Source: Paenibacillus sp. FSL R7-0204
GTDB taxonomy: Bacteria > Bacillota > Bacilli > Paenibacillales > Paenibacillaceae
Direction: 5' to 3'
Length of the DNA stretch: 64,000 nucleotides
Assembly: GCF_038002225.1 (NCBI RefSeq)
Contig: NZ_JBBOCA010000001.1
Location: forward strand, 4,898,001-4,962,000
Shown: positions 1 through 64,000 of the stretch, piece after piece
Layout: each line of letters begins with the position of its first letter
Position numbering within the stretch: position 1 is the stretch's first letter
Notes under the pieces: model-generated
What the model saw: the letters and a program-made list of their open reading frames with translations, nothing else
The model's database searches: none
What the model was told of the DNA's origin: nothing
Made by a program: the position numbers and the translations under genes

Positions 1-119
1 TGAACGGCTCTTTCAGCTTCGCGACCGCCGTCGGCTTATTCAAATCGGTCATCAGCTTCATCCTGATCGTTACGGCTTACCGGCTGGCCTACCGGTTCGG
101 AAATTATCGCATCTTTTGA
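1..119 (+). CDS. ABC sugar importer permease, LplB type (C-terminal fragment)
   Basis: Only the last 38 codons are in the window, read from base 3 to the TGA at 117-119. They encode one hydrophobic helix with the stretch FKSVISFILIVTAY and end in NYRIF, as the C-termini of CUT1 permeases of the LplB/MalF class do. The next gene, 19 nt downstream on the same strand, is an LplC-type permease, so this is very likely its membrane partner. The fragment alone would not identify the protein; the call rests mainly on this neighbour. Confidence 0.7.
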   Translation, partial: NGSFSFATAVGLFKSVISFILIVTAYRLAYRFGNYRIF

Positions 120-138
120 GTAAAGGCAGGCGGAATCT

Positions 139-1008
139 ATGTATCGGAAAACAATTTCTTACCGCTGGTTTACAGTGCTCAACACTGCGCTTCTTGCAGT
201 TCTGGCCGTATTATGTATCCTTCCCCTTGTGCATGTTGCGGCCGTATCCTTCAGTTCCAGTGCGGCGGCTACGGCTAATCAGGTGTTTTTCTGGCCGGTC
301 GGATTCACGGCTGAAGCCTACTCCAGAACACTTACGAATCCCTTGTTTCTGCGTTCCCTAATTCTATCTGTGGAAAGAACGCTCGCCGGAACCCTGCTGT
401 CTATGGCGTTGACCGTTACCGCCGCTTATACCCTGTCGCGTTCATTTTACGGCAGAAGCTTCTACTCCTGGTTCTTTGTCTTCACCATGCTGTTCAACGG
501 CGGCCTGATTCCAACCTATCTGCTGATCACGCAGCTTCATTTAACCAACACACTGTGGGTACTGATTCTGCCGTCTGCGGTGAACGTGTTCAATACCATT
601 CTGATGATGCAATTCTTCCGCGCCATTCCCAAAGAGCTGGAGGAGGCGGCAAGCATTGACGGGGCGGGTTATCTGAGGTCTCTGATCACGATCTATCTTC
701 CCTTGTCGCTTCCCTCCCTGGCCACCTTATCCTTGTTCTCGATGGTCTGGCATTGGAACTCATGGTTTGACGGGCTGATCTATATGACTGATTACCGGCA
801 GTATCCGCTGGCGACATTTCTGCAGACGATCATTCAGAGCGGCGACATGCGCAACACGAACATTGACCCCAGTCAGCTGAAAATTCTGTCGGAACGCACG
901 GTGCGTTCTGCGCAAATCCTGATAGGAGCATTGCCGATCCTGCTCGTCTATCCGTTCCTGCAGAGGTTCTTCGTACAAGGGTTGACGATGGGCGCGGTTA
1001 AAGAATAA
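139..1008 (+). CDS. Carbohydrate ABC permease, LplC type (CUT1)
   Basis: Inner-membrane subunit of a sugar or oligosaccharide importer; 289 residues, normal for the family. Six hydrophobic segments are visible. The cytoplasmic EAA loop, which contacts the ATPase, reads EEAASIDGAGYLRSL at about residues 172-186. The C-terminus (VYPFLQRFFVQGLTMGAVKE) is the usual LplC tail. The ATG follows an AGGCGG ribosome site. It sits between the LplB-type fragment and a sensor kinase starting 2 nt after its stop, so importer and sensor are probably co-transcribed. No binding protein or ATPase follows. The substrate cannot be read from the sequence. Confidence 0.93.
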   Translation: MYRKTISYRWFTVLNTALLAVLAVLCILPLVHVAAVSFSSSAAATANQVFFWPVGFTAEAYSRTLTNPLFLRSLILSVERTLAGTLLSMALTVTAAYTLSRSFYGRSFYSWFFVFTMLFNGGLIPTYLLITQLHLTNTLWVLILPSAVNVFNTILMMQFFRAIPKELEEAASIDGAGYLRSLITIYLPLSLPSLATLSLFSMVWHWNSWFDGLIYMTDYRQYPLATFLQTIIQSGDMRNTNIDPSQLKILSERTVRSAQILIGALPILLVYPFLQRFFVQGLTMGAVKE

Positions 1009-1009
1009 G

Positions 1010-2800
1010 ATGAGCACAAAACTTAGGAGTCAGAAGCAGATGGGCAACAAGGAACGTAGTCTCTTCTCCAAGCTGGTCGGCTCGCTGGTGTTATTATTGC
1101 TGCCTGTTCTGATCTTGTCGGTGTATTCGAGCAGAGTCAATGAGAATGTCATCACCAGCCAGATCAAACAGTCGGGCATCAGCAGGCTATCTACCTTAGC
1201 CACACAACTGGACAGTATTATTACGCAGCTGGAGACCTTCACCTACCTCCTGATCCGTGATCCGAACGTCATTGAATTTCAGGATCTGTCCCTGCTGAAC
1301 TCCAGCTACTACGAACAAATCAGCCGCAAAAAGCTCATTCAGGATAAGCTGTATCTGCAAAGCGCCTCGACGGAATGGATCAATGAAATCACGGTCTATT
1401 CGCCGCGTTCAGGGCAGACCATATCTACGGTCAACGGAACCTCCTATGATCTGGAGCGTCTTCAGCGGCTGAGCAAGGACAACTGGAATTTCATTATGGA
1501 TGACGATCACGGAGATAAACAGGGCACGGTCATCCACTTGACCTTTGAACCCTACCAGTCCAGCAGCGGCATCGCCAGAGCCAATTCGATCATCGAAATC
1601 AGCTTTCACATGAACCATGTGATCCGGATGCTGGAGCAGTTTCAATCACAGGGAATCGGGGAAGCGCTTTTTTATAAACCTGATGACATCTTCTTATCCA
1701 CGCCCTCTTGCCCGCCTGAGCTTCTCCAGGAGGCTGTATCCGCCTTAAAGCGGACGCAGCTGACGCATGAGGGCAATATTACTCTGGATGTCAGCGGAAT
1801 TTCCTACCTTCTATCCTATTCCGATGTGCAGGTGCTGGACGGGTATGTGGTCAACATTGTGCCTTTATCCGAAATTCTGACGCCACTTAGGGTAACCAAC
1901 CGGTTCGCCTATCTTGTCCTCGGACTGATCCTTATCGTGGGTATTGCCTTATCGTGGCTGCTATACCGGAATGTTCAGGTCCCGCTGCGCGCTCTGGTCA
2001 GAGGGGTTCAGCTCATCAAGATGGGACAATACAAGACCAGAATTCCGCTTCAGGCAAATAACGAATTCCGGCTCATTGTATCCAGATTCAATGAAATGTC
2101 GGCGCAAATTCAGCAGCTGATCGAGAATGTGCTGGAGCAGCTGCTGCTCACGCATGAAGCTGAGCTGAAGCAGCTGCAGTCACAGATTAATCCCCATTTT
2201 CTGTATAACAGCCTGTCCTACGTGATCAGCATGACCAAGCTGGAACGGAAGGATGCCGTGCTGCAAATGGCCTATCACCTGTCCGATTACTACCGCTATA
2301 CGACCCGGTTGGAGAATCAGGCAGTGAGGCTGGCGGATGAGCTGAAGAACGCTGCCGATTACCTCAGCATCCACCGGATGCGGATGAGCCGCATCCGCTA
2401 CAGCATCGAGGTGGCGGACCTCATGCGGGACCTTGAAGTGCCCCGGCTGATTCTCCAGCCGATCGTCGAGAATGCGCTGATTCACGGGATTGAAGCCCTG
2501 GAGGGCCCCGGGAGGATAACGATTAGCGGGAGCCTGGACGGCAGCGGATATTCGTTGATAGTTGACGACAACGGCGGTACTATGACCACTGGCCGGCTTC
2601 AGGAGCTTCAGCAGCTGCTTGCGAACCGGTATGGAGAACGGCCGGAAGCCTGCGGCCTGCTGAATGTGCACCGGCGGCTCCAGCTCCGGTACGGGGCGGA
2701 TTCAGGGATGAGGCTGTCGGTCAATGCGGACTCGGGACTGCGGGTAGAGCTGTACTGGACAGAGAAGGCGGTGGAGAATGAAGCTGTTAATCGTGGATGA
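1010..2800 (+). CDS. Two-component sensor histidine kinase, YesM family
   Basis: Membrane kinase of 596 residues. A transmembrane helix at about 20-42 is followed by an extracellular sensing region of about 250 residues, a second helix near 297-318, a HAMP segment, a His-kinase box QSQINPHFLYNS with the phospho-His near 396, and an ATPase domain with LQPIVENALIHG and VDDNGG. It starts 2 nt after the permease stop; a second ATG at codon 11, behind GGAG, is a possible true start. The 3' end overlaps the response regulator by 23 nt, so translation is probably coupled. It likely senses a sugar linked to the permeases upstream. Confidence 0.94.
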   Translation: MSTKLRSQKQMGNKERSLFSKLVGSLVLLLLPVLILSVYSSRVNENVITSQIKQSGISRLSTLATQLDSIITQLETFTYLLIRDPNVIEFQDLSLLNSSYYEQISRKKLIQDKLYLQSASTEWINEITVYSPRSGQTISTVNGTSYDLERLQRLSKDNWNFIMDDDHGDKQGTVIHLTFEPYQSSSGIARANSIIEISFHMNHVIRMLEQFQSQGIGEALFYKPDDIFLSTPSCPPELLQEAVSALKRTQLTHEGNITLDVSGISYLLSYSDVQVLDGYVVNIVPLSEILTPLRVTNRFAYLVLGLILIVGIALSWLLYRNVQVPLRALVRGVQLIKMGQYKTRIPLQANNEFRLIVSRFNEMSAQIQQLIENVLEQLLLTHEAELKQLQSQINPHFLYNSLSYVISMTKLERKDAVLQMAYHLSDYYRYTTRLENQAVRLADELKNAADYLSIHRMRMSRIRYSIEVADLMRDLEVPRLILQPIVENALIHGIEALEGPGRITISGSLDGSGYSLIVDDNGGTMTTGRLQELQQLLANRYGERPEACGLLNVHRRLQLRYGADSGMRLSVNADSGLRVELYWTEKAVENEAVNRG

Positions 2801-4364
2801 TGAAGAGCACTTAGTGGAGAGCATGACCGCAAGCATTGCCTGGGAGACGGCTGGCATTACCAGCGTATTCTCTGCCTATTCCGGCAAGCAGGCTATGGAG
2901 CAGATGGACAAGAACGCCGCAGACATTGTGGTGACCGATGTCCGTATGCCCGGCATGAACGGCATTGAGCTGATCCGGGCAGTCAAGCAGAAGTGGCCGA
3001 GGACAGTTAGTATTCTGCTTACCGGCCATGCCGAATTTGAATATGCTCAGCAAGGGCTGAAAGCTAAGGCGGCACATTATTTCCTCAAGCCTGTGAAGGA
3101 TGAGGAGTTGCTAGCTGCCGTCTCTGATGCGGCCCGTGCGCTGCAGGCAGAACGGGAGCAGATGACTGCCTACGTGCAGTCGCAGGCAATGGTTCACCGC
3201 AATCTGCCTATCCTGCGCTCCAACCTGCTGAACCATCTGATCCAGGGACGCATGTGGACTGAACGCAAATTGACAGAGCAGCTCCAGTTATACGGCCTTC
3301 CAATCGGATTAGGCGATACGATCTCCCTGATTCTGATCCGCATCGAGGACCCGCAGAAGCGCTACGATCCGTCCGATATGTCGCTTCCGGGCTTCGCTGT
3401 TACCAATATCGTGGAGGAGCTGGTGTCCCAGCACTTCAAAAGCTGGAGCTGCGAGGATGTATACGGCCATCTTCTGTTCATTGTGAACGGCGGCGGGGAC
3501 GCAAGCGGCCGTCAACTGGAACAGACCGCGGATGAGATGAGGCAGATTGTCAGCCGGTTGCTGCATCTCACGGTCTCGGTCATTCTCTCCCCTTCCGGCA
3601 CCTTTCCGGCCAGTGTGGAGGAGCTGTATCAGCGCTGCGTAGCCACGGTCCGCTCGCAGATCGGCTACGACAACGACTTCGTCGTTCAGCTCGGCGGTCA
3701 TCATATCAAACCGGCCTCCCTGGTGGTCGCTTCCCTCTACTCGCCTCCCTTGTTTCCGCATCTGCTTGAGGCCGGGAACTGGGAGGCGGCAAGAGAGAAG
3801 CTCCAGGAGGTGTTGCTGGAATGGGGCACGAAGTATAGCGGCTCGCATGAGCATTTATCGGAGATTGTTTACGCCTTGAAGTCCGCGTTCTCCTACTTTG
3901 TGCATAAGAACGGCGGTCTGCTGACAGACTACCGCCTGCATACGCCGCTTGATATCAGGAGCATCGGAGAACTGGAGTACTGGGCAACGGGCTTGCTGGA
4001 CAGACTTCAGCATGAGATGAACACCGAGCTGTCCGCCTCCCGTCACTCCGTTGTCGCACAGATTCATCAATTCGTACAGGAGCATCTGTCGGAGGATGTC
4101 TCCCTTCAGGCTATCGCCGAATATGTATATATGCACCCAACCCATGTATCCAAGGTCTTCAAGCGGGAGACGGGAGAGAACCTGTCCGATTACCTGCTGC
4201 GTCTGCGGATGGAGAAGGCTGTATTCTTGCTGAAGGACAGTAAATACAGAGTTTATGAAATAGCGAACCGTCTGGGATATAAGAACCCCACGTATTTCAT
4301 CAAGGTCTTCAAGGAGCATTTTGGCGTCACACCCCAGGAGTTCAGGGAGAGCACGCTTCTCTAA
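2778..4364 (+). CDS. Response regulator with AraC-type DNA-binding domain, YesN family
   Basis: Cytoplasmic transcription factor of 528 residues. The receiver (about 1-120) has the acidic pair LLIVDDEE, the phospho-acceptor Asp in VVTDVRMPGMNG and the Lys in FLKPVKDEE. A long middle region of unknown fold (about 120-425) leads to two AraC helix-turn-helices at about 430-525, including RLGYKNPTYFIKVFKEHFG. It overlaps the kinase by 23 nt and is its evident partner. The stop overlaps the convergent AraC gene by 4 nt, leaving no room for a separate terminator. Targets are probably the permease genes upstream. Confidence 0.95.
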   Translation: MKLLIVDDEEHLVESMTASIAWETAGITSVFSAYSGKQAMEQMDKNAADIVVTDVRMPGMNGIELIRAVKQKWPRTVSILLTGHAEFEYAQQGLKAKAAHYFLKPVKDEELLAAVSDAARALQAEREQMTAYVQSQAMVHRNLPILRSNLLNHLIQGRMWTERKLTEQLQLYGLPIGLGDTISLILIRIEDPQKRYDPSDMSLPGFAVTNIVEELVSQHFKSWSCEDVYGHLLFIVNGGGDASGRQLEQTADEMRQIVSRLLHLTVSVILSPSGTFPASVEELYQRCVATVRSQIGYDNDFVVQLGGHHIKPASLVVASLYSPPLFPHLLEAGNWEAAREKLQEVLLEWGTKYSGSHEHLSEIVYALKSAFSYFVHKNGGLLTDYRLHTPLDIRSIGELEYWATGLLDRLQHEMNTELSASRHSVVAQIHQFVQEHLSEDVSLQAIAEYVYMHPTHVSKVFKRETGENLSDYLLRLRMEKAVFLLKDSKYRVYEIANRLGYKNPTYFIKVFKEHFGVTPQEFRESTLL

Positions 4365-5188
4365 TTGAGATCCCGGTAATTCTGGGGAGTCATGGCTTCG
4401 ATTTTGCGGAACGTGTACACGAAATGACTGCTGTCCAAAAAGCCCACCAAAGAGGCAATCGCCTTGACGGTGAGCTTTTTGTCGTTGATCAGGTACTCCT
4501 TGGCCTTCTGGACCCGCAGGTGGATCAGGTATTGATACGGACTCATTCCTGTGGTTCTCTTGAACAGGTAGTTCAGCCGCTGTGAGCTGATGCCGGCATA
4601 CTCCGACAATTGCGCGAGGCCGAAGGCCGGGTCGGCATAATTCTCTTCCAGAAAACGGATGAAGGGCAGCATTCGTTCCGTATATTGGGAGAAGGAGCGC
4701 TGATTGTCCACCTGCCCGTATCTTTTGAGGTCCATCAGAAAACGGTATACAAAAGCGGAGCCGTCCATCCCGTTGAAATCGAAGCTCTGTCTCGCCAGAT
4801 TCCGGCTTCTCTTATGCAGAGCAGACAGCCGTGATCCGGGTTCCCAGCCAATTACTGTGGAAGTCGGTAAGCCAAGAGAAGATACAATGAAGGGAGCAAG
4901 GTTCCCGTTAAAGGTAATGTACCAGGTGGACCAAGGGTGTGAGCGGGTTACATAGCGGTGTGGAGCCTGGGGCGGCAGCAGAATACCCTGATTGGACGCA
5001 AGAGTGACAGTTGTATCCGAGATTTGGAATTGTCCTTCCCCTCCGGTCGTCTGCAGCCAATGGTAACAGTGATAGCCCTGCGGACGGCTGAACTCCTCCT
5101 GCCATTCATTCCACCCCATCGTCTCGATGAACAGGGGCAGCGAACGGTCCAGGGAGGTGACGAACATCTGCTTCATGTAGTGTTCCAT
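4361..5188 (-). CDS. AraC-family transcriptional regulator
   Basis: A 275-residue one-component regulator. The N-terminal part is a cupin-like sugar-sensing domain (ILLPPQAPHRYVTRSHPWSTW near 70-90). The C-terminal 100 residues hold two helix-turn-helices, with LAQLSEYAGISSQRLNYLFK and SLVGFLDSSHFVYTFRK. The ribosome site before this ATG is weak, and Met5 is an alternative start. It is monocistronic and convergent with the upstream kinase/regulator operon. The alpha-galactosidase gene ahead of it on the same strand is separated by a terminator-like structure, so shared transcription is doubtful. Its ligand is unknown. Confidence 0.93.
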   Translation of the reverse strand: MEHYMKQMFVTSLDRSLPLFIETMGWNEWQEEFSRPQGYHCYHWLQTTGGEGQFQISDTTVTLASNQGILLPPQAPHRYVTRSHPWSTWYITFNGNLAPFIVSSLGLPTSTVIGWEPGSRLSALHKRSRNLARQSFDFNGMDGSAFVYRFLMDLKRYGQVDNQRSFSQYTERMLPFIRFLEENYADPAFGLAQLSEYAGISSQRLNYLFKRTTGMSPYQYLIHLRVQKAKEYLINDKKLTVKAIASLVGFLDSSHFVYTFRKIEAMTPQNYRDLN

Positions 5189-5267
5189 TCCATCACAACT
5201 TTCATTTTATTATATAGTAATTGAATTATACCTGATGTTCCTGAGTTCAGTCATCCTGCTCTATATG

Positions 5268-5345
5268 CCAAAAACCCCCTACCGGCAAGCACGCGGTCCG
5301 CAGCAGTCTGTCCGCTGCTGTCTTCCGGTGTCTGCCAATAGAGGG
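5268..5345 (-). terminator. Probable intrinsic terminator after the small Cys-rich gene
   Basis: Read on the minus strand this is a branched structure. An outer CCCTCTA/TAGGGGG arm and an ACCGG/CCGGT arm enclose an inner CAGCAG/CTGCTG hairpin, followed by GTTTTTGG. It lies just downstream of the small gene and upstream of the AraC gene, as expected for the end of the GH27 transcript. Confidence 0.55.
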
Positions 5346-5361
5346 TCATGCAAGGGTACAA

Positions 5362-5565
5362 CTAACGGAACAGCACACATTTCCCCGATTCCCTGAAGTA
5401 CTTGATCAGCTTCTCAATCGGCTCACGGCCGCATTTCAGCTGCTCGCCAAGACAGTCGATGCACAGGAAATCCTGGGCATTGCGCGTGACCAGCTTCAGG
5501 TAAATCGCCACATCATCGGTCATTAAGGGGACGCCGCATTGTCTGCAGGTTCTGCTCATGCTCAT
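5362..5565 (-). CDS. Small Cys-rich (zinc-ribbon-like) protein of unknown function
   Basis: A 67-residue cytoplasmic protein with two CxxC pairs, Cys7/Cys10 (CRQCG) and Cys35/Cys38 (CIDC), plus Cys45 and Cys64. The pairs suggest a bound zinc ion. The acidic, helical C-terminal half lacks membrane segments. It starts 22 nt after the stop of the alpha-galactosidase gene, behind a purine-rich ribosome site, so the two are probably co-transcribed. Short CxxC proteins of this kind recur in Bacillota, but I know no assigned role. A link to sugar metabolism is only suggested by position. Confidence 0.75.
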   Translation of the reverse strand: MSMSRTCRQCGVPLMTDDVAIYLKLVTRNAQDFLCIDCLGEQLKCGREPIEKLIKYFRESGKCVLFR

Positions 5566-5587
5566 ACGCTTCTCTTCTTTCTTATCT

Positions 5588-6763
5588 CTAGACCAATGAG
5601 ACCAATTTCGCCCGCACGATCAGACAATCATGGGCCGGAACGACCGGAGCGAACCGTTCTCTGAACACCCCAAGCTCCTTCTGCTCCCAGCAGTCATACA
5701 GCGACAGCGATTTGCCGGAGGCATATGGAAGCCCGAAATCCCAGAATTGCAGCGACATCTCTCTTTGACCATCACTCAGATTGAAGAATCCGATCGCGAG
5801 GTCACCATCCGCCAGCACTTTGACCAGCATGAATACTTCATTAGTATGGAACCACTGCGGCTCAGGCTTAATGCGGTAAGCTCCGCGGCCCTCGATATCC
5901 TGGTTGATGGCAATCAGATCCGGGTTCAGCAGAATGTTCTTGGTAGCTTCATTCGCCTTGCGGATGTCACTGCCGATCATCAGCGGAGAGCCCAGCAGGC
6001 TCCACAGCGAGAAGTGCGTCTTGTACTCCACATCCGTGCAGCCGCCGATCTGGCTGCCGATGAAGTCGCTGTTGCTGCCCCCGTACATGCCGACTACCAG
6101 CATATCCAGATCGTTATGGCAGTAGGCCCCGGTGTAGGCGGCTTTATCAAGCTGTGACAGCGCCAGCGTCTTGATCGATTCCCAGCTGTCTTGGATATCG
6201 CCGGTGGAACGGTACATATGCGCGCCGGATTCACGAATCCACTGGTAGACGTTATCTTCACCCCAGTTACATGCGGAGAAAAGAATATCTCTTCCGCAGT
6301 TCTTAAGTGCGAGACTCATCCGCTTATACAGCAGCTCCCCCGACATATGTCTGGGTTTGAAGCAGTAGTCATACTTCAGGAAGTCTACACCCCATTCCGC
6401 CAGCGATGCGGCATCCTGGAATTCGTGCTCGAAGCTGCCCGGATAACCTGCGCAGGTATGCGTTCCCACACAAGAGTACATCCCGAACTTCAGTCCCTTG
6501 GAGTGAATATAATCTGCAACCGCCTTCATTCCGTTCGGGAATTTGTCCGGGTCAGCCACCAGCTTGCCATCCTTGTCCCGTTCCTTCAGGCTCCAGCAGT
6601 CGTCAATGACAATGTATTCGTACCCTGCATCCTTATAACCGTCCGCCACCAGCGTATCAGCCGCTTCCCGGATCAATTGCTCATTGATATCCCAAGTAAA
6701 AGTATTCCATGAATTCCATCCCATCGGCGGCGTTAAGCCGAGCTGTTGCTGTTTGTCCATCAT
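5588..6763 (-). CDS. Alpha-galactosidase, glycoside hydrolase family 27
   Basis: Hydrolyses terminal alpha-1,6-galactose (or, in some members, beta-L-arabinopyranose) from oligosaccharides. 391 residues and no signal peptide, so a cytoplasmic enzyme. The family opening TPPMGWNSWNTF is at 11-22. The (beta/alpha)8 barrel carries VIDDCW near 52-57, the nucleophile Asp132 in LKYDYC and the acid/base Asp189 in STGDIQDSW. The C-terminal 100 residues form the usual beta domain. The ATG follows AAAGGATG. The gene appears to have its own promoter region and to share a transcript with the small Cys-rich gene. Imported galactosylated xylo- or manno-oligosaccharides are plausible substrates. Confidence 0.95.
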   Translation of the reverse strand: MMDKQQQLGLTPPMGWNSWNTFTWDINEQLIREAADTLVADGYKDAGYEYIVIDDCWSLKERDKDGKLVADPDKFPNGMKAVADYIHSKGLKFGMYSCVGTHTCAGYPGSFEHEFQDAASLAEWGVDFLKYDYCFKPRHMSGELLYKRMSLALKNCGRDILFSACNWGEDNVYQWIRESGAHMYRSTGDIQDSWESIKTLALSQLDKAAYTGAYCHNDLDMLVVGMYGGSNSDFIGSQIGGCTDVEYKTHFSLWSLLGSPLMIGSDIRKANEATKNILLNPDLIAINQDIEGRGAYRIKPEPQWFHTNEVFMLVKVLADGDLAIGFFNLSDGQREMSLQFWDFGLPYASGKSLSLYDCWEQKELGVFRERFAPVVPAHDCLIVRAKLVSLV

Positions 6764-7148
6764 TCGTATTCATCCTTTCGCATTATGACAGGAATTGATC
6801 CCTGGGAAAATGCTGTATTATTTATGTATTTAAACACATCCGCCCCTTGTAATCTATAGCTTGACGTTGCTTTCATATGGATGAATGTTGCTTTTCTTAT
6901 ATAATGAGTGAGAGAGTCGAAGGTGTAAAGATCTTGGTTTGTTTTATGCGGATTGTGATGCTTGTGGGCGCATATGCAGCAATTTCGACGGGAGTGGGCG
7001 GGAGTAAGTGTTGTTTTTCCAACCGTTGCTGTAGGAGAAGCCTTCCATTCATCAGTAAGTGTATAAAAGGCAATTGTTTCCCTCCGCACATTTCCGCCCG
7101 GCGCTCCAGCCTCCGCCACCCGTCTCCCGCGCCTCCGCACACGCCCGA
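6764..7148. other. Intergenic region upstream of the alpha-galactosidase gene
   Basis: This region should hold the promoter of the alpha-galactosidase gene on the minus strand. I see an AT-rich stretch (about 6810-6900) but no convincing -35/-10 pair and no good cre box. The plus-strand open frame running through here to 7542 is Cys-rich, then degenerates into translated repeat DNA, and is not a believable gene. Confidence 0.5.
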
Positions 7149-7427
7149 TGTAATCGGTTTTGCGATTACATTTCGCCCGCACGCCTCCGCAGCGCTAAAT
7201 GTAATCGGTTTTGCGATTACATTTCGCCCACATGCCTCCGCAGCGCCGAATGTAATCGGTTTTGCGATTACATTTCGCCCACGCGCCTCCGCAGCGCCGA
7301 ATGTAATCGGTTTTGCGATTACATTTCGCCCACGCGCCTACACACACGCCCGATGTAATCGGTTTTGCGATTACATTTCGCCCGCACGCCTCCATCCTGC
7401 CCAATGTAATCGGTTTTTCGACTACAT
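7149..7427. repeat. Array of six hairpin repeats, about 51-bp period
   Basis: Six copies start at 7149, 7200, 7251, 7302, 7354 and 7405. Each begins with TGTAATCG, a six-base loop GTTTTG (GTTTTT in the last copy) and the complementary CGATTACA, followed by a spacer of the type TTTCGCCCACGCGCCTCCGC. The sixth copy has one changed stem base. The array lies in non-coding DNA downstream of the GH5 terminator. The same hairpin recurs at 36355, 41629-41845, 41986-42066 and 58485. Confidence 0.9.
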
Positions 7428-7451
7428 ACGGCACTCGCACCTCCCGCACGC

Positions 7452-7526
7452 TCAAAAAAGCCCCCTTTCCCCGCGCGGCAATCCGGTACTGTCCCGGACC
7501 GCCCTGCAGATGGAGAAGGGGGCTCT
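7452..7526 (-). terminator. Intrinsic terminator of the GH5 gene
   Basis: On the minus strand, AGCCCCCTTCTCC pairs with GGGGAAAGGGGGCT across a long GC-rich loop, and the right arm runs directly into TTTTTT (7454-7459). It begins about 12 nt after the GH5 stop codon. Confidence 0.8.
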
Positions 7527-7538
7527 TACCATAAAGCT

Positions 7539-9245
7539 CTAGTTCACCTGGACCAGCTTCCATTGCTGGTGCAGGTCGCCGCGGTAGAGGTTCTGCTGGA
7601 GCTTCGCGCCGTCTGCGGTGGAGGCTCCTGTGACTTCGACTGCCTTGTTACTGTTCACATTGAGAATGCTCCAGTAGCCGTTGCTCAGCTTGATGAGCCG
7701 GAACTGCTGGGCGGTGTTGTTCAAATCCTGCATCAGTTGAATGGCTTCGCCGTTATTCTTCGACCCGTTACGCACATCCATCACCTTGTTGTCAGAGGAG
7801 TTCACACTGCGCAGCCGGTAAATATTATTGTACGTGCCCATATCCGTGACTGTCCATTGCTGAGCCAGCGCGGTGTTCTCCGGCCACTGCTGGAGCTGAA
7901 GGGAGTTCGTATTCTGCCCGTTCGGAACATCAATCGCTTTGCCTGACGCCCGGTTGATCAGCTTATACTTCGCATTGTTGGTGACTCCGTTCCACACCCC
8001 GTTCCAGGGGTTGAACTGTGCCCGCTCGTAGTACCATTCGAAGATAAAGCGCGCCATGCCGTCGCGGACCGTATTGCCGTCATAGAGCAATCCGCCGTCC
8101 GGATCGGCGAAGGAGCTTTTAGGACCGGGGTCGAGCAGGAAGCCGTTCATATGGACGGCAATGCTGACATTGCCGGCGGCAGTGAAGATCGCTTTGGTAT
8201 TCTTGCCGAAGCCTGCGTTCGTACCGTTGAACAGATCCCAATATGAGGAGTCGCCCGGCTGATTCTTGAACCAGGTGGTTTCAGTAATATTGATCGGGTA
8301 AGCATCGGCCGCTGGCTTGATGCTGCTATCCCAGATCTGCTGAAGTGAATTGAAATTGTCATACGCGCCATAGCCCGGGTACCAGTGAACGGCATACCCG
8401 TAATTGTTAAGCGGATCGGTCAGCGGACTGGATGCCGTCAGCTGATAATGCTGATCCCAGCCTAGTCCTGAAGCCCAGATCACATTGTCCGCGCCCTTGC
8501 TGCGGATGGTCGAGATCATCGAGTTCTGGAAGTTCTTCAGCGAATTCCAGAACGCCGCGAAGTTCGGCTGGGAGGGATTTCCGCCCCATTGTCCGTTCAC
8601 ATCGCTCAGCACCGGCTCGTTCACCAGCTCGAACATCACATTATCCGCACTCTTGAGGCCAGGCTGTGAGGCCAGGTAACCCCAGATCTGATTGAACTTG
8701 TCCAGATTGGCCTGGGTGGTCGCCTTATTGTCCAGCAGGGTGAAGTCCAGCCCCAGCGTGACATACAGCCCCTTCGTCTTCGCATACTCTACATAAGGAA
8801 TGATCAGATTCTGGGTAACTGCCTGAAGGCCCGCGAAGTTATACGTTCCTGCTGCGACATCGCCCATATCCTCCCGGTCGATGAACAGGCGAACCTGATT
8901 CGAGTACCAGCCGTGGCTGTTGCCGTATTTGCCGGAGGTGCTGGTGAAGGTATCCGTGATCTCCTTCAGGTACTCCAGAGTAGCTTTATGCCGGTTCCCG
9001 CCGTTGCGGTTCAGATAATAATTGCTGTTCTGATAAGTCCAGTAAGCCCCGGTAGGCTGATGCCAGCCGCTAAGCAGCACAGGCTGCCCGCTGCTGTTCA
9101 CCAGCTGATTGCCGCTTACATGCAGCTTGGGAACAGGCGAACCCTCCCAAGCGCTTGCAGGGCCGCCGCCGGACTGCATCGGCGTCAACAGCAGGGCCAG
9201 CATCACCAGCAACTTCATGGATAAGCTTAACTTCCTTTTTCTCAC
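7539..9245 (-). CDS. Secreted glycoside hydrolase family 5 enzyme with C-terminal CBM13 (ricin-type) domain
   Basis: An exported endo-acting beta-glycanase of about 568 residues. An Arg/Lys-rich start and a hydrophobic core ending in ASA form a signal peptide of about 30 residues. The GH5 barrel follows, with the acid/base Glu in FELVNEP (about 210) and the nucleophile Glu in NITETTWF (about 322). From about 425 on is a beta-trefoil with repeated QQW motifs, typical of CBM13 xylan or galactose binding. The GTG at 9245 has AAGGAG 10 nt upstream; an ATG at 9266 in frame has none. Substrate could be xylan, glucan, mannan or xyloglucan. The gene is monocistronic and preceded by a cre box and direct repeats. 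Confidence 0.9.
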   Translation of the reverse strand: MRKRKLSLSMKLLVMLALLLTPMQSGGGPASAWEGSPVPKLHVSGNQLVNSSGQPVLLSGWHQPTGAYWTYQNSNYYLNRNGGNRHKATLEYLKEITDTFTSTSGKYGNSHGWYSNQVRLFIDREDMGDVAAGTYNFAGLQAVTQNLIIPYVEYAKTKGLYVTLGLDFTLLDNKATTQANLDKFNQIWGYLASQPGLKSADNVMFELVNEPVLSDVNGQWGGNPSQPNFAAFWNSLKNFQNSMISTIRSKGADNVIWASGLGWDQHYQLTASSPLTDPLNNYGYAVHWYPGYGAYDNFNSLQQIWDSSIKPAADAYPINITETTWFKNQPGDSSYWDLFNGTNAGFGKNTKAIFTAAGNVSIAVHMNGFLLDPGPKSSFADPDGGLLYDGNTVRDGMARFIFEWYYERAQFNPWNGVWNGVTNNAKYKLINRASGKAIDVPNGQNTNSLQLQQWPENTALAQQWTVTDMGTYNNIYRLRSVNSSDNKVMDVRNGSKNNGEAIQLMQDLNNTAQQFRLIKLSNGYWSILNVNSNKAVEVTGASTADGAKLQQNLYRGDLHQQWKLVQVN

Positions 9246-9294
9246 AGATACCCATCTCCTTCTCATGAACGTGAAATCGGCGGATGCCGTCTTA

Positions 9295-9309
9295 ATGAAA
9301 GCGAATACA
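9295..9309 (+). promoter_or_regulatory. CcpA cre box upstream of the GH5 gene
   Basis: ATGAAAGCGAATACA matches the consensus WTGNAARCGNWWWCA at every position. It lies between the -10 element and the GH5 start codon, where bound CcpA would block transcription when preferred sugars are present. Confidence 0.8.
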
Positions 9310-9314
9310 TCTGA

Positions 9315-9343
9315 ATTGTACTCTGCGCGGAGACGGGCGGAAA
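9315..9343 (-). promoter_or_regulatory. Candidate promoter of the GH5 gene
   Basis: On the minus strand a TACAAT -10 (9315-9320) is spaced 17 nt from a poor -35, TTTCCG (9338-9343). A weak -35 fits a promoter that needs an activator; direct repeats lie just upstream and a cre box just downstream. Confidence 0.5.
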
Positions 9344-9350
9344 CCTGTGT

Positions 9351-9409
9351 GATTATAGTTGATAGACTTACAGATTATAGTTAATACACTAACAAATTAT
9401 AAATTTATA
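9351..9409. promoter_or_regulatory. Direct repeats, 22-bp period: probable AraC-type activator site
   Basis: GATTATAGTTRATA occurs at 9351 and 9373, and a decayed third copy (AATTATAAATTTATA) starts at 9395, each 22 bp apart, about two helical turns. Tandem half-sites of this spacing are typical of AraC-family proteins. They sit immediately upstream of the weak GH5 -35. The neighbouring regulator at 9397-11031, whose stop they overlap, is the first candidate to bind. Confidence 0.55.
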
Positions 9410-11031
9410 TGCAGAGACTCCCTGTATTCCTGGGGGGTCATTCCCGTCATTTTTTTGAAGAACCGGGTGAAGGAATGGTGGGCTTCATAGCCGACAAACA
9501 TGGCTACATCGCGGATTTTGAGCACTTCATTTCCCAGGAGCTCCTTCGCCTTGACCGCCCGGCATTGATCGATGTACTCTGACAGGTTAATGCCCTGCTC
9601 CTGCTTGAAGAAGCGGGACAGGTACGACGGATTGAAATAATGGAGCTCGGCCAGCCGCACCAGAGACAGGTCTTCGCCCAAATGGCTGTGGATATAATCG
9701 CAGATCCGCTCAATGACCTCCGAGGAGCGTTCCTTCTCGGCTGTGCTTCTCCGTTCGAAGAGATCTGAGGCCAGCCTCTCCAGATAATAGATGCCCTCCC
9801 CAAGGGACGAATGTTCGTCCAGCCGCATCAGCTTGCCGTATTCATTGACTAGGCTGTAGAGCTCCGAGCGGTTCATATGGGACAGCAGCACAAGGGCAAC
9901 CGTATAATACAGCTCGGCCGCTTCTTCCACAGAGACGCCCGAATGAATGCCTTCCCGGATTTCCTCCAGCGTCTCCGCGAACCGCTCCCGCCGTCCGGCA
10001 TCCAGATGGGCCGCAAGATTCTCCACCCGCTGGTGAAGCCGGACCCCCGTCTCACGGATTACGTCAGGCTCGGGCGGTCCGCTGCGGTCAATCTGCACCA
10101 TAGAGATGCCGTCCCCGATCTTCATCTGCTGCAGCCGGTGAAGCCGCTCGTAATGGCGGCCGGTCTCTGTCCAGGCACAGGCTGAACCGCTGACGGTAAA
10201 AGCAACCGGCAGGCCCAGCGTCTGCCGGCAGGAATCCTGAATCATCTCCAGCGTTCCCTCCAGATACCGTGCGAAATTCCCGCCGAAGGCAGCCTCAGCA
10301 TTATGCAGAGGCTGCAGCAGCCACAAGAGATCCCCGTGTCTGTCAAGCATCCAGACATGCCGGGTCATTTCCGCCAGATAGGAATTCCAGATCAGGCGGG
10401 AAGAGGTCAGAAGCTCGCGCCGGTCCATGTAAGAGATGCCTTCCGGGTATGTAGGCCGTCCAAGAACGAGCATCACCGGGGATTCTGCCTTAAGAGTGAT
10501 GCCCAGCTTGCTGAAATCTGCACGTAACGTGTCCGTATCCGCACACAAGGCCTGACTGTCCTGAAGCAGATGGCGGAGATACTCGCCCTGCGCCGCCGTC
10601 TCCATGGAATCACGCTGCTCCCTGGACTGCTCCAGCAGCTCACTCAGCATATTGCCCTGCTCAATCTCCTGCAGCACCTCCTGCACCGTCTCAATAATCT
10701 TGTCGAAACCTTCCGTCTTCAGCAGATAACGGGCCCCGGGAAGCTGCAGCGCACTATAGGCGTAATCGAATTCGCTGTAGCCGGTCAGAAAAACAATCCG
10801 CGACCGCGGCCAAAACTCCCGGATCTGCTCAGACATCTCCAGCCCGCTCATGCCGGGCATGCGGATATCCGTCAGCACAATATCGATCCGGGTGCGCGAG
10901 AGCCACTCCAAGGCTGCTTTTGCCGAATAGACCTTGTAGACATCAAGCTTGTCCGGAAGCAGCTGGTTGAACGCCTCGTATAAGCCGTCCGTTATAATCT
11001 CTTCATCATCAACGATCAATAGTCTGTACAA
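9397..11031 (-). CDS. Response regulator with AraC-type DNA-binding domain, YesN family
   Basis: About 544 residues. The receiver has LLIVDDEE, the phospho-acceptor Asp in IDIVLTDIRMPGMSG and a Lys in YLLKTEG, where the usual following Pro is replaced. Two AraC helix-turn-helices fill the last 100 residues (LAELHYFNPSYLSRFFKQ, MFVGYEAHHSFTRFFKK). A TTG at 11031 has GGGAGG 8 nt upstream and is preferred over the GTG at 11040, which overlaps that site. It overlaps the kinase gene upstream by 23 nt and is the last gene of a binding protein-kinase-regulator operon. Probable targets are the GH5 gene next door and the large operon upstream. Confidence 0.93.
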   Translation of the reverse strand: MYRLLIVDDEEIITDGLYEAFNQLLPDKLDVYKVYSAKAALEWLSRTRIDIVLTDIRMPGMSGLEMSEQIREFWPRSRIVFLTGYSEFDYAYSALQLPGARYLLKTEGFDKIIETVQEVLQEIEQGNMLSELLEQSREQRDSMETAAQGEYLRHLLQDSQALCADTDTLRADFSKLGITLKAESPVMLVLGRPTYPEGISYMDRRELLTSSRLIWNSYLAEMTRHVWMLDRHGDLLWLLQPLHNAEAAFGGNFARYLEGTLEMIQDSCRQTLGLPVAFTVSGSACAWTETGRHYERLHRLQQMKIGDGISMVQIDRSGPPEPDVIRETGVRLHQRVENLAAHLDAGRRERFAETLEEIREGIHSGVSVEEAAELYYTVALVLLSHMNRSELYSLVNEYGKLMRLDEHSSLGEGIYYLERLASDLFERRSTAEKERSSEVIERICDYIHSHLGEDLSLVRLAELHYFNPSYLSRFFKQEQGINLSEYIDQCRAVKAKELLGNEVLKIRDVAMFVGYEAHHSFTRFFKKMTGMTPQEYRESLHINL

Positions 11032-12766
11032 GACCTTCACCTCCCGTGAGCCTGATCCGGATTGTAACCCGGAGGCCGTTCAATGTGCTTCTGTACAGGA
11101 ACAGGCCGCTGCCTTCCCCGTAGATTAACTGGATGCGCCGGTGAATATTGCTCATGCCGGTGACTTCATGCGTGCCGCCGTTCTGATTCAGCCGCCTTCT
11201 CAAGGTCTCGATCCGTTCATCGGTCAACCCGCTTCCGTTATCCTCAACAATAATGCGGATCTCCCGTTCATCCTGTTCAAAAGAAACCCGCAGCTCCCCA
11301 TCCTCCGCCTGCTTCTCCAGACAATGCTCATAGGCATTCTCGATAATCGGCTGGAGAATCAGGCGCGGAACCCGCAGCTCCTCCATGGCTTCCGGCAGCT
11401 CATCGAACTGAACCTGAATGCGCCTGGAGAAGCGCATCTTCTGAATCTCCGTGTACATCCGCGAATGGCGCGTCTCCTCCGCAAGCCGGACATTATCCTC
11501 TCCGTTACGGGTGATGAACCGGAAATATTCGCCCAGCATGCCCGCGAACTCCTCAATCCGGGAACTGTCCCCCTGCTTCGCCAGAGCGCTGAGAATGAAG
11601 AAGCTGTTATACAGGAAATGCGGGTTGATCTGCGACTGGAGCTGCTTCAGCTCCGCCCGCTGCATCATCAGCTTCTGGGTGTAATCCTGGTCGATCAGCA
11701 TTCGCAGCCTACTGAGCATCTGGTTGAACCGGAGATACAGATAGCCGAATTCATCCTTGCGGCCATGGTCAATCTGAATATCTAGCGAGCCGCTCTCCAT
11801 CCGCTTGAAGCTGCGGATCAGCACAAGCAGCGGCTTCTGGACGAACTTATAGGTCGCGTAAGAATAGATCAGCACCGCCAGGAAGGATACCGCCGCGAAC
11901 AGCCACGCCCAGACCACGAACTTGGTCAGCGGGCGCTTGACCGCCTTCTCCGGCAAATACGTGGCAACAGCCATCCCCAGCTTGTCGGAGGTGAAGCTGT
12001 CGATATGATACCGGATCCCGTCCAGCTCCCAGTTGTACAGGTTCCCATCATCAACCGCCTGGTGATAGCTCTCAATCAGCTCCGGGGAGCTGTTCTCTGT
12101 ACCGAGTGCATAATCTGTCAGCCGTGAGACCAGCAGTGAGCCGCTTTCTTCGTACGCGTTAATCGACCGGAGCGAATCCCTCAGCTTCTCGTTGTCCAGC
12201 TCAATCTGAACGATGAACAGCGGCGGCTCATTCTTCCTGCCGCTGGATTGGGTAACGCTTAGCTCCAGGAAGTTGTTCCAGTTAATCAGCCGCCCTTCTT
12301 TTCTAAGATCGACGGTCTGGAAGAAATTGAACTTGCTGCTGTCAAACTGATCAATGCCGTTCATCGCGGACAGCGTCTTGTTAATGGTACGGATATGAAC
12401 GAACACATCGCCGATATAGGCGCTGCTGTTCTTCAGGGAGGTGAGCCGCTGCGTGATGTAGTTCAGGCTCTCCCGCTTCTGAACATCATCCATGTAATTC
12501 CAGGTGACAGCAATCTTGTTCAGCTCGGTATCCTGGGCAAGATCATACTGCTGGATCTCCATCCACTCCACCTCGCGGTTCAGGTCCTCCAGATAATAGG
12601 TTAATTGCGACAGAGTCGCTCTGGACAGGTCCTGGCTTGCATTTCTGTAGCTCCAGTTGTAGAGGTAGAGTCCAAGCAGCAGAATCGGCAGAATAATAGC
12701 CAGATAAGTGACAACCATCCGGATAAAAATAGTGTGGCGCATCGACACCGCAGGAAACTTAAGCAC
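11009..12766 (-). CDS. Two-component sensor histidine kinase, YesM family
   Basis: Membrane kinase of about 585 residues. A first helix (IFIRMVVTYLAIILPILLLG) is followed by about 250 extracellular residues, a second helix (FVVWAWLFAAVSFLAVLIYS), HAMP, the phospho-His in QSQINPHFLYNSFF and an ATPase domain with LQPIIENAYEH and VEDNGSGL. The chosen GTG lies 8 nt after GGAGG; ATGs at 12793 and 12781 are in frame alternatives. It begins about 33 nt after a lipoprotein binding-protein gene and overlaps the regulator downstream. With no permease in this operon, the binding protein may present its ligand to this kinase. Confidence 0.93.
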   Translation of the reverse strand: MLKFPAVSMRHTIFIRMVVTYLAIILPILLLGLYLYNWSYRNASQDLSRATLSQLTYYLEDLNREVEWMEIQQYDLAQDTELNKIAVTWNYMDDVQKRESLNYITQRLTSLKNSSAYIGDVFVHIRTINKTLSAMNGIDQFDSSKFNFFQTVDLRKEGRLINWNNFLELSVTQSSGRKNEPPLFIVQIELDNEKLRDSLRSINAYEESGSLLVSRLTDYALGTENSSPELIESYHQAVDDGNLYNWELDGIRYHIDSFTSDKLGMAVATYLPEKAVKRPLTKFVVWAWLFAAVSFLAVLIYSYATYKFVQKPLLVLIRSFKRMESGSLDIQIDHGRKDEFGYLYLRFNQMLSRLRMLIDQDYTQKLMMQRAELKQLQSQINPHFLYNSFFILSALAKQGDSSRIEEFAGMLGEYFRFITRNGEDNVRLAEETRHSRMYTEIQKMRFSRRIQVQFDELPEAMEELRVPRLILQPIIENAYEHCLEKQAEDGELRVSFEQDEREIRIIVEDNGSGLTDERIETLRRRLNQNGGTHEVTGMSNIHRRIQLIYGEGSGLFLYRSTLNGLRVTIRIRLTGGEGLVQTIDR

Positions 12767-12799
12767 GTGTACCGCCTCCATTGCTCTCCTCATGCCCGA

Positions 12800-14497
12800 T
12801 CATTTGCCGCTCCCGCCCTTCTCTGCATACCAGTCGTTGACCTCAGCCGTAATCTGCTCGCCGCCCAGCTTGTTCCACTGTGCCACGAAATTATCGAACT
12901 CGCTTATCGGTCTGCCCTGAATGATATCAAGAAAGGCATCAATCTGAAGATTATTTAGAATATTCTGCTTCTCGATCATCGTCTCTGTAGGTGCACCGAC
13001 GAAGCTCTCATAGAGCAGCTGAGATTTGCGCTCATACCCGTCCAGGATGGAAAAAGCGCCCGAAGGCCCATACGTCCGCTCCCAGCCCCAGCCTGTCTCG
13101 CTGTCCGCACCTCCGGCCTCGTAAGCGGCAATCCGCTTCTGGATCGTCTTCGCTTCATCCTGAAGCAAGGAGGCGTCGCCGGTACGCCGGAAGGTCTCCA
13201 GCTCCCGGAAGGCCTCCAGGTTCTTCTGCACCGGAAACGGCGTCACCGGCGACAGCTTCCACACCGCCTGCGGAGCGTTATAATACCGTTCCACCTCACT
13301 CGTAGTCCCCCAGTTCTTCTCCAGATGCAGGTTAATCAGCTTGATCAGTGCTTCAGGATGCTGGACGCCTTGCTTGACCGCCAGGAACTGGTTGGTGCTG
13401 AACGGAAGCGGCACCTTCGGCGCGGCCCCGGACTCCGAGACCAGCGGGAAGGCCTGCCACTCGGCCTGCGGATTATGCTCACGGCTGACCTGCACGAGGA
13501 AGGAGCCCCACTGCTCCCCGTACATCATTCCGACCTGCTCTTGCTCAATCCAGTCACTGGCCTTGACCCCGTCCTTGAAGGCGAATTCCCTGTCAATCTG
13601 TCCCGTCCGGTACAAATCCTGAAGCACCTGCAGGGCATGCTTGACCTCCGGCTGGATACCTCCATAGACCAGCTTGCCGGTCTTGTCCTTAATCCAGATT
13701 CCTGGATAAGCACCATAACCGGCCATAAATCCGGTAAGTCCCATGACCGGGTCCCACAGATATTTGGTTGCCGCAAGGCCGTAGGTATCGTGCCTGCCGT
13801 TACCGTCAGGATCTTGCTGCGTAAACGCTTTCGAAATAGCCAGCACCTCTGCCATCGTCTGCGGCGGCTGCATGCCGAGCCGCTCCAGCCAGTCCGTCCG
13901 AATCCACAGGAACATCGCGCCCTCAATGGAGGAATTGGTCTCAGGGATCGCCATAAGCTTGCCGTCAAGGGTAGCCGTCTCGAACGGACCTGTCCCTTCC
14001 TCGCTCAGCACCTTGCGGGTTAACGGGGTTGCATACTCGTCATAGACTCCGCTCAGGTCCTGGATCAGCCCTGCATTGCTCAGCACCCTGAGCTGTGAAG
14101 CATTCACCCGCACAATATCAGGGATATCCCCGGAGGCCAGAGATACCCCCAGCTTACGGGAGTAGATGGAGCTCCACTCCGTCCAATCATAAGTAATCTT
14201 AATACCGAGCACCTCTTCATACAGCTCGGTCCAGCGGTTATGCTCCAGCGACTCCCCCGGCAATTCCTTCAGTATTTCTTCCAGTGCATCGTTGTTCTCA
14301 CGTACGAACGACAGCTGAATCGGCGGATCATATTTGCTTAGACCCGGCTCCTCATAGAGCGGAGCGCTCCCCGGCTGTCCCTCAGGGACCGGAGAACGCT
14401 CCGCAAGGCTATCGCCCCTCTCACAAGCGGTCAACAGTTGTACGGCCATGCACGCAGCGACAGTCCAGGCCATTGTGTTCTTGAATGTTATGGGCAC
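12800..14497 (-). CDS. Lipoprotein extracellular solute-binding protein, probably sensory
   Basis: About 565 residues, SBP family 1 fold, with a lipobox LLTAC (Cys about 25) for anchoring outside the membrane. Family features include FVRENNDALEEIL, ASGDIPDIVRVNASQL and a Asp/Gly-rich stretch DPDGNGRHDTYGL. The first in-frame codons lack a ribosome site; the GTG at 14497 has GAGG 9 nt upstream. Unlike other binding proteins in the window it is followed by a kinase and regulator, not permeases. That suggests it works as the sugar-sensing partner of the kinase, although feeding a distant importer is also possible. Confidence 0.88.
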   Translation of the reverse strand: MPITFKNTMAWTVAACMAVQLLTACERGDSLAERSPVPEGQPGSAPLYEEPGLSKYDPPIQLSFVRENNDALEEILKELPGESLEHNRWTELYEEVLGIKITYDWTEWSSIYSRKLGVSLASGDIPDIVRVNASQLRVLSNAGLIQDLSGVYDEYATPLTRKVLSEEGTGPFETATLDGKLMAIPETNSSIEGAMFLWIRTDWLERLGMQPPQTMAEVLAISKAFTQQDPDGNGRHDTYGLAATKYLWDPVMGLTGFMAGYGAYPGIWIKDKTGKLVYGGIQPEVKHALQVLQDLYRTGQIDREFAFKDGVKASDWIEQEQVGMMYGEQWGSFLVQVSREHNPQAEWQAFPLVSESGAAPKVPLPFSTNQFLAVKQGVQHPEALIKLINLHLEKNWGTTSEVERYYNAPQAVWKLSPVTPFPVQKNLEAFRELETFRRTGDASLLQDEAKTIQKRIAAYEAGGADSETGWGWERTYGPSGAFSILDGYERKSQLLYESFVGAPTETMIEKQNILNNLQIDAFLDIIQGRPISEFDNFVAQWNKLGGEQITAEVNDWYAEKGGSGK

Positions 14498-14616
14498 CAG
14501 TTGCAACCTCACTTTGCAAGATTATTACTACCAGAATATTATATTATCCCGGCAAAAATAAAGGAATTGTAAGGTGCAATTCTTGTTTGGCTTACCCGTT
14601 CTTTACCAATCAAGTG

Positions 14617-14656
14617 GAAACGGCTTTACCGTCCTTTTTAAGGACGGTACCGTTTC
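14617..14656. repeat. Two-arm hairpin between the GH10 operon and the sensor operon
   Basis: GAAACGG pairs with CCGTTTC, and inside it ACCGTCCTT pairs with AAGGACGGT around a three-base loop. There is no U-run on either side, so it is not a standard terminator. It adjoins the 37-bp element at 14673-14709 that also recurs next to a hairpin at 54281. Confidence 0.7.
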
Positions 14657-14672
14657 AGCGGGAAATAGAAGG

Positions 14673-14709
14673 ATAAGTTATCGTGTGCAACATATAAATT
14701 CTTATATTT
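14673..14709. repeat. Dispersed intergenic element, copy 1 of 2
   Basis: The segment ATAAGTTATCGTGTGCAACA plus ATAAATTCTTATATTT is almost the same as 54235-54270, with one substitution and one or two deleted bases. Both copies lie next to a hairpin in minus-strand intergenic DNA. Its function is unknown. Confidence 0.7.
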
Positions 14710-15969
14710 TTAGAAATCGGTGACCGCCTGGAAGGCCGGTTTGGGCTGATGCTGCCTGTCGAACAGCATCGGGGCCTCGGTCCGCTCGGTCGGGAAGGTG
14801 CTCAGCCAGGTATGATCATCCGCAATGCCCCAGAACATGACCCCGCTTACAAGCTCCTTCCGGTCTCTTAGAGCAGCGAATATCTCGCCGTACCGCGCTG
14901 CCTGCCGCTGCAGGATATCCTCAGGAACTACAGGGCCGACATCGCTGAGATCATTATAGATATACAGGCTCATATCCAGCTCGGTGATCTGATTATCCAG
15001 GCCCAGGGAATGGAACTTCTCCATGGACTGGATAATGCTCTCCACCGAAGGATACTCCAGATTAATATGGGTCTGGTGGCCAACCCCGTCAATCGGCACT
15101 CCCTTCGCCAGCATATCCTTGACCAGCTCGTAGAGCCGGTCCCGCTTCTCCGGACTCTCTGTGCCGTAATCATTGATGTACAGCTTAAGCTCCGGTCCTC
15201 CAGCCTTACGGGCCGCCCGGAAGGCGGTCTCAATGAATCCGGTACCGGTAATCTTGTACCAGTCGCTGGCCCGCATACCGTCAGGGTCGTTCGGCTCAAT
15301 CACCTCATTCACTACATCCCAGGAGGAGATGTTGTCCTTGTAACGGCTGACAACAGCGGTGATGTAGCTGTCAAGCCGCTTCAGCAGCAGCTTCTTGTTC
15401 GCTTCGCGCCTCGCCGCATCGGTCTCATCCGCCATCGCCCGGCCGGCTTCATCCCGGAAGAACCACTCCGGGGTCTGGCTGTGCCACACCAGGGTGTGGA
15501 AGCGCAGCCCCATGCCGTTCGCCTTCGCGAAGGCGACGATCCGGTCGGCCCGTTCCCAGGTGAAGGTGCCCTCAGCCGGCGCAATCGCATCCGGCTTCAT
15601 GGCATTCTCGGCCACTAACCAGTTCACATGCCGCTTCAGCAGCTCTGCCGTGGCTCCTTCTGTCTGGTCCGGCTCCACCGCGGCGCCTATGGGGAAGTAA
15701 TCCGCATAGGCTGCCGCCAGCGGTGCGGCCTCCTGCTGCACCGGAGCTTCCGCCGCAGCTTCAGCCGAAGCTGTAGCGGAAGCTGCCGGAGTCCCGGCAG
15801 GTGAAGCGGCCGGGGATGACACTGCACTCTCCTGCGGCTCCGGCGAGGGGGCAGCCGGAGCCGCATCCCCGCCAGAAGCGGAGCAACCGGATAACCCTAG
15901 AAGCGCCGCTGCGAAGACTATACTCCGTGCCAGTCTGGCCGGAGTGCTTGTTCTGTTATTTTGGCGCAC
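14710..15969 (-). CDS. Endo-1,4-beta-xylanase, glycoside hydrolase family 10, lipoprotein
   Basis: Cuts the xylan main chain at the cell surface. The chosen GTG at 15969 has AAGGAGG 6 nt upstream; ATGs at 15975 (touching the ribosome site) and 16014 (overlapping the permease) are less likely. The 419 residues start with a signal peptide and lipobox LSGC (Cys29), then an Ala/Pro/Ser/Glu-rich linker to about 95, then the GH10 barrel. The barrel has the acid/base Glu in WDVVNEVIE (about 220) and the nucleophile in QITELDMSLY (about 329). It is the last gene of the ten-gene operon, 19 nt after a permease, so its products probably feed those importers. Confidence 0.92.
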   Translation of the reverse strand: MRQNNRTSTPARLARSIVFAAALLGLSGCSASGGDAAPAAPSPEPQESAVSSPAASPAGTPAASATASAEAAAEAPVQQEAAPLAAAYADYFPIGAAVEPDQTEGATAELLKRHVNWLVAENAMKPDAIAPAEGTFTWERADRIVAFAKANGMGLRFHTLVWHSQTPEWFFRDEAGRAMADETDAARREANKKLLLKRLDSYITAVVSRYKDNISSWDVVNEVIEPNDPDGMRASDWYKITGTGFIETAFRAARKAGGPELKLYINDYGTESPEKRDRLYELVKDMLAKGVPIDGVGHQTHINLEYPSVESIIQSMEKFHSLGLDNQITELDMSLYIYNDLSDVGPVVPEDILQRQAARYGEIFAALRDRKELVSGVMFWGIADDHTWLSTFPTERTEAPMLFDRQHQPKPAFQAVTDF

Positions 15970-15988
15970 AGTCATCCTCCTTCTATGG

Positions 15989-16936
15989 TTAACCGACAAT
16001 TCCGGTACGCTCAATACTCTCTACGAAATACCGCTGCACGAACAGGTAGATAATGATCAGCGGCAGAATCGCCAGCAGAATCCCTGTATCCTGAACCATG
16101 CTGAGGTAGAACGGATCGGCCTTGGAATTGGCGCCGTCCTCCAGCAGAATCTGCAGATTATACGGCAGCGAGCCGAGCTGGGTCGCCATCACCTTGCTGG
16201 ATGTCAGATAGGTCGTGGTGAAGAAGCTGTCGTTCCATTGCCACACAAACGAGAAGAGCAGCACCGTAACAATAGACGGTATCGCGTTAGGCAGCATAAT
16301 CCGGTAGAAGGTCTTGCCTACCCCGGCCCCGTCGATATAAGCCGCTTCCTCCACCTCTTTGGGAATCCCCCGGAAGAACTGCCGGAAGATGAAAATGTAC
16401 AGCCCCGCCTTCAGCGAGTTCGCCGTAGCAGAGGTTAGAATAAACGGCCAGTAGGTGTTGAGCAGATTCACCGATTTGCCGGTCAGCAGCGGAATCAGCC
16501 CCATCAGGCTGAAATCCTTCAAATTCAGGTAGACCGGAATCAGAATTGTGATCGGCGGAACCAGAATGGTCAATATGACTCCGGCGAACAGCAGCTGGCT
16601 TCCCTTGAACTTCAGGCGGGCGAAGCCATACCCTGCAAGCGCGCAGGAGATGGCGGTCAAGATCGTAGTCAGTGCCGACAGGCTGAAGGTATTCAGCAAG
16701 GCCTGCCAGTAATCCATAATTCCAATCGCTTTGACGAAATTGTCGAGCGTGTAATTCTCGGGAAGCCAGACGACAATCGGCGAATACAGATCGCTCTTGG
16801 CCTTAAAGGCCGTGGATATCTTCTGGAGCACCGGATAGAGGATCACGAACGACAGGCCTGCAATGAGCGTCAGCCGCACGAAGGACCATACCCATTTCTT
16901 CCAGTGTTCGAGCGACAGTAAGCGGGTCGCATGCAT
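15989..16936 (-). CDS. Carbohydrate ABC permease, LplC/MalG type (CUT1)
   Basis: About 315 residues with six membrane segments. The EAA loop reads EEAAYIDGAGVGKTFYRIML near the middle, and the C-terminus VQRYFVESIERTG is of the MalG class. ATG 16936 has GGGAGG 9 nt upstream, whereas earlier in-frame starts overlap that site or the previous gene. It lies 16 nt after its partner permease and 19 nt before the GH10 xylanase gene. This is the second permease pair of the operon. Confidence 0.92.
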   Translation of the reverse strand: MHATRLLSLEHWKKWVWSFVRLTLIAGLSFVILYPVLQKISTAFKAKSDLYSPIVVWLPENYTLDNFVKAIGIMDYWQALLNTFSLSALTTILTAISCALAGYGFARLKFKGSQLLFAGVILTILVPPITILIPVYLNLKDFSLMGLIPLLTGKSVNLLNTYWPFILTSATANSLKAGLYIFIFRQFFRGIPKEVEEAAYIDGAGVGKTFYRIMLPNAIPSIVTVLLFSFVWQWNDSFFTTTYLTSSKVMATQLGSLPYNLQILLEDGANSKADPFYLSMVQDTGILLAILPLIIIYLFVQRYFVESIERTGIVG

Positions 16937-16952
16937 TAGTCCCATCCTCCCT

Positions 16953-17858
16953 TTAATCATAGTAGAAGACCTTCTTCGAGATCAGATAGCTGCTGACGGC
17001 CAGAATTAAGGCCACTGCGGCGAAATACAGCCAGGCCATCGCAGAGCTTAGACCGAAGTTGAACTGGGTGAAGCCGGTCTCCCGGATCAGGTCAGTCATG
17101 GCGTTATTCGAGAAGGAATCAATAATCGTATAGATAGAATTTACCAGAATGAGCGGGCTGACCATCGGGAAAGTGATTTTCCAGAAGGCCTCATAGCCGG
17201 TTGCCCCTTCCATCTTGGACGCCTCATACAGCTGCGGCGAGATGGTCTGGATGCCGGCCAGGAAAATCAGAATCTGTACGCCGGACTGGCTCACAATACT
17301 ATAGATGCGGCTCACGGCGCTGGTCAGATAGTTCACTACCCATTCGCTTAAGCCCGCGTCCAGCATCAGCCCCTCCAGCTCGAAGGTGCCAAGTCCCTGA
17401 ATCGCTCCCGCACCGGCATTCTGATCGTTGACCGCCTGAATCAGGCTGGTGCTCTCCAGGCTCAAAATGACTCCGGAGGCCAGAATGACAGGCAGGAAGA
17501 AGATCGAGCGGGCCAGCGAGCGGCCGATGAATTTCTGATTCAGCAGCACTGCCAGAAACAGGCTGAAGATCACGATCAGCGGCACATTGATGACCATATT
17601 CATAATGGCATCGGCCAGCGAGCGGTTGAATTCGGTATTCACCGTCAGCGCTTCCACATAATTCTGGAAGCCGCTGAAATGAACAATCAGTCCGTCGGAA
17701 TTGGCCTGCACCGAGCTTAAGCTGTAGCGCAGCGAAGACAACAACGGAATCAGGAAGAAGAAGATGAACCCCAGCAGCCAGGGCAGCACATAGAAGAAGC
17801 CCATTAATGCCTTTTGCTCATTGTAGGATCTGCGGTCCAGTCTAAGTATGGATTTCAA
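16953..17858 (-). CDS. Carbohydrate ABC permease, MalF type (CUT1)
   Basis: 301 residues with six hydrophobic segments. The loop EASKMEGATGYEAFWKITFP is the EAA motif for the ATPase. The start is a TTG that shares bases with the stop of the DUF5696-like gene (TTGA overlap), behind GGTGAG, so its translation is probably coupled to that gene. A loop of about 45 residues (about 135-180) between membrane segments is longer than in the other permeases here. It pairs with the MalG-type gene 16 nt downstream. Confidence 0.92.
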   Translation of the reverse strand: MKSILRLDRRSYNEQKALMGFFYVLPWLLGFIFFFLIPLLSSLRYSLSSVQANSDGLIVHFSGFQNYVEALTVNTEFNRSLADAIMNMVINVPLIVIFSLFLAVLLNQKFIGRSLARSIFFLPVILASGVILSLESTSLIQAVNDQNAGAGAIQGLGTFELEGLMLDAGLSEWVVNYLTSAVSRIYSIVSQSGVQILIFLAGIQTISPQLYEASKMEGATGYEAFWKITFPMVSPLILVNSIYTIIDSFSNNAMTDLIRETGFTQFNFGLSSAMAWLYFAAVALILAVSSYLISKKVFYYD

Positions 17859-20419
17859 GATTGCTCACCACCCGTAATATAGCTTTCGGCCTCAACCGTC
17901 CGGCCCTCTGCAAGGACTGCGGTCTTATTGTAGTTGACGATGACAGACATCCCGTTACCGTAAGTGCTTTTATAGACACCGTCTGCCAGCTTCTCATGAC
18001 CGGTCAGCCGCTGATGCTGAACGTTCTTCATCACTCCGTTCACTTCGGTGTATATCTCAGCCGCCTGGTCGATCCACTGCTCATAATGGACCGCATACAG
18101 GTTATCGAAGTCGGTATCTTTCACCTTGTAATTAGGCGCATACATCCATTCATAATAGAGGCCGGAGCCATACTCCAGGCTCTTCAGGATATATTGCCTT
18201 GGATTCGTGAACGTGGACAGGTTAAAAGGCTTGCCGGTGTAATTCACATATCCCCGCACCACCATCGGATAGAACGGAATCTCCTCATCCTCCAGCTTGA
18301 ACCGGCTGCTGGACACCGGAGCATCCGTAATGTCAGAGAGATACGGAAGGGCGTAGGCATTCCCGCCGTCCGCGAGAATGCGCATGGACGCTCCGGTGAT
18401 CTTCTCCAGCGACTGGACCGATATCTGTTCGGACGCAGACCGGTCAATCTCCTGGTTCTTGCGGAAATCGCTGTTCAATTGATCGGCCATATCCCTTAGC
18501 GAGATGCCGCCGGTCTGAAACGGCGCTATCTCCTTCAGCGTGGCATCGACATATCCGCCGATCCTGCTTGGCGAAATAATATAGGCTGGGGTAAAGGAAC
18601 GGTCCCGCCGGTTCAAGGCCATATTGTATGGATAGACGGCTGCCGGAATCTCACTGAGCATCCGGGAAGCCTTCTGGTTAATCCGGAAGCCTGAGGTCTG
18701 GTTCGCCCGCAGCAGTGCCACGTCAGGGAAGAGCTCAATGTCTTGCTCCTTGGCGTATGCTGCCAGCCGGTTCAGCCCCTTGCTGCCGCCGATTGCCTTA
18801 TCCACCGACAGCCGGTCCGGCACCTTGTGATCCAGGCCCCGGTTGAACCAACCGGCATATTTCAGCCTGATATTATCAATGCCGCGCTGCTTCATCTGCT
18901 TCAGAATGCTCTCGGCCTCTTCGAAGGTGGTCAGTGCCTCCAGCGATTGATAAGGAATGCCCAGGACATGCTTGGTCTTCGTGATTCCGCCCACCAGCTC
19001 CAGATAGAACGGCGTATTCATAGGTGCTTCTGCGGAAGCGGCCGGTTGTGCCTCAGGCAGTCCGCCATGCTTCGCCAGATAGCTCTGGTAATAACGCGCC
19101 ATGCCCGGATAGGAAGCTTCCTCTCCGCTCAGGAACGCATAACGGACAACGTAATCTGTCTTGGGCGGCTCCTGCTGGAATTTCGGCAGGGTGCGGTTCT
19201 GATCGCTTGACGTCAGGGTAAGATCTCCCTTGGCAATCAGAGTAAAGCTCGGATACACATAGTTGTATCCGTTCAATCTGCCGCTGGTATCTGCGTTGAT
19301 GGTGGCAAGAGAAGCCCCTTGTTCAATAATGCCCAGCATGGCGCCTTCCTCCCGGATCAGGCCGAACACCGGCAGCTTGACCTCCTGCTGCTGCGCATAG
19401 GCATCCGTGGTCTCCATCGTCCCGTCCACACCATACACCGCCTGCTTATAAGCGGGATAACGGGTCTTGCCGTTGTTGAAATGAATCAGCGCTCCTGAGC
19501 CGTCCGGCACCAGGATGGACCCGGAATCCTTGCTCCCTCCGGCACCCAGGAAGCTCAGCAGGGAGATGTCATTCACCGGATAATCCGCAGGATAGCGGAT
19601 ATCCGCTGACGGAACCTTGACGACCAGCTGGTCCCCGTCCAGGGCATATTCAATGGCGAGCTGGAAAATACGCGGCGCAGGCTTGGTCTGGCTGAGGTTG
19701 TTCTCGGCGATATCCTGCTGCAGATCCTCCTCGGTATATCCCGCCTTCTCGAAGCCCTTCAGCGTCCGCTCCAGCTGAAGCCCCTTCAGCGCTTCATCGT
19801 TTCGCGTATAGACTCCGTTCTCCTCATCGAAGGTGTAGGCAATTTTCATCGTCCGCTGCCCGGTCTTATCCATCTTGCTCATGATCTTCTCCTCGAACCG
19901 CTCCTTGCCCATCTTCATCGGCAGGTCCTCCGCTGTTGCAGCGGTCGTTCCGAACTGGTAGAAGACCTTGACGCCCTCAGGCGTCAGTTCCAGCTTCATT
20001 TGCTTATGGGCCACGCTGTCCGTATATGAATTCACAGAGCTGACCTGACCCAGGTTGTTATAGAAATCCAGCTTGAGCTGCGCGGACAGCAGGTCTTTAT
20101 TATCCCCGCTGGCCTTGGCATCCGCTTCACGGTCCAGCGGGTTGCTGTACCAGACCGTCCCGTCCGACAGATTCTTGACGGCGATCCCTCCGGTAGCTTC
20201 ATCCATGAACAGGCGGAGCTGCGCGTTCTCGAGCACACCTGTCATCCCGCTCACCCCAGTATCAGTGAAGGCAGATTTCAGCGCGCTCCCTTCCGTAAAG
20301 GACACTTCAAGATTCGGTTCATGCCCGCTGGCCTGGCTGTCTGAACTTGATGCCGAACAGCCAGCCAGCACACTCATACTGAAGAGAATCGAGAGCAGCA
20401 TGATTAACGGCTTCCTCAT
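17855..20419 (-). CDS. Large lipoprotein of the DUF5696 type, function unknown
   Basis: 854 residues from an ATG behind GGAGGAGG; an in-frame extension to 20704 runs back through the preceding gene and is not used. Lipobox VLAGC (Cys21) places it on the outer membrane face. Residues to about 430 look like beta-rich domains (VKNLSDGTVWYSNPLDREA, LVPDGSGALIHFNNG). About 440-700 alternate strands and helices in the manner of a (beta/alpha)8 barrel, with DNIRLKYAGWFNRG and ELFPDVALLRANQ, as in polysaccharide-acting enzymes. I recognise it only as a DUF5696-like family. It sits between the Yip1-like gene and a permease, so a role in handling a glycan before import is inferred. Confidence 0.8.
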   Translation of the reverse strand: MRKPLIMLLSILFSMSVLAGCSASSSDSQASGHEPNLEVSFTEGSALKSAFTDTGVSGMTGVLENAQLRLFMDEATGGIAVKNLSDGTVWYSNPLDREADAKASGDNKDLLSAQLKLDFYNNLGQVSSVNSYTDSVAHKQMKLELTPEGVKVFYQFGTTAATAEDLPMKMGKERFEEKIMSKMDKTGQRTMKIAYTFDEENGVYTRNDEALKGLQLERTLKGFEKAGYTEEDLQQDIAENNLSQTKPAPRIFQLAIEYALDGDQLVVKVPSADIRYPADYPVNDISLLSFLGAGGSKDSGSILVPDGSGALIHFNNGKTRYPAYKQAVYGVDGTMETTDAYAQQQEVKLPVFGLIREEGAMLGIIEQGASLATINADTSGRLNGYNYVYPSFTLIAKGDLTLTSSDQNRTLPKFQQEPPKTDYVVRYAFLSGEEASYPGMARYYQSYLAKHGGLPEAQPAASAEAPMNTPFYLELVGGITKTKHVLGIPYQSLEALTTFEEAESILKQMKQRGIDNIRLKYAGWFNRGLDHKVPDRLSVDKAIGGSKGLNRLAAYAKEQDIELFPDVALLRANQTSGFRINQKASRMLSEIPAAVYPYNMALNRRDRSFTPAYIISPSRIGGYVDATLKEIAPFQTGGISLRDMADQLNSDFRKNQEIDRSASEQISVQSLEKITGASMRILADGGNAYALPYLSDITDAPVSSSRFKLEDEEIPFYPMVVRGYVNYTGKPFNLSTFTNPRQYILKSLEYGSGLYYEWMYAPNYKVKDTDFDNLYAVHYEQWIDQAAEIYTEVNGVMKNVQHQRLTGHEKLADGVYKSTYGNGMSVIVNYNKTAVLAEGRTVEAESYITGGEQS

Positions 20420-20433
20420 TCCCGGTCCTCCTC

Positions 20434-21060
20434 CTATCTCCTCAAGACAATTTCTTGGTATATGGTCGAGACGAATGCAATCATCTGCTGAACCAGACTG
20501 AAGAACAGCAGGGTCAGGAAAGCCATGAAGGCCATAGCGAGCAGCGTCAGCAGAATCGTCCCGATCGTTTTGGACGGGGAGAACTGATGAACGGTCATAA
20601 TGCCCACATACAGCAGCAGTCCCGACCAGAGGATGGCAAAGTTTTTGAAAAAGTAATAAAAAGAGCTCTCCTGGGCCGAGATGAAATTGCTGATCCAGAT
20701 CCATGGGAAATTAATCAGCACGATCGGAAGCAGTGCGAAGCAGGTGGTAATAAAAATCTCCACGAACTTCCCCTCCCCGTCCATCAGCGTGGTCAGCGAC
20801 CAGTTCGCCACACACCAGAACAGAACAGGAACCAGCACATAGACCGCTTCCAGCAGGCTGTTCAGATACCGCGGATTATTCATGTTTACCAGGAATCCGC
20901 TGTATTGATCGCCCAGAACATTCGTCAGAATCAGCATAAACAGAATGCCGAAGGAGATGATCAGACTGGTTTTTTGACTGCGTTCATATTTGAGGTCCCA
21001 GTATCCGTTGAACGGATGAACCATCACATACAGCGGATGTTGCAGCGCTTCTCTGTTCAA
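20434..21060 (-). CDS. Yip1-like multi-pass membrane protein
   Basis: About 208 residues. A cytoplasmic start with HPLYVMVHPFNGYWDLKYE is followed by about five hydrophobic segments, as in Yip1-domain proteins. I choose a TTG at 21060 that overlaps the stop of the NHL gene (TTGA) and lies 5 nt after GGTGGAG. An in-frame ATG at 21117 would overlap the NHL gene by 61 nt and add a polar segment. Bacterial Yip1 proteins have no settled function. Fixed between an NHL/TPR protein and a large lipoprotein, it may be part of a membrane complex with the importers. Confidence 0.82.
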   Translation of the reverse strand: MNREALQHPLYVMVHPFNGYWDLKYERSQKTSLIISFGILFMLILTNVLGDQYSGFLVNMNNPRYLNSLLEAVYVLVPVLFWCVANWSLTTLMDGEGKFVEIFITTCFALLPIVLINFPWIWISNFISAQESSFYYFFKNFAILWSGLLLYVGIMTVHQFSPSKTIGTILLTLLAMAFMAFLTLLFFSLVQQMIAFVSTIYQEIVLRR

Positions 21061-22523
21061 TGGAGCTCCACCTTCTTTCTGGCCTTCATTTTCCGGTACA
21101 TTCTCAGGCCCAGCCATAGGGCTAACAGTGCGATCAGAGCCGTCATAATGGTGGAGAAATGTCCCCGAAGCACTTCTTTACGGTAGAGCAGGAACGCTTT
21201 GGAATAGTTGGTCCGGTCCATGCTGCGCTCGAAATACTCCGCCGATTCCTTGTACTCGCCTTGCCGCAGATACGCCTTGCCTATACCCGCATATGCATAT
21301 TCCATATTCGCATTCAAGTTGACGACCTTGCTGAACTCCTGGGAGGCCAGCTCCTCATCACCGTTATAGTAGCTGCGTACTGCACTGTTCAGCGTTCTTC
21401 CGTACTCTGTGGTCTGGAATACCGTAATCTCACCCAGTGCCTGGTCCAGCACCAGAATATCGTCACCGCTATGCTCAATGGCAACCGGAGTGTTGAATTC
21501 GCCCAGACGGTTACCGATTCCGCCGAAAATGTACAGCAGATAGCCGTCCCCGTTGTACGTGAACACCCGGCCCCGGCTGGCATCCAGCACTGCGTATATT
21601 TCACTGTCGCTCACATCAATATCCACGAGCCGCGGGGCACCGCCTGAGCGCGTGGAGTAGAGCAGATCACCGCTGGGCTTGTAATAGCCCTCTCTCCGCA
21701 GAATATCTGCTCCCTGCGCATTCAGCTTCTTGATCGGGTCCCCGTAATCGTCACCGTTGGTAGCGTACAGAAAGCCTTCGTCATTAATGTCCAGATTCGT
21801 GAACTCGGTTGGCGTATACATGACCATCTGCTCGCGCTGCGCCTTGGTGGAGATCGATTTCCAGAAATACTCCACCGCATCGACATGCACCCGGTTCGCG
21901 CCAATGAACGATTTGAACACACCATCCGCCCCGAATTCCATGAATCCGTCGAAGACGCCGGCTGACATCACATAGATGCGGTCCGCCTTGTCTACAGCAA
22001 CACGGACAGGCTGAAATTCAAAGTTCGCCTGCAATAGCTCGGACTTCGGGGCTTCAATGATCCCCACAGCCTTGAAGCTGCTGTCGAGATGGACGATACG
22101 CTTATTGCCCGTATCCGCGACATATACTTCCTTCTGCTGCGTCACATAGATACCCTGCGGATTGTTGAACTTCTCCGCCTTCCCCTTGAACTGGAATGCG
22201 TCTACCGCCTTGACGGATTTGTAGTCCTGATCCAGTATTACAAACCGGTTATTTCCGCTATCCAGAACATAGATCTGCTTATCCGCCGTAACCTGAATAT
22301 CCTGCGGATTGTTGAATGGGCCCGCACCGGAGCTGGCACCCGTGATGAGCTTAGTAGCCTCGTAGGCGGACGGAGCCGCCACCGCATTCCCCCAGTATGA
22401 ATAATTGTAGGAAGGGGCTGCGCTCTCTGCCAGGGCCAGCTCTCCGCCAAGCCCCAGACTGACCAGGCAGCACAAGGCCAGCAGACCGGTTCTCAGTTTC
22501 TTTATCCTTGCGACCATTGTCAC
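21057..22523 (-). CDS. NHL-repeat beta-propeller protein with TPR and C-terminal membrane helix
   Basis: 488 residues. A signal peptide (to about 32, ending ALA) precedes an NHL-type propeller at about 60-385 with recurring motifs such as FNNPQDIQVTADKQIYVLDS, FNNPQGIYVTQQKEVYVADT and TPVAIEHSGDDILVLDQ. A TPR-like pair (YAYAGIGKAYLRQGEYKESA) lies at about 395-435 and a membrane helix near 456-476, ending in a Lys/Arg-rich tail. It should therefore stand outside the cell, anchored at its C-terminus. It is the fifth gene of the operon, starting 12 nt after a permease. A scaffold or sugar-binding role is inferred. GTG 22523 or ATG 22517 may be the start. Confidence 0.85.
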   Translation of the reverse strand: MTMVARIKKLRTGLLALCCLVSLGLGGELALAESAAPSYNYSYWGNAVAAPSAYEATKLITGASSGAGPFNNPQDIQVTADKQIYVLDSGNNRFVILDQDYKSVKAVDAFQFKGKAEKFNNPQGIYVTQQKEVYVADTGNKRIVHLDSSFKAVGIIEAPKSELLQANFEFQPVRVAVDKADRIYVMSAGVFDGFMEFGADGVFKSFIGANRVHVDAVEYFWKSISTKAQREQMVMYTPTEFTNLDINDEGFLYATNGDDYGDPIKKLNAQGADILRREGYYKPSGDLLYSTRSGGAPRLVDIDVSDSEIYAVLDASRGRVFTYNGDGYLLYIFGGIGNRLGEFNTPVAIEHSGDDILVLDQALGEITVFQTTEYGRTLNSAVRSYYNGDEELASQEFSKVVNLNANMEYAYAGIGKAYLRQGEYKESAEYFERSMDRTNYSKAFLLYRKEVLRGHFSTIMTALIALLALWLGLRMYRKMKARKKVELH

Positions 22524-22535
22524 CGTTCCTCCTCT

Positions 22536-23417
22536 CTACTCTTTCATACCGGATGTGGCCATCGTCTGGATGACACTGCTCTGTGAAATAATGAACAACA
22601 GAATCGGCACGGTCATCAGCAGCAGAGCGACTGCCGCTCCGACCCCGGCACGCGCAATCCCGCCTTGGATGACCTGGCTGAGTGCGTAGTGAAGTGTCTT
22701 CAGGTTCTCACTGTAGATGAAGCTTCCTCCATCGGTACCCCACAGCGCCGGAAATTGCAGAATCATCAGCGTCAGCCAGGCCGGCTTCACATTCGGCATT
22801 ACGATTTGCCAGAACACGCGGTACTCGTTCGCACCGTCGATTTTGGCCGCCTCAATCAGTGCATCCGGGATCTGCTCCATGAACTGCTTCATCAGGAACA
22901 AACCTAGCGAGAAGGCCAGTGACGGCACGATAATCGCCGCTTGGGTATTGATCCACCCCAGCTGTGACATGACCAGATAGTTCGGTATTGCCGTAACATG
23001 CGGCGAGAACATCAGGGACAGCACTACAATTTTGAACAGGACGCTTGAGCCCGGGAATTTGAACTTGGCCAGCGGATACGCCGCTGCCGACGCCAGCAGG
23101 ATATGTCCTGCGGTTCCTACCAGTGTGATCAGCAGTGTATTCGCAATGTATCTGGTGAACGGCACCCAGGAATTGCCCATGATCACCATCAGATCGGTGA
23201 AGTTCTCCAGCGTCGGGTTCCGCACCAGGAATCTCGGCGGGAAGATGAACAGCTCATCCAGCGGCTTAAAGGCATTGTTCACCGTGTAGATCAGCGGAAG
23301 AACCATGAACGCACCGAAGCCCAGCAGCAGGCCGAAGAGCATAAAGCTGACAGCAAAGGACCGGTTCAGTCTTTTTTGAGGGCGAAGGGCCCCTATCACT
23401 CTTGAATACAGGGTCAT
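22536..23417 (-). CDS. Carbohydrate ABC permease, MalG type (CUT1)
   Basis: 293 residues and six membrane segments. The EAA loop is EAAKIDGANEYRVFWQIVMP near 190-209. Its ATG overlaps the stop of the partner permease by 4 nt (ATGA), so the two are translationally coupled. The C-terminus ends ...SSVIQTMATSGMKE, as in MalG-class proteins that act with SBP family 1 lipoproteins. It forms the first of two permease pairs in this operon. Confidence 0.93.
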   Translation of the reverse strand: MTLYSRVIGALRPQKRLNRSFAVSFMLFGLLLGFGAFMVLPLIYTVNNAFKPLDELFIFPPRFLVRNPTLENFTDLMVIMGNSWVPFTRYIANTLLITLVGTAGHILLASAAAYPLAKFKFPGSSVLFKIVVLSLMFSPHVTAIPNYLVMSQLGWINTQAAIIVPSLAFSLGLFLMKQFMEQIPDALIEAAKIDGANEYRVFWQIVMPNVKPAWLTLMILQFPALWGTDGGSFIYSENLKTLHYALSQVIQGGIARAGVGAAVALLLMTVPILLFIISQSSVIQTMATSGMKE

Positions 23418-24379
23418 TCACCCACCTTTCTGAGCAGCTTCTGGGTCATCATGTTAGTTCCGAGCATAATTGCGAAGAGAATGGTAGCAATAGCAGAGGC
23501 ATAGCCCATCTCAAAGCGCAGTGTCCCGTAATCCATCAGATGCGTTACCACCGTATGTCCCGCATAGTTGACGCTCGGGAAGCCAGCAAGTGCAATGGAA
23601 ACCTCAGCCACCGCGAAGGAGGCGGTAATCTGCATGACCGCGCCGAACATCAGCTGCGGACGCATGGACGGCAATGTAATGAACCACAGCTCCTGCCAGC
23701 GGTTCCTGATCCCGTCCATCGCTCCCGCCTCGAACAGCGTCTGGTCCACGGTCTGAAGTCCGGCGATGAACGCCAGGAAGCTTGTGCCGAGACTCAGCCA
23801 GAGCTGCACAATAATGACAATGGCGAGAATGTACTTCTCGTTCTGCAGCCATTGAATCGGCTCCAGCAGCACCCCGATCTTCATCAGGAAACCGTTGAGA
23901 TAACCATAGCTGTCTCCCGAGAAGACGATCAGCCATATGAAGAACACATTGCCCGAGATGGAAGGCGCATAGAAGACCAGCGTCATCAGCGACCGGACAA
24001 AGGGCGACAGCTCATTGATCAGCCAGGCGAACAGGAAGCATGCAATATAGCTTAACGGGCCTGTGATGACAGCGAACAGAAAGGTGTTCTTCAGCGCGAT
24101 CATGAACACATCATCGCCCAGCAGCAGCCTGGAATAGTTCTCCCAGCCTATGAATCTCGGCGTCTCCAGCATATTGAAGTAGAAGAAGCTCAGCCCGAAG
24201 GAGACGACCACCGGGATCACCGTGAACAGGAAGAAGATGATCATATAGGGACTCATCATGAAATAATAATGCTTGCTCTTCTTGATATCTTTCCATAGTT
24301 GCGCCAGGCGGGATTCCTTGAGCGGACCGCCAGCCAGCCCTTGCAAGGCTGGTTCAGTGGTATTGTGTATTTGTACCAT
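23414..24379 (-). CDS. Carbohydrate ABC permease, MalF type (CUT1)
   Basis: 321 residues, six hydrophobic segments after a cytoplasmic start of about 35 residues. The EAA-type loop reads FEAGAMDGIRNRWQELWFI. It begins 18 nt after the large fusion binding protein and overlaps its MalG-type partner by ATGA. An in-frame sugar substrate call is not possible from sequence; position in an operon with a GH10 xylanase suggests xylan-derived oligosaccharides. Confidence 0.93.
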   Translation of the reverse strand: MVQIHNTTEPALQGLAGGPLKESRLAQLWKDIKKSKHYYFMMSPYMIIFFLFTVIPVVVSFGLSFFYFNMLETPRFIGWENYSRLLLGDDVFMIALKNTFLFAVITGPLSYIACFLFAWLINELSPFVRSLMTLVFYAPSISGNVFFIWLIVFSGDSYGYLNGFLMKIGVLLEPIQWLQNEKYILAIVIIVQLWLSLGTSFLAFIAGLQTVDQTLFEAGAMDGIRNRWQELWFITLPSMRPQLMFGAVMQITASFAVAEVSIALAGFPSVNYAGHTVVTHLMDYGTLRFEMGYASAIATILFAIMLGTNMMTQKLLRKVGE

Positions 24380-24397
24380 CAGCTTGCAGCCTCCAAC

Positions 24398-27292
24398 CTA
24401 ATACGGAAGTTTGAATTCCTTCCGTTTGATCTGAATTTCATCGTTAATGTAGATCAGATAATCCGACAGGGCTTCACGCGGATTCACCTTCCCGTTGACC
24501 ACCTTGCGGAACGCATTGTCCAGATGCCGGCCTGTGAAGTACCCGCCCGGAACCTGAGGGTTACCCTTCACCCATTGCCACTGGCTCTCCAGCTCCTTGT
24601 AATCCTTCACCGGCCACGGCAGCTCCTCCAGCGCTTCAATGTTCGCGGTCGGATAACGTGCCGCCGCGCCCATCAGCCCTTCCATTTCCCGGCCGTACTG
24701 GACCTGCGTGTCCTTGTCTGTCCACCACTTCATGAATTCCCAGGACGAATCCTTGTCCTTGGCATTCTCCAGCAGCATGACGCCGGTTGTATGGCTGGCC
24801 ACGCTATGGTCCACCGTGCCGTCCGCCTGCTTCGTTCCCGGCACCACTGTGAATTCCCACAAATTACGGATTTCCGGCGCCATTACCGTCAGGCTGTTAT
24901 AGATGGTATAATCGGCAATCCCGATCGGGATCTCGCCTGTACGGAAGCGGTTCGGAAAGTCCACCTTCACCGGGAACTTATAATTGGTATAGAACTGGGT
25001 CCACTTGTTAAATTCACTCATGGAGGTCTCCGAGTTCAGCGCGCTTCGCTTCTGGTCATCTGTGTAGAGCTGCCCGCCGTTCTGATAGAGCAGCATGGTG
25101 AAGGCCGCATTGGGCACCAGCGTCGCGTTGTTCAGTGTATCCTCCAGCGGAAGATAGAACTCCAGATTATGTCTCTGCAGAACAGAGACCACATTGTAGA
25201 CTTCCTCCCACGTAGCAGGCGGCTCCAGGCCAAGCTCCTGCAGAATATCCTTCCGGTAAAAAAGCATCGGGAAGATCTGCTGCTCAGGCAGCCCGTAGAC
25301 ACTTCCGTTGTACTTATAAGGCGTAAGCGCACTGTCCCGGAAGCGTTCAGCCACTTCTTTGAAGTCGGCGAACTGGGACAGATCGGCCGATGCTTTGCGC
25401 ATCGCATAGTTCACTGGAAGGTCCTCGCCAATCTGCATGGCTACATCCGGCCCTTCGCCCGCCAGGGTTGCCGGCAGCAGAATGTTCGGAGGTACCAGCC
25501 GCAGCGCCACGGAGATGCCCGTATCCGGTGTAAAGGTATCGTCAATCATGCTCTTCATCACTTGAGCCTGATCCCGGCCGGTCGAAATCCAGACCGTAAT
25601 CGCCTTCTGGTTCTTCGTCACGTTACCGATACTGTCGTAGTCTTCGGTATACGAGGCTCCATAGGCTCTCAGCTCATGCTTCAGCTTCTGGAGGAAGGTC
25701 GCCTGTGCAGACGGAAGGGGCTTATCCGGCGCCGAGACCACCAGCGAATCCAGTGTTAGCGGCTGTTCCCGCACGCTAAGAATCCAGGTCCCCAGACCGC
25801 CGACATTTGTCTTGAAGGAGACCAGCCGTTTGGCTACCGTATCCGGGTGTTTAGCCATATCTTCCAGCTGGGTGACCATCGAGTACAGCACTGATACCTT
25901 ATCGCTGCGTTCTCCGGTGGCCTGCTCCAGATATTCGCCGACACTGCGGATTATCTCCGCTTGCTCCCGGAATACCTTGGTCATCTCCGGTATCCGTTTC
26001 TCCAGCTGATAGTCGCGGAACTTATCCGGGTTATTGGAGGTAATCGCCAGAATATTGCGGTACATTTCATTCAAGGTCAGGACACTGGACTGGATGGTGC
26101 GGACCAGCGGCGCGATATCGCCCAGGGTCACGGTCAGTCTCAGCTTGTGCGTCCCTTGTGTAAGATGGAACAGGTAAGGCTCTTCCCCGCCGAGTACATT
26201 CATCTGCCAGCCGGGAGAGTAATTGAAGCGGATCTGCTTCATCTCGGTGAACGGATATTCACCGTCAATGGTCAGGCTGCGGTTGGCATAGACGCCCCGG
26301 AGCTGATTCTGCTTCTCCTTGAGCGCTATCCGGTACAGACCTTCTTCAGGGACATCAATCTCCCATTCGATCCATTGCCCCGGAAGCTTCCAGTTCACCC
26401 CGCCGATGGTGTTGATCCTTAAATTTGAGACGGCATAAGGAACCACTGCCGGGCTGGAGCGGTCGGATAACGGGTATAAGGTCGGTGAGGATTTGGCGGA
26501 TGCCGCTTCGGCCTGGACCTCGATATAAGGCTCTTTTACCGGCTGAAGGCCCTTAGTCTCATACTGCTGCTTAGCCTCTGCGTAAGACTGCACTGTCCGG
26601 TCCTGGAACAGCTCAATATAATCAATGGCCATCGGCTCACGGAGCGCGGTCAGCGACAGGGTCTGGTTTCCCTGCTCCAGATAGAAGGCATATGGCTCCT
26701 CATAGAAGCCTTCACTGTCCGCAATGACCGTGGACTGCCACACCGGCTGCTCCACCTGTCTGGGGCGCAGATCATTGCCGCGGTCATCCTGCTTAATGAC
26801 CTCTTCACGGTTCCCCCAGACCCGGTCGAAGAGCAAGGTATCCGCTCCCTTGAAGGGCACCTGCCCGTTAATGGAGAGGGAACGCTCAACCGACGAGCTT
26901 TTACCTTCCACCGGATAATAATGAACCCGGAGGTTATACAGACCGGATTCCGGAACCGGCACCTCCCAAGAGATGGTTCCCGATTCCGGAGTAATGACTG
27001 CTGTTCCGTCAAGCCCCTCGAATTGCTGCTTCACCTCAAAGGCATCTCCGCTGCCAGGGGAATACATCTCCCCTTCGATGCGGATCTCCCGGTCAGGGCG
27101 CGGAGCGTCCCCGTGTTGCTTCAGATAGGCTTCATAGCTGCCTTCTGCGGCGTCCTGCGCGGCTGCCGTGAACTTGCCTTCTGCGGGAGAGTCGGAATGC
27201 ACAGGCTGCCCCGAGGAATTAAATATCCAGATCGTCCCGGCCAGCAGGACAACAACCAATATAATCGCTATGTTCCTGATTCGAATATTCAA
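24398..27292 (-). CDS. Membrane-anchored solute-binding protein fused to N-terminal carbohydrate-binding-like modules
   Basis: 964 residues, about twice the size of a normal SBP. A hydrophobic helix at about 7-25 (IAIILVVVLLAGTIWIF) has no lipobox Cys, so it probably stays as a membrane anchor. Two beta-sandwich modules follow at about 70-240 and 290-400 (ISWEVPVPESGLYNLRVHYY; QWIEWEIDVPEEGLYRIALK), resembling carbohydrate-binding modules. A helical segment leads to an SBP family 1 domain from about 560 to the end (AITVWISTGRDQAQVMKSMI, GPDVAMQIGEDL). The TTG start has GGGGAGGAG 4 nt upstream. It is the second binding protein in the operon and lies just before a permease pair. Confidence 0.87.
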   Translation of the reverse strand: MNIRIRNIAIILVVVLLAGTIWIFNSSGQPVHSDSPAEGKFTAAAQDAAEGSYEAYLKQHGDAPRPDREIRIEGEMYSPGSGDAFEVKQQFEGLDGTAVITPESGTISWEVPVPESGLYNLRVHYYPVEGKSSSVERSLSINGQVPFKGADTLLFDRVWGNREEVIKQDDRGNDLRPRQVEQPVWQSTVIADSEGFYEEPYAFYLEQGNQTLSLTALREPMAIDYIELFQDRTVQSYAEAKQQYETKGLQPVKEPYIEVQAEAASAKSSPTLYPLSDRSSPAVVPYAVSNLRINTIGGVNWKLPGQWIEWEIDVPEEGLYRIALKEKQNQLRGVYANRSLTIDGEYPFTEMKQIRFNYSPGWQMNVLGGEEPYLFHLTQGTHKLRLTVTLGDIAPLVRTIQSSVLTLNEMYRNILAITSNNPDKFRDYQLEKRIPEMTKVFREQAEIIRSVGEYLEQATGERSDKVSVLYSMVTQLEDMAKHPDTVAKRLVSFKTNVGGLGTWILSVREQPLTLDSLVVSAPDKPLPSAQATFLQKLKHELRAYGASYTEDYDSIGNVTKNQKAITVWISTGRDQAQVMKSMIDDTFTPDTGISVALRLVPPNILLPATLAGEGPDVAMQIGEDLPVNYAMRKASADLSQFADFKEVAERFRDSALTPYKYNGSVYGLPEQQIFPMLFYRKDILQELGLEPPATWEEVYNVVSVLQRHNLEFYLPLEDTLNNATLVPNAAFTMLLYQNGGQLYTDDQKRSALNSETSMSEFNKWTQFYTNYKFPVKVDFPNRFRTGEIPIGIADYTIYNSLTVMAPEIRNLWEFTVVPGTKQADGTVDHSVASHTTGVMLLENAKDKDSSWEFMKWWTDKDTQVQYGREMEGLMGAAARYPTANIEALEELPWPVKDYKELESQWQWVKGNPQVPGGYFTGRHLDNAFRKVVNGKVNPREALSDYLIYINDEIQIKRKEFKLPY

Positions 27293-27364
27293 CGTACTCC
27301 TCCCCTTAAGCGATGGATCATAAGTTGGTATATTTCAAGCTCCAGCTTAATTTCAGCAAGAATG

Positions 27365-27395
27365 GGAACAACAGTCCGCGGGGGACTGTTGTTCC
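27365..27395 (-). promoter_or_regulatory. Perfect 13-bp hairpin after the first binding-protein gene
   Basis: GGAACAACAGTCC pairs exactly with GGACTGTTGTTCC around a five-base loop. There is no U-run on the minus strand, so it is more likely to protect the binding-protein mRNA 3' end or partly reduce read-through than to terminate fully. It lies 14 nt past the stop codon. Confidence 0.75.
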
Positions 27396-27409
27396 ATGCG
27401 GGTATCCGT

Positions 27410-28801
27410 TTATTTTTTGTAGACCGCGTCTACAGAAGCCTGAACCTTCGCCTTGTACTTCTGAATGACAGTAGATGCCGAGGTTCCCTTCTTAAGCTCG
27501 TCAATCATCTCGTAGTACGGCATGGTCGAGAAGGTGTTATGGTTCGTTAACAGCATGCCGCCTTCGACCAGCTTGGCGTTGTTGATATCATCCTCATTGT
27601 CATACGTACTCTCCAGGGAAGCCTGCTTAGGATAATCGTAGATCGACTCGATATCGTTGATCTTCTCCCAGATATACAGCAGCTGGTCCGGATTCTCGGC
27701 CTTCTTCGGGATCGTCAGGAACTGGACATTGGATTCCACACTGTGGTATTCGGTAGCATTAGGCCCTTTTGGAAAAGGAACAAAGCCGATGTCATAGTCC
27801 TTCATATCCGTCTTGAAGCCGTTCGCCTCATAATCTGCTCCCGCATACATCAGTGTGTTCCCCTGGCGGAAGAACTGCGCCGGTTCCTGCCAGTCCCCGC
27901 CTTCAGTCGGCCGCGCTACCTTCTCAGCACCCAGCTTAGCGATGAACTTGAAGACCTCCAGCAGCTTGGGATCATCGAGATTCTGTTTGTCCTCAATGGT
28001 CAGATCGGTCTCATTGGAGGCCATTGCCATCTCCAGGAACCCGCCTGAGGCCAAGCCCCAAACATCAAGTTTTCCGTTGTTATCTGTATCCTTGTTCGCT
28101 TCTTTGGCGACTTGGGTGAAGGTCTCCCAGTTCCAGTTATCCTCATTCACATATTCCTGGAGCGGCTTCATGCCCAGCTTCTTCATCAGAGTGCGGTTAT
28201 AGAATACCCCGCTGATCAGGTTGCCCGCATTCTCCGAGAAGCCATAGCCCCGGCCCTCATATTGCGAGAATTCCGTAGTCATCCGCTGATTGAAGGCATT
28301 CTCATTCTTGGTGTACTCGTCAACCGGCCAGAACATATCCTGCTTCGTCAGCACCGGAATCATATATCCCTTGCCCATTCTGACAATATCGCCAAGCGGT
28401 TCACCGGCGACCAGTGAAGCCACTACCTTCTTCTGGTATTCACCGAAATCCAGCGCTACATATTCAACCTTGAAATTATGCTTGGCCATCAATTCCTTCA
28501 GATTCTTCGAGCGCTGGATATTGTCAGGATTGTCCTCGGGAATCTTCATATCCCACCAGGAGACAATCTTGATCGTTCTGCCGCCCATATCGAAATCCTT
28601 TTCCGGTGTAGCATTGCTCGGCTCTGCAGCCTCTGTAGCTTCCGCAGTGGCTTCAGCTGCCGGAGCCTCCGTGGCTGCCGCCGGCTGGGCTGATGCTCCC
28701 CCTCCGGCGTTCCCGCCGTTCCCTGCTCCGCCGCCGCAAGCCGTTGTTGCAGCTAATAACAACATACTAATGAATACTGACATTACTTTTTTTGCCCGCA
28801 T
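27410..28801 (-). CDS. Lipoprotein extracellular sugar-binding protein (SBP family 1)
   Basis: 463 residues from an ATG behind GGGGGG; the open frame continues to a TTG at 28816 with no ribosome site. Lipobox ATTAC (Cys22) is followed by a Gly/Ala/Glu-rich linker, then the binding-protein fold from about 75 (KDFDMGGRTIKIVSWWDMKI). Ligand-cleft features include PLGDIVRMGKGYMIPVLTKQ and a Asp/Asn-rich DTDNNGKLDVWG. First gene of the ten-gene operon, followed by a strong hairpin and then a second binding protein. Two binding proteins for two permease pairs suggests two importers in one transcript. Confidence 0.93.
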   Translation of the reverse strand: MRAKKVMSVFISMLLLAATTACGGGAGNGGNAGGGASAQPAAATEAPAAEATAEATEAAEPSNATPEKDFDMGGRTIKIVSWWDMKIPEDNPDNIQRSKNLKELMAKHNFKVEYVALDFGEYQKKVVASLVAGEPLGDIVRMGKGYMIPVLTKQDMFWPVDEYTKNENAFNQRMTTEFSQYEGRGYGFSENAGNLISGVFYNRTLMKKLGMKPLQEYVNEDNWNWETFTQVAKEANKDTDNNGKLDVWGLASGGFLEMAMASNETDLTIEDKQNLDDPKLLEVFKFIAKLGAEKVARPTEGGDWQEPAQFFRQGNTLMYAGADYEANGFKTDMKDYDIGFVPFPKGPNATEYHSVESNVQFLTIPKKAENPDQLLYIWEKINDIESIYDYPKQASLESTYDNEDDINNAKLVEGGMLLTNHNTFSTMPYYEMIDELKKGTSASTVIQKYKAKVQASVDAVYKK

Positions 28802-28838
28802 GATCTGTCCCCCCAAGTATGAATGACTTACCTCGAAA

Positions 28839-28853
28839 GTTTAGCGCTTACAT
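28839..28853 (-). promoter_or_regulatory. Candidate cre box upstream of the ten-gene operon
   Basis: On the minus strand ATGTAAGCGCTAAAC matches WTGNAARCGNWWWCA except for the last two bases. It lies about 38 nt upstream of the first gene, downstream of a TATAAT. Confidence 0.55.
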
Positions 28854-28878
28854 TTTCAGGCAGCAACCCGTCTAACTT

Positions 28879-28902
28879 CAGGTGTTCACCTGTCAAATTA
28901 TA
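28879..28902 (-). promoter_or_regulatory. -10 element with 14-bp palindrome: candidate operator of the ten-gene operon
   Basis: A TATAAT lies at 28897-28902 on the minus strand with no good -35 at 16-18 nt. Immediately downstream is CAGGTGTTCACCTG (28879-28892), symmetrical except for its two central bases. The position, about +1 to +14, suits a repressor; the missing -35 suits an activator as well. Confidence 0.5.
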
Positions 28903-29054
28903 GGTCGGGTCCGCAAGTCCTTATCCACCGGGCAACCGGATTTCGATCAGGTAAACAAATGGAGCCTGGTGCAAGAATTGCACATTGTAGCGCCCGGCTC
29001 TGTTGCACATAATGAATGAAGTAAGCTTAACTTCTCTCTGAAAGCGGGGTCTTC

Positions 29055-29825
29055 ATGTTGTACAGAATCTTATGTGTAGAGCGAAACCGTCAGGTGCGGG
29101 AGATCGCTTCTTATATGGCAGGGAGCAGACTTAAGAATTTCATTATTCATGCGCATGCTGATTATTCATCCGATATTCTGCGGCTGATCCGCAGCGAGGG
29201 GATATCACTGGTTCTTCTGAACATCAGGGACGCCCATGCGCCGGGCATGAGAGTCTGTGAGCAGATCAGGCAGGGAAGCTCCGTTCCGATTATCCTGCTC
29301 GGAGGCAGCGGGGATTTCGGGCTGGCGCGCCAAGCTTTACTCTATAATGTAAGCGATTACTTGACAGACCCGGTGGACCCGGCTGAGCTGGGCGGAAGTC
29401 TGGAGGCGGTTAGGCGGTTACTGGCCCCGGCCGGCAGACCGGCTGCTGCGGAGCAGGATTATGCGGAGTTCCCCCTTCAAAAAGATCCGCCCTCCCCGTC
29501 TCCAATTGTCAGTACGATCAAGCAATATGTGGATGAGCAGCTCCATCGTAATATTACGCTTAAGCAGATTTCCGACTCCTTGAACTTCAATTGCGCTTAT
29601 CTTGGACAGAAGTTCAAGCAGCAGGAGAATATGTCCTTCAACGAATACCTCCTGCGCCAGCGGATGGAGAAGGCCAAGCTGCTGCTGGAAACGACCGACA
29701 TGAAGATCTATGAGATTGCAGACGCTGTGGGGTATTCGGAAATCGACTGGTTCTACAAAAAATTCAGAGAATACACGGGAACCAGTGCCAATGAATACCG
29801 CAAGCAATGCTTCGTCATTGCCTGA
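29055..29825 (+). CDS. AraC-type regulator with degenerate receiver domain
   Basis: 256 residues. The N-terminal 120 residues follow the receiver pattern, but the acidic pair is replaced (LCVERN), the phospho-acceptor position reads LVLLNIRDA with Asn for Asp, and the usual LLKP is LTDP, losing the Lys. It therefore cannot be phosphorylated in the normal way. The last 100 residues are a sound AraC DNA-binding domain (ISDSLNFNCAYLGQKFKQ, DAVGYSEIDWFYKKFREYTG). No long central region or kinase partner is present. The ATG follows AAAGCGGGG. It stands between the divergent ten-gene operon and the lplBCA-type operon and may control either. Confidence 0.88.
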   Translation: MLYRILCVERNRQVREIASYMAGSRLKNFIIHAHADYSSDILRLIRSEGISLVLLNIRDAHAPGMRVCEQIRQGSSVPIILLGGSGDFGLARQALLYNVSDYLTDPVDPAELGGSLEAVRRLLAPAGRPAAAEQDYAEFPLQKDPPSPSPIVSTIKQYVDEQLHRNITLKQISDSLNFNCAYLGQKFKQQENMSFNEYLLRQRMEKAKLLLETTDMKIYEIADAVGYSEIDWFYKKFREYTGTSANEYRKQCFVIA

Positions 29826-30177
29826 GACAGAGGGGGTAGAGGGAGCGGCCTGTACGAAATCTGGAGCAAGGCTCTGAATAAGTACGGCCTCTGCCTGCCA
29901 GACCATAGAAGCGCTGCTCCCCGTCCATTTGATGAAATCAGGTGTTAAAACCCCTCATTTGGCTCATCCGCCCACTTTTTCCGAATTAAGGTGCACTAAT
30001 ACCCCTCATCACTCTCTGGGTTTCCGTTTAGCCTCTCGTACTCCTTTCTTCCCACTCCTATAAAGTCCCGTTTTGTCTGCGCCCCTTGCTTCTCTCGCTC
30101 CCCCTCCCATGCACTTTCCCTTCTCGTCCGCGTTTCCTTCACCTGACAATAGATCAATAATTGGTGAGGATCGGTCA
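29826..30177. other. Intergenic region before the lplBCA-type operon
   Basis: No gene is supported here. It is rich in pyrimidines on the plus strand from about 30000 to 30120. Two imperfect direct repeats sharing ACCCCTCAT preceded by GGTG lie at 29941-29958 and 29990-30009. No clear terminator for the regulator gene is visible. Confidence 0.5.
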
Positions 30178-30206
30178 TTGTAGGAAGATAGACGATAACT
30201 TATTAT
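30178..30206 (+). promoter_or_regulatory. Promoter of the lplBCA-type operon
   Basis: TTGTAG (30178-30183), a 17-nt spacer and TATTAT (30201-30206) form a sigma-A type promoter. The expected start is near 30213, directly before a consensus cre. Confidence 0.65.
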
Positions 30207-30216
30207 AGTTTCATAC

Positions 30217-30231
30217 ATGAAAGCGTTATCA
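30217..30231 (+). promoter_or_regulatory. CcpA cre box of the lplBCA-type operon
   Basis: ATGAAAGCGTTATCA fits WTGNAARCGNWWWCA at all positions. It starts 11 nt after the -10 element, so bound CcpA would cover the transcription start region. Confidence 0.82.
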
Positions 30232-30364
30232 ATTGCTCCGAATTTGCTTTTCATTGCTTTTATTATGAAGGGGGATGACAGCCAGACAAGTTACTCAGGA
30301 TTGCTTGCCCCGGCTTAGCTTCAGGAAGCAATCATACAAAGAGAATACGATGAGGAGTGAAACA

Positions 30365-31279
30365 ATGCGCAGCCAGAGCATGAGAAGCAATTCGTTCCGG
30401 AAATTCCTTTACATCTCTCCCTTTATGCTTTTACTCGCTGTCTTTGCCTACTATCCGCTCTATGGATGGGTATATGCATTCTTTGACTACACCCCGCCTA
30501 TCCCATTGTCACAATCCGAGTTTGTCGGCTTCAAATGGTTTCATTCCCTGGTTGAGAATCAGGTCAAGATCGATCAGCTGATGCAGGTCATCTGGAATAC
30601 CTTCGGCATCAGCGGACTGGGTATCCTCTTTTCCTGGCTCCCGATGATCTTCGCCATCTTCCTGACCGAGATCAAGGCGGTACGTTTCCGCAAATTCATC
30701 CAGACGGTCACCACGCTGCCGAACTTTATCAGTTGGGTGCTTGTGTACTCCCTCGCCTTCTCCATGTTCTCCAGCGAAGGGATGGTCAACGGCTTCCTGC
30801 ATATGACCGGGCTGACCGATTCTCCAACCATGTTCCTGCAGAGCTCTGAGCATGTCTGGTGGACGATGTGGGCATGGGCTACCTGGAAGACACTCGGCTG
30901 GTCCGCCATTCTGTACATCGCGGCCATCATGGGCATCGACGAATCGCTGTATGAAGCGGCTTATGTAGACGGGGCTACACGGATGCAGGTTATCCGCCAT
31001 GTCGTATTGCCAAGCATGATGCCAACCTACTTCGTCCTGCTGATGCTCCAGATTGCAAGCTTCCTGAACAACGGATTGGAGCAGTATTTCGTCTTCCAGA
31101 ATGCGTTTAACAAGGACACTATTCAGGTTCTTGATCTATATGTGTATAACCTCGCCATGGGCGGCGGCAGCTATTCTGTCTCTGTTGCGATCAGTATGCT
31201 GAAGAGTGTAATCAGCGTGGTGCTTCTCTTTTCGGTGAACGGGCTGTCCAAAATGCTGAGAGGAGAGGGCATTGTATGA
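30365..31279 (+). CDS. Carbohydrate ABC permease, LplB type (CUT1)
   Basis: 304 residues from the ATG with AGGAG 7 nt upstream; upstream in-frame starts (30275, 30350) have no better site. Six membrane segments follow a short basic start. The EAA loop reads YEAAYVDGATRMQVIRHVVL. The C-terminal SVNGLSKMLRGEGIV is typical of LplB. Its stop overlaps the LplC-type ATG by 4 nt (ATGA). First gene of a permease-permease-binding protein operon with no ATPase; a shared ATPase elsewhere must drive it. Confidence 0.93.
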   Translation: MRSQSMRSNSFRKFLYISPFMLLLAVFAYYPLYGWVYAFFDYTPPIPLSQSEFVGFKWFHSLVENQVKIDQLMQVIWNTFGISGLGILFSWLPMIFAIFLTEIKAVRFRKFIQTVTTLPNFISWVLVYSLAFSMFSSEGMVNGFLHMTGLTDSPTMFLQSSEHVWWTMWAWATWKTLGWSAILYIAAIMGIDESLYEAAYVDGATRMQVIRHVVLPSMMPTYFVLLMLQIASFLNNGLEQYFVFQNAFNKDTIQVLDLYVYNLAMGGGSYSVSVAISMLKSVISVVLLFSVNGLSKMLRGEGIV

Positions 31280-32241
31280 GTGACAACCAGACCAGTCTTA
31301 CTCCAAACACCCGTGAGATCGATATCACCAAAAAAACGGTCAAAATGCAGGTCAGCGCTACCGATAAAATCATCTCTACTATTATCTACATCCTGTTCTC
31401 ACTGTTCGCCTTCATCTGCGTTTATCCGTTCTACTCGATCATTATCAATACGATCAGCGCGAACGACCTCAGTGCCAAGGGCGAAATTATTTTCTGGCCG
31501 AAAGGGATTCATTTCCAGAATTATATCGATGTGTTCAAAATCCCGGGTCTGGGCAATGCCTTTATGATCTCTCTCGGCAGAACAGTAATCGGTACGTTAC
31601 TGACGGTCGGCGCCTCGGCCTTCCTCGGATTTATGTTCGCCCAGGAGGACATGTGGGGCAAGAAGTTCTGGTACCGCTTCACCATTATCACGATGTTCTT
31701 CAACGCCGGGATTATCCCTTGGTATCTGACCATGAGATCGCTGCATCTGACGGACAACTTTCTGGCTTATATTCTTCCGTCCGTTGTTGCTCCTTTCTTC
31801 ATTATCCTGGTCAAAACCTTCGTCGAGGCAACACCAAAGGAGCTGCAGCAGGCGGCAAGCATTGACGGCGCAGGAATCTTCACGATTTTCTATAAAATCA
31901 TCCTGCCGATCAGCAAGCCGATCCTTGCAACCGTTGCCATTTTCTCCGCGGTCAACCAGTGGAACTCCTTCCAGGATACGCTCCTGCTGGTAACGGACAG
32001 TAAGCTCTACAGCTTACAGTTCATACTGTATAACTACATCAATCAGGCCAGCTCATTGTCCACCATGGTCAACCTGCAGAATGCCGGCTCAACGGCGATG
32101 GCTACTCTGGCGACCAAGCAAACCTCTACCTCCATCCGCATGACAGTTACCATTATCGTAGTCGCACCTATTCTGCTGGTATATCCGATCTTCCAGAGAT
32201 TTTTTGTCAAAGGAATTATAATTGGCGCCGTGAAAGGCTAA
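31276..32241 (+). CDS. Carbohydrate ABC permease, LplC type (CUT1)
   Basis: 321 residues: a cytoplasmic start of about 35 residues, then six hydrophobic segments. The EAA loop is QQAASIDGAGIFTIFYKIIL and the tail FQRFFVKGIIIGAVKG is diagnostic of the LplC/YtcP group. It is coupled to the LplB-type gene by an ATGA overlap and ends 45 nt before the binding-protein gene. Confidence 0.94.
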   Translation: MSDNQTSLTPNTREIDITKKTVKMQVSATDKIISTIIYILFSLFAFICVYPFYSIIINTISANDLSAKGEIIFWPKGIHFQNYIDVFKIPGLGNAFMISLGRTVIGTLLTVGASAFLGFMFAQEDMWGKKFWYRFTIITMFFNAGIIPWYLTMRSLHLTDNFLAYILPSVVAPFFIILVKTFVEATPKELQQAASIDGAGIFTIFYKIILPISKPILATVAIFSAVNQWNSFQDTLLLVTDSKLYSLQFILYNYINQASSLSTMVNLQNAGSTAMATLATKQTSTSIRMTVTIIVVAPILLVYPIFQRFFVKGIIIGAVKG

Positions 32242-32286
32242 CGGACCTGCGCCATTATGATACATTAATCATTCGGGGGGCTACAC

Positions 32287-34083
32287 ATGAAAACACACAT
32301 TAAGCTGGGCAGAAAGTCCGCGCTGTTACTAGGGACGACCATCCTGCTGGTAACAACGGCGCTAAGTGGTTGCAGCGGTAATTCCAACAATGGAGGAGCT
32401 GCTGCGGGGACGGCCGAACCCGGAACACCTACTGAGTCATCCGATCCGGGCACAAGCAAAGGCATCGATCACAGCAAACCTCTAACCATTACGGTATTCG
32501 ACAACGCAGCTAACTATCAAGGCGAGCAGACGGGATGGTACGGCAAGCTGCTGAAAGACAAGTTCAATATCACACTGAACATTCTGGCTCCGCAGGTAGC
32601 GGGTGACCAGCTGTACAAGACCCGCTCGGCATCCGGTGACCTCGGCGACCTCCTGATTATCGAGAACAGCCAGCTCGAGGAACTGATTCCGGCAGGCATG
32701 ATTATGGATCTAACCGACATGATTAAGAACACGGAGCATCTGTCCCAATATGTAGACAATCACTTTAAGCCGTTCAATGTGGCCTTCGAGAAGCAGAATC
32801 CGGACGGTAAAATCTATGCTCTCCCGGCCTTCACCGCCGATACTTCGCCAACGACCTTTTCGGAAGAGCTGCCTTACTCCAGCCCGATTATGCCTTGGGA
32901 TTATTACAAGGGAATCGGCGCGCCGAAGCTGAATAACCTGAACGACCTGATGACAGCCCTGAAAGACATGCAGGCTAAATATCCGAAGACTCCGGACGGT
33001 AAGCCGATTGTTCCGATTACGCTGTGGAAGGACTGGGACGGCGGAAGTATGGAGAATGTCCGGTGGCTGAGCAACTGGTATGGCTATGAGCAGCCGAACG
33101 GCACGACAACGATTCAATTGAACGCCAAAGGCGATATTGTTCCGATCGTGGACGACAACAGCATGTACAAGAAGATTCTGCAGTTCTATTATGACGCTAA
33201 CAAAATGGGTCTCGTCGACCCCGACTCCCCTTCCCAGGACTGGAACAAGGTATCTGAGAAGCTGACCAACAAGCAGGTGCTGCTCCTGTGGTACTCCTGG
33301 CAGAGAGGCTTCTACAACACGATTGAACGCGGCAACCAGGGTGACGGCAACGTAGCCGTTCCGATCGGCGATACCCATCTGATCCAGAACAGTGATGCTT
33401 ACTTCGGGAACGGCAGAGTGTTCGCCATCGGCTCCAAAGCGAAAGAACCGGAAAGAATCATGGAACTGATGGACTGGATGTCTTCACCGGAAGGCCTGCG
33501 TTACTACACCAACGGCTTCGAAGGCTTCAACTATGAAAAAACACCGGACGGCAAATTCAAGCTGACCGAAGTCGGCCAAACTGCATTCCAGGAAAACACC
33601 CCGGTCCCTGCTGAATACGGCGGCGGCGGTTACCAGGATGGCCAAAGCAAGGTCAACTCGATGATTATGAGTGATTTCGTGACCGACCCGGAAACCAAAG
33701 AATTCTACAACAGTACCTACTGGGCTTCCACCATTGAAGCGAACAAGACTGCACTGACTACAGATTGGCAGAAAACCTATGACGCCACTACTCCGACCGA
33801 GTACTATACGAAGAACAACATGATCGACATCGTGCCGAACATCAACACGAGTCTTGGCTCCGATTCCTCTGACGTCAAGAACAAACGCAGCCAGATCTCG
33901 GATTATGTCAAGAACACCTCCTGGAAAATGATCTTCGCCAAGGACCAGGCCGAATTCGACCAGCTCTGGACCAAGCTGAAGAGCGATGTCGAAGGACTCG
34001 GCTGGAACGATGTCTTCGCCGTAGACAAGGAAAGAGCAGACAAAATCGTTAAAATGCGTGCCGATGCGGTTGCTAATAAGTAA
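32287..34083 (+). CDS. Lipoprotein extracellular sugar-binding protein, LplA type
   Basis: 598 residues, the long LplA-like class that works with LplB/LplC permeases. Signal peptide with lipobox ALSGC (Cys29), then a Gly/Thr/Pro-rich linker and the binding fold from about 60 (PLTITVFDNAANYQGEQTGW). The stretch DLGDLLIIENSQLEELIPAG is the usual first-lobe motif. The ATG follows GGGGGG. It is the last gene of the operon and is followed by a strong terminator. The ligand is not predictable beyond an oligosaccharide. Confidence 0.94.
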   Translation: MKTHIKLGRKSALLLGTTILLVTTALSGCSGNSNNGGAAAGTAEPGTPTESSDPGTSKGIDHSKPLTITVFDNAANYQGEQTGWYGKLLKDKFNITLNILAPQVAGDQLYKTRSASGDLGDLLIIENSQLEELIPAGMIMDLTDMIKNTEHLSQYVDNHFKPFNVAFEKQNPDGKIYALPAFTADTSPTTFSEELPYSSPIMPWDYYKGIGAPKLNNLNDLMTALKDMQAKYPKTPDGKPIVPITLWKDWDGGSMENVRWLSNWYGYEQPNGTTTIQLNAKGDIVPIVDDNSMYKKILQFYYDANKMGLVDPDSPSQDWNKVSEKLTNKQVLLLWYSWQRGFYNTIERGNQGDGNVAVPIGDTHLIQNSDAYFGNGRVFAIGSKAKEPERIMELMDWMSSPEGLRYYTNGFEGFNYEKTPDGKFKLTEVGQTAFQENTPVPAEYGGGGYQDGQSKVNSMIMSDFVTDPETKEFYNSTYWASTIEANKTALTTDWQKTYDATTPTEYYTKNNMIDIVPNINTSLGSDSSDVKNKRSQISDYVKNTSWKMIFAKDQAEFDQLWTKLKSDVEGLGWNDVFAVDKERADKIVKMRADAVANK

Positions 34084-34124
34084 GCAAATGAACGTTACTG
34101 CGTAAGCTGTAAAAGTAAAAGAAG

Positions 34125-34169
34125 AGGCAGCCCCGGAGCCATGGAGATGGCTTGGGGCTGCCTTTTTTT
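34125..34169 (+). terminator. Intrinsic terminator of the lplBCA-type operon
   Basis: AGGCAGCCCC pairs with GGGGCTGCCT across a 19-nt loop and is followed by a run of T residues to 34169. It lies about 40 nt after the binding-protein stop codon. Confidence 0.93.
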
Positions 34170-34187
34170 GAGTTTCAGTGTGTTAAG

Positions 34188-34252
34188 AGACACTAAAGAT
34201 TAGGACTGAAAGCATCATCGTCACTGCGGTGAACATTTAGACTTCCGGCAGC
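34188..34252. repeat. Dispersed intergenic element of a second family, copy 1 of 2
   Basis: About 65 bp that resembles 62903-62968, sharing the exact core TCGTCACTGCGGTGAACATT and a similar flank starting AGACACT. Both copies lie downstream of terminating or convergent genes. Confidence 0.7.
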
Positions 34253-34264
34253 CCCCTACACCAA

Positions 34265-35053
<789 letters not shown>

Positions 35054-35188
35054 TCATTCCTCTCATAGATTATATGTATATCCCAACACTTTGTTTATTC
35101 GATAAACTAAGTGTGGAATCCTGCTCAGGAACCTGCTGCGCAAAAAAATATATGGAGCATCGAAATCCATCAATAACACCTGTACGGA

Positions 35189-36094
35189 CTAGATTTGAGG
35201 TTCATACACATACGAATGCATTGGAATGATCTCCACCGGACGCAGAGATTGATAGAGGGCATTAGCCTCAGCAGAAAAACCCGTAATGTAGGCCATTGTC
35301 ACCCCTTGCTCTTTCAGCCGCATGAAACATGCTGTAATCACCGCTTTGCCGAAGCCGCTTTGCCGGTAATCCGGGTGGGTCCCAATCGTCTCTATAACCG
35401 CTATCCCGTTATCCTGATCCACGAACCCGAAACAGAAGGCAATATGCCGGCCCTTATCATCAACCACAGAGAAATCAAGCTCCGCCTTATAGGACTTTAG
35501 ATCTTTTCTCCAGTACTCTATGCTCCCTACATTGGAATTCCCGGGAGAGAAGGTCTGCTCAATCAGTTCACTCTTCGCGCCTTCGTCTGTCCCTTCCGCC
35601 ATGCAACGGATATAGAATCCTTCTTCCAGATTCAAAGTGTAATCCGTATGCGCAAGATCGTATCTTCGGGTATTCCCGATATGAGAATCCTGCACAAATC
35701 CTTGATCTAATAATGCCTGAACCTCCAGACCATAGGGATAGCAATCGGTGTTGAGCTTCTTTTTCCCCTCGCCCCATACATTCCGGGTCCATTCCACCAT
35801 CTCGCCTGCCAGCTGCGGATAATCCGGGTGGACAATTAAGCTGAAGAAGCTGCCTCCGGATTCGGAAATGAACAAGCCTATGATCTCACCAGCTTCATTC
35901 TTCCATAGGTGTGCATTCTGCTCCTTGAAATTAGGGTCTGCACTCTTGGACTTTTCGTACCGGTTCCAAAACTCGAATCTGACGAATTCCCAGGTCTGAA
36001 GCTTTCCCGTCAAAGTTACCATTTTTCTCAAAAAGGCATGAACGTTGTTGAAGTTCTCCTCGGTGTCTACGTACTTTTCATTGAATGCCTTCAT
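35189..36094 (-). CDS. GNAT-family N-acetyltransferase
   Basis: 301 residues, cytoplasmic. The C-terminal half has the acetyl-CoA-binding pattern GTHPDYRQSGFGKAVITACF (near 235-254). The N-terminal half looks like a second, degenerate GNAT fold, as in tandem-domain members. Start ATG lies 8 nt after GGAG. It is monocistronic and its acceptor substrate is unknown. No link to the sugar genes is evident beyond position. Confidence 0.87.
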   Translation of the reverse strand: MKAFNEKYVDTEENFNNVHAFLRKMVTLTGKLQTWEFVRFEFWNRYEKSKSADPNFKEQNAHLWKNEAGEIIGLFISESGGSFFSLIVHPDYPQLAGEMVEWTRNVWGEGKKKLNTDCYPYGLEVQALLDQGFVQDSHIGNTRRYDLAHTDYTLNLEEGFYIRCMAEGTDEGAKSELIEQTFSPGNSNVGSIEYWRKDLKSYKAELDFSVVDDKGRHIAFCFGFVDQDNGIAVIETIGTHPDYRQSGFGKAVITACFMRLKEQGVTMAYITGFSAEANALYQSLRPVEIIPMHSYVYEPQI

Positions 36095-36439
36095 CTACTC
36101 ATCTCCATTCGGCTCTCATCATTTCATCCTTCTTCCATTATATGTAGAGCCACTTCCCCTTTGTAGGCAAAGATCTGGTAGGATCATTTATTACATTGCT
36201 TTGTATAGAACAAATTCACCCTGCGGGTGAAGGATGCTTTGTGCCTCATTGTATACTGTGACTTAGGCCGCATTGCTGCATTTCTTGCAGGATTTCTTTA
36301 AAAGGGTACGGGCTGCGGAGACGGGGCCCCATCCCTCAGAGCAGCCGCACCGATTGTGGTCGGTTTTTCGACCACATTCGGCCCGCGCCTCATTGAGAGG
36401 GCATTTACGCACAGATAGCCGCAACTCATAAATGTCTTT
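36095..36439. other. Intergenic region with one dispersed hairpin repeat
   Basis: This stretch upstream of the GNAT gene and beyond the GH120 terminator holds no supported gene. It contains a single copy of the hairpin repeat at 36355-36376; the rest shows no clear promoter. Confidence 0.5.
36355..36376. repeat. Single hairpin repeat with compensatory stem changes
   Basis: TGTGGTCG, loop GTTTTT and CGACCACA form a perfect stem. Relative to the main form (TGTAATCG/CGATTACA) two A-T pairs have become G-C pairs on both arms. The flank TTCGGCCCGCGCCTC matches the array copies. Confidence 0.85.
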
Positions 36440-36477
36440 AAAAAACACAAAAGCCCGTCCCTCACGGACAGGCTTTC
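36440..36477 (-). terminator. Intrinsic terminator of the GH120 gene
   Basis: On the minus strand AAAGCCTGTCC pairs with GGGACGGGCTTT around a short loop (allowing one G-T pair), followed by TGTGTTTTTT. It starts 13 nt after the stop codon. Confidence 0.85.
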
Positions 36478-36489
36478 AAGTATTCTAAC

Positions 36490-38514
36490 TTACAGTACAA
36501 TCTTCACCGGACTGTTCTCCGATAATTCAAACGGTCCGGGCGTCACATTCGAATCCGGGCGCTGCTTACCGAAGAAGTCGCGGTCGAACCGGTACGCCGA
36601 GCCGTCCGGCTCCTCGTAGCGCATCTCGGCGTGATAGCTTCGGCCCAGCAGATTCGTGGTGACCACGGTAGGCGCTGCGGCACGCAGCAGCTCAGGGCTC
36701 ACAATATGCACCTGCACCTTGCCGGAAGCCGGATCAACCTCAATCTCAAGACCCTTGTCGGCATAGACCTTCGCGTTCGGCTCATGTGTACCCGGCACTG
36801 CATCTTTCAGATACAGATTGCCGTGGATGGCTACAGGAAGGGCCATCTGTTCAGGATGAAACGGCTTCCCGGAATCAATCATCGCTTTGATCTCTTCCTT
36901 GTTGTATTCCCACCACTGCTTATGCAGCGCATTCGGGTGCTCATCATAGCCGCCCAGTCCAACAGGATGCAGATAACAGCGGGAATTATCCGGGATACCA
37001 TCCATCACCCGTTCACCGTTATCGTTAAGCTGCTCTCTCGGGGCCAGCGGCAGATGCTCGAAGAACGTCATCGGCACTACCTCATTGTCCTTGTCCTCAT
37101 CACGCAGGAAGATGTTGTTATAATATCGGTCATCACCGCCTGTGAAGTTGCTGTAACCGGCAATCGCTGTCTCATGCGGCATATGGTACGGCGTATAACG
37201 GGTAAGCTCGGGGCGCACCACGAACCTGCCAGCGAACAGATTATGGACGAACGCGCCGCCCTGGGCCATATTGCGGAAGTTCATCGGCGACAGGAAGAGG
37301 TTGTGATCGACCATATAAGGACCGTGGCATACCTCCATGAAGAAATCTTCTGACAAATTGTCAAAAAACACATTCCGGCTGATACGTGTGCCTTGTGCCT
37401 GCCAGTCCAGCCATAACGCCCGGTAGGAGCTGTAAATGACATTGTCGCAAATCTGGGTATCCAGTGAAGCATGAAGCTTGATTCCGCCGACCTCTGCCCC
37501 GTGGAAAATCCGTTTATGATGAATATTATAAATCCGGTTCTGGAGAATCTGGCTGAAGGCCCCGCCCAAATGGCCGACAACCCCGGCCTGCTCACAATCA
37601 TGAATTACATTATTGCGGACGATATGACTTCCGATGTTGTCCTTATGCCAATCCTGGCGGAGTGCGCGGAAAATAACCTCCTGCTCCCGCTGCGTCCCAC
37701 CCTTCATCCGGCCATTCGACCACTCGTTATGCCCAGTCGAGATTTCCTTGCCCAGGCTCACCCCTGTACATTTGGACTCGCAGATGTGGTTGTCCTCAAT
37801 GATCCAGCCCTTGCTCCAGTGGGGTCCGATCAGCCCTTCCTGCAATGCCGTTGGCGGTGCCCATTGAGGAGATGCCTGGCGTAGCGTAAAGCCCTTGACG
37901 GTTATATAACCCCGTCCCGTCTGCTCCGGCCAGAAGCAATAAGGGCGAACGCTGATCTCCACATTCTCCCGGCGCGGGTCCTTGCCCCCGAAGCTCGCCC
38001 AGATCCTGGTGGAAGCCAAGCCTACTTCTGCATACCACTGGAGCAGAGAGTCCGCCGGGTACTTGGCCTGCGGCCATACCTGGGGATCGCGCAGCTTGGT
38101 AACGCTATCACATTCATACAGCGATTTGCCGTCGAGATAGACCTCCCCCAGATGCGGCTCGAACGCCCCTTCGAACAGCCAGTCACCATATAATTTTTCT
38201 TCAAAAGGATTGCGCACAGCAAACAGGCTGTTCGGCACTTCTGTACTCCATACACCGTCCCCTTCCTCTCGCCAGTCTGCCACCGGCTCAGCGCCTGTGA
38301 TGACGACTTCCCCGTCCCCGGCAGCCTGATAGACAATTCTCTGATCCTCTGTTCCTCCGTTAGCCGGGTTCACCCATTCCCTGTATGTCCCCGCATGAAC
38401 GGTGACCGTATCTCCAGGCTCCGCCAGCGCCGCAGCGCGGGATATGGAACGGAAGGGCTTGTCTGCTGTACCGGGAGCCTGATCGCTCCCTTGCATTGCA
38501 ACATGATATTCCAT
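36490..38514 (-). CDS. Beta-xylosidase, glycoside hydrolase family 120
   Basis: Releases xylose from xylo-oligosaccharides. 674 residues, no signal peptide, right-handed parallel beta-helix with an inserted sandwich domain. From memory it closely follows the GH120 enzyme XylC of Thermoanaerobacterium: MEYHVA..GSD at the start, AGTYREWVNP near 41-50, and WAPPT....GLIGPHWSKGW near 218-237. The expected nucleophile is Asp370 in LWLDWQAQG and the acid/base Glu394 in FMEVCHG, at the family spacing. The ATG at 38514 has GAGGAGG 6 nt upstream; ten extra in-frame codons to 38544 are not used. It follows a GH43 gene, with a permease remnant between, and has its own terminator. Confidence 0.9.
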   Translation of the reverse strand: MEYHVAMQGSDQAPGTADKPFRSISRAAALAEPGDTVTVHAGTYREWVNPANGGTEDQRIVYQAAGDGEVVITGAEPVADWREEGDGVWSTEVPNSLFAVRNPFEEKLYGDWLFEGAFEPHLGEVYLDGKSLYECDSVTKLRDPQVWPQAKYPADSLLQWYAEVGLASTRIWASFGGKDPRRENVEISVRPYCFWPEQTGRGYITVKGFTLRQASPQWAPPTALQEGLIGPHWSKGWIIEDNHICESKCTGVSLGKEISTGHNEWSNGRMKGGTQREQEVIFRALRQDWHKDNIGSHIVRNNVIHDCEQAGVVGHLGGAFSQILQNRIYNIHHKRIFHGAEVGGIKLHASLDTQICDNVIYSSYRALWLDWQAQGTRISRNVFFDNLSEDFFMEVCHGPYMVDHNLFLSPMNFRNMAQGGAFVHNLFAGRFVVRPELTRYTPYHMPHETAIAGYSNFTGGDDRYYNNIFLRDEDKDNEVVPMTFFEHLPLAPREQLNDNGERVMDGIPDNSRCYLHPVGLGGYDEHPNALHKQWWEYNKEEIKAMIDSGKPFHPEQMALPVAIHGNLYLKDAVPGTHEPNAKVYADKGLEIEVDPASGKVQVHIVSPELLRAAAPTVVTTNLLGRSYHAEMRYEEPDGSAYRFDRDFFGKQRPDSNVTPGPFELSENSPVKIVL

Positions 38515-38566
38515 ATGATAATCCTCCTCTTTCTTGTATGTCATTTGGACATTTTAAATGAATATT

Positions 38567-38710
38567 CTATATTTTGCTATAGCCTTGTATACAACCCTGA
38601 TAGAAAAGACCGTGCAGGAGCGGGTGCACCATAATAATCGGCACAGATGCCACAATCGTCATGGTTGCCCGAACGCGGACATTGGCGTGACCGCAGGGGG
38701 TCCCGGATGA
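38567..38710 (-). pseudogene. Remnant of an LplC-type permease gene (C-terminal 47 codons)
   Basis: On the minus strand the frame ending at the TAG 38567-38569 reads VRVRATMTIVASVPIIMVHP and then LLHGLFYQGCIQGYSKI. This is the last membrane helix and tail of an LplC-type permease: compare SAITIVTAVPILFVYPFLQK and the LNLGSVKE end of the intact gene at 54347. No start, EAA loop or earlier helices precede it, because the GH43 gene ends 35 nt upstream. It marks a deleted importer that once lay between the GH43 and GH120 genes. A chance match is unlikely but possible. Confidence 0.72.
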
Positions 38711-38744
38711 CAAGGAATATTATAGAGTTAGGCGGGCCAGGATT

Positions 38745-40559
38745 CTAGCCTACGATGACTTGCATGGATACCTGCTTCAGGCCCGGATTCAGGTCCTTCT
38801 CCTCGGTGAGATCCAGAACTGGAGCACCATCAATGTCAAAATGCACGCGCCGCAGGCCGGAGCTTCGCGGTCCCTCGATTCCCGGTCTGGCGTGGTAGGC
38901 GTTCCAGATCACCCCGTCCTCGTCCGTCACATAGGAATTGTGGCCAGGCCCGTATTCCCCCGGCACACTTCTGGAGGTCAACAGCGGATAATTGCCCTTG
39001 GTCCAGCTGTTAATATCCAGCAGATCTGCCCCCTTGTCTGCGGTCAGCAGACCCACCACATAAGTAGCATCCACCGCTGCACTGGCGAAAGTCACGAACA
39101 GCTTGTCATCAGTGTACAGAGCAAACGGACCTTCGTCCACGAACGTATGGTTATTGGCCCAGCCGTAATCCGGCCGGGTCAGCAGCACCGGATCACTGGT
39201 TAGCTTCCACGGCTCCTGCGGGTCAATCGTGGCGATGTAGACCCAGGCTCCCAGATCCACCGGCAGGAATTGGCGCTCCGACCATGCGGCATAGAGCTGG
39301 CCGTTCCAGCGAATGACGGTCATATCCAGCGAGATTGTTTTGCCTGCTTCACACAGATAGCTTCCGTCCTTCTTCACTACCCGGCGGGGCCTGGACCAGT
39401 CCGCAGCATTCATAGGGTTTCCGCCCGGACTCAGTTTCATCACATGTGATTCCTCATGGAAGAACTCGCCGGGTGTTGCGGCATGGAAGATATACAGCTC
39501 TTCTTCAATGATATGGAGTTCCGGTGCCCACAGCAGGCCGCCGATCTCTTCATACGTGGAGGAATCAAGGATCAGGGATTCCTCGGCTGTCACCAGCCCG
39601 GGAATTGTATCGGCTTCCCTAATATACAACGTATGTTCCTTATCCGCGTCATTAGTCGCAATGAAATAGTATTTCCCCTTCCACTTCGCGATGCAAGGGT
39701 CCGCACGGTTAAGTGCAATCGGGAATGGAAAGTGATCCTGATGGATCTCCCCGGAGATGCTGTAGGTTCCGGCCTTGTCCCAGTTGATGGCATCCGTGTT
39801 CCAACGGACTTTTTTGGCAGCCTGCGTTCCATCACTGTATAAGGCCGTTGCCCGGACCGCCTTCACATCATCAACCGATGCCGCATTTACATGGTCCGGT
39901 ACTACGACAGCAATGTTCTCCGGCACCGTAAGCTTGCAGAAAAGTCTGCGGGCTATCTCGGCGGAGACAGCGATCCTATTACGCGGCTGGATTCCCTCGA
40001 TATCAGCCTGCACGGCTTCCAGCGTGAATGGCTCCGCTTCTACCGGTGCTGAGACATTCGTGAGGCTCAGGATGTCGGCAGTGAAATTCTCATAGCCCTG
40101 GCCCTGCCCGTCTATCCATTGGATCAGGTAACCGTTCCGCTCCGGGTCATAGGTGCAGGAGACATCGCTTACATGAGTGCCCGCCTTAAGCTCCACCAGT
40201 CCAATCTCACTGTATTGCAGGAGATCGGCTGATGAGAACAGCAACACCTTCCCCATGCTTTGTTCATCTACTCCCCCGTCAGCCTCGGTACGCACAGCAA
40301 TGACGCCGAAATTCCCGTCTGCCAAGTAGAAAAGATACGGCTGCTTCAGGCTTTTGGCCCGGAGCGTCCCATCCACATTCTCCGTCGCTTTGGCGAACAG
40401 GATACCCGAGTTATGATTCAATGCCTGATACTGGCCCCCATCGGTCTTGTAAGCCAGGTGCATACTGTAAGCCAGCTTCGAAGCATACACGATATCCTCC
40501 TGCGGCAGCCTTGTATAACAAAGGATATCTTTCCGATCTTCGTTTTGTTGTGGTATCAT
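38745..40559 (-). CDS. Glycoside hydrolase family 43 protein with N-terminal Ig-like region
   Basis: 604 residues, no signal peptide. Residues 1-180 are beta-rich (FLYYLADGNFGVI-like), about 205-270 resembles a bacterial Ig-like domain (ALYSDGTQAAKKVRWNTDAI). The GH43 propeller starts near 280 with the base Asp in NRADPCIAKW and has WAPELHIIEEELYIF and the acid Glu in DEGPFALYTDD. Members act as arabinofuranosidases or xylosidases; the exact specificity is not clear. The ribosome site is weak (AGGAAG set well back). Divergent from an AraC gene across 170 nt, which is its likely regulator, and upstream of the permease remnant and GH120 gene. Confidence 0.87.
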   Translation of the reverse strand: MIPQQNEDRKDILCYTRLPQEDIVYASKLAYSMHLAYKTDGGQYQALNHNSGILFAKATENVDGTLRAKSLKQPYLFYLADGNFGVIAVRTEADGGVDEQSMGKVLLFSSADLLQYSEIGLVELKAGTHVSDVSCTYDPERNGYLIQWIDGQGQGYENFTADILSLTNVSAPVEAEPFTLEAVQADIEGIQPRNRIAVSAEIARRLFCKLTVPENIAVVVPDHVNAASVDDVKAVRATALYSDGTQAAKKVRWNTDAINWDKAGTYSISGEIHQDHFPFPIALNRADPCIAKWKGKYYFIATNDADKEHTLYIREADTIPGLVTAEESLILDSSTYEEIGGLLWAPELHIIEEELYIFHAATPGEFFHEESHVMKLSPGGNPMNAADWSRPRRVVKKDGSYLCEAGKTISLDMTVIRWNGQLYAAWSERQFLPVDLGAWVYIATIDPQEPWKLTSDPVLLTRPDYGWANNHTFVDEGPFALYTDDKLFVTFASAAVDATYVVGLLTADKGADLLDINSWTKGNYPLLTSRSVPGEYGPGHNSYVTDEDGVIWNAYHARPGIEGPRSSGLRRVHFDIDGAPVLDLTEEKDLNPGLKQVSMQVIVG

Positions 40560-40730
40560 GAATTCATAATCTTCCTTCCTATTGATAATTTCTAATAACT
40601 ATAATTACACACTGTTTAGTCAACCTTCAGATTTACTCTTATGTCCACTACAAATTATAGAGATTCACTGAAATACTAACAATGATATTTACTGACCATT
40701 AATTGATCTATCCGAAGAAAGGAGAAGCCC

Positions 40731-41522
40731 ATGCCCACAATTCACTACGTGGAATACGATGCCGCACATCCGGCTAATTTCGTCTACAGTATCCCCAAAG
40801 GACTGGACGCCTGGCTTCTTGTCCTGACCCAGACTCCGGCGGTGTTCGAAGTGGACGGTGAATTGAAGGAATTTCCCGCTCACTCTGTCGCTCTGTATCC
40901 TCCAGGGCACAACATCTATTACCGCGCCTGCTCCAAAAGATATGTCAACGACTGGGTCCGTTTCGATGCGGATGAATCGTATATCACTGAAAGCGTCCTG
41001 CCGCTGGGCAGCCCGTTCTCCCTGCCCGACCCCGGATATTGCCATCAGCTGTTCCAGCTGCTGACGCTGGAGAACTCGTTCCAGAACGATTACCGGGAAC
41101 TGTCCATTGACTACCTGTTCCGCCTCTTGTTCAACAAGCTGTCCGAAGCGTCCCAGGACAAGCTGACGCCGCAGTATTATAATCTGCTGGAGCTTCGCAA
41201 GACGCTGTACAGCAATCCCGGCCACCCCTGGACCGTATCCTCGATGGCCGGATATCTGCACATCAGCACCGGCTACCTCCAGACCATCTACAAGTCCGCT
41301 TTCGGCATCTCCTGCATGGAGGATGTCATTCAATGCCGGATTCGGCTGGCCAAGGAGAAGCTCGGCTTCGGCCAGCACAAAATCGCCGAGATCGCCGCTC
41401 TCTGCGGCTACGCCAATGTCGAGCATTTCTGCCGCCAGTTCCGGCAGCTTACCGGCTTCTCTCCCCGCGCCTACCGGGAGCGGCTGGCTTCCAAACAACC
41501 GCTGATTCGGAAGGGGGAATAG
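40731..41522 (+). CDS. AraC-family transcriptional regulator
   Basis: 263 residues. An N-terminal cupin-type domain (FEVDGELKEFPAHSVALYPP) is followed by a linker and two helix-turn-helices in the last 95 residues (MAGYLHISTGYLQTIYKSAF, ALCGYANVEHFCRQFRQLTG). The ATG follows AAGGAG by 6 nt. It is divergent from the GH43 gene, so it most likely controls the GH43-GH120 unit. The stop is followed by repeat arrays, and no standard terminator was seen. Confidence 0.93.
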   Translation: MPTIHYVEYDAAHPANFVYSIPKGLDAWLLVLTQTPAVFEVDGELKEFPAHSVALYPPGHNIYYRACSKRYVNDWVRFDADESYITESVLPLGSPFSLPDPGYCHQLFQLLTLENSFQNDYRELSIDYLFRLLFNKLSEASQDKLTPQYYNLLELRKTLYSNPGHPWTVSSMAGYLHISTGYLQTIYKSAFGISCMEDVIQCRIRLAKEKLGFGQHKIAEIAALCGYANVEHFCRQFRQLTGFSPRAYRERLASKQPLIRKGE

Positions 41523-41628
41523 CGGGAGTGTAATAGGGTCGGAGTTAGTTAGGAGTATGGCAAACGGTATGTGGAAATGTGAATACATCGTTGCTCCAAC
41601 TATCGGCAATCTCTCGCCACCGCCCAAT

Positions 41629-41845
41629 GTGATCGGTTTTTCGATTACATTCCATCTTCGCGCCTCCGCCAAACCAAATGTAATCAGTTTTTCGATTACA
41701 TTCCATCCTCGCGCCTCTGCCACGCCCAATGTAATCGGTTTTTCGACTACATTCCATCCTCGCGCCTCTGCCACGCCCAATGTAATCGGTTTTTCGATTA
41801 CATTCCGCTCTCACGCCCCACGCGGCCCAAATAGAACGGTTTTTC
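41629..41845. repeat. Array of five hairpin repeats, about 51-bp period
   Basis: Copies start at 41629, 41679, 41730 and 41781, with a decayed fifth near 41832. Main form TGTAATCG, loop GTTTTT, CGATTACA; variants include TGTGATCG and TGTAATCA with the same right arm. The spacer is TTCCATCCTCGCGCCTCTGC, slightly different from the array at 7149. Confidence 0.88.
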
Positions 41846-41985
41846 GCACGGGGGTATCCCAGTAAATCGTCCGCCCTTTGATTTGTATATGTAGTGTTGA
41901 CGACTACAGCATCATTTAGAATGGATGCGACGGATGCCACCCACTTATTTTCATTCCTGGGGGTGACAAGGCCTCTGTCTTGTCA

Positions 41986-42066
41986 TGTCTGTTTTTCGCA
42001 TACATTTGGCCCATACGCACCCGCGCCACCCAATGTGTTCGGTTTTCCGCATACATTCGGCCCACA
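41986..42066. repeat. Two diverged hairpin repeats
   Basis: Two weaker copies start near 41986 and 42034 (TGTGTTCGGTTTTCCGCATACA), about 48 bp apart, followed by CATTTGGCCCA or CATTCGGCCCA spacers. The stems are imperfect, but the loop and spacer identify the family. Confidence 0.65.
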
Positions 42067-42192
42067 TAACAGAGCAGCGACCCTCCACTATCAGGAGAAT
42101 CGCTGCTCTACTTAGCTTGTACAGTTGTGAACAATGCAGAGTGAGTATAGCCATAATTAATGCCCTACACTTCTTGCATTATATTTTCCGCC

Positions 42193-44175
42193 TTACTCCT
42201 CAGCCCCGCCAAGCAACGGCAACACGGCCCCGTCCCGCACAAACAGCGGAATCTGATTGAGCGGCGCGTCCACCATAATAGCCTGTCCGCCGGCATAGGC
42301 AGTGCCGGTATAGACATGGGTCCACTCTGAGCCGGACGGGAGGTACACCTTGCGTGCCCGTTCACCTTCGCCCAGCACCGGGGCGACCAGCAGATCGGGA
42401 CCGAACATATACTGATCCTCGATATCCCAGGCAGCCGGGTCCTGAGGGAAATCATAGAACAATGGACGCATAGGCGGCGTGCCCTTCTCATGTGCAGCCT
42501 CCATCAGCCCGCGGATGTAGGGCTTCAGCCGCTCCCGCATCTGCATGAACTCCTTGAAGATGACATACGCCTCATCCCCGTAGCTCCACACCTCATTATC
42601 CGAGCCGCTTCCGCATACGCCCCCGCCCCGTGTTCCGGTAGGCTCAACAAAAGGCGAACGGTCCCCGTGCAGTCTAAATACCGGTGAGAACGCGCCATAC
42701 TGGAACCAGCGGACCATCAGCTCCCGGAAGGAGGCGTCTGCCGGATTACCGCCGTGGAAGCCGCCGATGTCGGTGGTCCACCATGGAATCCCGGCCACGG
42801 CCATATTCAGTCCGGCCCGCACCTGAATGCTGAGCACCTTGAAGCTGGAGTGAATATCTCCAGACCATACAAGCGCCCCGTAGCGCTGGCTGCCCGCCCA
42901 GGCGGTACGGACCAGATTGATAATATTCTCCTGGCCTTCAGCGGCCATGCCGTCATAGAAGGTCTGGCTGTATTTCATCGGATAGATATTGCCGATCTGC
43001 TTACTGGAGCCGATATGATAACGGTAGATATCATGGTCATAGACCGTCAGCTCCGGCTCCGCCTCATCGAGCCAGAAGACCTTGATTCCTTTGTCATAAT
43101 AATTCTGCTTAATCAATCCCCACAGGAACTTGCGGGCCTCCGGATTAGTCGCATCGAAGATCGCGTTCTGGCCGAGGAACTGGAATTGTGTCCGCACCCC
43201 GCGGTCCGAGCGCAGCAGGTACCCTTTTTCCAGCATCTCCTTATAATTCTCGCTCTCCGTCTGGACAGTCGGCCAGACCGAAACCATCAGCTCAATGCCC
43301 AGCTCCTGCAGCTCCTGCACCATCGCCTCCGGATCAGGCCAATATTCCGGGTCGAACCGCCAGTCTCCCTGATTCGTCCAGTGGAAGAAATCAATGACGA
43401 TAACGTCAATCGGCAGCCCCCGCCGTTTATGTTCCCTTGCCACCTCCAGCAGTTCCTCCTGCGTACGGTAACGGAGCTTGCATTGCCAGAACCCCATACC
43501 ATAATCCGGCATCATCGGCACGGTTCCCGTAGCCTTGGCATAAGCCTCCTCGATCTCGGCAGGCGAGTCACCGGCAGTGATCCAATAATCCAGCTGCTTG
43601 GTTGACGGGGCTGTCCATTCGGTCACATTCAGACTGAAATGCGCTTGTCCGATCGCCGGATTATGCCACAGGAACCCGTAACCGCTACTTGACAGCACGA
43701 ACGGAATGCTGATCTGGCTGTTGCGGTGGGTCAGCTCCAGCGAACAGCCCTTCAGATTCAGGAAGGAGTGCTGATACTGGCCCATGCCGTACAGCTTCTC
43801 TTGCGGGTCCGCTTCCAGCCGGAGCTTCACGGAGAAGTCACTGCTGCCGGGGATGGCGCTTAGCTCTCTGCCTCCGTATTTTAACTGATAGGTATCCTCC
43901 GTCTCGTTAAGGAGCAGCTTGCCATGCTGGTTATAGAAGAAGATCTGTCCCTTGTCCGTTATTTCCGCCCGGATATTCCCGTTTACAATCGTTGCGCGCT
44001 CTTTGGTAATCGATATATGACTCAGCGTCTGCACAGCAGGCAGAAGCGCCCACTTCTCATCGGTAATCTCCGCATACGAAGCCCGGATACGCAGCGAATG
44101 CTCTCCCCAAGGCTCTATCCAGACTCTCTCATGATCATATTCTCTGATTAGTCTGCCATTCTCTTCACGAAACAT
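42193..44175 (-). CDS. Glycoside hydrolase family 31, probable alpha-xylosidase
   Basis: 660 residues, no signal peptide. An N-terminal sandwich leads to the barrel with GFWQCKLRYRTQEELLEVA and VIVIDFFHWTNQGDWRFDPE, patterns I associate with alpha-xylosidases more than alpha-glucosidases. The nucleophile Asp is in FWLDEAEPEL (about 367) and the acid/base Asp in LVWSGDIHSSF. The C-terminal beta domain has LFVRDGAVLPL. The ATG follows GGAGGG by 8 nt. It diverges from an AraC gene, and a near-palindrome lies in the shared control region. Substrate would be alpha-xylosyl units as in xyloglucan oligosaccharides (inference). Confidence 0.9.
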   Translation of the reverse strand: MFREENGRLIREYDHERVWIEPWGEHSLRIRASYAEITDEKWALLPAVQTLSHISITKERATIVNGNIRAEITDKGQIFFYNQHGKLLLNETEDTYQLKYGGRELSAIPGSSDFSVKLRLEADPQEKLYGMGQYQHSFLNLKGCSLELTHRNSQISIPFVLSSSGYGFLWHNPAIGQAHFSLNVTEWTAPSTKQLDYWITAGDSPAEIEEAYAKATGTVPMMPDYGMGFWQCKLRYRTQEELLEVAREHKRRGLPIDVIVIDFFHWTNQGDWRFDPEYWPDPEAMVQELQELGIELMVSVWPTVQTESENYKEMLEKGYLLRSDRGVRTQFQFLGQNAIFDATNPEARKFLWGLIKQNYYDKGIKVFWLDEAEPELTVYDHDIYRYHIGSSKQIGNIYPMKYSQTFYDGMAAEGQENIINLVRTAWAGSQRYGALVWSGDIHSSFKVLSIQVRAGLNMAVAGIPWWTTDIGGFHGGNPADASFRELMVRWFQYGAFSPVFRLHGDRSPFVEPTGTRGGGVCGSGSDNEVWSYGDEAYVIFKEFMQMRERLKPYIRGLMEAAHEKGTPPMRPLFYDFPQDPAAWDIEDQYMFGPDLLVAPVLGEGERARKVYLPSGSEWTHVYTGTAYAGGQAIMVDAPLNQIPLFVRDGAVLPLLGGAEE

Positions 44176-44198
44176 AGCGCGATCCCTCCAACAGTTCT

Positions 44199-44222
44199 AT
44201 AATAAGGTTGCAACCACATTAT
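44199..44222. promoter_or_regulatory. Palindromic operator candidate between the GH31 and AraC genes
   Basis: A perfect ten-base core GGTTGCAACC is extended by ATAAT and ATTAT arms, so 20 of 24 positions are symmetrical. It lies between the divergent start codons (44175 and 44301), 24 nt from the GH31 start, and could serve both promoters. Confidence 0.5.
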
Positions 44223-44300
44223 AAAGAGTGCAAAGCCGCTATACTATACATAAAAGTACGCATCTATCATACGATATTACGATTATGTGGAGGGATTAAG

Positions 44301-45191
44301 ATGAGTGGAGCGTTCGAGGACAAGCCTTATCCATGGAAAAAAGAGCACACGGAAATTCCCGAGGGCCTGTTCCCCATCAATGTATTTCATATCTGCTTTC
44401 CGGACCGCAGTATTATTCCGCCTCACTGGCATGACCATCTCGAATGGATTCTCGTTACCAAGGGCCGCTTCCGCGTCCAGGTCGGCCCCCACTCCAGAGA
44501 GCTGGTGCAGGGTGAGCTTGCCTTCGTCAGCCGTCCGCAGATTCATGCGGCCTACCCGACAGAGGATGGCAGTGAGCTGTATGCGGTTGTCTACAACGAA
44601 GCGCTGCTGAACGGAATGCGGGACCTGACTGAGCTTCAGCATATCCGGCCGCTGCTCTCCGGTGAAATCCGGCTTCCTGCCTTCTATGGGTCGGACCAGC
44701 CGGTTACCCGCCAGATCAGAGGATGCATCGAACAGATTATTTACAGCTACCAGAGCAAGAGCCCCGGGTATGAATTATGTATTAAAGGCGGCCTGTTCTC
44801 TTCCCTGGGTCTGGCTTATCCCCTGGCCGAGTTCACAGCACCGCCTTCCAAAAGAGACCGGCAGGAGACGGGCATCCAGCCCCTGCTGATTCACCTTAGC
44901 AACCATTTCCATGAACCGCTGACCGTGGAGGAGGCCGCACGGATCTGCTGCGTGACCCCCAACTACTTCTGTCATCTGTTCAAAAAGAACACCGGCAAGA
45001 CCTTAATCGAATATGTGAATATGCTGCGGGTGCATGAGGCCAGCCGCCTGCTCCAGCTGCGCCGGCATTCGATTCAGGAGGTGGCTTTCCGGGTCGGGTT
45101 CACGGGCCTGACGTATTTCGGAAGAATATTCAAGCAGCATACATCGATGACACCCAGCGAATATGCTTCCCATTTCCAGACCCGGTCTTAA
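44301..45191 (+). CDS. AraC-family transcriptional regulator
   Basis: 296 residues from an ATG 6 nt after GGAGG; an in-frame start at 44208 would run through the operator-like palindrome and is not used. The cupin domain has SIIPPHWHDHLEWILVTKG with the metal/sugar-type His cluster. The DNA-binding domain fills the last 100 residues (AARICCVTPNYFCHLFKKNT, FRVGFTGLTYFGRIFKQHTS). Divergent from the GH31 gene and convergent with a GH43 gene, with which it overlaps by 4 nt. GH31 is the most likely target. Confidence 0.93.
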   Translation: MSGAFEDKPYPWKKEHTEIPEGLFPINVFHICFPDRSIIPPHWHDHLEWILVTKGRFRVQVGPHSRELVQGELAFVSRPQIHAAYPTEDGSELYAVVYNEALLNGMRDLTELQHIRPLLSGEIRLPAFYGSDQPVTRQIRGCIEQIIYSYQSKSPGYELCIKGGLFSSLGLAYPLAEFTAPPSKRDRQETGIQPLLIHLSNHFHEPLTVEEAARICCVTPNYFCHLFKKNTGKTLIEYVNMLRVHEASRLLQLRRHSIQEVAFRVGFTGLTYFGRIFKQHTSMTPSEYASHFQTRS

Positions 45192-46699
45192 TCCTCTCTG
45201 TGATAACGGAGATAATCGAAATCGGCATAGCCCCCCGGCTGCCGGGTCGCATAATTGAACAAGCCGATCCGGTAGCCCATGAAATGATCCAGCTTATATT
45301 CCATATGCAGCGTCTGCCCGATGGGGTGCCAGGCCTCACCGCCTCCCGAGTAGAAGAATCGGGCCTCGTCCACACCATCCTTGAAGTTGAACTCAATCCT
45401 GAGGCAGATGCGTTCACCCGCGAACGGGATACTCTCCACCACTTCAACGCCATCTTCACCCTGGATACACATATCCACGGTGAACTGTCCCTGCTCTCCG
45501 GCGGCGACCTCAACCGTGCCGTACCCGGACTGGAGAGCAACCATGCCGGCCCGGTCCCCTTCATTCATGCCGCCCAGATACATCATCGTCTCGGCACTGC
45601 AAGCCGGACCCTCCGTCCGCTGGGTCAGCGTATTGCGCGCCGTTACGACACTATCAGCTGCCTTGCCTGTACGCAGCCGCAGACAGCCCGGCCGCTCGGT
45701 AACCGACCATAGCCCGTTATCGGGATTATGGTTCCATTGCCACTGAAGCGCCAGCCGGTTCTCCGTATACTCGAACTCATCGCTGATTACAAGCGCCTTC
45801 GGCTCCCCGGCGGGAAGCTTCGTATCGAAGGCCAGCAGAGCCTTGCCGCCATCCCCGATCACCGGCCAGTCGTTCTCCCAGCTCACAGGGAACACGCAGG
45901 GAACGCGTCCAACTGCCCCGTGATCCTGGAATAGCACAGCGTACCAGTCGCCGTCCTCAGTATCGACCAACCCGCCTTGCGCTACACCGCGATTCTCGTA
46001 GCCCAGGTTATCGTCCAGAATAACCTTGCGCTCGTAAGGACCCAGCAGCTCCCGGGACCGGTAGCACAACTGGCGTCTGCGCATGTTGCCCTCTGCCGGC
46101 CATTCAATGAAGAACAGATAATAGTACCCGCCGCGCTTATGGACGTGGCAGCCTTCCATCCGCAGCATGATTCCCTTCCGCTCGCCTTCCAGCAGCAGCT
46201 GCTCCGTTCCGTGGCGCATCCATCCGGTCAGGTCCTCATTCAGCTCCCGTATGCGGATATCCCCGTTCCCGTAGATCACATAATTGCGGCCGTCATCATC
46301 CAGCAGCAGTGCCGGGTCATGGTGCAGGTCCGGGATGACCGAACGCTCCCACGGTCCATGCTCAATATCCCGGGTCTGGTAGATATAGAACCGGTCCGTA
46401 TCATTGGAGGAGAAGCATACGTAATAGATTCCGTTCTTGCATCGCAGCGAGGCAGCCCAGGAACCGCCGCCGTATATGCCTTCGCCGTCCTCCAGCCGGA
46501 AGGCCGGAGTGTCCTCGAAGGTATCAAAGACGTAACTTACAATCTCCCAGTCCTTCAGATTCACCGATTTCATAATCGGGCAGCCCGGCATGGAGTGCAT
46601 GCTGGTGCTGACCATATAGAACACCGGGCCGGCCCGGATGACATCCACATCCGGGACATCTGCCCATATCACTGGATTGGTAATGATGGCTGTATTCAA
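45188..46699 (-). CDS. Glycoside hydrolase family 43 beta-xylosidase/arabinofuranosidase with C-terminal sandwich
   Basis: 503 residues, no signal peptide. The five-bladed propeller (1 to about 300) has the base Asp in ADVPDVDVIR, the pKa-modulating Asp in LHHDPALLLDDDG and the acid Glu in MEGCHVHKRGGYY. From about 310 a beta-sandwich (FEYTENRLALQWQWNHNPDN) of the GH43 C-terminal/DUF1349 type closes the active site. These features match intracellular beta-xylosidase/alpha-L-arabinofuranosidases. The start is a TTG behind AAGGGGG. It is the last of three genes (GH10, GH43-CBM6, GH43), 19 nt after the second. Confidence 0.91.
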   Translation of the reverse strand: MNTAIITNPVIWADVPDVDVIRAGPVFYMVSTSMHSMPGCPIMKSVNLKDWEIVSYVFDTFEDTPAFRLEDGEGIYGGGSWAASLRCKNGIYYVCFSSNDTDRFYIYQTRDIEHGPWERSVIPDLHHDPALLLDDDGRNYVIYGNGDIRIRELNEDLTGWMRHGTEQLLLEGERKGIMLRMEGCHVHKRGGYYYLFFIEWPAEGNMRRRQLCYRSRELLGPYERKVILDDNLGYENRGVAQGGLVDTEDGDWYAVLFQDHGAVGRVPCVFPVSWENDWPVIGDGGKALLAFDTKLPAGEPKALVISDEFEYTENRLALQWQWNHNPDNGLWSVTERPGCLRLRTGKAADSVVTARNTLTQRTEGPACSAETMMYLGGMNEGDRAGMVALQSGYGTVEVAAGEQGQFTVDMCIQGEDGVEVVESIPFAGERICLRIEFNFKDGVDEARFFYSGGGEAWHPIGQTLHMEYKLDHFMGYRIGLFNYATRQPGGYADFDYLRYHRED

Positions 46700-46718
46700 A
46701 GTACCCGCCCCCTTGATG

Positions 46719-48152
46719 TTAGTTATGCTGTGGTGTGAATTGCCAAGAAGCCAGCTTGAACAAGCCCGTATCGCTCTCTCCTGCGAATACCAGATGGAGG
46801 TTGTGCACTCCCTCCGCTCCCTGGACCCCCGTCTTCAGCTCCAGCCATTCCTGCGAGCCGTCCGCCGCCGGAACCGTCAGTCTGCCGATAACCGGACCCG
46901 CCGGCTCATCCAGGTGCAGCTCCAGCACGCCGCCCGCTTCCAGGCTCAGGACTGAGGCCTGGAACGAGCCGGCTCCGCTACCGAAGTCTATCCCGGAAAG
47001 TCCGATCCAGCCGCCGTGCTCCACATCCGTTACTGCCTGAACTCCGCCCTCGGCCAGGTATTCTGTCTTCACCCCTGCGCTCCAGCCCATCGTTGCCGCC
47101 GGAATACGCTCATACGGGTTCAACGTTGCAAGCTGCTGCACACCTTCGTAATCCGCATGGATCTCCGGGATGGACCCGTCTTCATTATGAGTCAGGCGGT
47201 TAAGATGTGTGGAGCGGTAACCGTTCGCAATCCCTTGGGCCTTGGACAAGGTCTGGGCGTGATAAGCAATATACCAGCTGTCATGGAATTGGAAGACCGC
47301 GTGATGGTTATTCCCGGATACGCCGAAGAAATGTCCCGGATTCTTCAGGATCGTGTGGTGATACGTCCAGGGACCCATAGGATGCTCACTGGTCATATAG
47401 GCGATCTCTCCCGCAGGAGGGCTGCCTTCCGGCCGTTCCCCGTCATAGAAGTTCGAGCAGTAGGTATAATAGTAGACTCCGTTCCATTTATGGATTCCGG
47501 CATCCTCGAACATGAACGGGGCCGGAATCACTTTCGCGCTGCCCACCACGCTGGTCATGTCCTCACCCAGCGGCATCACCCGTGCTGTGCCCGGCTCGGC
47601 GAACTGTCCTTCCGGGACGCCGCCTCCGAAGTAGATATACCCCTTGCCGTCATCATCCAACAGCACCGCCGGGTCGAACAGCCAGGTAACATCCTCTACC
47701 CCAGGTGTAGAGCGCAGAATCAGTGCCTCCCCGATCGGGTCCACCCATGGACCCACCGGACTGTCACTCGACAGAACGCCGATGCCGCTGGCATTATTGG
47801 CGAAGTAGAGGAAGAACTTGTCCTTGCCGTCAATTACAGTATGAAGCGCTGCCGGTGCCCAGGACTGGGTTGCCCACTTCGCTGCACCCTCCGGTCCGGC
47901 TACGGCTATCGTACCATGATCGGTCCAGTTCACCAGGTCAGCGGATGAGATTACGGTAATCGTATTAATGCTGCTGTAGGAGTTCTCCTTCACCACACCG
48001 TTCTCATCATACTCCAGTGCATCATTAGTCATATACAGATAGACTCTGTCTCCGAATACCAGGGCATAAGGATCGGCTCCGTATCTGTGTGCTACCAGCG
48101 GATTGCCGCTTGGCGGTACCTTGCCGGTTGCCTGCTTCAGTTGAGTTGTCAT
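46719..48152 (-). CDS. Glycoside hydrolase family 43 arabinoxylan arabinofuranohydrolase with CBM6
   Basis: 477 residues, no signal peptide. The propeller shows HRYGADPYALVF (base Asp), WLFDPAVLLDDDGKGYIYFG (pKa Asp) and FEDAGIHKWNGVYYY (acid Glu). The last 130 residues form a CBM6-like sandwich. Overall layout matches XynD-type enzymes that remove arabinose from arabinoxylan, but XynD is secreted and this protein appears cytoplasmic, so it should act on imported fragments. The ATG has GGAGGG 6 nt upstream. Second gene of the GH10-GH43-GH43 operon, 44 nt after GH10. Confidence 0.91.
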   Translation of the reverse strand: MTTQLKQATGKVPPSGNPLVAHRYGADPYALVFGDRVYLYMTNDALEYDENGVVKENSYSSINTITVISSADLVNWTDHGTIAVAGPEGAAKWATQSWAPAALHTVIDGKDKFFLYFANNASGIGVLSSDSPVGPWVDPIGEALILRSTPGVEDVTWLFDPAVLLDDDGKGYIYFGGGVPEGQFAEPGTARVMPLGEDMTSVVGSAKVIPAPFMFEDAGIHKWNGVYYYTYCSNFYDGERPEGSPPAGEIAYMTSEHPMGPWTYHHTILKNPGHFFGVSGNNHHAVFQFHDSWYIAYHAQTLSKAQGIANGYRSTHLNRLTHNEDGSIPEIHADYEGVQQLATLNPYERIPAATMGWSAGVKTEYLAEGGVQAVTDVEHGGWIGLSGIDFGSGAGSFQASVLSLEAGGVLELHLDEPAGPVIGRLTVPAADGSQEWLELKTGVQGAEGVHNLHLVFAGESDTGLFKLASWQFTPQHN

Positions 48153-48196
48153 GTGATTCCCTCCAGATATAATAAGGTGTCGAGCTTGAAATAATA

Positions 48197-49216
48197 TTAG
48201 GATTGCAGTGCGGCCAGTTCGGCCAGCCGGGTGAATGAAGCCTTCGGCTGCTTCTGCTCATCGAACAGGAACGGCCAGTTCTTGCGTCCCCGGACGGGGA
48301 AGCCGTCCAGCCAGGTATAATCATCGGCCACGCCCCAGAAGGTCACCGAATCAATGGAGTCTCTGAATTCCAGCAGTAGGGCGAAGATCTCGGCATAACG
48401 CTCCTCCTGAAGCTTCAGCATTTCAGCTGTTGGCGCTTTCAAATCCGTGCGTTTGTCGTCATGACGGAACACGGAGAGATCCAGCTCGGTAATGTGGATC
48501 TTAAGCCCCAGTGATGCGTAGAGCTTAAGGGCACTACGAATTTCCTCAATGGAAGGGCCGTAGATATTCCAGTGTCCCTGCATTCCGATTCCGTGAATCG
48601 GCGTATTCTGGTCCAGCAGGCTGCGTACGAGCTTGTAGATTTTGCCGCTTTTGACAGGATCGGTCTCATTATAGTCGTTGTAGAACAGCAGCGCTTCTGG
48701 GTCTGCCTGATGTGCCATTTCAAAGGCCTGGCGAAGATAATCCTCGCCGATGATCTCAAGCCACCGCGTATCCCGCAGGTACTGGTCTGTTTTATCCTCA
48801 ATCGCTTCATTTACTACATCCCAGGCGTACGCCCGTCCCCGGTAACGGCCCACTACTGTGTTAATGTGGGTCTGCAGGCGGGTAAGCAACTTCTCTCTGC
48901 TGCAGGTTCCGCCTTCCGCATCCTGGAACATCCAGTCTCCGGTCTGGTTATGCCACAGAAGCGTATGCCCCCGGACACCGATCCCGCGCGACTCTGCGAA
49001 TTCGAAGATACCGTCCGCAGCCTCGAAGGTAAATTTGCCTTCCTGCGGCTGAACCAGAGCCGGCTTCATCTCATTCTCGGCGGTGATGCTGTTGTAATGC
49101 TTCGCGATGAAAGGACCCTGGGCAGCTATAATGCTGGTACTGACGGCAGCCCCTATTTTAAAGGCCTCCCGGAACATTTCATGTAATGCAGGAATTTCGC
49201 TGCTGGCTTGCTTCAT
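48197..49216 (-). CDS. Intracellular endo-1,4-beta-xylanase, glycoside hydrolase family 10
   Basis: 339 residues from an ATG 9 nt after AGGAGG; the open frame continues upstream to 49300 without a ribosome site. No signal peptide, no linker or extra domain, so a short cytoplasmic GH10. The acid/base Glu is in AWDVVNEAIED (about 135) and the nucleophile in KIHITELDLSVF (about 241). Such enzymes cut imported xylo- and aldouronate oligosaccharides. First gene of an operon with two GH43 genes, preceded by a cre box, and 119 nt after the regulator of the 49-58 kb cluster. Confidence 0.94.
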   Translation of the reverse strand: MKQASSEIPALHEMFREAFKIGAAVSTSIIAAQGPFIAKHYNSITAENEMKPALVQPQEGKFTFEAADGIFEFAESRGIGVRGHTLLWHNQTGDWMFQDAEGGTCSREKLLTRLQTHINTVVGRYRGRAYAWDVVNEAIEDKTDQYLRDTRWLEIIGEDYLRQAFEMAHQADPEALLFYNDYNETDPVKSGKIYKLVRSLLDQNTPIHGIGMQGHWNIYGPSIEEIRSALKLYASLGLKIHITELDLSVFRHDDKRTDLKAPTAEMLKLQEERYAEIFALLLEFRDSIDSVTFWGVADDYTWLDGFPVRGRKNWPFLFDEQKQPKASFTRLAELAALQS

Positions 49217-49278
49217 TTTTGCTAACCTCCTGTATTGGACAACATTTTTTGGGACAACTCTCTCTATCATAACGCATT

Positions 49279-49293
49279 TGTATGCGTTTACCA
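49279..49293 (-). promoter_or_regulatory. cre box upstream of the intracellular xylanase operon
   Basis: On the minus strand TGGTAAACGCATACA matches WTGNAARCGNWWWCA at 14 of 15 positions. It overlaps a perfect inverted repeat, AACGCAT/ATGCGTT (49271-49288), about 60 nt upstream of the GH10 start. Confidence 0.65.
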
Positions 49294-49335
49294 TCACCAA
49301 AGTAAATAGATGGACCCCAAATAAATAATTGCACC

Positions 49336-50859
49336 CTATTTCTGATTTCCCTGAGCCTGTAAGCGGAACTGAACGGGCTTCAGCGCCGTCCGTTTCTCGA
49401 ACTCTCTTAAGAAATGGTGATAGTGTACGTAACCGACGCTCTCCACAATGCTTCTGACTGTGTCCTGAGTGTCAACGAGCCGCTGCTTGGCCGCTTCAAT
49501 CCGCAAATTATGAATATATTCAAGAATGCTGATACCGTGCTTTTTAATGAAGGCCTGGCCCAGGTACACCGGATTAATATAGAAATGCTCAGCAATCTCT
49601 TTTACCGTCAGATGCTCTGCGTAATGATCTCTCAGGAAGCATTCAACGCGGATCAGCGGATGCTCGGAGTTACGCTCCTTGTGCTGGCGGATATAGTTCA
49701 TACTGGTTCCCAGCGCCGTCTCCAAGGTGACCTGCAGGTCTTCCAAGGACCTCGGCTCGGTTCTGAAAAAATCAAGCGTGCCGATCCACTGATCGTCCGC
49801 GCCGCCGAATTCCTTCAGCAGCTCCATGCTCCGCAGCATGATATCCATGCCCGTCATCTGGACGACTCCCGGATCTGTCCGGTTCTCCTTGAACACACTG
49901 AACAATTCGCTCAGCTTCTCTGCGGCCTTCTGCTCCTGCAGCCGCTCCACTGCGCTGATAATCTCCTCAATCAGCTCTGCGGAAGGTAGCGTGTAATTCA
50001 CCTGTCCCTCAGCTTCACTGGCCGAGTCCACCGGGCCGCATTCATCCGAATAGAAGTAGTGGCGGGCCGCAGCGTCTGCCGCTTCGCGGTAGGAGACCGG
50101 CAGCTCGCGGAGGGAACGCACACTTGGCCCAATGCTGACCGAGCCCTTTACCCCGCTGCGGGTCAGTCCGGCGTATAGCTGCTCCGCCAGTCCAGCCGCC
50201 GCCCCCCCCGAGCTCTCCACGACCAGCCCGGTCTGATCCCCGGGCAGATCAATGAGCATCGCACCGGCCGGTGCGGCCAGCTCCCGGCACAGCTCCGTAA
50301 TCCGGCTGCTATGACCCTCCACATGCACATACGTCCACCCAGTGGCCGCCTCATCCAGGCGGTCCATCTGCTCCGCTGCTTCTTCATCCGGCTCCGCCCA
50401 ATGCCCTTCAAGCATGCGCGCGATCGCGAGCGGCAGCAGCCGGCTGGACAGCATGCTCTGCTGCATGGTCTGCTTAAGGCGCAGCTCCAGCTCATCCGTA
50501 ATGTCCGTAAGCACCTTATCCCATTCCGCATCCATGGCCGGCTTCAGCAGGTAATGCCTTACCCCGTATCTGATGGCTGTTCTGGCATACTCAAATTCGC
50601 CATAGCCGCTAAGCACGATGAAGACCGGCTGCTCCATATCAAGGCTGCGTACGCGCCGGATCAGCTCAAGCCCGTCAATCTCGGGCATGCGGATATCTGT
50701 AATCACAAGATCGGGCGAGCTGCGGATAATGGCAGCCAGCGCCTCCTCCCCGTTCTCACAGGCTCCGCATACCTCGAAGCCCAGCTCCTCCCAGTCGGTC
50801 AGCGTCCGCAGCCCCTCTAAGGCAATCGTCTCATCATCAGCAAGCACTACTTTATACAT
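49336..50859 (-). CDS. Response regulator with AraC-type DNA-binding domain, YesN family
   Basis: 507 residues. Receiver with VVLADDETIALEG, the phospho-acceptor Asp in DLVITDIRMPEIDG and Lys in YLLKPAMD. The long middle part is Ala/Glu-rich. The DNA-binding domain ends the protein (IAEHFYINPVYLGQAFIKKH, SVGYVHYHHFLREFEKRT). The ATG lies 6 nt after GGGAGG and overlaps the kinase stop by 8 nt. It is the third gene of a regulator-kinase-regulator set. The next operon downstream is the intracellular xylanase operon, an obvious candidate target. Confidence 0.94.
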   Translation of the reverse strand: MYKVVLADDETIALEGLRTLTDWEELGFEVCGACENGEEALAAIIRSSPDLVITDIRMPEIDGLELIRRVRSLDMEQPVFIVLSGYGEFEYARTAIRYGVRHYLLKPAMDAEWDKVLTDITDELELRLKQTMQQSMLSSRLLPLAIARMLEGHWAEPDEEAAEQMDRLDEAATGWTYVHVEGHSSRITELCRELAAPAGAMLIDLPGDQTGLVVESSGGAAAGLAEQLYAGLTRSGVKGSVSIGPSVRSLRELPVSYREAADAAARHYFYSDECGPVDSASEAEGQVNYTLPSAELIEEIISAVERLQEQKAAEKLSELFSVFKENRTDPGVVQMTGMDIMLRSMELLKEFGGADDQWIGTLDFFRTEPRSLEDLQVTLETALGTSMNYIRQHKERNSEHPLIRVECFLRDHYAEHLTVKEIAEHFYINPVYLGQAFIKKHGISILEYIHNLRIEAAKQRLVDTQDTVRSIVESVGYVHYHHFLREFEKRTALKPVQFRLQAQGNQK

Positions 50860-52660
50860 GAGCTCCCTCCCCTATCGGAACCAGACTCAAATCCTCGGGA
50901 ATCTGGATGGTAATGACCGTTCGTTCGTACTCGATGCTCTCAATGCTGAATCCAGCCCTGCCGTCATAGTACAGCATTAGGCGTTTATACACATTGCGAA
51001 GCCCGACATTCTGTCCCGTATCCTCCTCTGTCTCCAGATGGGACTTGATCCATTCCAGCTTCTCCTTCTCAATTCCTTTGCCGTTATCAGTCACCATAAT
51101 CAGCAGACCTGTCTCATTCCGCGAAGCAGACACGTGGATTTCTCTTGCCCATTTGACCGACTGCAGGCCATGCTTGCAGGAATTCTCCACCAGTGCCTGT
51201 ATACTCATCTTGGGAATCCGGCAGTTCAGCACCTCAGGCGCAATATCCAGCACATAAGAGAACCGGTTCTGGAAGCGGAACTTCTCAATCTGCAGATACA
51301 TCTCGACGAAGGATACCTCCTCCTCCACCGTAATCAGATCATCCTTCCAGCTGAGCAGCCTGCGCATAATCAGGGCCAAGTTGCGGATGACATCGGTAAC
51401 CTGTTCATATTTATACTTCTTACAGATGACCAGGATCGCATTCAGCGTATTAAAAAGGAAATGAGGGTCCACCTGGCTCTCCAGATATTTCAGCTCCGCC
51501 CGTACCCGTTCCAGCTCCAGATCCTTCTTCTGGATCTCCAGCTTATAGACATCATTGATCAGATTGCGGATTTTGCCGGTCATCAGATTGAAGCTGCGGA
51601 TCAGACCTCCGATCTCATCCTTCCCTTCGTACATATCTATGCTCTCGAATTGTTCATATTTGACCAGTTTCATATGCTTGTAGAGCAGCCGTACCCGCAG
51701 ATTGTAGGAGCGTATAATCACGATCATGAGCAGCGTGGGAATGATAATCGTCAGCAGGACCAGAATCAGCGAGTTCCTGAGCGCGCGGTCCATCTCATGG
51801 CTGATCTTACGCCCTTCCGGAGTTCCTACCAGCTGCCACCCCTTGGTGTAGGCCGCACTGCTGAGCGCCCGGACAATCTGCTTGGAAGGCTGGTCAAGAC
51901 TGGTGTCCACATTCAGCAAGGCACTCGCATCCAGCGAGGAGAAGGAACGGTCCGAAGCCAGCACGACCCGGTTCTTCTCATCCAGCAGCTTGAAATCCAG
52001 ATAGTCACGCTCCTTCTGGAACAGCTCCTGCATGTTGTTCAGCCGCAGATCAATCCTCAGATATTTCGTGTAGGGCTGGCCCGTGAAGTTATCCAGCTTG
52101 CGGATCAAGCTGACCAGCACCTCCTGCTGCGGCGGATTCAGCGGGTTGGTCCCCTGATAAGAAGTCAACAGCACCTTATTGGAGCTGCTTGAGATTTTGC
52201 GGTACCATTCACTTCTCTTATCTGCGTCCGACAGAATGAAGTAACTGTTGCCGTTCTGAATCGTCGGATTAGAGGTGTATATGCCCATCCAGTAGATATA
52301 AGAATGAAGATTGCTGTACTGCCGCAGCTTGTCCTTCAGAGAATCATTATAAACATCATAATAAGCCTCATTATCCGGATAGGCGTAGTCCATCATCTCC
52401 ATATAAGGCCGGTCCGCAGCCACCGTGTTGCTGATCGCCACGCATTCGTTCACGATCTGCATCAGGTCATAGGCCACCCGGTCTACCGAAATCTCCAAAT
52501 TCCCCCTCTCCCGTGCCTCCACATTACGGCTGATTTGCACATAAAAGAGGGCATTGATACTAAGTATGGGGACAAGCACGCACAGTAAGTAGATGAACAA
52601 AAACTTATATTTGAGCGGAATATCATTGATGAAGGCAGATGGCTTCCGGTTATTCTTCAT
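50852..52660 (-). CDS. Two-component sensor histidine kinase, YesM family
   Basis: 602 residues. First membrane helix near 18-38 (YKFLFIYLLCVLVPILSINA), about 260 extracellular residues, second helix (SLILVLLTIIIPTLLMIVII), HAMP, phospho-His in ESQVDPHFLFNTLN and ATPase domain with IQALVENSCKHG and VTDNGKGI. The ATG follows GGAGGGGG. It lies 24 nt after one regulator gene and overlaps another by 8 nt, so one kinase is framed by two possible partners. It probably senses the sugar imported by the lplABC genes upstream. Confidence 0.94.
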   Translation of the reverse strand: MKNNRKPSAFINDIPLKYKFLFIYLLCVLVPILSINALFYVQISRNVEARERGNLEISVDRVAYDLMQIVNECVAISNTVAADRPYMEMMDYAYPDNEAYYDVYNDSLKDKLRQYSNLHSYIYWMGIYTSNPTIQNGNSYFILSDADKRSEWYRKISSSSNKVLLTSYQGTNPLNPPQQEVLVSLIRKLDNFTGQPYTKYLRIDLRLNNMQELFQKERDYLDFKLLDEKNRVVLASDRSFSSLDASALLNVDTSLDQPSKQIVRALSSAAYTKGWQLVGTPEGRKISHEMDRALRNSLILVLLTIIIPTLLMIVIIRSYNLRVRLLYKHMKLVKYEQFESIDMYEGKDEIGGLIRSFNLMTGKIRNLINDVYKLEIQKKDLELERVRAELKYLESQVDPHFLFNTLNAILVICKKYKYEQVTDVIRNLALIMRRLLSWKDDLITVEEEVSFVEMYLQIEKFRFQNRFSYVLDIAPEVLNCRIPKMSIQALVENSCKHGLQSVKWAREIHVSASRNETGLLIMVTDNGKGIEKEKLEWIKSHLETEEDTGQNVGLRNVYKRLMLYYDGRAGFSIESIEYERTVITIQIPEDLSLVPIGEGAHV

Positions 52661-52684
52661 GCAGGCCCCCTCCTCCCTCTTGAA

Positions 52685-54217
52685 TTAACTCTTCTTGTAC
52701 ACGGAAGGTGTAACTCCGTTAAGCGCCTTGAACTTGGCGGCGAATACATCGGCGTCTGAATAGCCCACTCTGCTTGAGATATCGGAAATCCCCATATCGG
52801 TCCGGCGCAGAAGCTTCTTCGCCTCTTCAATGCGGTATTCATGAAGATAATCGTTAAAAGAGCTGCCGTAGTATTTCTTGAAGCGTTGTCCCAGGTAGGC
52901 CGAGTTCACATGCAGGTGCCCCGCAATATCCTGCAGCTTCAGCTTCTCCTGATAATGCCCGCGGACATACTCTATCGCTGCGGCCACGATCTGATCCTCT
53001 GCCCTGCCGTCCGCAGCCGCAGCGAACCACTCTGCAGCCTCGCACAGCTCCTCCTCTATCTGACGCTCAAGCAGCGGCAGACAATTGGCCGTATGCCGGG
53101 ACGGGAACCATTTCTGCACCCACTGCGCATAGTCTCCCCCTCTGGCAGTAATTTCACGTAGCAGTTCTGCTTTGATATTCGCGAGAAACGCGTCGATCCA
53201 TGAGCTGGAAGCCACATCCGCCGAGAAAATCTTGAACACCTCGCCAAGCTGATCCGTGAGATGCCGTGCCTTCCCTTCGGTGACGGATTGCAGCAGCGAT
53301 CGTCTCAGCTCTGCCGGAAGCATGGCCATCTGTGTCTTATCCTGCTTCTCGAAGAAGCCGGCTCCCCCGCGCCCCGGCCCATCCGGTCTGCACAGCTCAG
53401 CAGCCAGCGCCTCCTGGTATGCCGTCTTCAGAGCCTCCGGACCCTGATGCTGAAGACTTGCTGTGAAAAAGACCGCCGTGCTGTACAGCGGCCGCATCTC
53501 CTCCATCCACCGGGTAAGCAGTGCCTGGTCAAGCGCCGGTCCTTCCTGCGGGGACACCAGCAGATAGCCGTGCTTTCCGCTGCCTGCGGTGAACGGATAG
53601 ACCGCGAGGCTGAGCAGCCGTTCCTTGCTTCTCATGGCGGCGAGTTGCTCACGCATATGAACGCTGTCCGGCGCTGCTCCATGGACCAGAATACAGCATA
53701 GCCGCGAGGCGGGGGAGATTCCCAGCGTCTTCAGCCCCTGCTCCCGCTCCTCCTCCGTATTCTCCCGCATCAGGAGCCGGGATACCATATCCTCCTGCAT
53801 CAGAGCCGAGAGCGCATCACGCCGAGAGGACGCCTTGCGTTCCTTAAGGATCTGTTCCGTGACCGTCCGCAGCGCCTCTGTCAGCTCCGTTTCATCCAGC
53901 GGCTTGGTCAAATAATTGGATACTCCGTATTTCAGGGCCCGCTTGGCATACTCAAAGTCAGCATAGCCGCTAAAAATAATAAATTTCGGCTGGAATTCGC
54001 TCTCAGAGGTTCTTCGGATGAGCTCAAGTCCGTCGATGACCGGCATCCGCACATCGGTGATGACCAAGTCAGGGCGGGTGGTGCCAATCAGCTGCAGCGC
54101 ATCCTCCCCGTCCAGCGCCTCGCCGCATACTTCATAATTTAATGCCTCCCAGTCGACCAGGAAGCGGAGCCCTTCCAGCATAATCGGCTCATCGTCAGCA
54201 AACAGTACCTTAAGCAT
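52685..54217 (-). CDS. Response regulator with AraC-type DNA-binding domain, YesN family
   Basis: 510 residues. Receiver with VLFADDEPIMLEG, phospho-acceptor Asp in DLVITDVRMPVIDG and Lys in YLTKPLDE. The AraC domain has IAGHLHVNSAYLGQRFKKYY and SSRVGYSDADVFAAKFKAL. Start ATG behind GGTGAG. All phosphorylation residues are intact, as in the second regulator of this set. It begins 129 nt after the lplC-type gene; a hairpin and a dispersed element lie in that gap, so it may have its own promoter or rely on read-through. Confidence 0.94.
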   Translation of the reverse strand: MLKVLFADDEPIMLEGLRFLVDWEALNYEVCGEALDGEDALQLIGTTRPDLVITDVRMPVIDGLELIRRTSESEFQPKFIIFSGYADFEYAKRALKYGVSNYLTKPLDETELTEALRTVTEQILKERKASSRRDALSALMQEDMVSRLLMRENTEEEREQGLKTLGISPASRLCCILVHGAAPDSVHMREQLAAMRSKERLLSLAVYPFTAGSGKHGYLLVSPQEGPALDQALLTRWMEEMRPLYSTAVFFTASLQHQGPEALKTAYQEALAAELCRPDGPGRGGAGFFEKQDKTQMAMLPAELRRSLLQSVTEGKARHLTDQLGEVFKIFSADVASSSWIDAFLANIKAELLREITARGGDYAQWVQKWFPSRHTANCLPLLERQIEEELCEAAEWFAAAADGRAEDQIVAAAIEYVRGHYQEKLKLQDIAGHLHVNSAYLGQRFKKYYGSSFNDYLHEYRIEEAKKLLRRTDMGISDISSRVGYSDADVFAAKFKALNGVTPSVYKKS

Positions 54218-54234
54218 GGGCTCACCATCTTTAT

Positions 54235-54270
54235 ATAAGTTATCATGTGCAACATTAAATTCTTATATTT
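54235..54270. repeat. Dispersed intergenic element, copy 2 of 2
   Basis: ATAAGTTATCATGTGCAACA followed by TTAAATTCTTATATTT, nearly the same as 14673-14709. It lies just upstream of a regulator gene read on the minus strand. Its AT-rich part could contribute to a promoter, but no clear -35/-10 pair is visible. Confidence 0.7.
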
Positions 54271-54280
54271 GAACAGGAGA

Positions 54281-54307
54281 AACCGCTTCGGCTGCACCGA
54301 AACGGTT
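54281..54307 (-). terminator. Hairpin after the lplABC-type operon (weak terminator or mRNA-end structure)
   Basis: AACCG and TTCGG pair with CCGAA and CGGTT around a five-base loop, with one mismatch between the two stems. On the minus strand only TTTCTCC follows, so termination may be partial and some transcripts may continue into the regulator genes. Confidence 0.5.
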
Positions 54308-54346
54308 ATAATATACATATTTCCCTTATATAATACATAGTGACAA

Positions 54347-55258
54347 TTACTCTTTTACGCTACCCAGGTTCAATCCTACCACGAAATACTTCTGCAAGAA
54401 AGGGTAGACGAACAGAATCGGAACCGCTGTAACGATCGTAATGGCTGAACGCATGGAGGCTGGCGTAACCAGCGACTGGACCTGATTGTTCTGGCCTCCC
54501 GCAAGCATCGACGGATCATTGTTCGTACTCATAATGGAGCCGAGCATCTTCATCATTTCGTATTGCAGCGTGCTAAGCTTGATATCCGAGGAGGCATAGA
54601 GGAATGTGTCAAACCAGGAATTCCATGAGCCTACCGCGATAAACAGTGCAACAGTTGCCAATACAGGCGTACAGAGCGGGAAGATGATTTTCCAGAAAAT
54701 TCTGAATTCTCCTGCCCCGTCAATCTTCGCTGATTCGGTAAGGCTGAACGGAAGCCCGCGGATATATGTCCGCATGATAATCAGGTTGAACGCGCTGACC
54801 AGACTCGGCAGGATATAGACCATGAAGTTATGCAGCAGGCCCATATTCTTGATCAGGAAGTAGTTGGGAATCAGTCCGGCATTGAAATACATGGTCAGGA
54901 TGAACAGCAAGCCGATCTTTTTGCGGAAAATATATTGCGGCTGCGCCAGTGCATAAGCCAACATCGTTGTAAGGAATACACCGAGCACCGTTGAAATTAT
55001 AGTACGGGATACCGAGATAAATGCAGCATGATAGATTGTTCCTGATACAAAGACCGCCCGGTAATTCTCCAGCGTCCATACACGGGGCCAGAGGTAGATT
55101 CCCCCGGTAAGCGTGTCACTGCCGTCATTGAAGGATACCGCCAGCGTCTGGAGGAACGGATAGAGCGTGACAGTAACCACAAAGAGCATAAATATCGTGT
55201 TGAACGTATGAAATACAACCGGCTCAATCCGGCTTGAACCTTTGGTCCTGGCTTTCAT
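54347..55258 (-). CDS. Carbohydrate ABC permease, LplC type (CUT1)
   Basis: 303 residues with six membrane segments. The EAA-type loop reads ESAKIDGAGEFRIFWKIIFP and the tail LQKYFVVGLNLGSVKE is diagnostic. Position: 14 nt after the LplB-type gene, last of a binding protein-permease-permease set. Of the permeases in the window this one is the clearest reference for the remnant at 38567. Confidence 0.94.
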   Translation of the reverse strand: MKARTKGSSRIEPVVFHTFNTIFMLFVVTVTLYPFLQTLAVSFNDGSDTLTGGIYLWPRVWTLENYRAVFVSGTIYHAAFISVSRTIISTVLGVFLTTMLAYALAQPQYIFRKKIGLLFILTMYFNAGLIPNYFLIKNMGLLHNFMVYILPSLVSAFNLIIMRTYIRGLPFSLTESAKIDGAGEFRIFWKIIFPLCTPVLATVALFIAVGSWNSWFDTFLYASSDIKLSTLQYEMMKMLGSIMSTNNDPSMLAGGQNNQVQSLVTPASMRSAITIVTAVPILFVYPFLQKYFVVGLNLGSVKE

Positions 55259-55272
55259 ATGGGCTTCCTCCT

Positions 55273-56259
55273 CTATAGTAATCGCTCTTCGCCGAGGCGT
55301 TTTGCGACATTGTTTGCGATGAATACGAGAATGACACTGACAATCGTTTTGAAGATCCCTGCCGCCGTAGCCAGCGAGTAGTTACCCATGGCCAGACCAT
55401 ACTTCACTACAAAGATATCAATGGTTTGCGAATAGTCCACAGTAAGTCCGTTGCCCAGCAGATATTGAAGCTCGAAGCCGGCATCCAGAATATGTCCAAT
55501 GTTCATAATCAGCAAAATAACGAATGTAGCCTTGATTCCCGGAAGCGTGATATAACGCATCTTTTGAAAACGTTTCGCGCCGTCAATGGAAGCTGCCTCG
55601 TACAGGGAAGGATCAATGGAGGTAATGGCCGCCAGATAGATGATCGTGCCCCAGCCCACCTCTTTCCATACGTTCGACGCCCCGATGATGCCCCAGAAGT
55701 ATTTCCCTTCACTGAGCCACATAATCGGATCTTTAATCAGGTGAAGCTTCATTAGAACGACATTGACAATCCCGCCATCGATGGAGAGTGAAGTGGACAC
55801 AATCCCTGCAGCGATAACCATGGACAGAAAGTGCGGCAAATAAGAAATCGACTGAACTGCGCGCTTGAAGAACTTGAGCTTGATCTCATTCAGCAGCAGA
55901 GCCAGACCGATAGCCGTAACCGTACCCAGTACAAGGTTAATGAAACTCATGGCAATGGTATTGCGAAGTACCAGCATAAAGGTATCATCAGAGAATAAAA
56001 ACTTGAATTGCTGTAAGCCTACCCATTCCTGCTGGCCAAAGGACACCGCCGGGCGGTAATTCTGAAAAGCCATAAGCCAGCCCCAGATGGGAACATAGTT
56101 GAAGATAATCAGATAGAGTGCAATAGGCACGGACATAAAAATAAGCTGTTTCTGTGTTTTCAGTGTTTTCCAGCTTAGACTCACACCGATTTCCGGATCG
56201 ATTTTGCTTTTTCGGGTCTTCTGTTTTTTGACCTGTTTGTCCAGTACGGCATCAGACAT
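55273..56259 (-). CDS. Carbohydrate ABC permease, LplB type (CUT1)
   Basis: 328 residues, a basic cytoplasmic start of about 35 residues then six hydrophobic segments. The EAA loop is YEAASIDGAKRFQKMRYITL. C-terminal VFIANNVAKRLGEERLL fits LplB. The ATG lies behind GGGAGGG. It follows the binding-protein gene across a 111-nt gap that holds a hairpin, and is joined to the LplC-type gene. Confidence 0.94.
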   Translation of the reverse strand: MSDAVLDKQVKKQKTRKSKIDPEIGVSLSWKTLKTQKQLIFMSVPIALYLIIFNYVPIWGWLMAFQNYRPAVSFGQQEWVGLQQFKFLFSDDTFMLVLRNTIAMSFINLVLGTVTAIGLALLLNEIKLKFFKRAVQSISYLPHFLSMVIAAGIVSTSLSIDGGIVNVVLMKLHLIKDPIMWLSEGKYFWGIIGASNVWKEVGWGTIIYLAAITSIDPSLYEAASIDGAKRFQKMRYITLPGIKATFVILLIMNIGHILDAGFELQYLLGNGLTVDYSQTIDIFVVKYGLAMGNYSLATAAGIFKTIVSVILVFIANNVAKRLGEERLL

Positions 56260-56325
56260 GTTGTATTCCCTCCTGTAAAAATCATTCTCTCCACGCTGTC
56301 CTATTCACGCATTCTTATTTAGGAA

Positions 56326-56350
56326 GAGCGGGAAACAGCATTTCCCGCTC
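56326..56350 (-). promoter_or_regulatory. Hairpin between the binding-protein and permease genes
   Basis: GAGCGGGAAA pairs exactly with TTTCCCGCTC around a five-base loop. On the minus strand it is followed by TTCCTAAATAA and not by a U-run, so it probably stabilises the binding-protein mRNA and reduces read-through into the permeases. Confidence 0.72.
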
Positions 56351-56370
56351 CTATTTCTGTACTGAATGGT

Positions 56371-58068
56371 TTATTTAACGCTCCATTTTTCGATACGCTG
56401 CTGAATGCCCTCATTCATCCGGTCTTCATAGGCCTTGATGTCCAGCTTGTGGATTCTGTCCACATAATCCTGCCACACGCCTTCGAACTCAGCAGGGCTG
56501 GCCATAATGGCTTTCGGCAAATACTTAATCATGAGGTCATTCAGTTTGGACTGTGCGAGCTGGGCTGGTGAACCATCCTTAAGCACGATGGAATACGCAG
56601 GGAAGTAGATATTGTTCTCTTTCGGTTCCTTGAAGAATTCGGACCATGATTTCTTGTTGTACGCCTTCAGAATCTTCTGGTCGTAAGGCTTCAGGCTGTC
56701 GAAGAATTCCTGAGGCTGTGTACCCGCATCTGCTGAGTTACCGTCGCTGTACGTACCTTGAATCTTAGGCATGTAACCGAACATCCCTGTGATTTTGTTG
56801 GCAACCTGCCAGCTGGTCTTATCCGCATTCGCACGTTGCTCAGGTGTACGGTAGAAGGAACCGTCTGCGTTCACTTCATAATCTTCGCCTTTCACGCCCC
56901 ATTGAAGCGTCTTCTGCCAATCCTCGGTGATCATCTTATCCCAGAATTTGATAATGCGGACAGGGTCCTTGGCATTGATCGAAATTCCGAATCCGCGGTT
57001 AGTACCAACCGCTCCGCGGTCACGATACCATTCTTCTGCGCCCGGATAGAGCAGAGGGAAGCCGATATACGTATTTTCCAGCTTGCCTTGGGAGATCAGG
57101 GATTTCTCGCCGTCCTGGAAGTTCCAGTGCTGGTCGAACATCCCGATGACCTTGCCGCTTGCAACCTTGGCCAGATACTGGTCATAGTTCTGTACGAACG
57201 CTTCTTTATCCATCAGGCCTTGAGCGTTGATATCATTAAGCTTCTTGTAATAGGTCTTAGAGATATCCTTGTCGGCAAAAATCTGTGCTACATTGTTATC
57301 TACAATAACGGCTCCGTCATTCGGATGCCCCGACAGATGCTCTGGGGGATTCTGCAGCGGGAACACGCGCCAGTCGAAGTTGAGTGATTCGAATCCGATC
57401 ATGTCCGGGTGTTTTTCTTTATATTTAGCAATGATGTCGAAATACTCATCCAGGGTCTTAGGAGTAGGGTAGCCCATTTCCTCAAGCACGCCTTTTTGCA
57501 GCCAGAAGCCTGGTCCCTGATAAGTAGGCTCAGTAATTTTACCTTGATAAACGCCATAACTTGGCAGAACGTAGATGTGGCCGTCACTCTCATCCTTGAT
57601 CTGGTTCCAGACCGCACCGTAATGCTTCTTCAGGTTAGGAGCGTATTTCTCAATCAGATCCTCAAGCGGAATGTATGCCTTGGCATTGATTAATTTGTCG
57701 TCACCCGACATGATGTCCGGGTAATCGCCCCCGGCAATCATGACCCCGAGCTTCTGCTGCAGGTCGCCGACCAGGAATTCCTGGTTGAAGGTGATTCCGG
57801 TCTCATCTTTGATCAGCTTCAGAATCTTATTGTCAGGCGTTGGCTGTTGTGCGGGACCGTTCATGAATACCGAGAACGTTACCGGAGCCGTGTCGTCTCC
57901 GGCTGCTGCCGGGCTTGCGTTGGTTCCGCTGGTGGTATCCTTGCCTGCAGTATCCTTACTTCCGGTGTTGCTGGTGTTATTGCTTGATCCACAGCCTGTC
58001 AGTGCCAGTGTGAGTGCTAATACACCGGCCGCAGCGGCTGCTGCTGAACGTTTTGCCGTTTTGTGCAT
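56371..58068 (-). CDS. Lipoprotein extracellular sugar-binding protein, LplA type
   Basis: 565 residues. Signal peptide with lipobox ALTGC (Cys26), then a Ser/Thr/Asn-rich linker and the binding fold from about 60 (TFSVFMNGPAQQPTPDNKIL). Lobe features include MIAGGDYPDIMSGDDKLINA and RGAVGTNRGFGISINAKDPV. The ATG follows GGGGAGG. First gene of an lplA-lplB-lplC set whose kinase and regulators lie directly downstream. The promoter carries a cre box over its -35. Ligand probably a xylo-oligosaccharide, judging by the xylanase operon beyond (inference). Confidence 0.94.
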   Translation of the reverse strand: MHKTAKRSAAAAAAGVLALTLALTGCGSSNNTSNTGSKDTAGKDTTSGTNASPAAAGDDTAPVTFSVFMNGPAQQPTPDNKILKLIKDETGITFNQEFLVGDLQQKLGVMIAGGDYPDIMSGDDKLINAKAYIPLEDLIEKYAPNLKKHYGAVWNQIKDESDGHIYVLPSYGVYQGKITEPTYQGPGFWLQKGVLEEMGYPTPKTLDEYFDIIAKYKEKHPDMIGFESLNFDWRVFPLQNPPEHLSGHPNDGAVIVDNNVAQIFADKDISKTYYKKLNDINAQGLMDKEAFVQNYDQYLAKVASGKVIGMFDQHWNFQDGEKSLISQGKLENTYIGFPLLYPGAEEWYRDRGAVGTNRGFGISINAKDPVRIIKFWDKMITEDWQKTLQWGVKGEDYEVNADGSFYRTPEQRANADKTSWQVANKITGMFGYMPKIQGTYSDGNSADAGTQPQEFFDSLKPYDQKILKAYNKKSWSEFFKEPKENNIYFPAYSIVLKDGSPAQLAQSKLNDLMIKYLPKAIMASPAEFEGVWQDYVDRIHKLDIKAYEDRMNEGIQQRIEKWSVK

Positions 58069-58132
58069 GTTGTTATGCCTCCCCTTTTTGGCTAATCGCT
58101 TATGCTTCTAATTTCTCCTGGTGACAACTTTA

Positions 58133-58160
58133 ATTATACGTTTTCAGAATGCGCTTACAA
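58133..58160 (-). promoter_or_regulatory. Promoter of the lplABC-type operon
   Basis: On the minus strand TTGTAA (58155-58160), a 16-nt spacer and a perfect TATAAT (58133-58138). Two TATGAATT repeats lie upstream, 31 bp apart, and may be activator half-sites. The start codon is about 65 nt downstream of the -10. Confidence 0.65.
58146..58160 (-). promoter_or_regulatory. CcpA cre box overlapping the -35 of the lplABC-type promoter
   Basis: TTGTAAGCGCATTCT on the minus strand fits WTGNAARCGNWWWCA at 14 of 15 positions. Overlap with the -35 means CcpA would compete with RNA polymerase. Confidence 0.72.
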
Positions 58161-58318
58161 TTCATAGAATATAGGTCTTCCCCCCTATAAATTCATAAAA
58201 AGAAAACGGTTGCTTGAATCGCGGCAGCGGAATTGCCGTTGTGGGTGGGGGCGTGGTGCCTGCGGGGGTTCGGCTTCTGGCTGCTTTGCAGACGCGGTGT
58301 TATTCAGTGGATTCTGAT
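58161..58318. other. Intergenic stretch without recognised features
   Basis: Apart from the TATGAATT half-sites near 58161-58200, I see no gene or clear signal here. It becomes GC-rich towards the tandem repeat at 58319. Confidence 0.4.
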
Positions 58319-58430
58319 GCACTTGTGCGCCTCATTCACGCTGGAGCTCGCTTTCGGCGGATTCGGGAGCACTTGTGCGCCTCATTCACGCTGGAGCTCG
58401 CTTTCGGCGGATTCGGGAGCACTTGTACAC
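58319..58430. repeat. Tandem duplication, 50-bp unit
   Basis: Two exact 50-bp copies start at about 58321 and 58371 (ACTTGTGCGCCTCATTCACG...), with a partial third from 58421 (ACTTGTACAC). Exact identity points to a recent duplication. It lies in non-coding DNA between the GH95 terminator and the lplABC-type promoter. Confidence 0.88.
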
Positions 58431-58484
58431 CTCACCATTAGGCTCGTCCTTTGCGCACCCACCCGCACCTACGCCACTGCCAAA

Positions 58485-58506
58485 TGTAATCGGTTTTTCG
58501 ATTACA
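58485..58506. repeat. Single hairpin repeat
   Basis: TGTAATCG, loop GTTTTT, CGATTACA: a perfect stem of the same family as the arrays at 7149 and 41629, followed by TTTGGCCCACACTC. It lies about 35 nt beyond the GH95 terminator. Confidence 0.85.
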
Positions 58507-58541
58507 TTTGGCCCACACTCAACGTTCTAGCTAACCACACC

Positions 58542-58572
58542 AAAAAGGATTGGCACAAATACGCCAATCCTA
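58542..58572 (-). terminator. Intrinsic terminator of the GH95 operon
   Basis: On the minus strand AGGATTGGC pairs with GCCAATCCT around a seven-base loop and is followed by TTTTT. It lies about 45 nt after the GH95 stop. Confidence 0.88.
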
Positions 58573-58618
58573 CATAACTATATTATCCTATTCGTCAACT
58601 AGCTATCCTAAAGTTACT

Positions 58619-60865
58619 CTACCCGGTGAAGGTATAAGAATGCCCCGCTTCCCCGGTGAAGGACACCGGAGCCAGCCCCGGGCCTTCCAGACGGCATAGG
58701 CCGGATACCGTACAGGTGACCACTACTTCAGTAACGAGCCCGTCTGACCAAGTGAAATCGAGGGTATAGCCGCCTCTTGCCCGCAGTCCTTTGACACTGC
58801 CCTCATTCCAGTCGGCAGGCAATGCAGGCAGCAGTCTGATCCTATCTGTATGACTCTGCAGCAGCATCTCAGCGATGCCCGCTGTTCCTCCGAAGTTCCC
58901 GTCAATCTGGAACGGCGGATGATTGTCGAACAGGTTAGGCAGAGTCGAATGCTCCAGCAATGCCCGCACATTGGTATACGCCTTGCCCTCATCCTGCAGT
59001 CTGGCCCAGAAGTTAATGATCCAGGCCCGGCTCCAGCCGGTATGTCCGCCGCCGCTGGCAAGTCTGCGTTCCAGCGTCGTACGGGCTGCTGCCGCCAGCT
59101 CTGGCGTATGCTCCACCGTGAAGGCATCCCCCGGATACAGCGCAAACAGATGCGAAATATGCCGGTGCCCTGGCTCTACCTCTTCATAATCCTCCATCCA
59201 TTCCTGAACCTGGCCGTATTTACCGATCTGAGGCCCCGGCAAACGGTCCAGCGCTGAGCGGAGCTCTTCGCGGAATACCTCGTCCCGGCCGATAATCTCC
59301 GAGCTCTGGACACAGGCCTTGAACAGGGCTTCAATGATCTGGAAGTCCATAGAGGCTCCGGCGCACAGCACACCTGATTCCCCGCCGGGAAGCTGGTATG
59401 TGTTCTCCGGCGAGACGGACGGGCAGGTAATCAGCCGGCCCGACTCATCCTCTATCAGGTAATCCAGCAGGAACTGTGCAGATTCCTTCATCGTCTCATA
59501 GGCATTCGCCAGATACTGGCGGTCCTGGCTGAACCGGTAATGCTCCCACATATGCAGACACAGCCAAGCTGCTCCCAGCGGCCAGAACGATGCTGGCAGA
59601 TACGTATCCTGAGGAGCAGTATCTGCCCAGATGTCCGTATTGTGGTGTGCCGTGAAGCCCCCGCAGCCATACATGACCTTCGCAGTCACCCGTCCAGGCT
59701 CACGCATCCGTTCGATCAGATCAAACAGCGGCTCATGGCATTCCGCCAGATTACAGAGTTCAGCCGGCCAGTAATTCATTTGCGCGTTAATGTTAATCGT
59801 GAATTTGCTGTCCCACGCCGGGGTGAAGCTGTCATTCCAGATGCCTTGCAGATTCGCAGGCAAGGAGCCAGGACGGCTGGAGGCAATCAGCAGATAACGG
59901 CCATATTGAAAATAAGTCGAGATCAGTCCGTGGTCTTCTCCCCCCTGCCGGAACCGATTTAGCCGTTCACTGGTCGGCAGTCCGCTCAGCTCCGGGTTCT
60001 CCGGGAGCGTCAGCGAGGTCCGGCCGTACAAGCTGCGGTAGTCCGCAACATGGCGGGCAAGCAGCTTGTCATAAGGTACGCTACTCAGCTCTTCAAGCTG
60101 CCGCTTGGCATACAGCGCCGGATCGGGATAGCGGAACGTGGTTCCTGCAGCAATCAGCAGCGTAACCGAGCTTGCCCCCTCCACCAGCACATATTCACCA
60201 ATGTTGCGGCAGGTCCCGTCTTCTGTGACGGCCTTCAATGCAGCAGCGAAGGAGCTTCCCCCGCGCCCGCCGCATTCTCCGCCCATCACCAGTCCGCTGT
60301 CATTCCATTTCTCGGTCTTCTCCAGCATTCTCCAGTTCTGGCGGTTGAATCTGGCCTTCAGGGAGATTGCGTTCTTCCGGTCAGAGGTAATCCGCACCAC
60401 GATGGCTTGATCCGGGTAGCTGGCGAACAGCTCACGGGTATAGCGGACTCCGCCGGTCACATAACTCACCCGGGATACGCCGGATTCGAGATCTAGCTCA
60501 CGCTGATAGTCAACAGCAGGCTGCTCATGTCCGCTGAATGACAGCAGCAGGTCGCCAAGCGGCAGATAATGGCGCTGCGCTTCCGGCAGCCCCACCATCG
60601 TCATGGCCGCCAGCTCCTCCGCCTCCCGCAGCTTGCCTTCCAGAATCAGCTGGCGGAGCTTCGGCAAGTGGGGCAGCGCATCTTCATTGTTGCGGTCACG
60701 CGGACCTCCGTACCAGACGGAATCCTCATTGAGCTGCAGCTTCTCCTCAGCCACCCTGCCAAAGATCATCGCCCCCAGCCTGCCGTTGCCTACCGGCAAT
60801 GCCTCATTCCATTCCTGTGCCGGCTCTGTGTACCATAACCGCTGGCACTGTTCCGTGCTTGTCAT
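58619..60865 (-). CDS. Glycoside hydrolase family 95 (alpha-L-fucosidase or alpha-L-galactosidase)
   Basis: Inverting hydrolysis of alpha-L-fucose or alpha-L-galactose ends; 748 residues, no signal peptide, so cytoplasmic. The N-terminal sandwich begins [18 protein letters not shown]. The (alpha/alpha)6 barrel has [12 protein letters not shown], carrying the Asn pair of the active site, and PSVSPENTY with the likely catalytic Glu. C-terminal motifs [20 protein letters not shown] and [12 protein letters not shown] are family-specific. The ATG follows GAAGGAG. Last gene of an operon with a zinc dehydrogenase and an L-galactose-dehydrogenase-like reductase, which would consume the released sugar. 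Xyloglucan side chains are a plausible source. Confidence 0.94.
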
Positions 60866-60886
60866 CGCTTTTCCGCTCCTTCGCTG

Positions 60887-61906
60887 TTAATTCAGTTCCA
60901 CCAATGCCTTGATCACCTTGGATTCAGGATTCAGCCAGCTCTCGAACTGCAGGGTCATCTCCCCGAAGGAGCAGCGGTGGGAAATATAGCGGTCCACATC
61001 AATGTAACCGTCCCTAATTGCGCTAATTACCCGCTCGAAGTCCTCACGGGTCGCATTTCTGCTGCCCTGCACCGTCATCTCGCGGGCATGGAAATCCGGG
61101 TCGCTAAAGGTAATGTTCCCTTTGACCAAGCCGACATAAGTCAACGTACCGCCATGCCCAACCAGTCCGAAAGCCCCTTCCATAGAGGAGATGTTGCCTG
61201 TGGAATCAATGACATGCGGCAGGAAGTTGCCCTCCGTCAGCGCCGATAGCTGCTCCTTCGGCTCCTTCAAGGCGCTTACCGTATGCTCCGCCTGCGCCCA
61301 ACCCTTGCAGAAGGCCAGACGTTCATCGTTGACATCCATCGCAATGACCTTCGCCCCAGCGTACCGGGCCATGGCCATCACGCCCAGTCCGATCGGGCCT
61401 GCGCCGATCACCAGCACCTGATCCCCGGCGCTGATACCTGAGCGCCGAACCGCATGGGCACCAATCGCCAGCGGCTCCAGCATGGCCGCCTGATCCAGCG
61501 TCAGCCCGTCTGTCTTCAGCAGATTACCTACAGGCAGACTCACCCGTTCCCGCATCCCGCCGTCCAGATGAACACCGAACACTCTCATTTTCTGGCAGCA
61601 ATTCGTTTTACCGCTCAGACAAGCCCGGCACTCTCCGCAATGCAGATACGGAATGACACTGACCTGGTCACCGGCGCGAAGCCCTTGCGGGTTGTCGCCA
61701 ATGCGCTCAATAATCCCGGACAGCTCATGTCCCAGCACACGCGGATACGTGAAATAAGGCTGATTGCCCCGGTAGGCGTGCAGGTCTGTACCGCAGATTC
61801 CGATGCGGCGGATGCTTACAACCGCTTCCCCGTCCAGCAGCTCCGGCTCCGGCAGATCCTCGCGGAATACGAACTTTCCGACTTCCTCACAAATAATTCC
61901 CTTCAT
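60887..61906 (-). CDS. Zinc-dependent alcohol dehydrogenase (medium-chain family)
   Basis: 339 residues, cytoplasmic. The catalytic zinc site is in GICGTDLHAYRG with GHELSG downstream. The structural zinc has four Cys in CGECRACLSGKTNCC. The nucleotide fold has VIGAGPIGLGVMAMA. The family includes sorbitol, threonine and sugar-acid dehydrogenases. ATG overlaps the stop of the aldo/keto reductase by one base (TAATG), and GH95 starts 21 nt downstream. It may oxidise L-fucose/L-galactose or a later intermediate; sequence alone does not tell which. Confidence 0.88.
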   Translation of the reverse strand: MKGIICEEVGKFVFREDLPEPELLDGEAVVSIRRIGICGTDLHAYRGNQPYFTYPRVLGHELSGIIERIGDNPQGLRAGDQVSVIPYLHCGECRACLSGKTNCCQKMRVFGVHLDGGMRERVSLPVGNLLKTDGLTLDQAAMLEPLAIGAHAVRRSGISAGDQVLVIGAGPIGLGVMAMARYAGAKVIAMDVNDERLAFCKGWAQAEHTVSALKEPKEQLSALTEGNFLPHVIDSTGNISSMEGAFGLVGHGGTLTYVGLVKGNITFSDPDFHAREMTVQGSRNATREDFERVISAIRDGYIDVDRYISHRCSFGEMTLQFESWLNPESKVIKALVELN

Positions 61907-62865
61907 TATAAGCGCTCCCCGTTCCGGCTCTGTGCTTCATTCCACTCCGGATGTCCGCTCGGCCAGGTCGCCCCGTCGATCGGCTTCAGAATGTCGCGCA
62001 CCTCTGCCAGTAATTGTTCATTGATCGGCTCTTCGGTCCATTTAATATTGTTGCGGATATTCTCCGGCGTTGCCGTACTGACCAAGGTGGTTGGAATCTG
62101 CTCGTTCGCCGTGGAGAACTGGACCGCCAGCTTGGCGATGTCTTCCCCCTTATCCCTGCAATATTCAGCAGCACGCTGACACGCGGCCTGAATCTCCGCT
62201 CCCGCCGGGTGCCAGTCCGGCACCTTGCGGTTGCTGAGCAGCCCCATCGAGATGGGCGACGCATTCATCAGCCCCGTGCCGCTCTCCTCCAGCAGCGGAA
62301 GGAGCCGGAGCAGTGTGGTATCGTTGAGCGAATAATGGCAATAGGACAGAATGACATCAAGCTTAGTCTGCGGCAGCACCTTCTCGAACACACTCAGCGG
62401 CAGGCCGCTGACGCCGAAGTAACGGATTTTGCCTGCCTGCTTCAGCTCTTCCAGCGCCGGAATCCCCTCCTCCATCACCTGCGTAAGCGAGCCGAATTCA
62501 ACATCATGCAGCAGCAGAATATCCAGGTAATCCGTGCCCAGACGGCCCATGCTCTCTTCCGCGCTGCGGATGATCCGCTCTCTGGAGAAATCGAATTCCC
62601 CCTCACCGTAACGTCCAGCCTTCGTACTCAAGATATACTTGTCACGCGATACCGTCTGGAGTGCCTCTCCCAGCACCGTTTCCGCTTTCATCAGGCCGTA
62701 GTATGGGGAGACGTCAATGAGGTTAATGCCCAGATCAATCGCCGTATGAACCGTAAGGATGGCCTCATCCTTCGGAACCTCCCGGAACACGCTGCCCAGC
62801 GAAGAGGCCCCGAAGCTTAATGCTGAGACCTCCAGTCCCGTATTGCCCAGCTTTCTGTATTTCAT
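61906..62865 (-). CDS. Aldo/keto reductase, L-galactose/L-fucose dehydrogenase-like
   Basis: 319 residues from ATG 62865, 9 nt after AGGAGG; a TTG at 62874 touches that site. AKR barrel with the Tyr in DVSPYYGLMKAE, Lys in LSTKAGRY and His in LLLHDVEFGSL. From memory several blocks resemble plant L-galactose dehydrogenase: FGASSLGSVF, VILSYCHYSLNDTTLL, and PISMGLL....PDWHPA. That enzyme turns L-galactose into its lactone; bacterial relatives oxidise L-fucose. Position beside GH95 and a lactonase supports that role here. It is coupled to the zinc dehydrogenase by TAATG. Confidence 0.9.
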   Translation of the reverse strand: MKYRKLGNTGLEVSALSFGASSLGSVFREVPKDEAILTVHTAIDLGINLIDVSPYYGLMKAETVLGEALQTVSRDKYILSTKAGRYGEGEFDFSRERIIRSAEESMGRLGTDYLDILLLHDVEFGSLTQVMEEGIPALEELKQAGKIRYFGVSGLPLSVFEKVLPQTKLDVILSYCHYSLNDTTLLRLLPLLEESGTGLMNASPISMGLLSNRKVPDWHPAGAEIQAACQRAAEYCRDKGEDIAKLAVQFSTANEQIPTTLVSTATPENIRNNIKWTEEPINEQLLAEVRDILKPIDGATWPSGHPEWNEAQSRNGERL

Positions 62866-62902
62866 ATCGCTCAACCTCCTATAATTAGTGAAGCTATATA
62901 AC

Positions 62903-62968
62903 AGACACTTAAGTTTTGAACTTGAAGCTTAGTCGTCACTGCGGTGAACATTTGGCCCTCCGGCCGCT
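62903..62968. repeat. Dispersed intergenic element of a second family, copy 2 of 2
   Basis: About 66 bp matching 34188-34252, with the exact core TCGTCACTGCGGTGAACATT. The copy may extend to about 63115 through a region with GCTTTCCTGCGGAAAGC (a 7-bp stem) that has no counterpart elsewhere in the window. It separates the lactonase gene from the reductase gene. Confidence 0.68.
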
Positions 62969-63132
62969 GTTGTCAACAGATTCCTTTGATTTTCCCCCGC
63001 TATTCGCGGATGAAATCCGTTGACTGCTGATGCTTCCGTAGCGAGCTTTCCTGCGGAAAGCTTTTAGGCGGACGCTACCGCTCCTACAGTTCCAAATTTC
63101 CCCTCCGCTTCTTTTTGCTTTTCGTTAACACC

Positions 63133-63975
63133 TTAGTTCTGCTTATCCAGCTTATAAAATCTAGCAGCATTCGCTCCAAACACCGGCTCCATCTCTTCCG
63201 CAGACAAGCGGTCTTGCAGTGCTGTGCGCAGAATCCCCACAACCTCCTCATAGGTTGCCGCCATCAGGCACACAGGCCAGTCGCTGCCAAACATCACCCG
63301 CCCGGGTCCGAACAGCTCCAGCACGGCACTTACGTAAGCAGTGAAATCCTCCTGCTTCCAGCCCTGCGGATCAGCCTCCGTAACCATCCCGGACAGCTTG
63401 CAGTAAATCCCCGGATACTTAGCCACCTCCGCCATCAGGCTTCGCCACGGCTCTAATTGGCCCGAAGCAATCCTCGGCTTGGCCAGATGATCAATAACTC
63501 CCCGCAGTCCCGGAACCCGTTCCAGCATCGCAATGAGCTGCGGAAGCTGATCGGCCAGCACCAGCAGGTCCACCGGTACATCCCGCTCCGCAAGATATGA
63601 GAGCGCTTCTATATATGGCCGGGTCAAAAGCACACCGGGGTCTGCCATCTCCTGAATCATCACCCGCAGCCCGGTGAACTTCGGATGTCTGCTGAGTCGC
63701 TCGAATTCTGCCTGGAAGGAAGGGCTTGCAAGATCCAGCCAGCCAATGACACCCGCGACAGACTCCGCTTGCCCGCTGAGTTCCAGAATGTATTCCGTCT
63801 CCTCCACAGTCGGCGCAGCCTGTACCACAATGGTGCGGCTGATCCCATGCTTCGTCAGCTCCGGCTCCAGATCAGCAGGCAGATAATCCCGGAACAGCAC
63901 CGGAATCTCCGGCGTAATCCATCCATAATCATCCCTGTCTATCTTCCAATAATGCTGGTGAGCATCAATATACAT
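63133..63975 (-). CDS. Amidohydrolase-family sugar lactonase (L-fuconolactonase-like)
   Basis: 280 residues, cytoplasmic, amidohydrolase-2 family (COG3618 type). The first metal/active-site motif is IDAHQHYWKI at the start. GVIDHLAKPRIA lies near 165 and MFGSDWPVC near 240, as in L-fucono- and L-rhamnono-1,5-lactonases. The ATG at 63975 follows GGAGG by about 6 nt. It is upstream of the reductase by 267 nt that contain a repeat element, so it may or may not share the transcript. It would open the lactone made by the reductase to a sugar acid. The next steps (dehydratase, aldolase) are not in the window. Confidence 0.88.
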   Translation of the reverse strand: MYIDAHQHYWKIDRDDYGWITPEIPVLFRDYLPADLEPELTKHGISRTIVVQAAPTVEETEYILELSGQAESVAGVIGWLDLASPSFQAEFERLSRHPKFTGLRVMIQEMADPGVLLTRPYIEALSYLAERDVPVDLLVLADQLPQLIAMLERVPGLRGVIDHLAKPRIASGQLEPWRSLMAEVAKYPGIYCKLSGMVTEADPQGWKQEDFTAYVSAVLELFGPGRVMFGSDWPVCLMAATYEEVVGILRTALQDRLSAEEMEPVFGANAARFYKLDKQN

Positions 63976-64000
63976 GATAACGCCTCCATTCCACCTTATT

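Follow-up and report, generated by a model that had tools for sequence, protein, structure and literature searches.

The window, a stretch of 64,000 nucleotides of the Paenibacillus sp. FSL R7-0204 genome, carries what we consider, on balance, to be one copy of a glycan-uptake system conserved in Bacillota, in which a double CUT1 importer would be combined with an NHL-YIP1 membrane anchor and a DUF5696 protein that mainly binds glycans. Our strongest result is that the NHL, YIP1 and DUF5696 proteins belong with the importers. The gene set is common to many bacteria related to Paenibacillus and is without a name of its own in the open-access literature searched.

The ten minus-strand genes reported between positions 14710 and 28801 in the initial annotation are all present. 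The first one encodes SBP1 (27410..28801), a sugar-binding protein (PF13416, 2.6e-15) with a lipobox-like N-terminus recognized by sequence reading. It is followed by the genes encoding SBP2 (24398..27292; 964 aa), the permeases MalF1 (23414..24379) and MalG1 (22536..23417), the NHL-TPR protein (21057..22523; PF01436, 1.2e-15), the YIP1-family membrane protein (20434..21060; PF04893, 4e-12), the DUF5696 lipoprotein (17855..20419), the permeases MalF2 (16953..17858) and MalG2 (15989..16945), and a GH10 xylanase (14710..15975; PF00331, 1.4e-103). Pfam thus backs the earlier NHL, Yip1 and GH10 labels, and the protein first called "DUF5696-like" falls in the exact DUF5696 family (PF18952, 5e-220). 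From SBP1 to GH10, the intergenic gaps are, in order, 117, 18, -4, 12, -4, 14, -4, 7 and 13 bp. The start codon of SBP2 is a TTG preceded by GGGGAGGAG, and YIP1 also starts with a TTG, which overlaps the NHL stop.

On the same strand, 197 bp past the GH10 gene, an SBP-YesM-YesN set (14512-9397) encodes the 570-aa binding protein SBP3 (12800..14512; PF01547), a YesM-type histidine kinase (11009..12793; PF06580, HAMP) and a YesN-type response regulator with an AraC DNA-binding domain (9397..11040; PF00072, PF12833); SBP3 is a possible ligand sensor of this two-component system. Upstream of SBP1, a divergent gene on the plus strand encodes a REC-AraC regulator (29055..29825; PF00072, PF12833), and a YesN-like gene occupies this place in all six named loci (L132-L137). 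Together with the importers, the GH10 xylanase and a GH5-ricin lectin gene, these regulators give the locus the co-located importer, CAZyme and regulator of Gram-positive polysaccharide-utilization loci.

Long DUF5696 matches (>300 bits) were found in 41 of the 398 genomes sampled in the phylum. PF18952 matched in 52 of the 398 at E ≤ 0.001, 43 of them above cut-off; two genomes with matches of about 26 bits (G275 and G297) are left out of the 41. Copy numbers are lower bounds, since the best two to four candidates per genome were scored. NHL-YIP1 and DUF5696 co-occur in the same 41 genomes, and the neighbours of the module are kept on each side in 81 out of 81 testable loci. Among the best two to four candidates of each of the 398 genomes, no NHL-YIP1 match above 400 bits was obtained outside the 41. 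G223 gave one partial match (217 bits), a 284-aa frame covering the propeller part only, and the others, at most 73 bits, also concern the propeller. G223 shares its genus (g98) with G098, which is one of two genomes beyond the 41, the other being G140, with a strong match to the N-terminal half of SBP2; in both, the contigs end inside MalF1. Weaker matches to this half were detected in G007, G050, G087, G116 (family f16), G324 and G341. The system is also present on a plasmid of a rumen Butyrivibrio.

Permease phylogeny follows gene position: the 79 downstream (DUF5696-side) MalF proteins form one clade, 76 downstream MalG proteins form another, plus one unplaced MalG, and MalF1 and MalG1 each fall in a clade of their own. 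In addition, NHL and YIP1 are a single fused protein in 44 of the 81 loci. Chance clustering is rejected on the basis of the linkage, the co-occurrence and the permease clades. Two ordinary, independent CUT1 importers that are chance neighbours, with unrelated passengers between them, could be invoked because each permease pair has EAA loops and could work alone; moreover, SBP2 lies within the fetched flank in 62 of 83 loci and is absent despite full flanks in seven, so that the pairs are not adjacent in every locus. This explanation is nevertheless strongly disfavoured and extremely improbable, given the neighbours kept on each side, the shared set of genomes, the separate clades tied to position and the NHL-YIP1 gene fusion.

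The binding proteins and permeases are those of CUT1 importers of the MalEFGK type. Domains of sugar-type extracellular binding proteins (PF13416/PF01547) are present in SBP1 and SBP2, and all four permeases match PF00528. The EAA pattern was recovered by script in three permeases and by sequence reading in MalG1, whose loop ends in MP rather than LP. The window's locus contains no ATPase gene; a single OB_MalK match was found in the whole genome, and the corresponding MalK-type ATPase, shared in the cell, would power both MalFG pairs. Unlike CUT1 importers, the system has two co-inherited permease pairs, a carbohydrate-binding-module (CBM)-like N-terminal half in SBP2 and, in every testable locus, an NHL-TPR/YIP1 membrane protein together with a GH129-fold protein. 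To our knowledge, none of these elements is included in the definition of CUT1. Gene order pairs SBP2 with MalFG1, and in many loci that do not belong to the window's class, SBP1 sits 3' of MalG2. The N-terminus of SBP2 has a hydrophobic segment (anchor or signal), and its N-terminal half comprises two CBM-like regions and a helical stretch, the SBP domain being C-terminal (PF13416 at residues 608-868). The profile of this half matches residues 431-520 of 5x7g (8.5e-10), which we take to be a CBM35, and the first CBM-like region gives a weak profile match (0.002-0.02). The presence of these regions hints at the uptake of bigger or branched oligosaccharides. A 2021 paper (PMC8579813) includes the C. 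bescii transporter Athe_0085-87 in a list, with no substrate assigned; no link between this transporter and the DUF5696 module was found.

The names currently given to the genes of the module are only 'NHL repeat-containing', 'YIP1 family' and 'DUF5696'. The earlier NHL-TPR label holds for its NHL part; the TPR match lies under the Pfam cut-off (E 2e-4), with helical repeats at this place in the predicted structure. The AF2 model of a natural NHL-YIP1 fusion (pLDDT 87.7) displays these repeats in the TPR region, and Foldseek matched NHL domains to it. The NHL-TPR protein ends with a transmembrane helix, and the signal or lipobox at the N-terminus and the hydrophobic segments fit the earlier proposal that the three proteins face outward or span the membrane, the NHL propeller being probably on the outer side. 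NHL-TPR and YIP1 could together make up a membrane anchor whose propeller lies outside and which would hold the permeases and DUF5696 or couple them, possibly in a physical complex. NHL, TPR and Yip1 domains typically mediate protein-protein contacts and membrane organization, and in many loci the set sits between two permease pairs. Both points would also suit a role of NHL-YIP1-DUF5696 outside transport, either in extracellular glycan sensing or in the membrane placement of importers and lipoproteins (assembly or quality control). We consider such a role improbable, because YesM/YesN and AraC-type regulators already cover signalling in several loci and because a glycosidase fold is not expected to be kept in an assembly factor.

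DUF5696 shares with the GH129 glycosidases ZgGH129 (5opq/8rzk) and NagBb (5wzn) a fold that extends over its whole length, with a beta-sandwich and a TIM barrel. Homology is also detected by profile comparison (3.5e-12 and 1e-8 against PDB; 4.6e-28 with hhalign). DUF5696 differs from these enzymes in that it adjoins permeases in the loci examined, and the window protein matches only PF18952 at E ≤ 0.1, without a match to PF11308. The latter was not listed at E ≤ 10 for ten divergent DUF5696 members and gave 0 matches in 249 genomes, in a search whose controls were equally silent; eight of the 28 GH129-type matches carry both Pfam labels. No match was obtained by tblastn with a piece of ZgGH129 against plasmids. 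A length-limited protein search with a 261-aa sub-alignment retrieved DUF5696 fragments only, and a sub-alignment compared with PDB stops short of the catalytic strands. Judging from fold and profiles, DUF5696 is descended from GH129-like glycosidases, with catalytic positions (nucleophile Asp and acid/base Glu) that are not conserved family-wide.

Both carboxylates are kept in 20 of 59 DUF5696 members, and one or both are lost in the remaining 39; the natural copy of locus L091, for instance, lacks the pair. The catalytic columns show mid to low conservation, while VPDGSG-type motifs are near invariant. In GH129-type sequences, the catalytic carboxylates are present in 15/15 and 14/14, a weaker control than it appears because only 15 sequences, a small and narrow set, were compared, 13 of which are 42-65% identical to the first. 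The window DUF5696 has an Asp at every candidate catalytic position, D643 (or D646) and D684 being the putative ancestral sites. The nucleophile column is ambiguous by three residues: hhalign pairs D459 of GH129 (P0137) with D646 via a four-residue gap, and a gapless strand match pairs the nucleophile with D643; neither column is conserved across the family. D459 was taken as the nucleophile from the PDB title 'ZgGH129 D486N Michaelis complex' and segment counting (459 corresponds to 486 if gap-free), and NagBb residue numbers served as a guide.

Counting the window copy itself, 14 sequences are at least 56% identical to it; all of them have D643, and in six the acid/base place is N or S. With carboxylates at all candidate positions and D643 in 14/14, the window's own DUF5696 may be an active glycosidase. 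This could be extended to the whole family: DUF5696 would then represent a new GH129-related family of glycosidases active at the cell surface, where they trim oligosaccharide side chains before uptake, and the variable residues would correspond to other chemistry or substrates, or to the coexistence of active and dead members. The fold, the profile homology, the 20 members with both carboxylates and the matches with both Pfam labels are all compatible with this alternative. We find it rather unlikely in view of the 39 members lacking at least one carboxylate, the N or S in close relatives of the window copy and the contrast in conservation between catalytic columns and VPDGSG-type motifs. Since most members are without one or both catalytic carboxylates, DUF5696 would mainly bind glycans and hand them over to the importer.

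In the glycan-uptake system that we favour, the two dedicated MalFG pairs would be served by a standard SBP1 and the large SBP2 with its CBM-like regions, the whole possibly acting as one joint machine. Oligosaccharides would be supplied by a locus-specific glycanase, here the GH10 xylanase, suggesting a xylan-derived substrate for the window copy. Among 33 neighbours scanned outside the window, 18 are GH/PL, three are esterase-type and 12 are neither, and the copy on a P. cellulosilyticus plasmid adjoins flavin monooxygenases, not glycanases. As the enzyme families beside the module differ between loci, the GH10 xylanase is interchangeable and not part of the core. The complex linking xylanase to uptake put forward initially proved too specific, and a xylan-specific complex was rejected as a general reading.

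A bolder proposal, possible but tentative, is that DUF5696 and NHL-YIP1 are genuine subunits of ABC importers belonging to a new class, in which two permease pairs would be held in one assembly by the YIP1 anchor and fed with long or branched glycans by a pseudo-glycosidase receptor. In heteromeric amino-acid transporters, the SLC3 proteins rBAT and 4F2hc are membrane-tethered, non-catalytic transporter partners with a glycosidase fold. By analogy, DUF5696 may work in a similar way; SLC3 proteins are eukaryotic, have a GH13 fold and belong with another transporter class, and no kinship is claimed. If our reading of the system holds, it would be a uniform uptake chassis whose substrate could be guessed from the neighbouring enzyme. 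DUF5696 would then have a function and a bacterial Yip1 protein a role in transport, and bacteria would offer an example of a glycosidase, dead or dying, that was recruited to partner a transporter.

The gap between SBP1 and SBP2 contains a perfect 13-bp stem (27365..27395, minus strand), listed as terminator-like in our scan, with five T in the eight tail bases. This hairpin, which splits SBP1 from the other operon genes, was counted against our preferred explanation. As its tail has no unbroken T-run, partial termination (attenuator) and mRNA stabilization are both possible. All 20 other loci folded also have a predicted stem-loop in this gap (minimum free energy only, without shuffle control), with a sequence common to near relatives and different in the remaining loci.

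The genes for the NHL-TPR, YIP1 and DUF5696 (PF18952) proteins form one unit. We compared 83 loci, comprising 64 further places with a long PF18952 match in 398 genomes of the phylum, 12 loci chosen from a class-level search, 6 named loci and the window itself, with flanks of up to 10 kb per side. Directly 5′ of DUF5696, 81 loci encode both NHL and YIP1, as separate genes in 37 and as a fused NHL-YIP1 gene in 44, of which two are truncated where the contig ends; the two other loci begin at a contig end. A MalF permease gene directly follows DUF5696 in 81/83 loci, and the remaining two stop at a contig end. The triplet thus belongs with importers, as the initial annotation had proposed, and is kept beside importer genes across genomes. 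A profile built from 30 fusions gave matches above 400 bits in exactly 41 of the 398 genomes, the same ones in which DUF5696 exceeds 300 bits; in genome G223 the match is only partial. The N-terminal, CBM-like half of the large binding protein SBP2 matched along most of its length in 40 of the 41 DUF5696 genomes and at a contig end in the last one (G097). Two genomes beyond the 41 also have it, on contigs that break off within the following gene. Because scoring covered the best few candidates per genome, the copy numbers are minimum values. The best-scoring fusion and a nearly complete DUF5696 share one 4.7-kb contig of genome G264 (L138, L115), and the DUF5696 match of G593 (L126) is broken into two pieces. 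One further family of the phylum contains distant relatives of the SBP2 N-terminal half that stand alone, in frames of 449–544 aa lacking an SBP domain (L159, L161, L163 and L166), and two of the genomes with such a relative also have a separate SBP resembling the SBP2 C-terminal half (L160, L162).

The window comes from a 7.7-Mb genome closely related to those of Paenibacillus silagei and Paenibacillus sp. FSL R7-0210, with 97% identity between the DUF5696 proteins. The ten minus-strand genes described by the initial annotation are present at 28801–14710. Nine of them, from SBP2 to the GH10 xylanase, are spaced by 18 bp or less or overlap, and the gap between SBP2 and the standard sugar-binding protein gene SBP1 measures 117 bp and contains a perfect 13-bp stem. 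This stem-loop, 3′ of SBP1 (27365–27395), was listed as terminator-like in our scan, with 5 T in 8 and no unbroken T-run. Folding by minimum free energy alone, without a shuffle control, predicted stem-loops in this gap in each of the 20 other loci examined, with a sequence common to near relatives and different in the remaining loci, which suggests a retained element that sets the SBP1 mRNA apart from that of the other genes. Next to GH10 on the same strand comes an SBP-YesM-YesN set (14512–9397). The other end of the operon is flanked by a divergent REC-AraC gene, with a similar gene at that place in 6/6 named relatives. Downstream of YesN, the same strand encodes a GH5 protein with a ricin-type lectin domain (7542–9266), whose cluster members also terminate the chain in L132–L135; adjoining the REC-AraC gene are a further permease pair and a 598-aa binding protein-like gene (30275–34083, plus strand). 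Two of the four exact cre-like matches of the window lie just beyond the locus (9296–9309 and 30218–30231); 1.2 were expected by chance, and four were reached in 4 of 100 shuffles.

The predicted model of a natural NHL-YIP1 fusion (L066; pLDDT 87.7, pTM 0.78) presents an N-terminal signal or anchor helix, a beta-propeller (residues 32–372), helical repeats (374–434), a single 59-residue helix spanning the membrane region (438–496) and a helical YIP1 part (505–716). NHL and similar propellers dominate among the Foldseek matches listed. Positive residues after the C-terminal transmembrane segment of the window NHL protein suggest that its propeller would be outside.

We rooted FastTree phylogenies on a further permease encoded in the window. 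The 79 MalF encoded 3′ of DUF5696 group together, and none of the 50 MalF located 5′ of MalG1 falls in their clade; the MalG tree follows the same pattern (76 MalG 3′ of DUF5696 apart from 51 others), with clade supports of 0.91–1.0. In each tree, the second clade additionally contains 9 permeases that the position rule leaves unassigned; the MalG2 clade contains one. Since the clades sort by position, the two pairs appear to be inherited by position after a split that predates the sampled lineages. SBP2 is within the fetched stretch in 62 of the 83 loci (3′ of DUF5696 in 9) and absent from 7 despite long flanks on both sides. DUF5696 has an SBP1-type gene on its 5′ side in 39 loci and shortly 3′ in 39, with 12 loci counted in both groups. 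The whole genome encodes one MalK-type ATPase, and the ORFs of the 83 loci yielded only two distant ATPase matches past E 1e-20.

The enzyme beside the module varies. A second core copy in the same genome, from SBP1 to MalG2 (L056, C1:7227200–7247000), carries a GH30 enzyme at the place of GH10, in a chain devoid of YesM/YesN. We scanned 33 neighbours beyond the window, mostly cluster representatives from same-strand chains (pool of 299 ORFs, window included). Eighteen are glycoside hydrolases (GH26, GH43, GH5, GH31, GH42, GH29, GH2, GH28, GH35, GH3, GH30) or polysaccharide lyases (alginate and pectate lyases), three belong to esterase or GDSL types, and the remaining 12 are other or unmatched (lectin, beta-helix, HEAT, CBM, methyltransferase, oxidoreductase, Omp85 and others). 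With such a changing neighbour, the module looks like a general uptake chassis, and the xylan-specific role initially proposed, linking xylanase to uptake, is too narrow.

We consider it somewhat probable that the locus is a conserved double CUT1 importer with an NHL-YIP1 anchor, a mainly glycan-binding DUF5696 and a swappable glycanase. Judging from protein families and gene order, SBP1, SBP2 and DUF5696 would catch glycanase products at the cell surface, NHL-YIP1 would hold them beside the two permease pairs and a shared ATPase would power uptake. Such a system is of the same kind as CUT1 importers and Gram-positive utilisation loci, here with a GH129-fold protein and a Yip1 anchor. More tentatively, DUF5696 and NHL-YIP1 could be true subunits of a new class of ABC importer, with the pseudo-glycosidase as receptor. 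That DUF5696 is an active surface glycosidase of a GH129-related family seems less likely, as members of this GH129-fold family often lack the catalytic pair; however, every close relative retains the putative catalytic residue D643, and the set of GH129 controls was narrow, and for these reasons we weighted this possibility slightly up and the two preceding readings slightly down. DUF5696 is named in none of the open-access papers searched, and no description of a system combining these genes appeared among the open-access papers listed.

The core operon also occurs on plasmids. In P. cellulosilyticus (L169), its first gene encodes an ATPase annotated as ugpC, and the core is followed by several LLM-class flavin oxidoreductases (flavin monooxygenases), which hints at another kind of substrate in that lineage. 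A Butyrivibrio fibrisolvens plasmid presents the order GH43-SBP2-MalF-MalG-NHL-YIP1-DUF5696-MalF-MalG-SBP-SBP.
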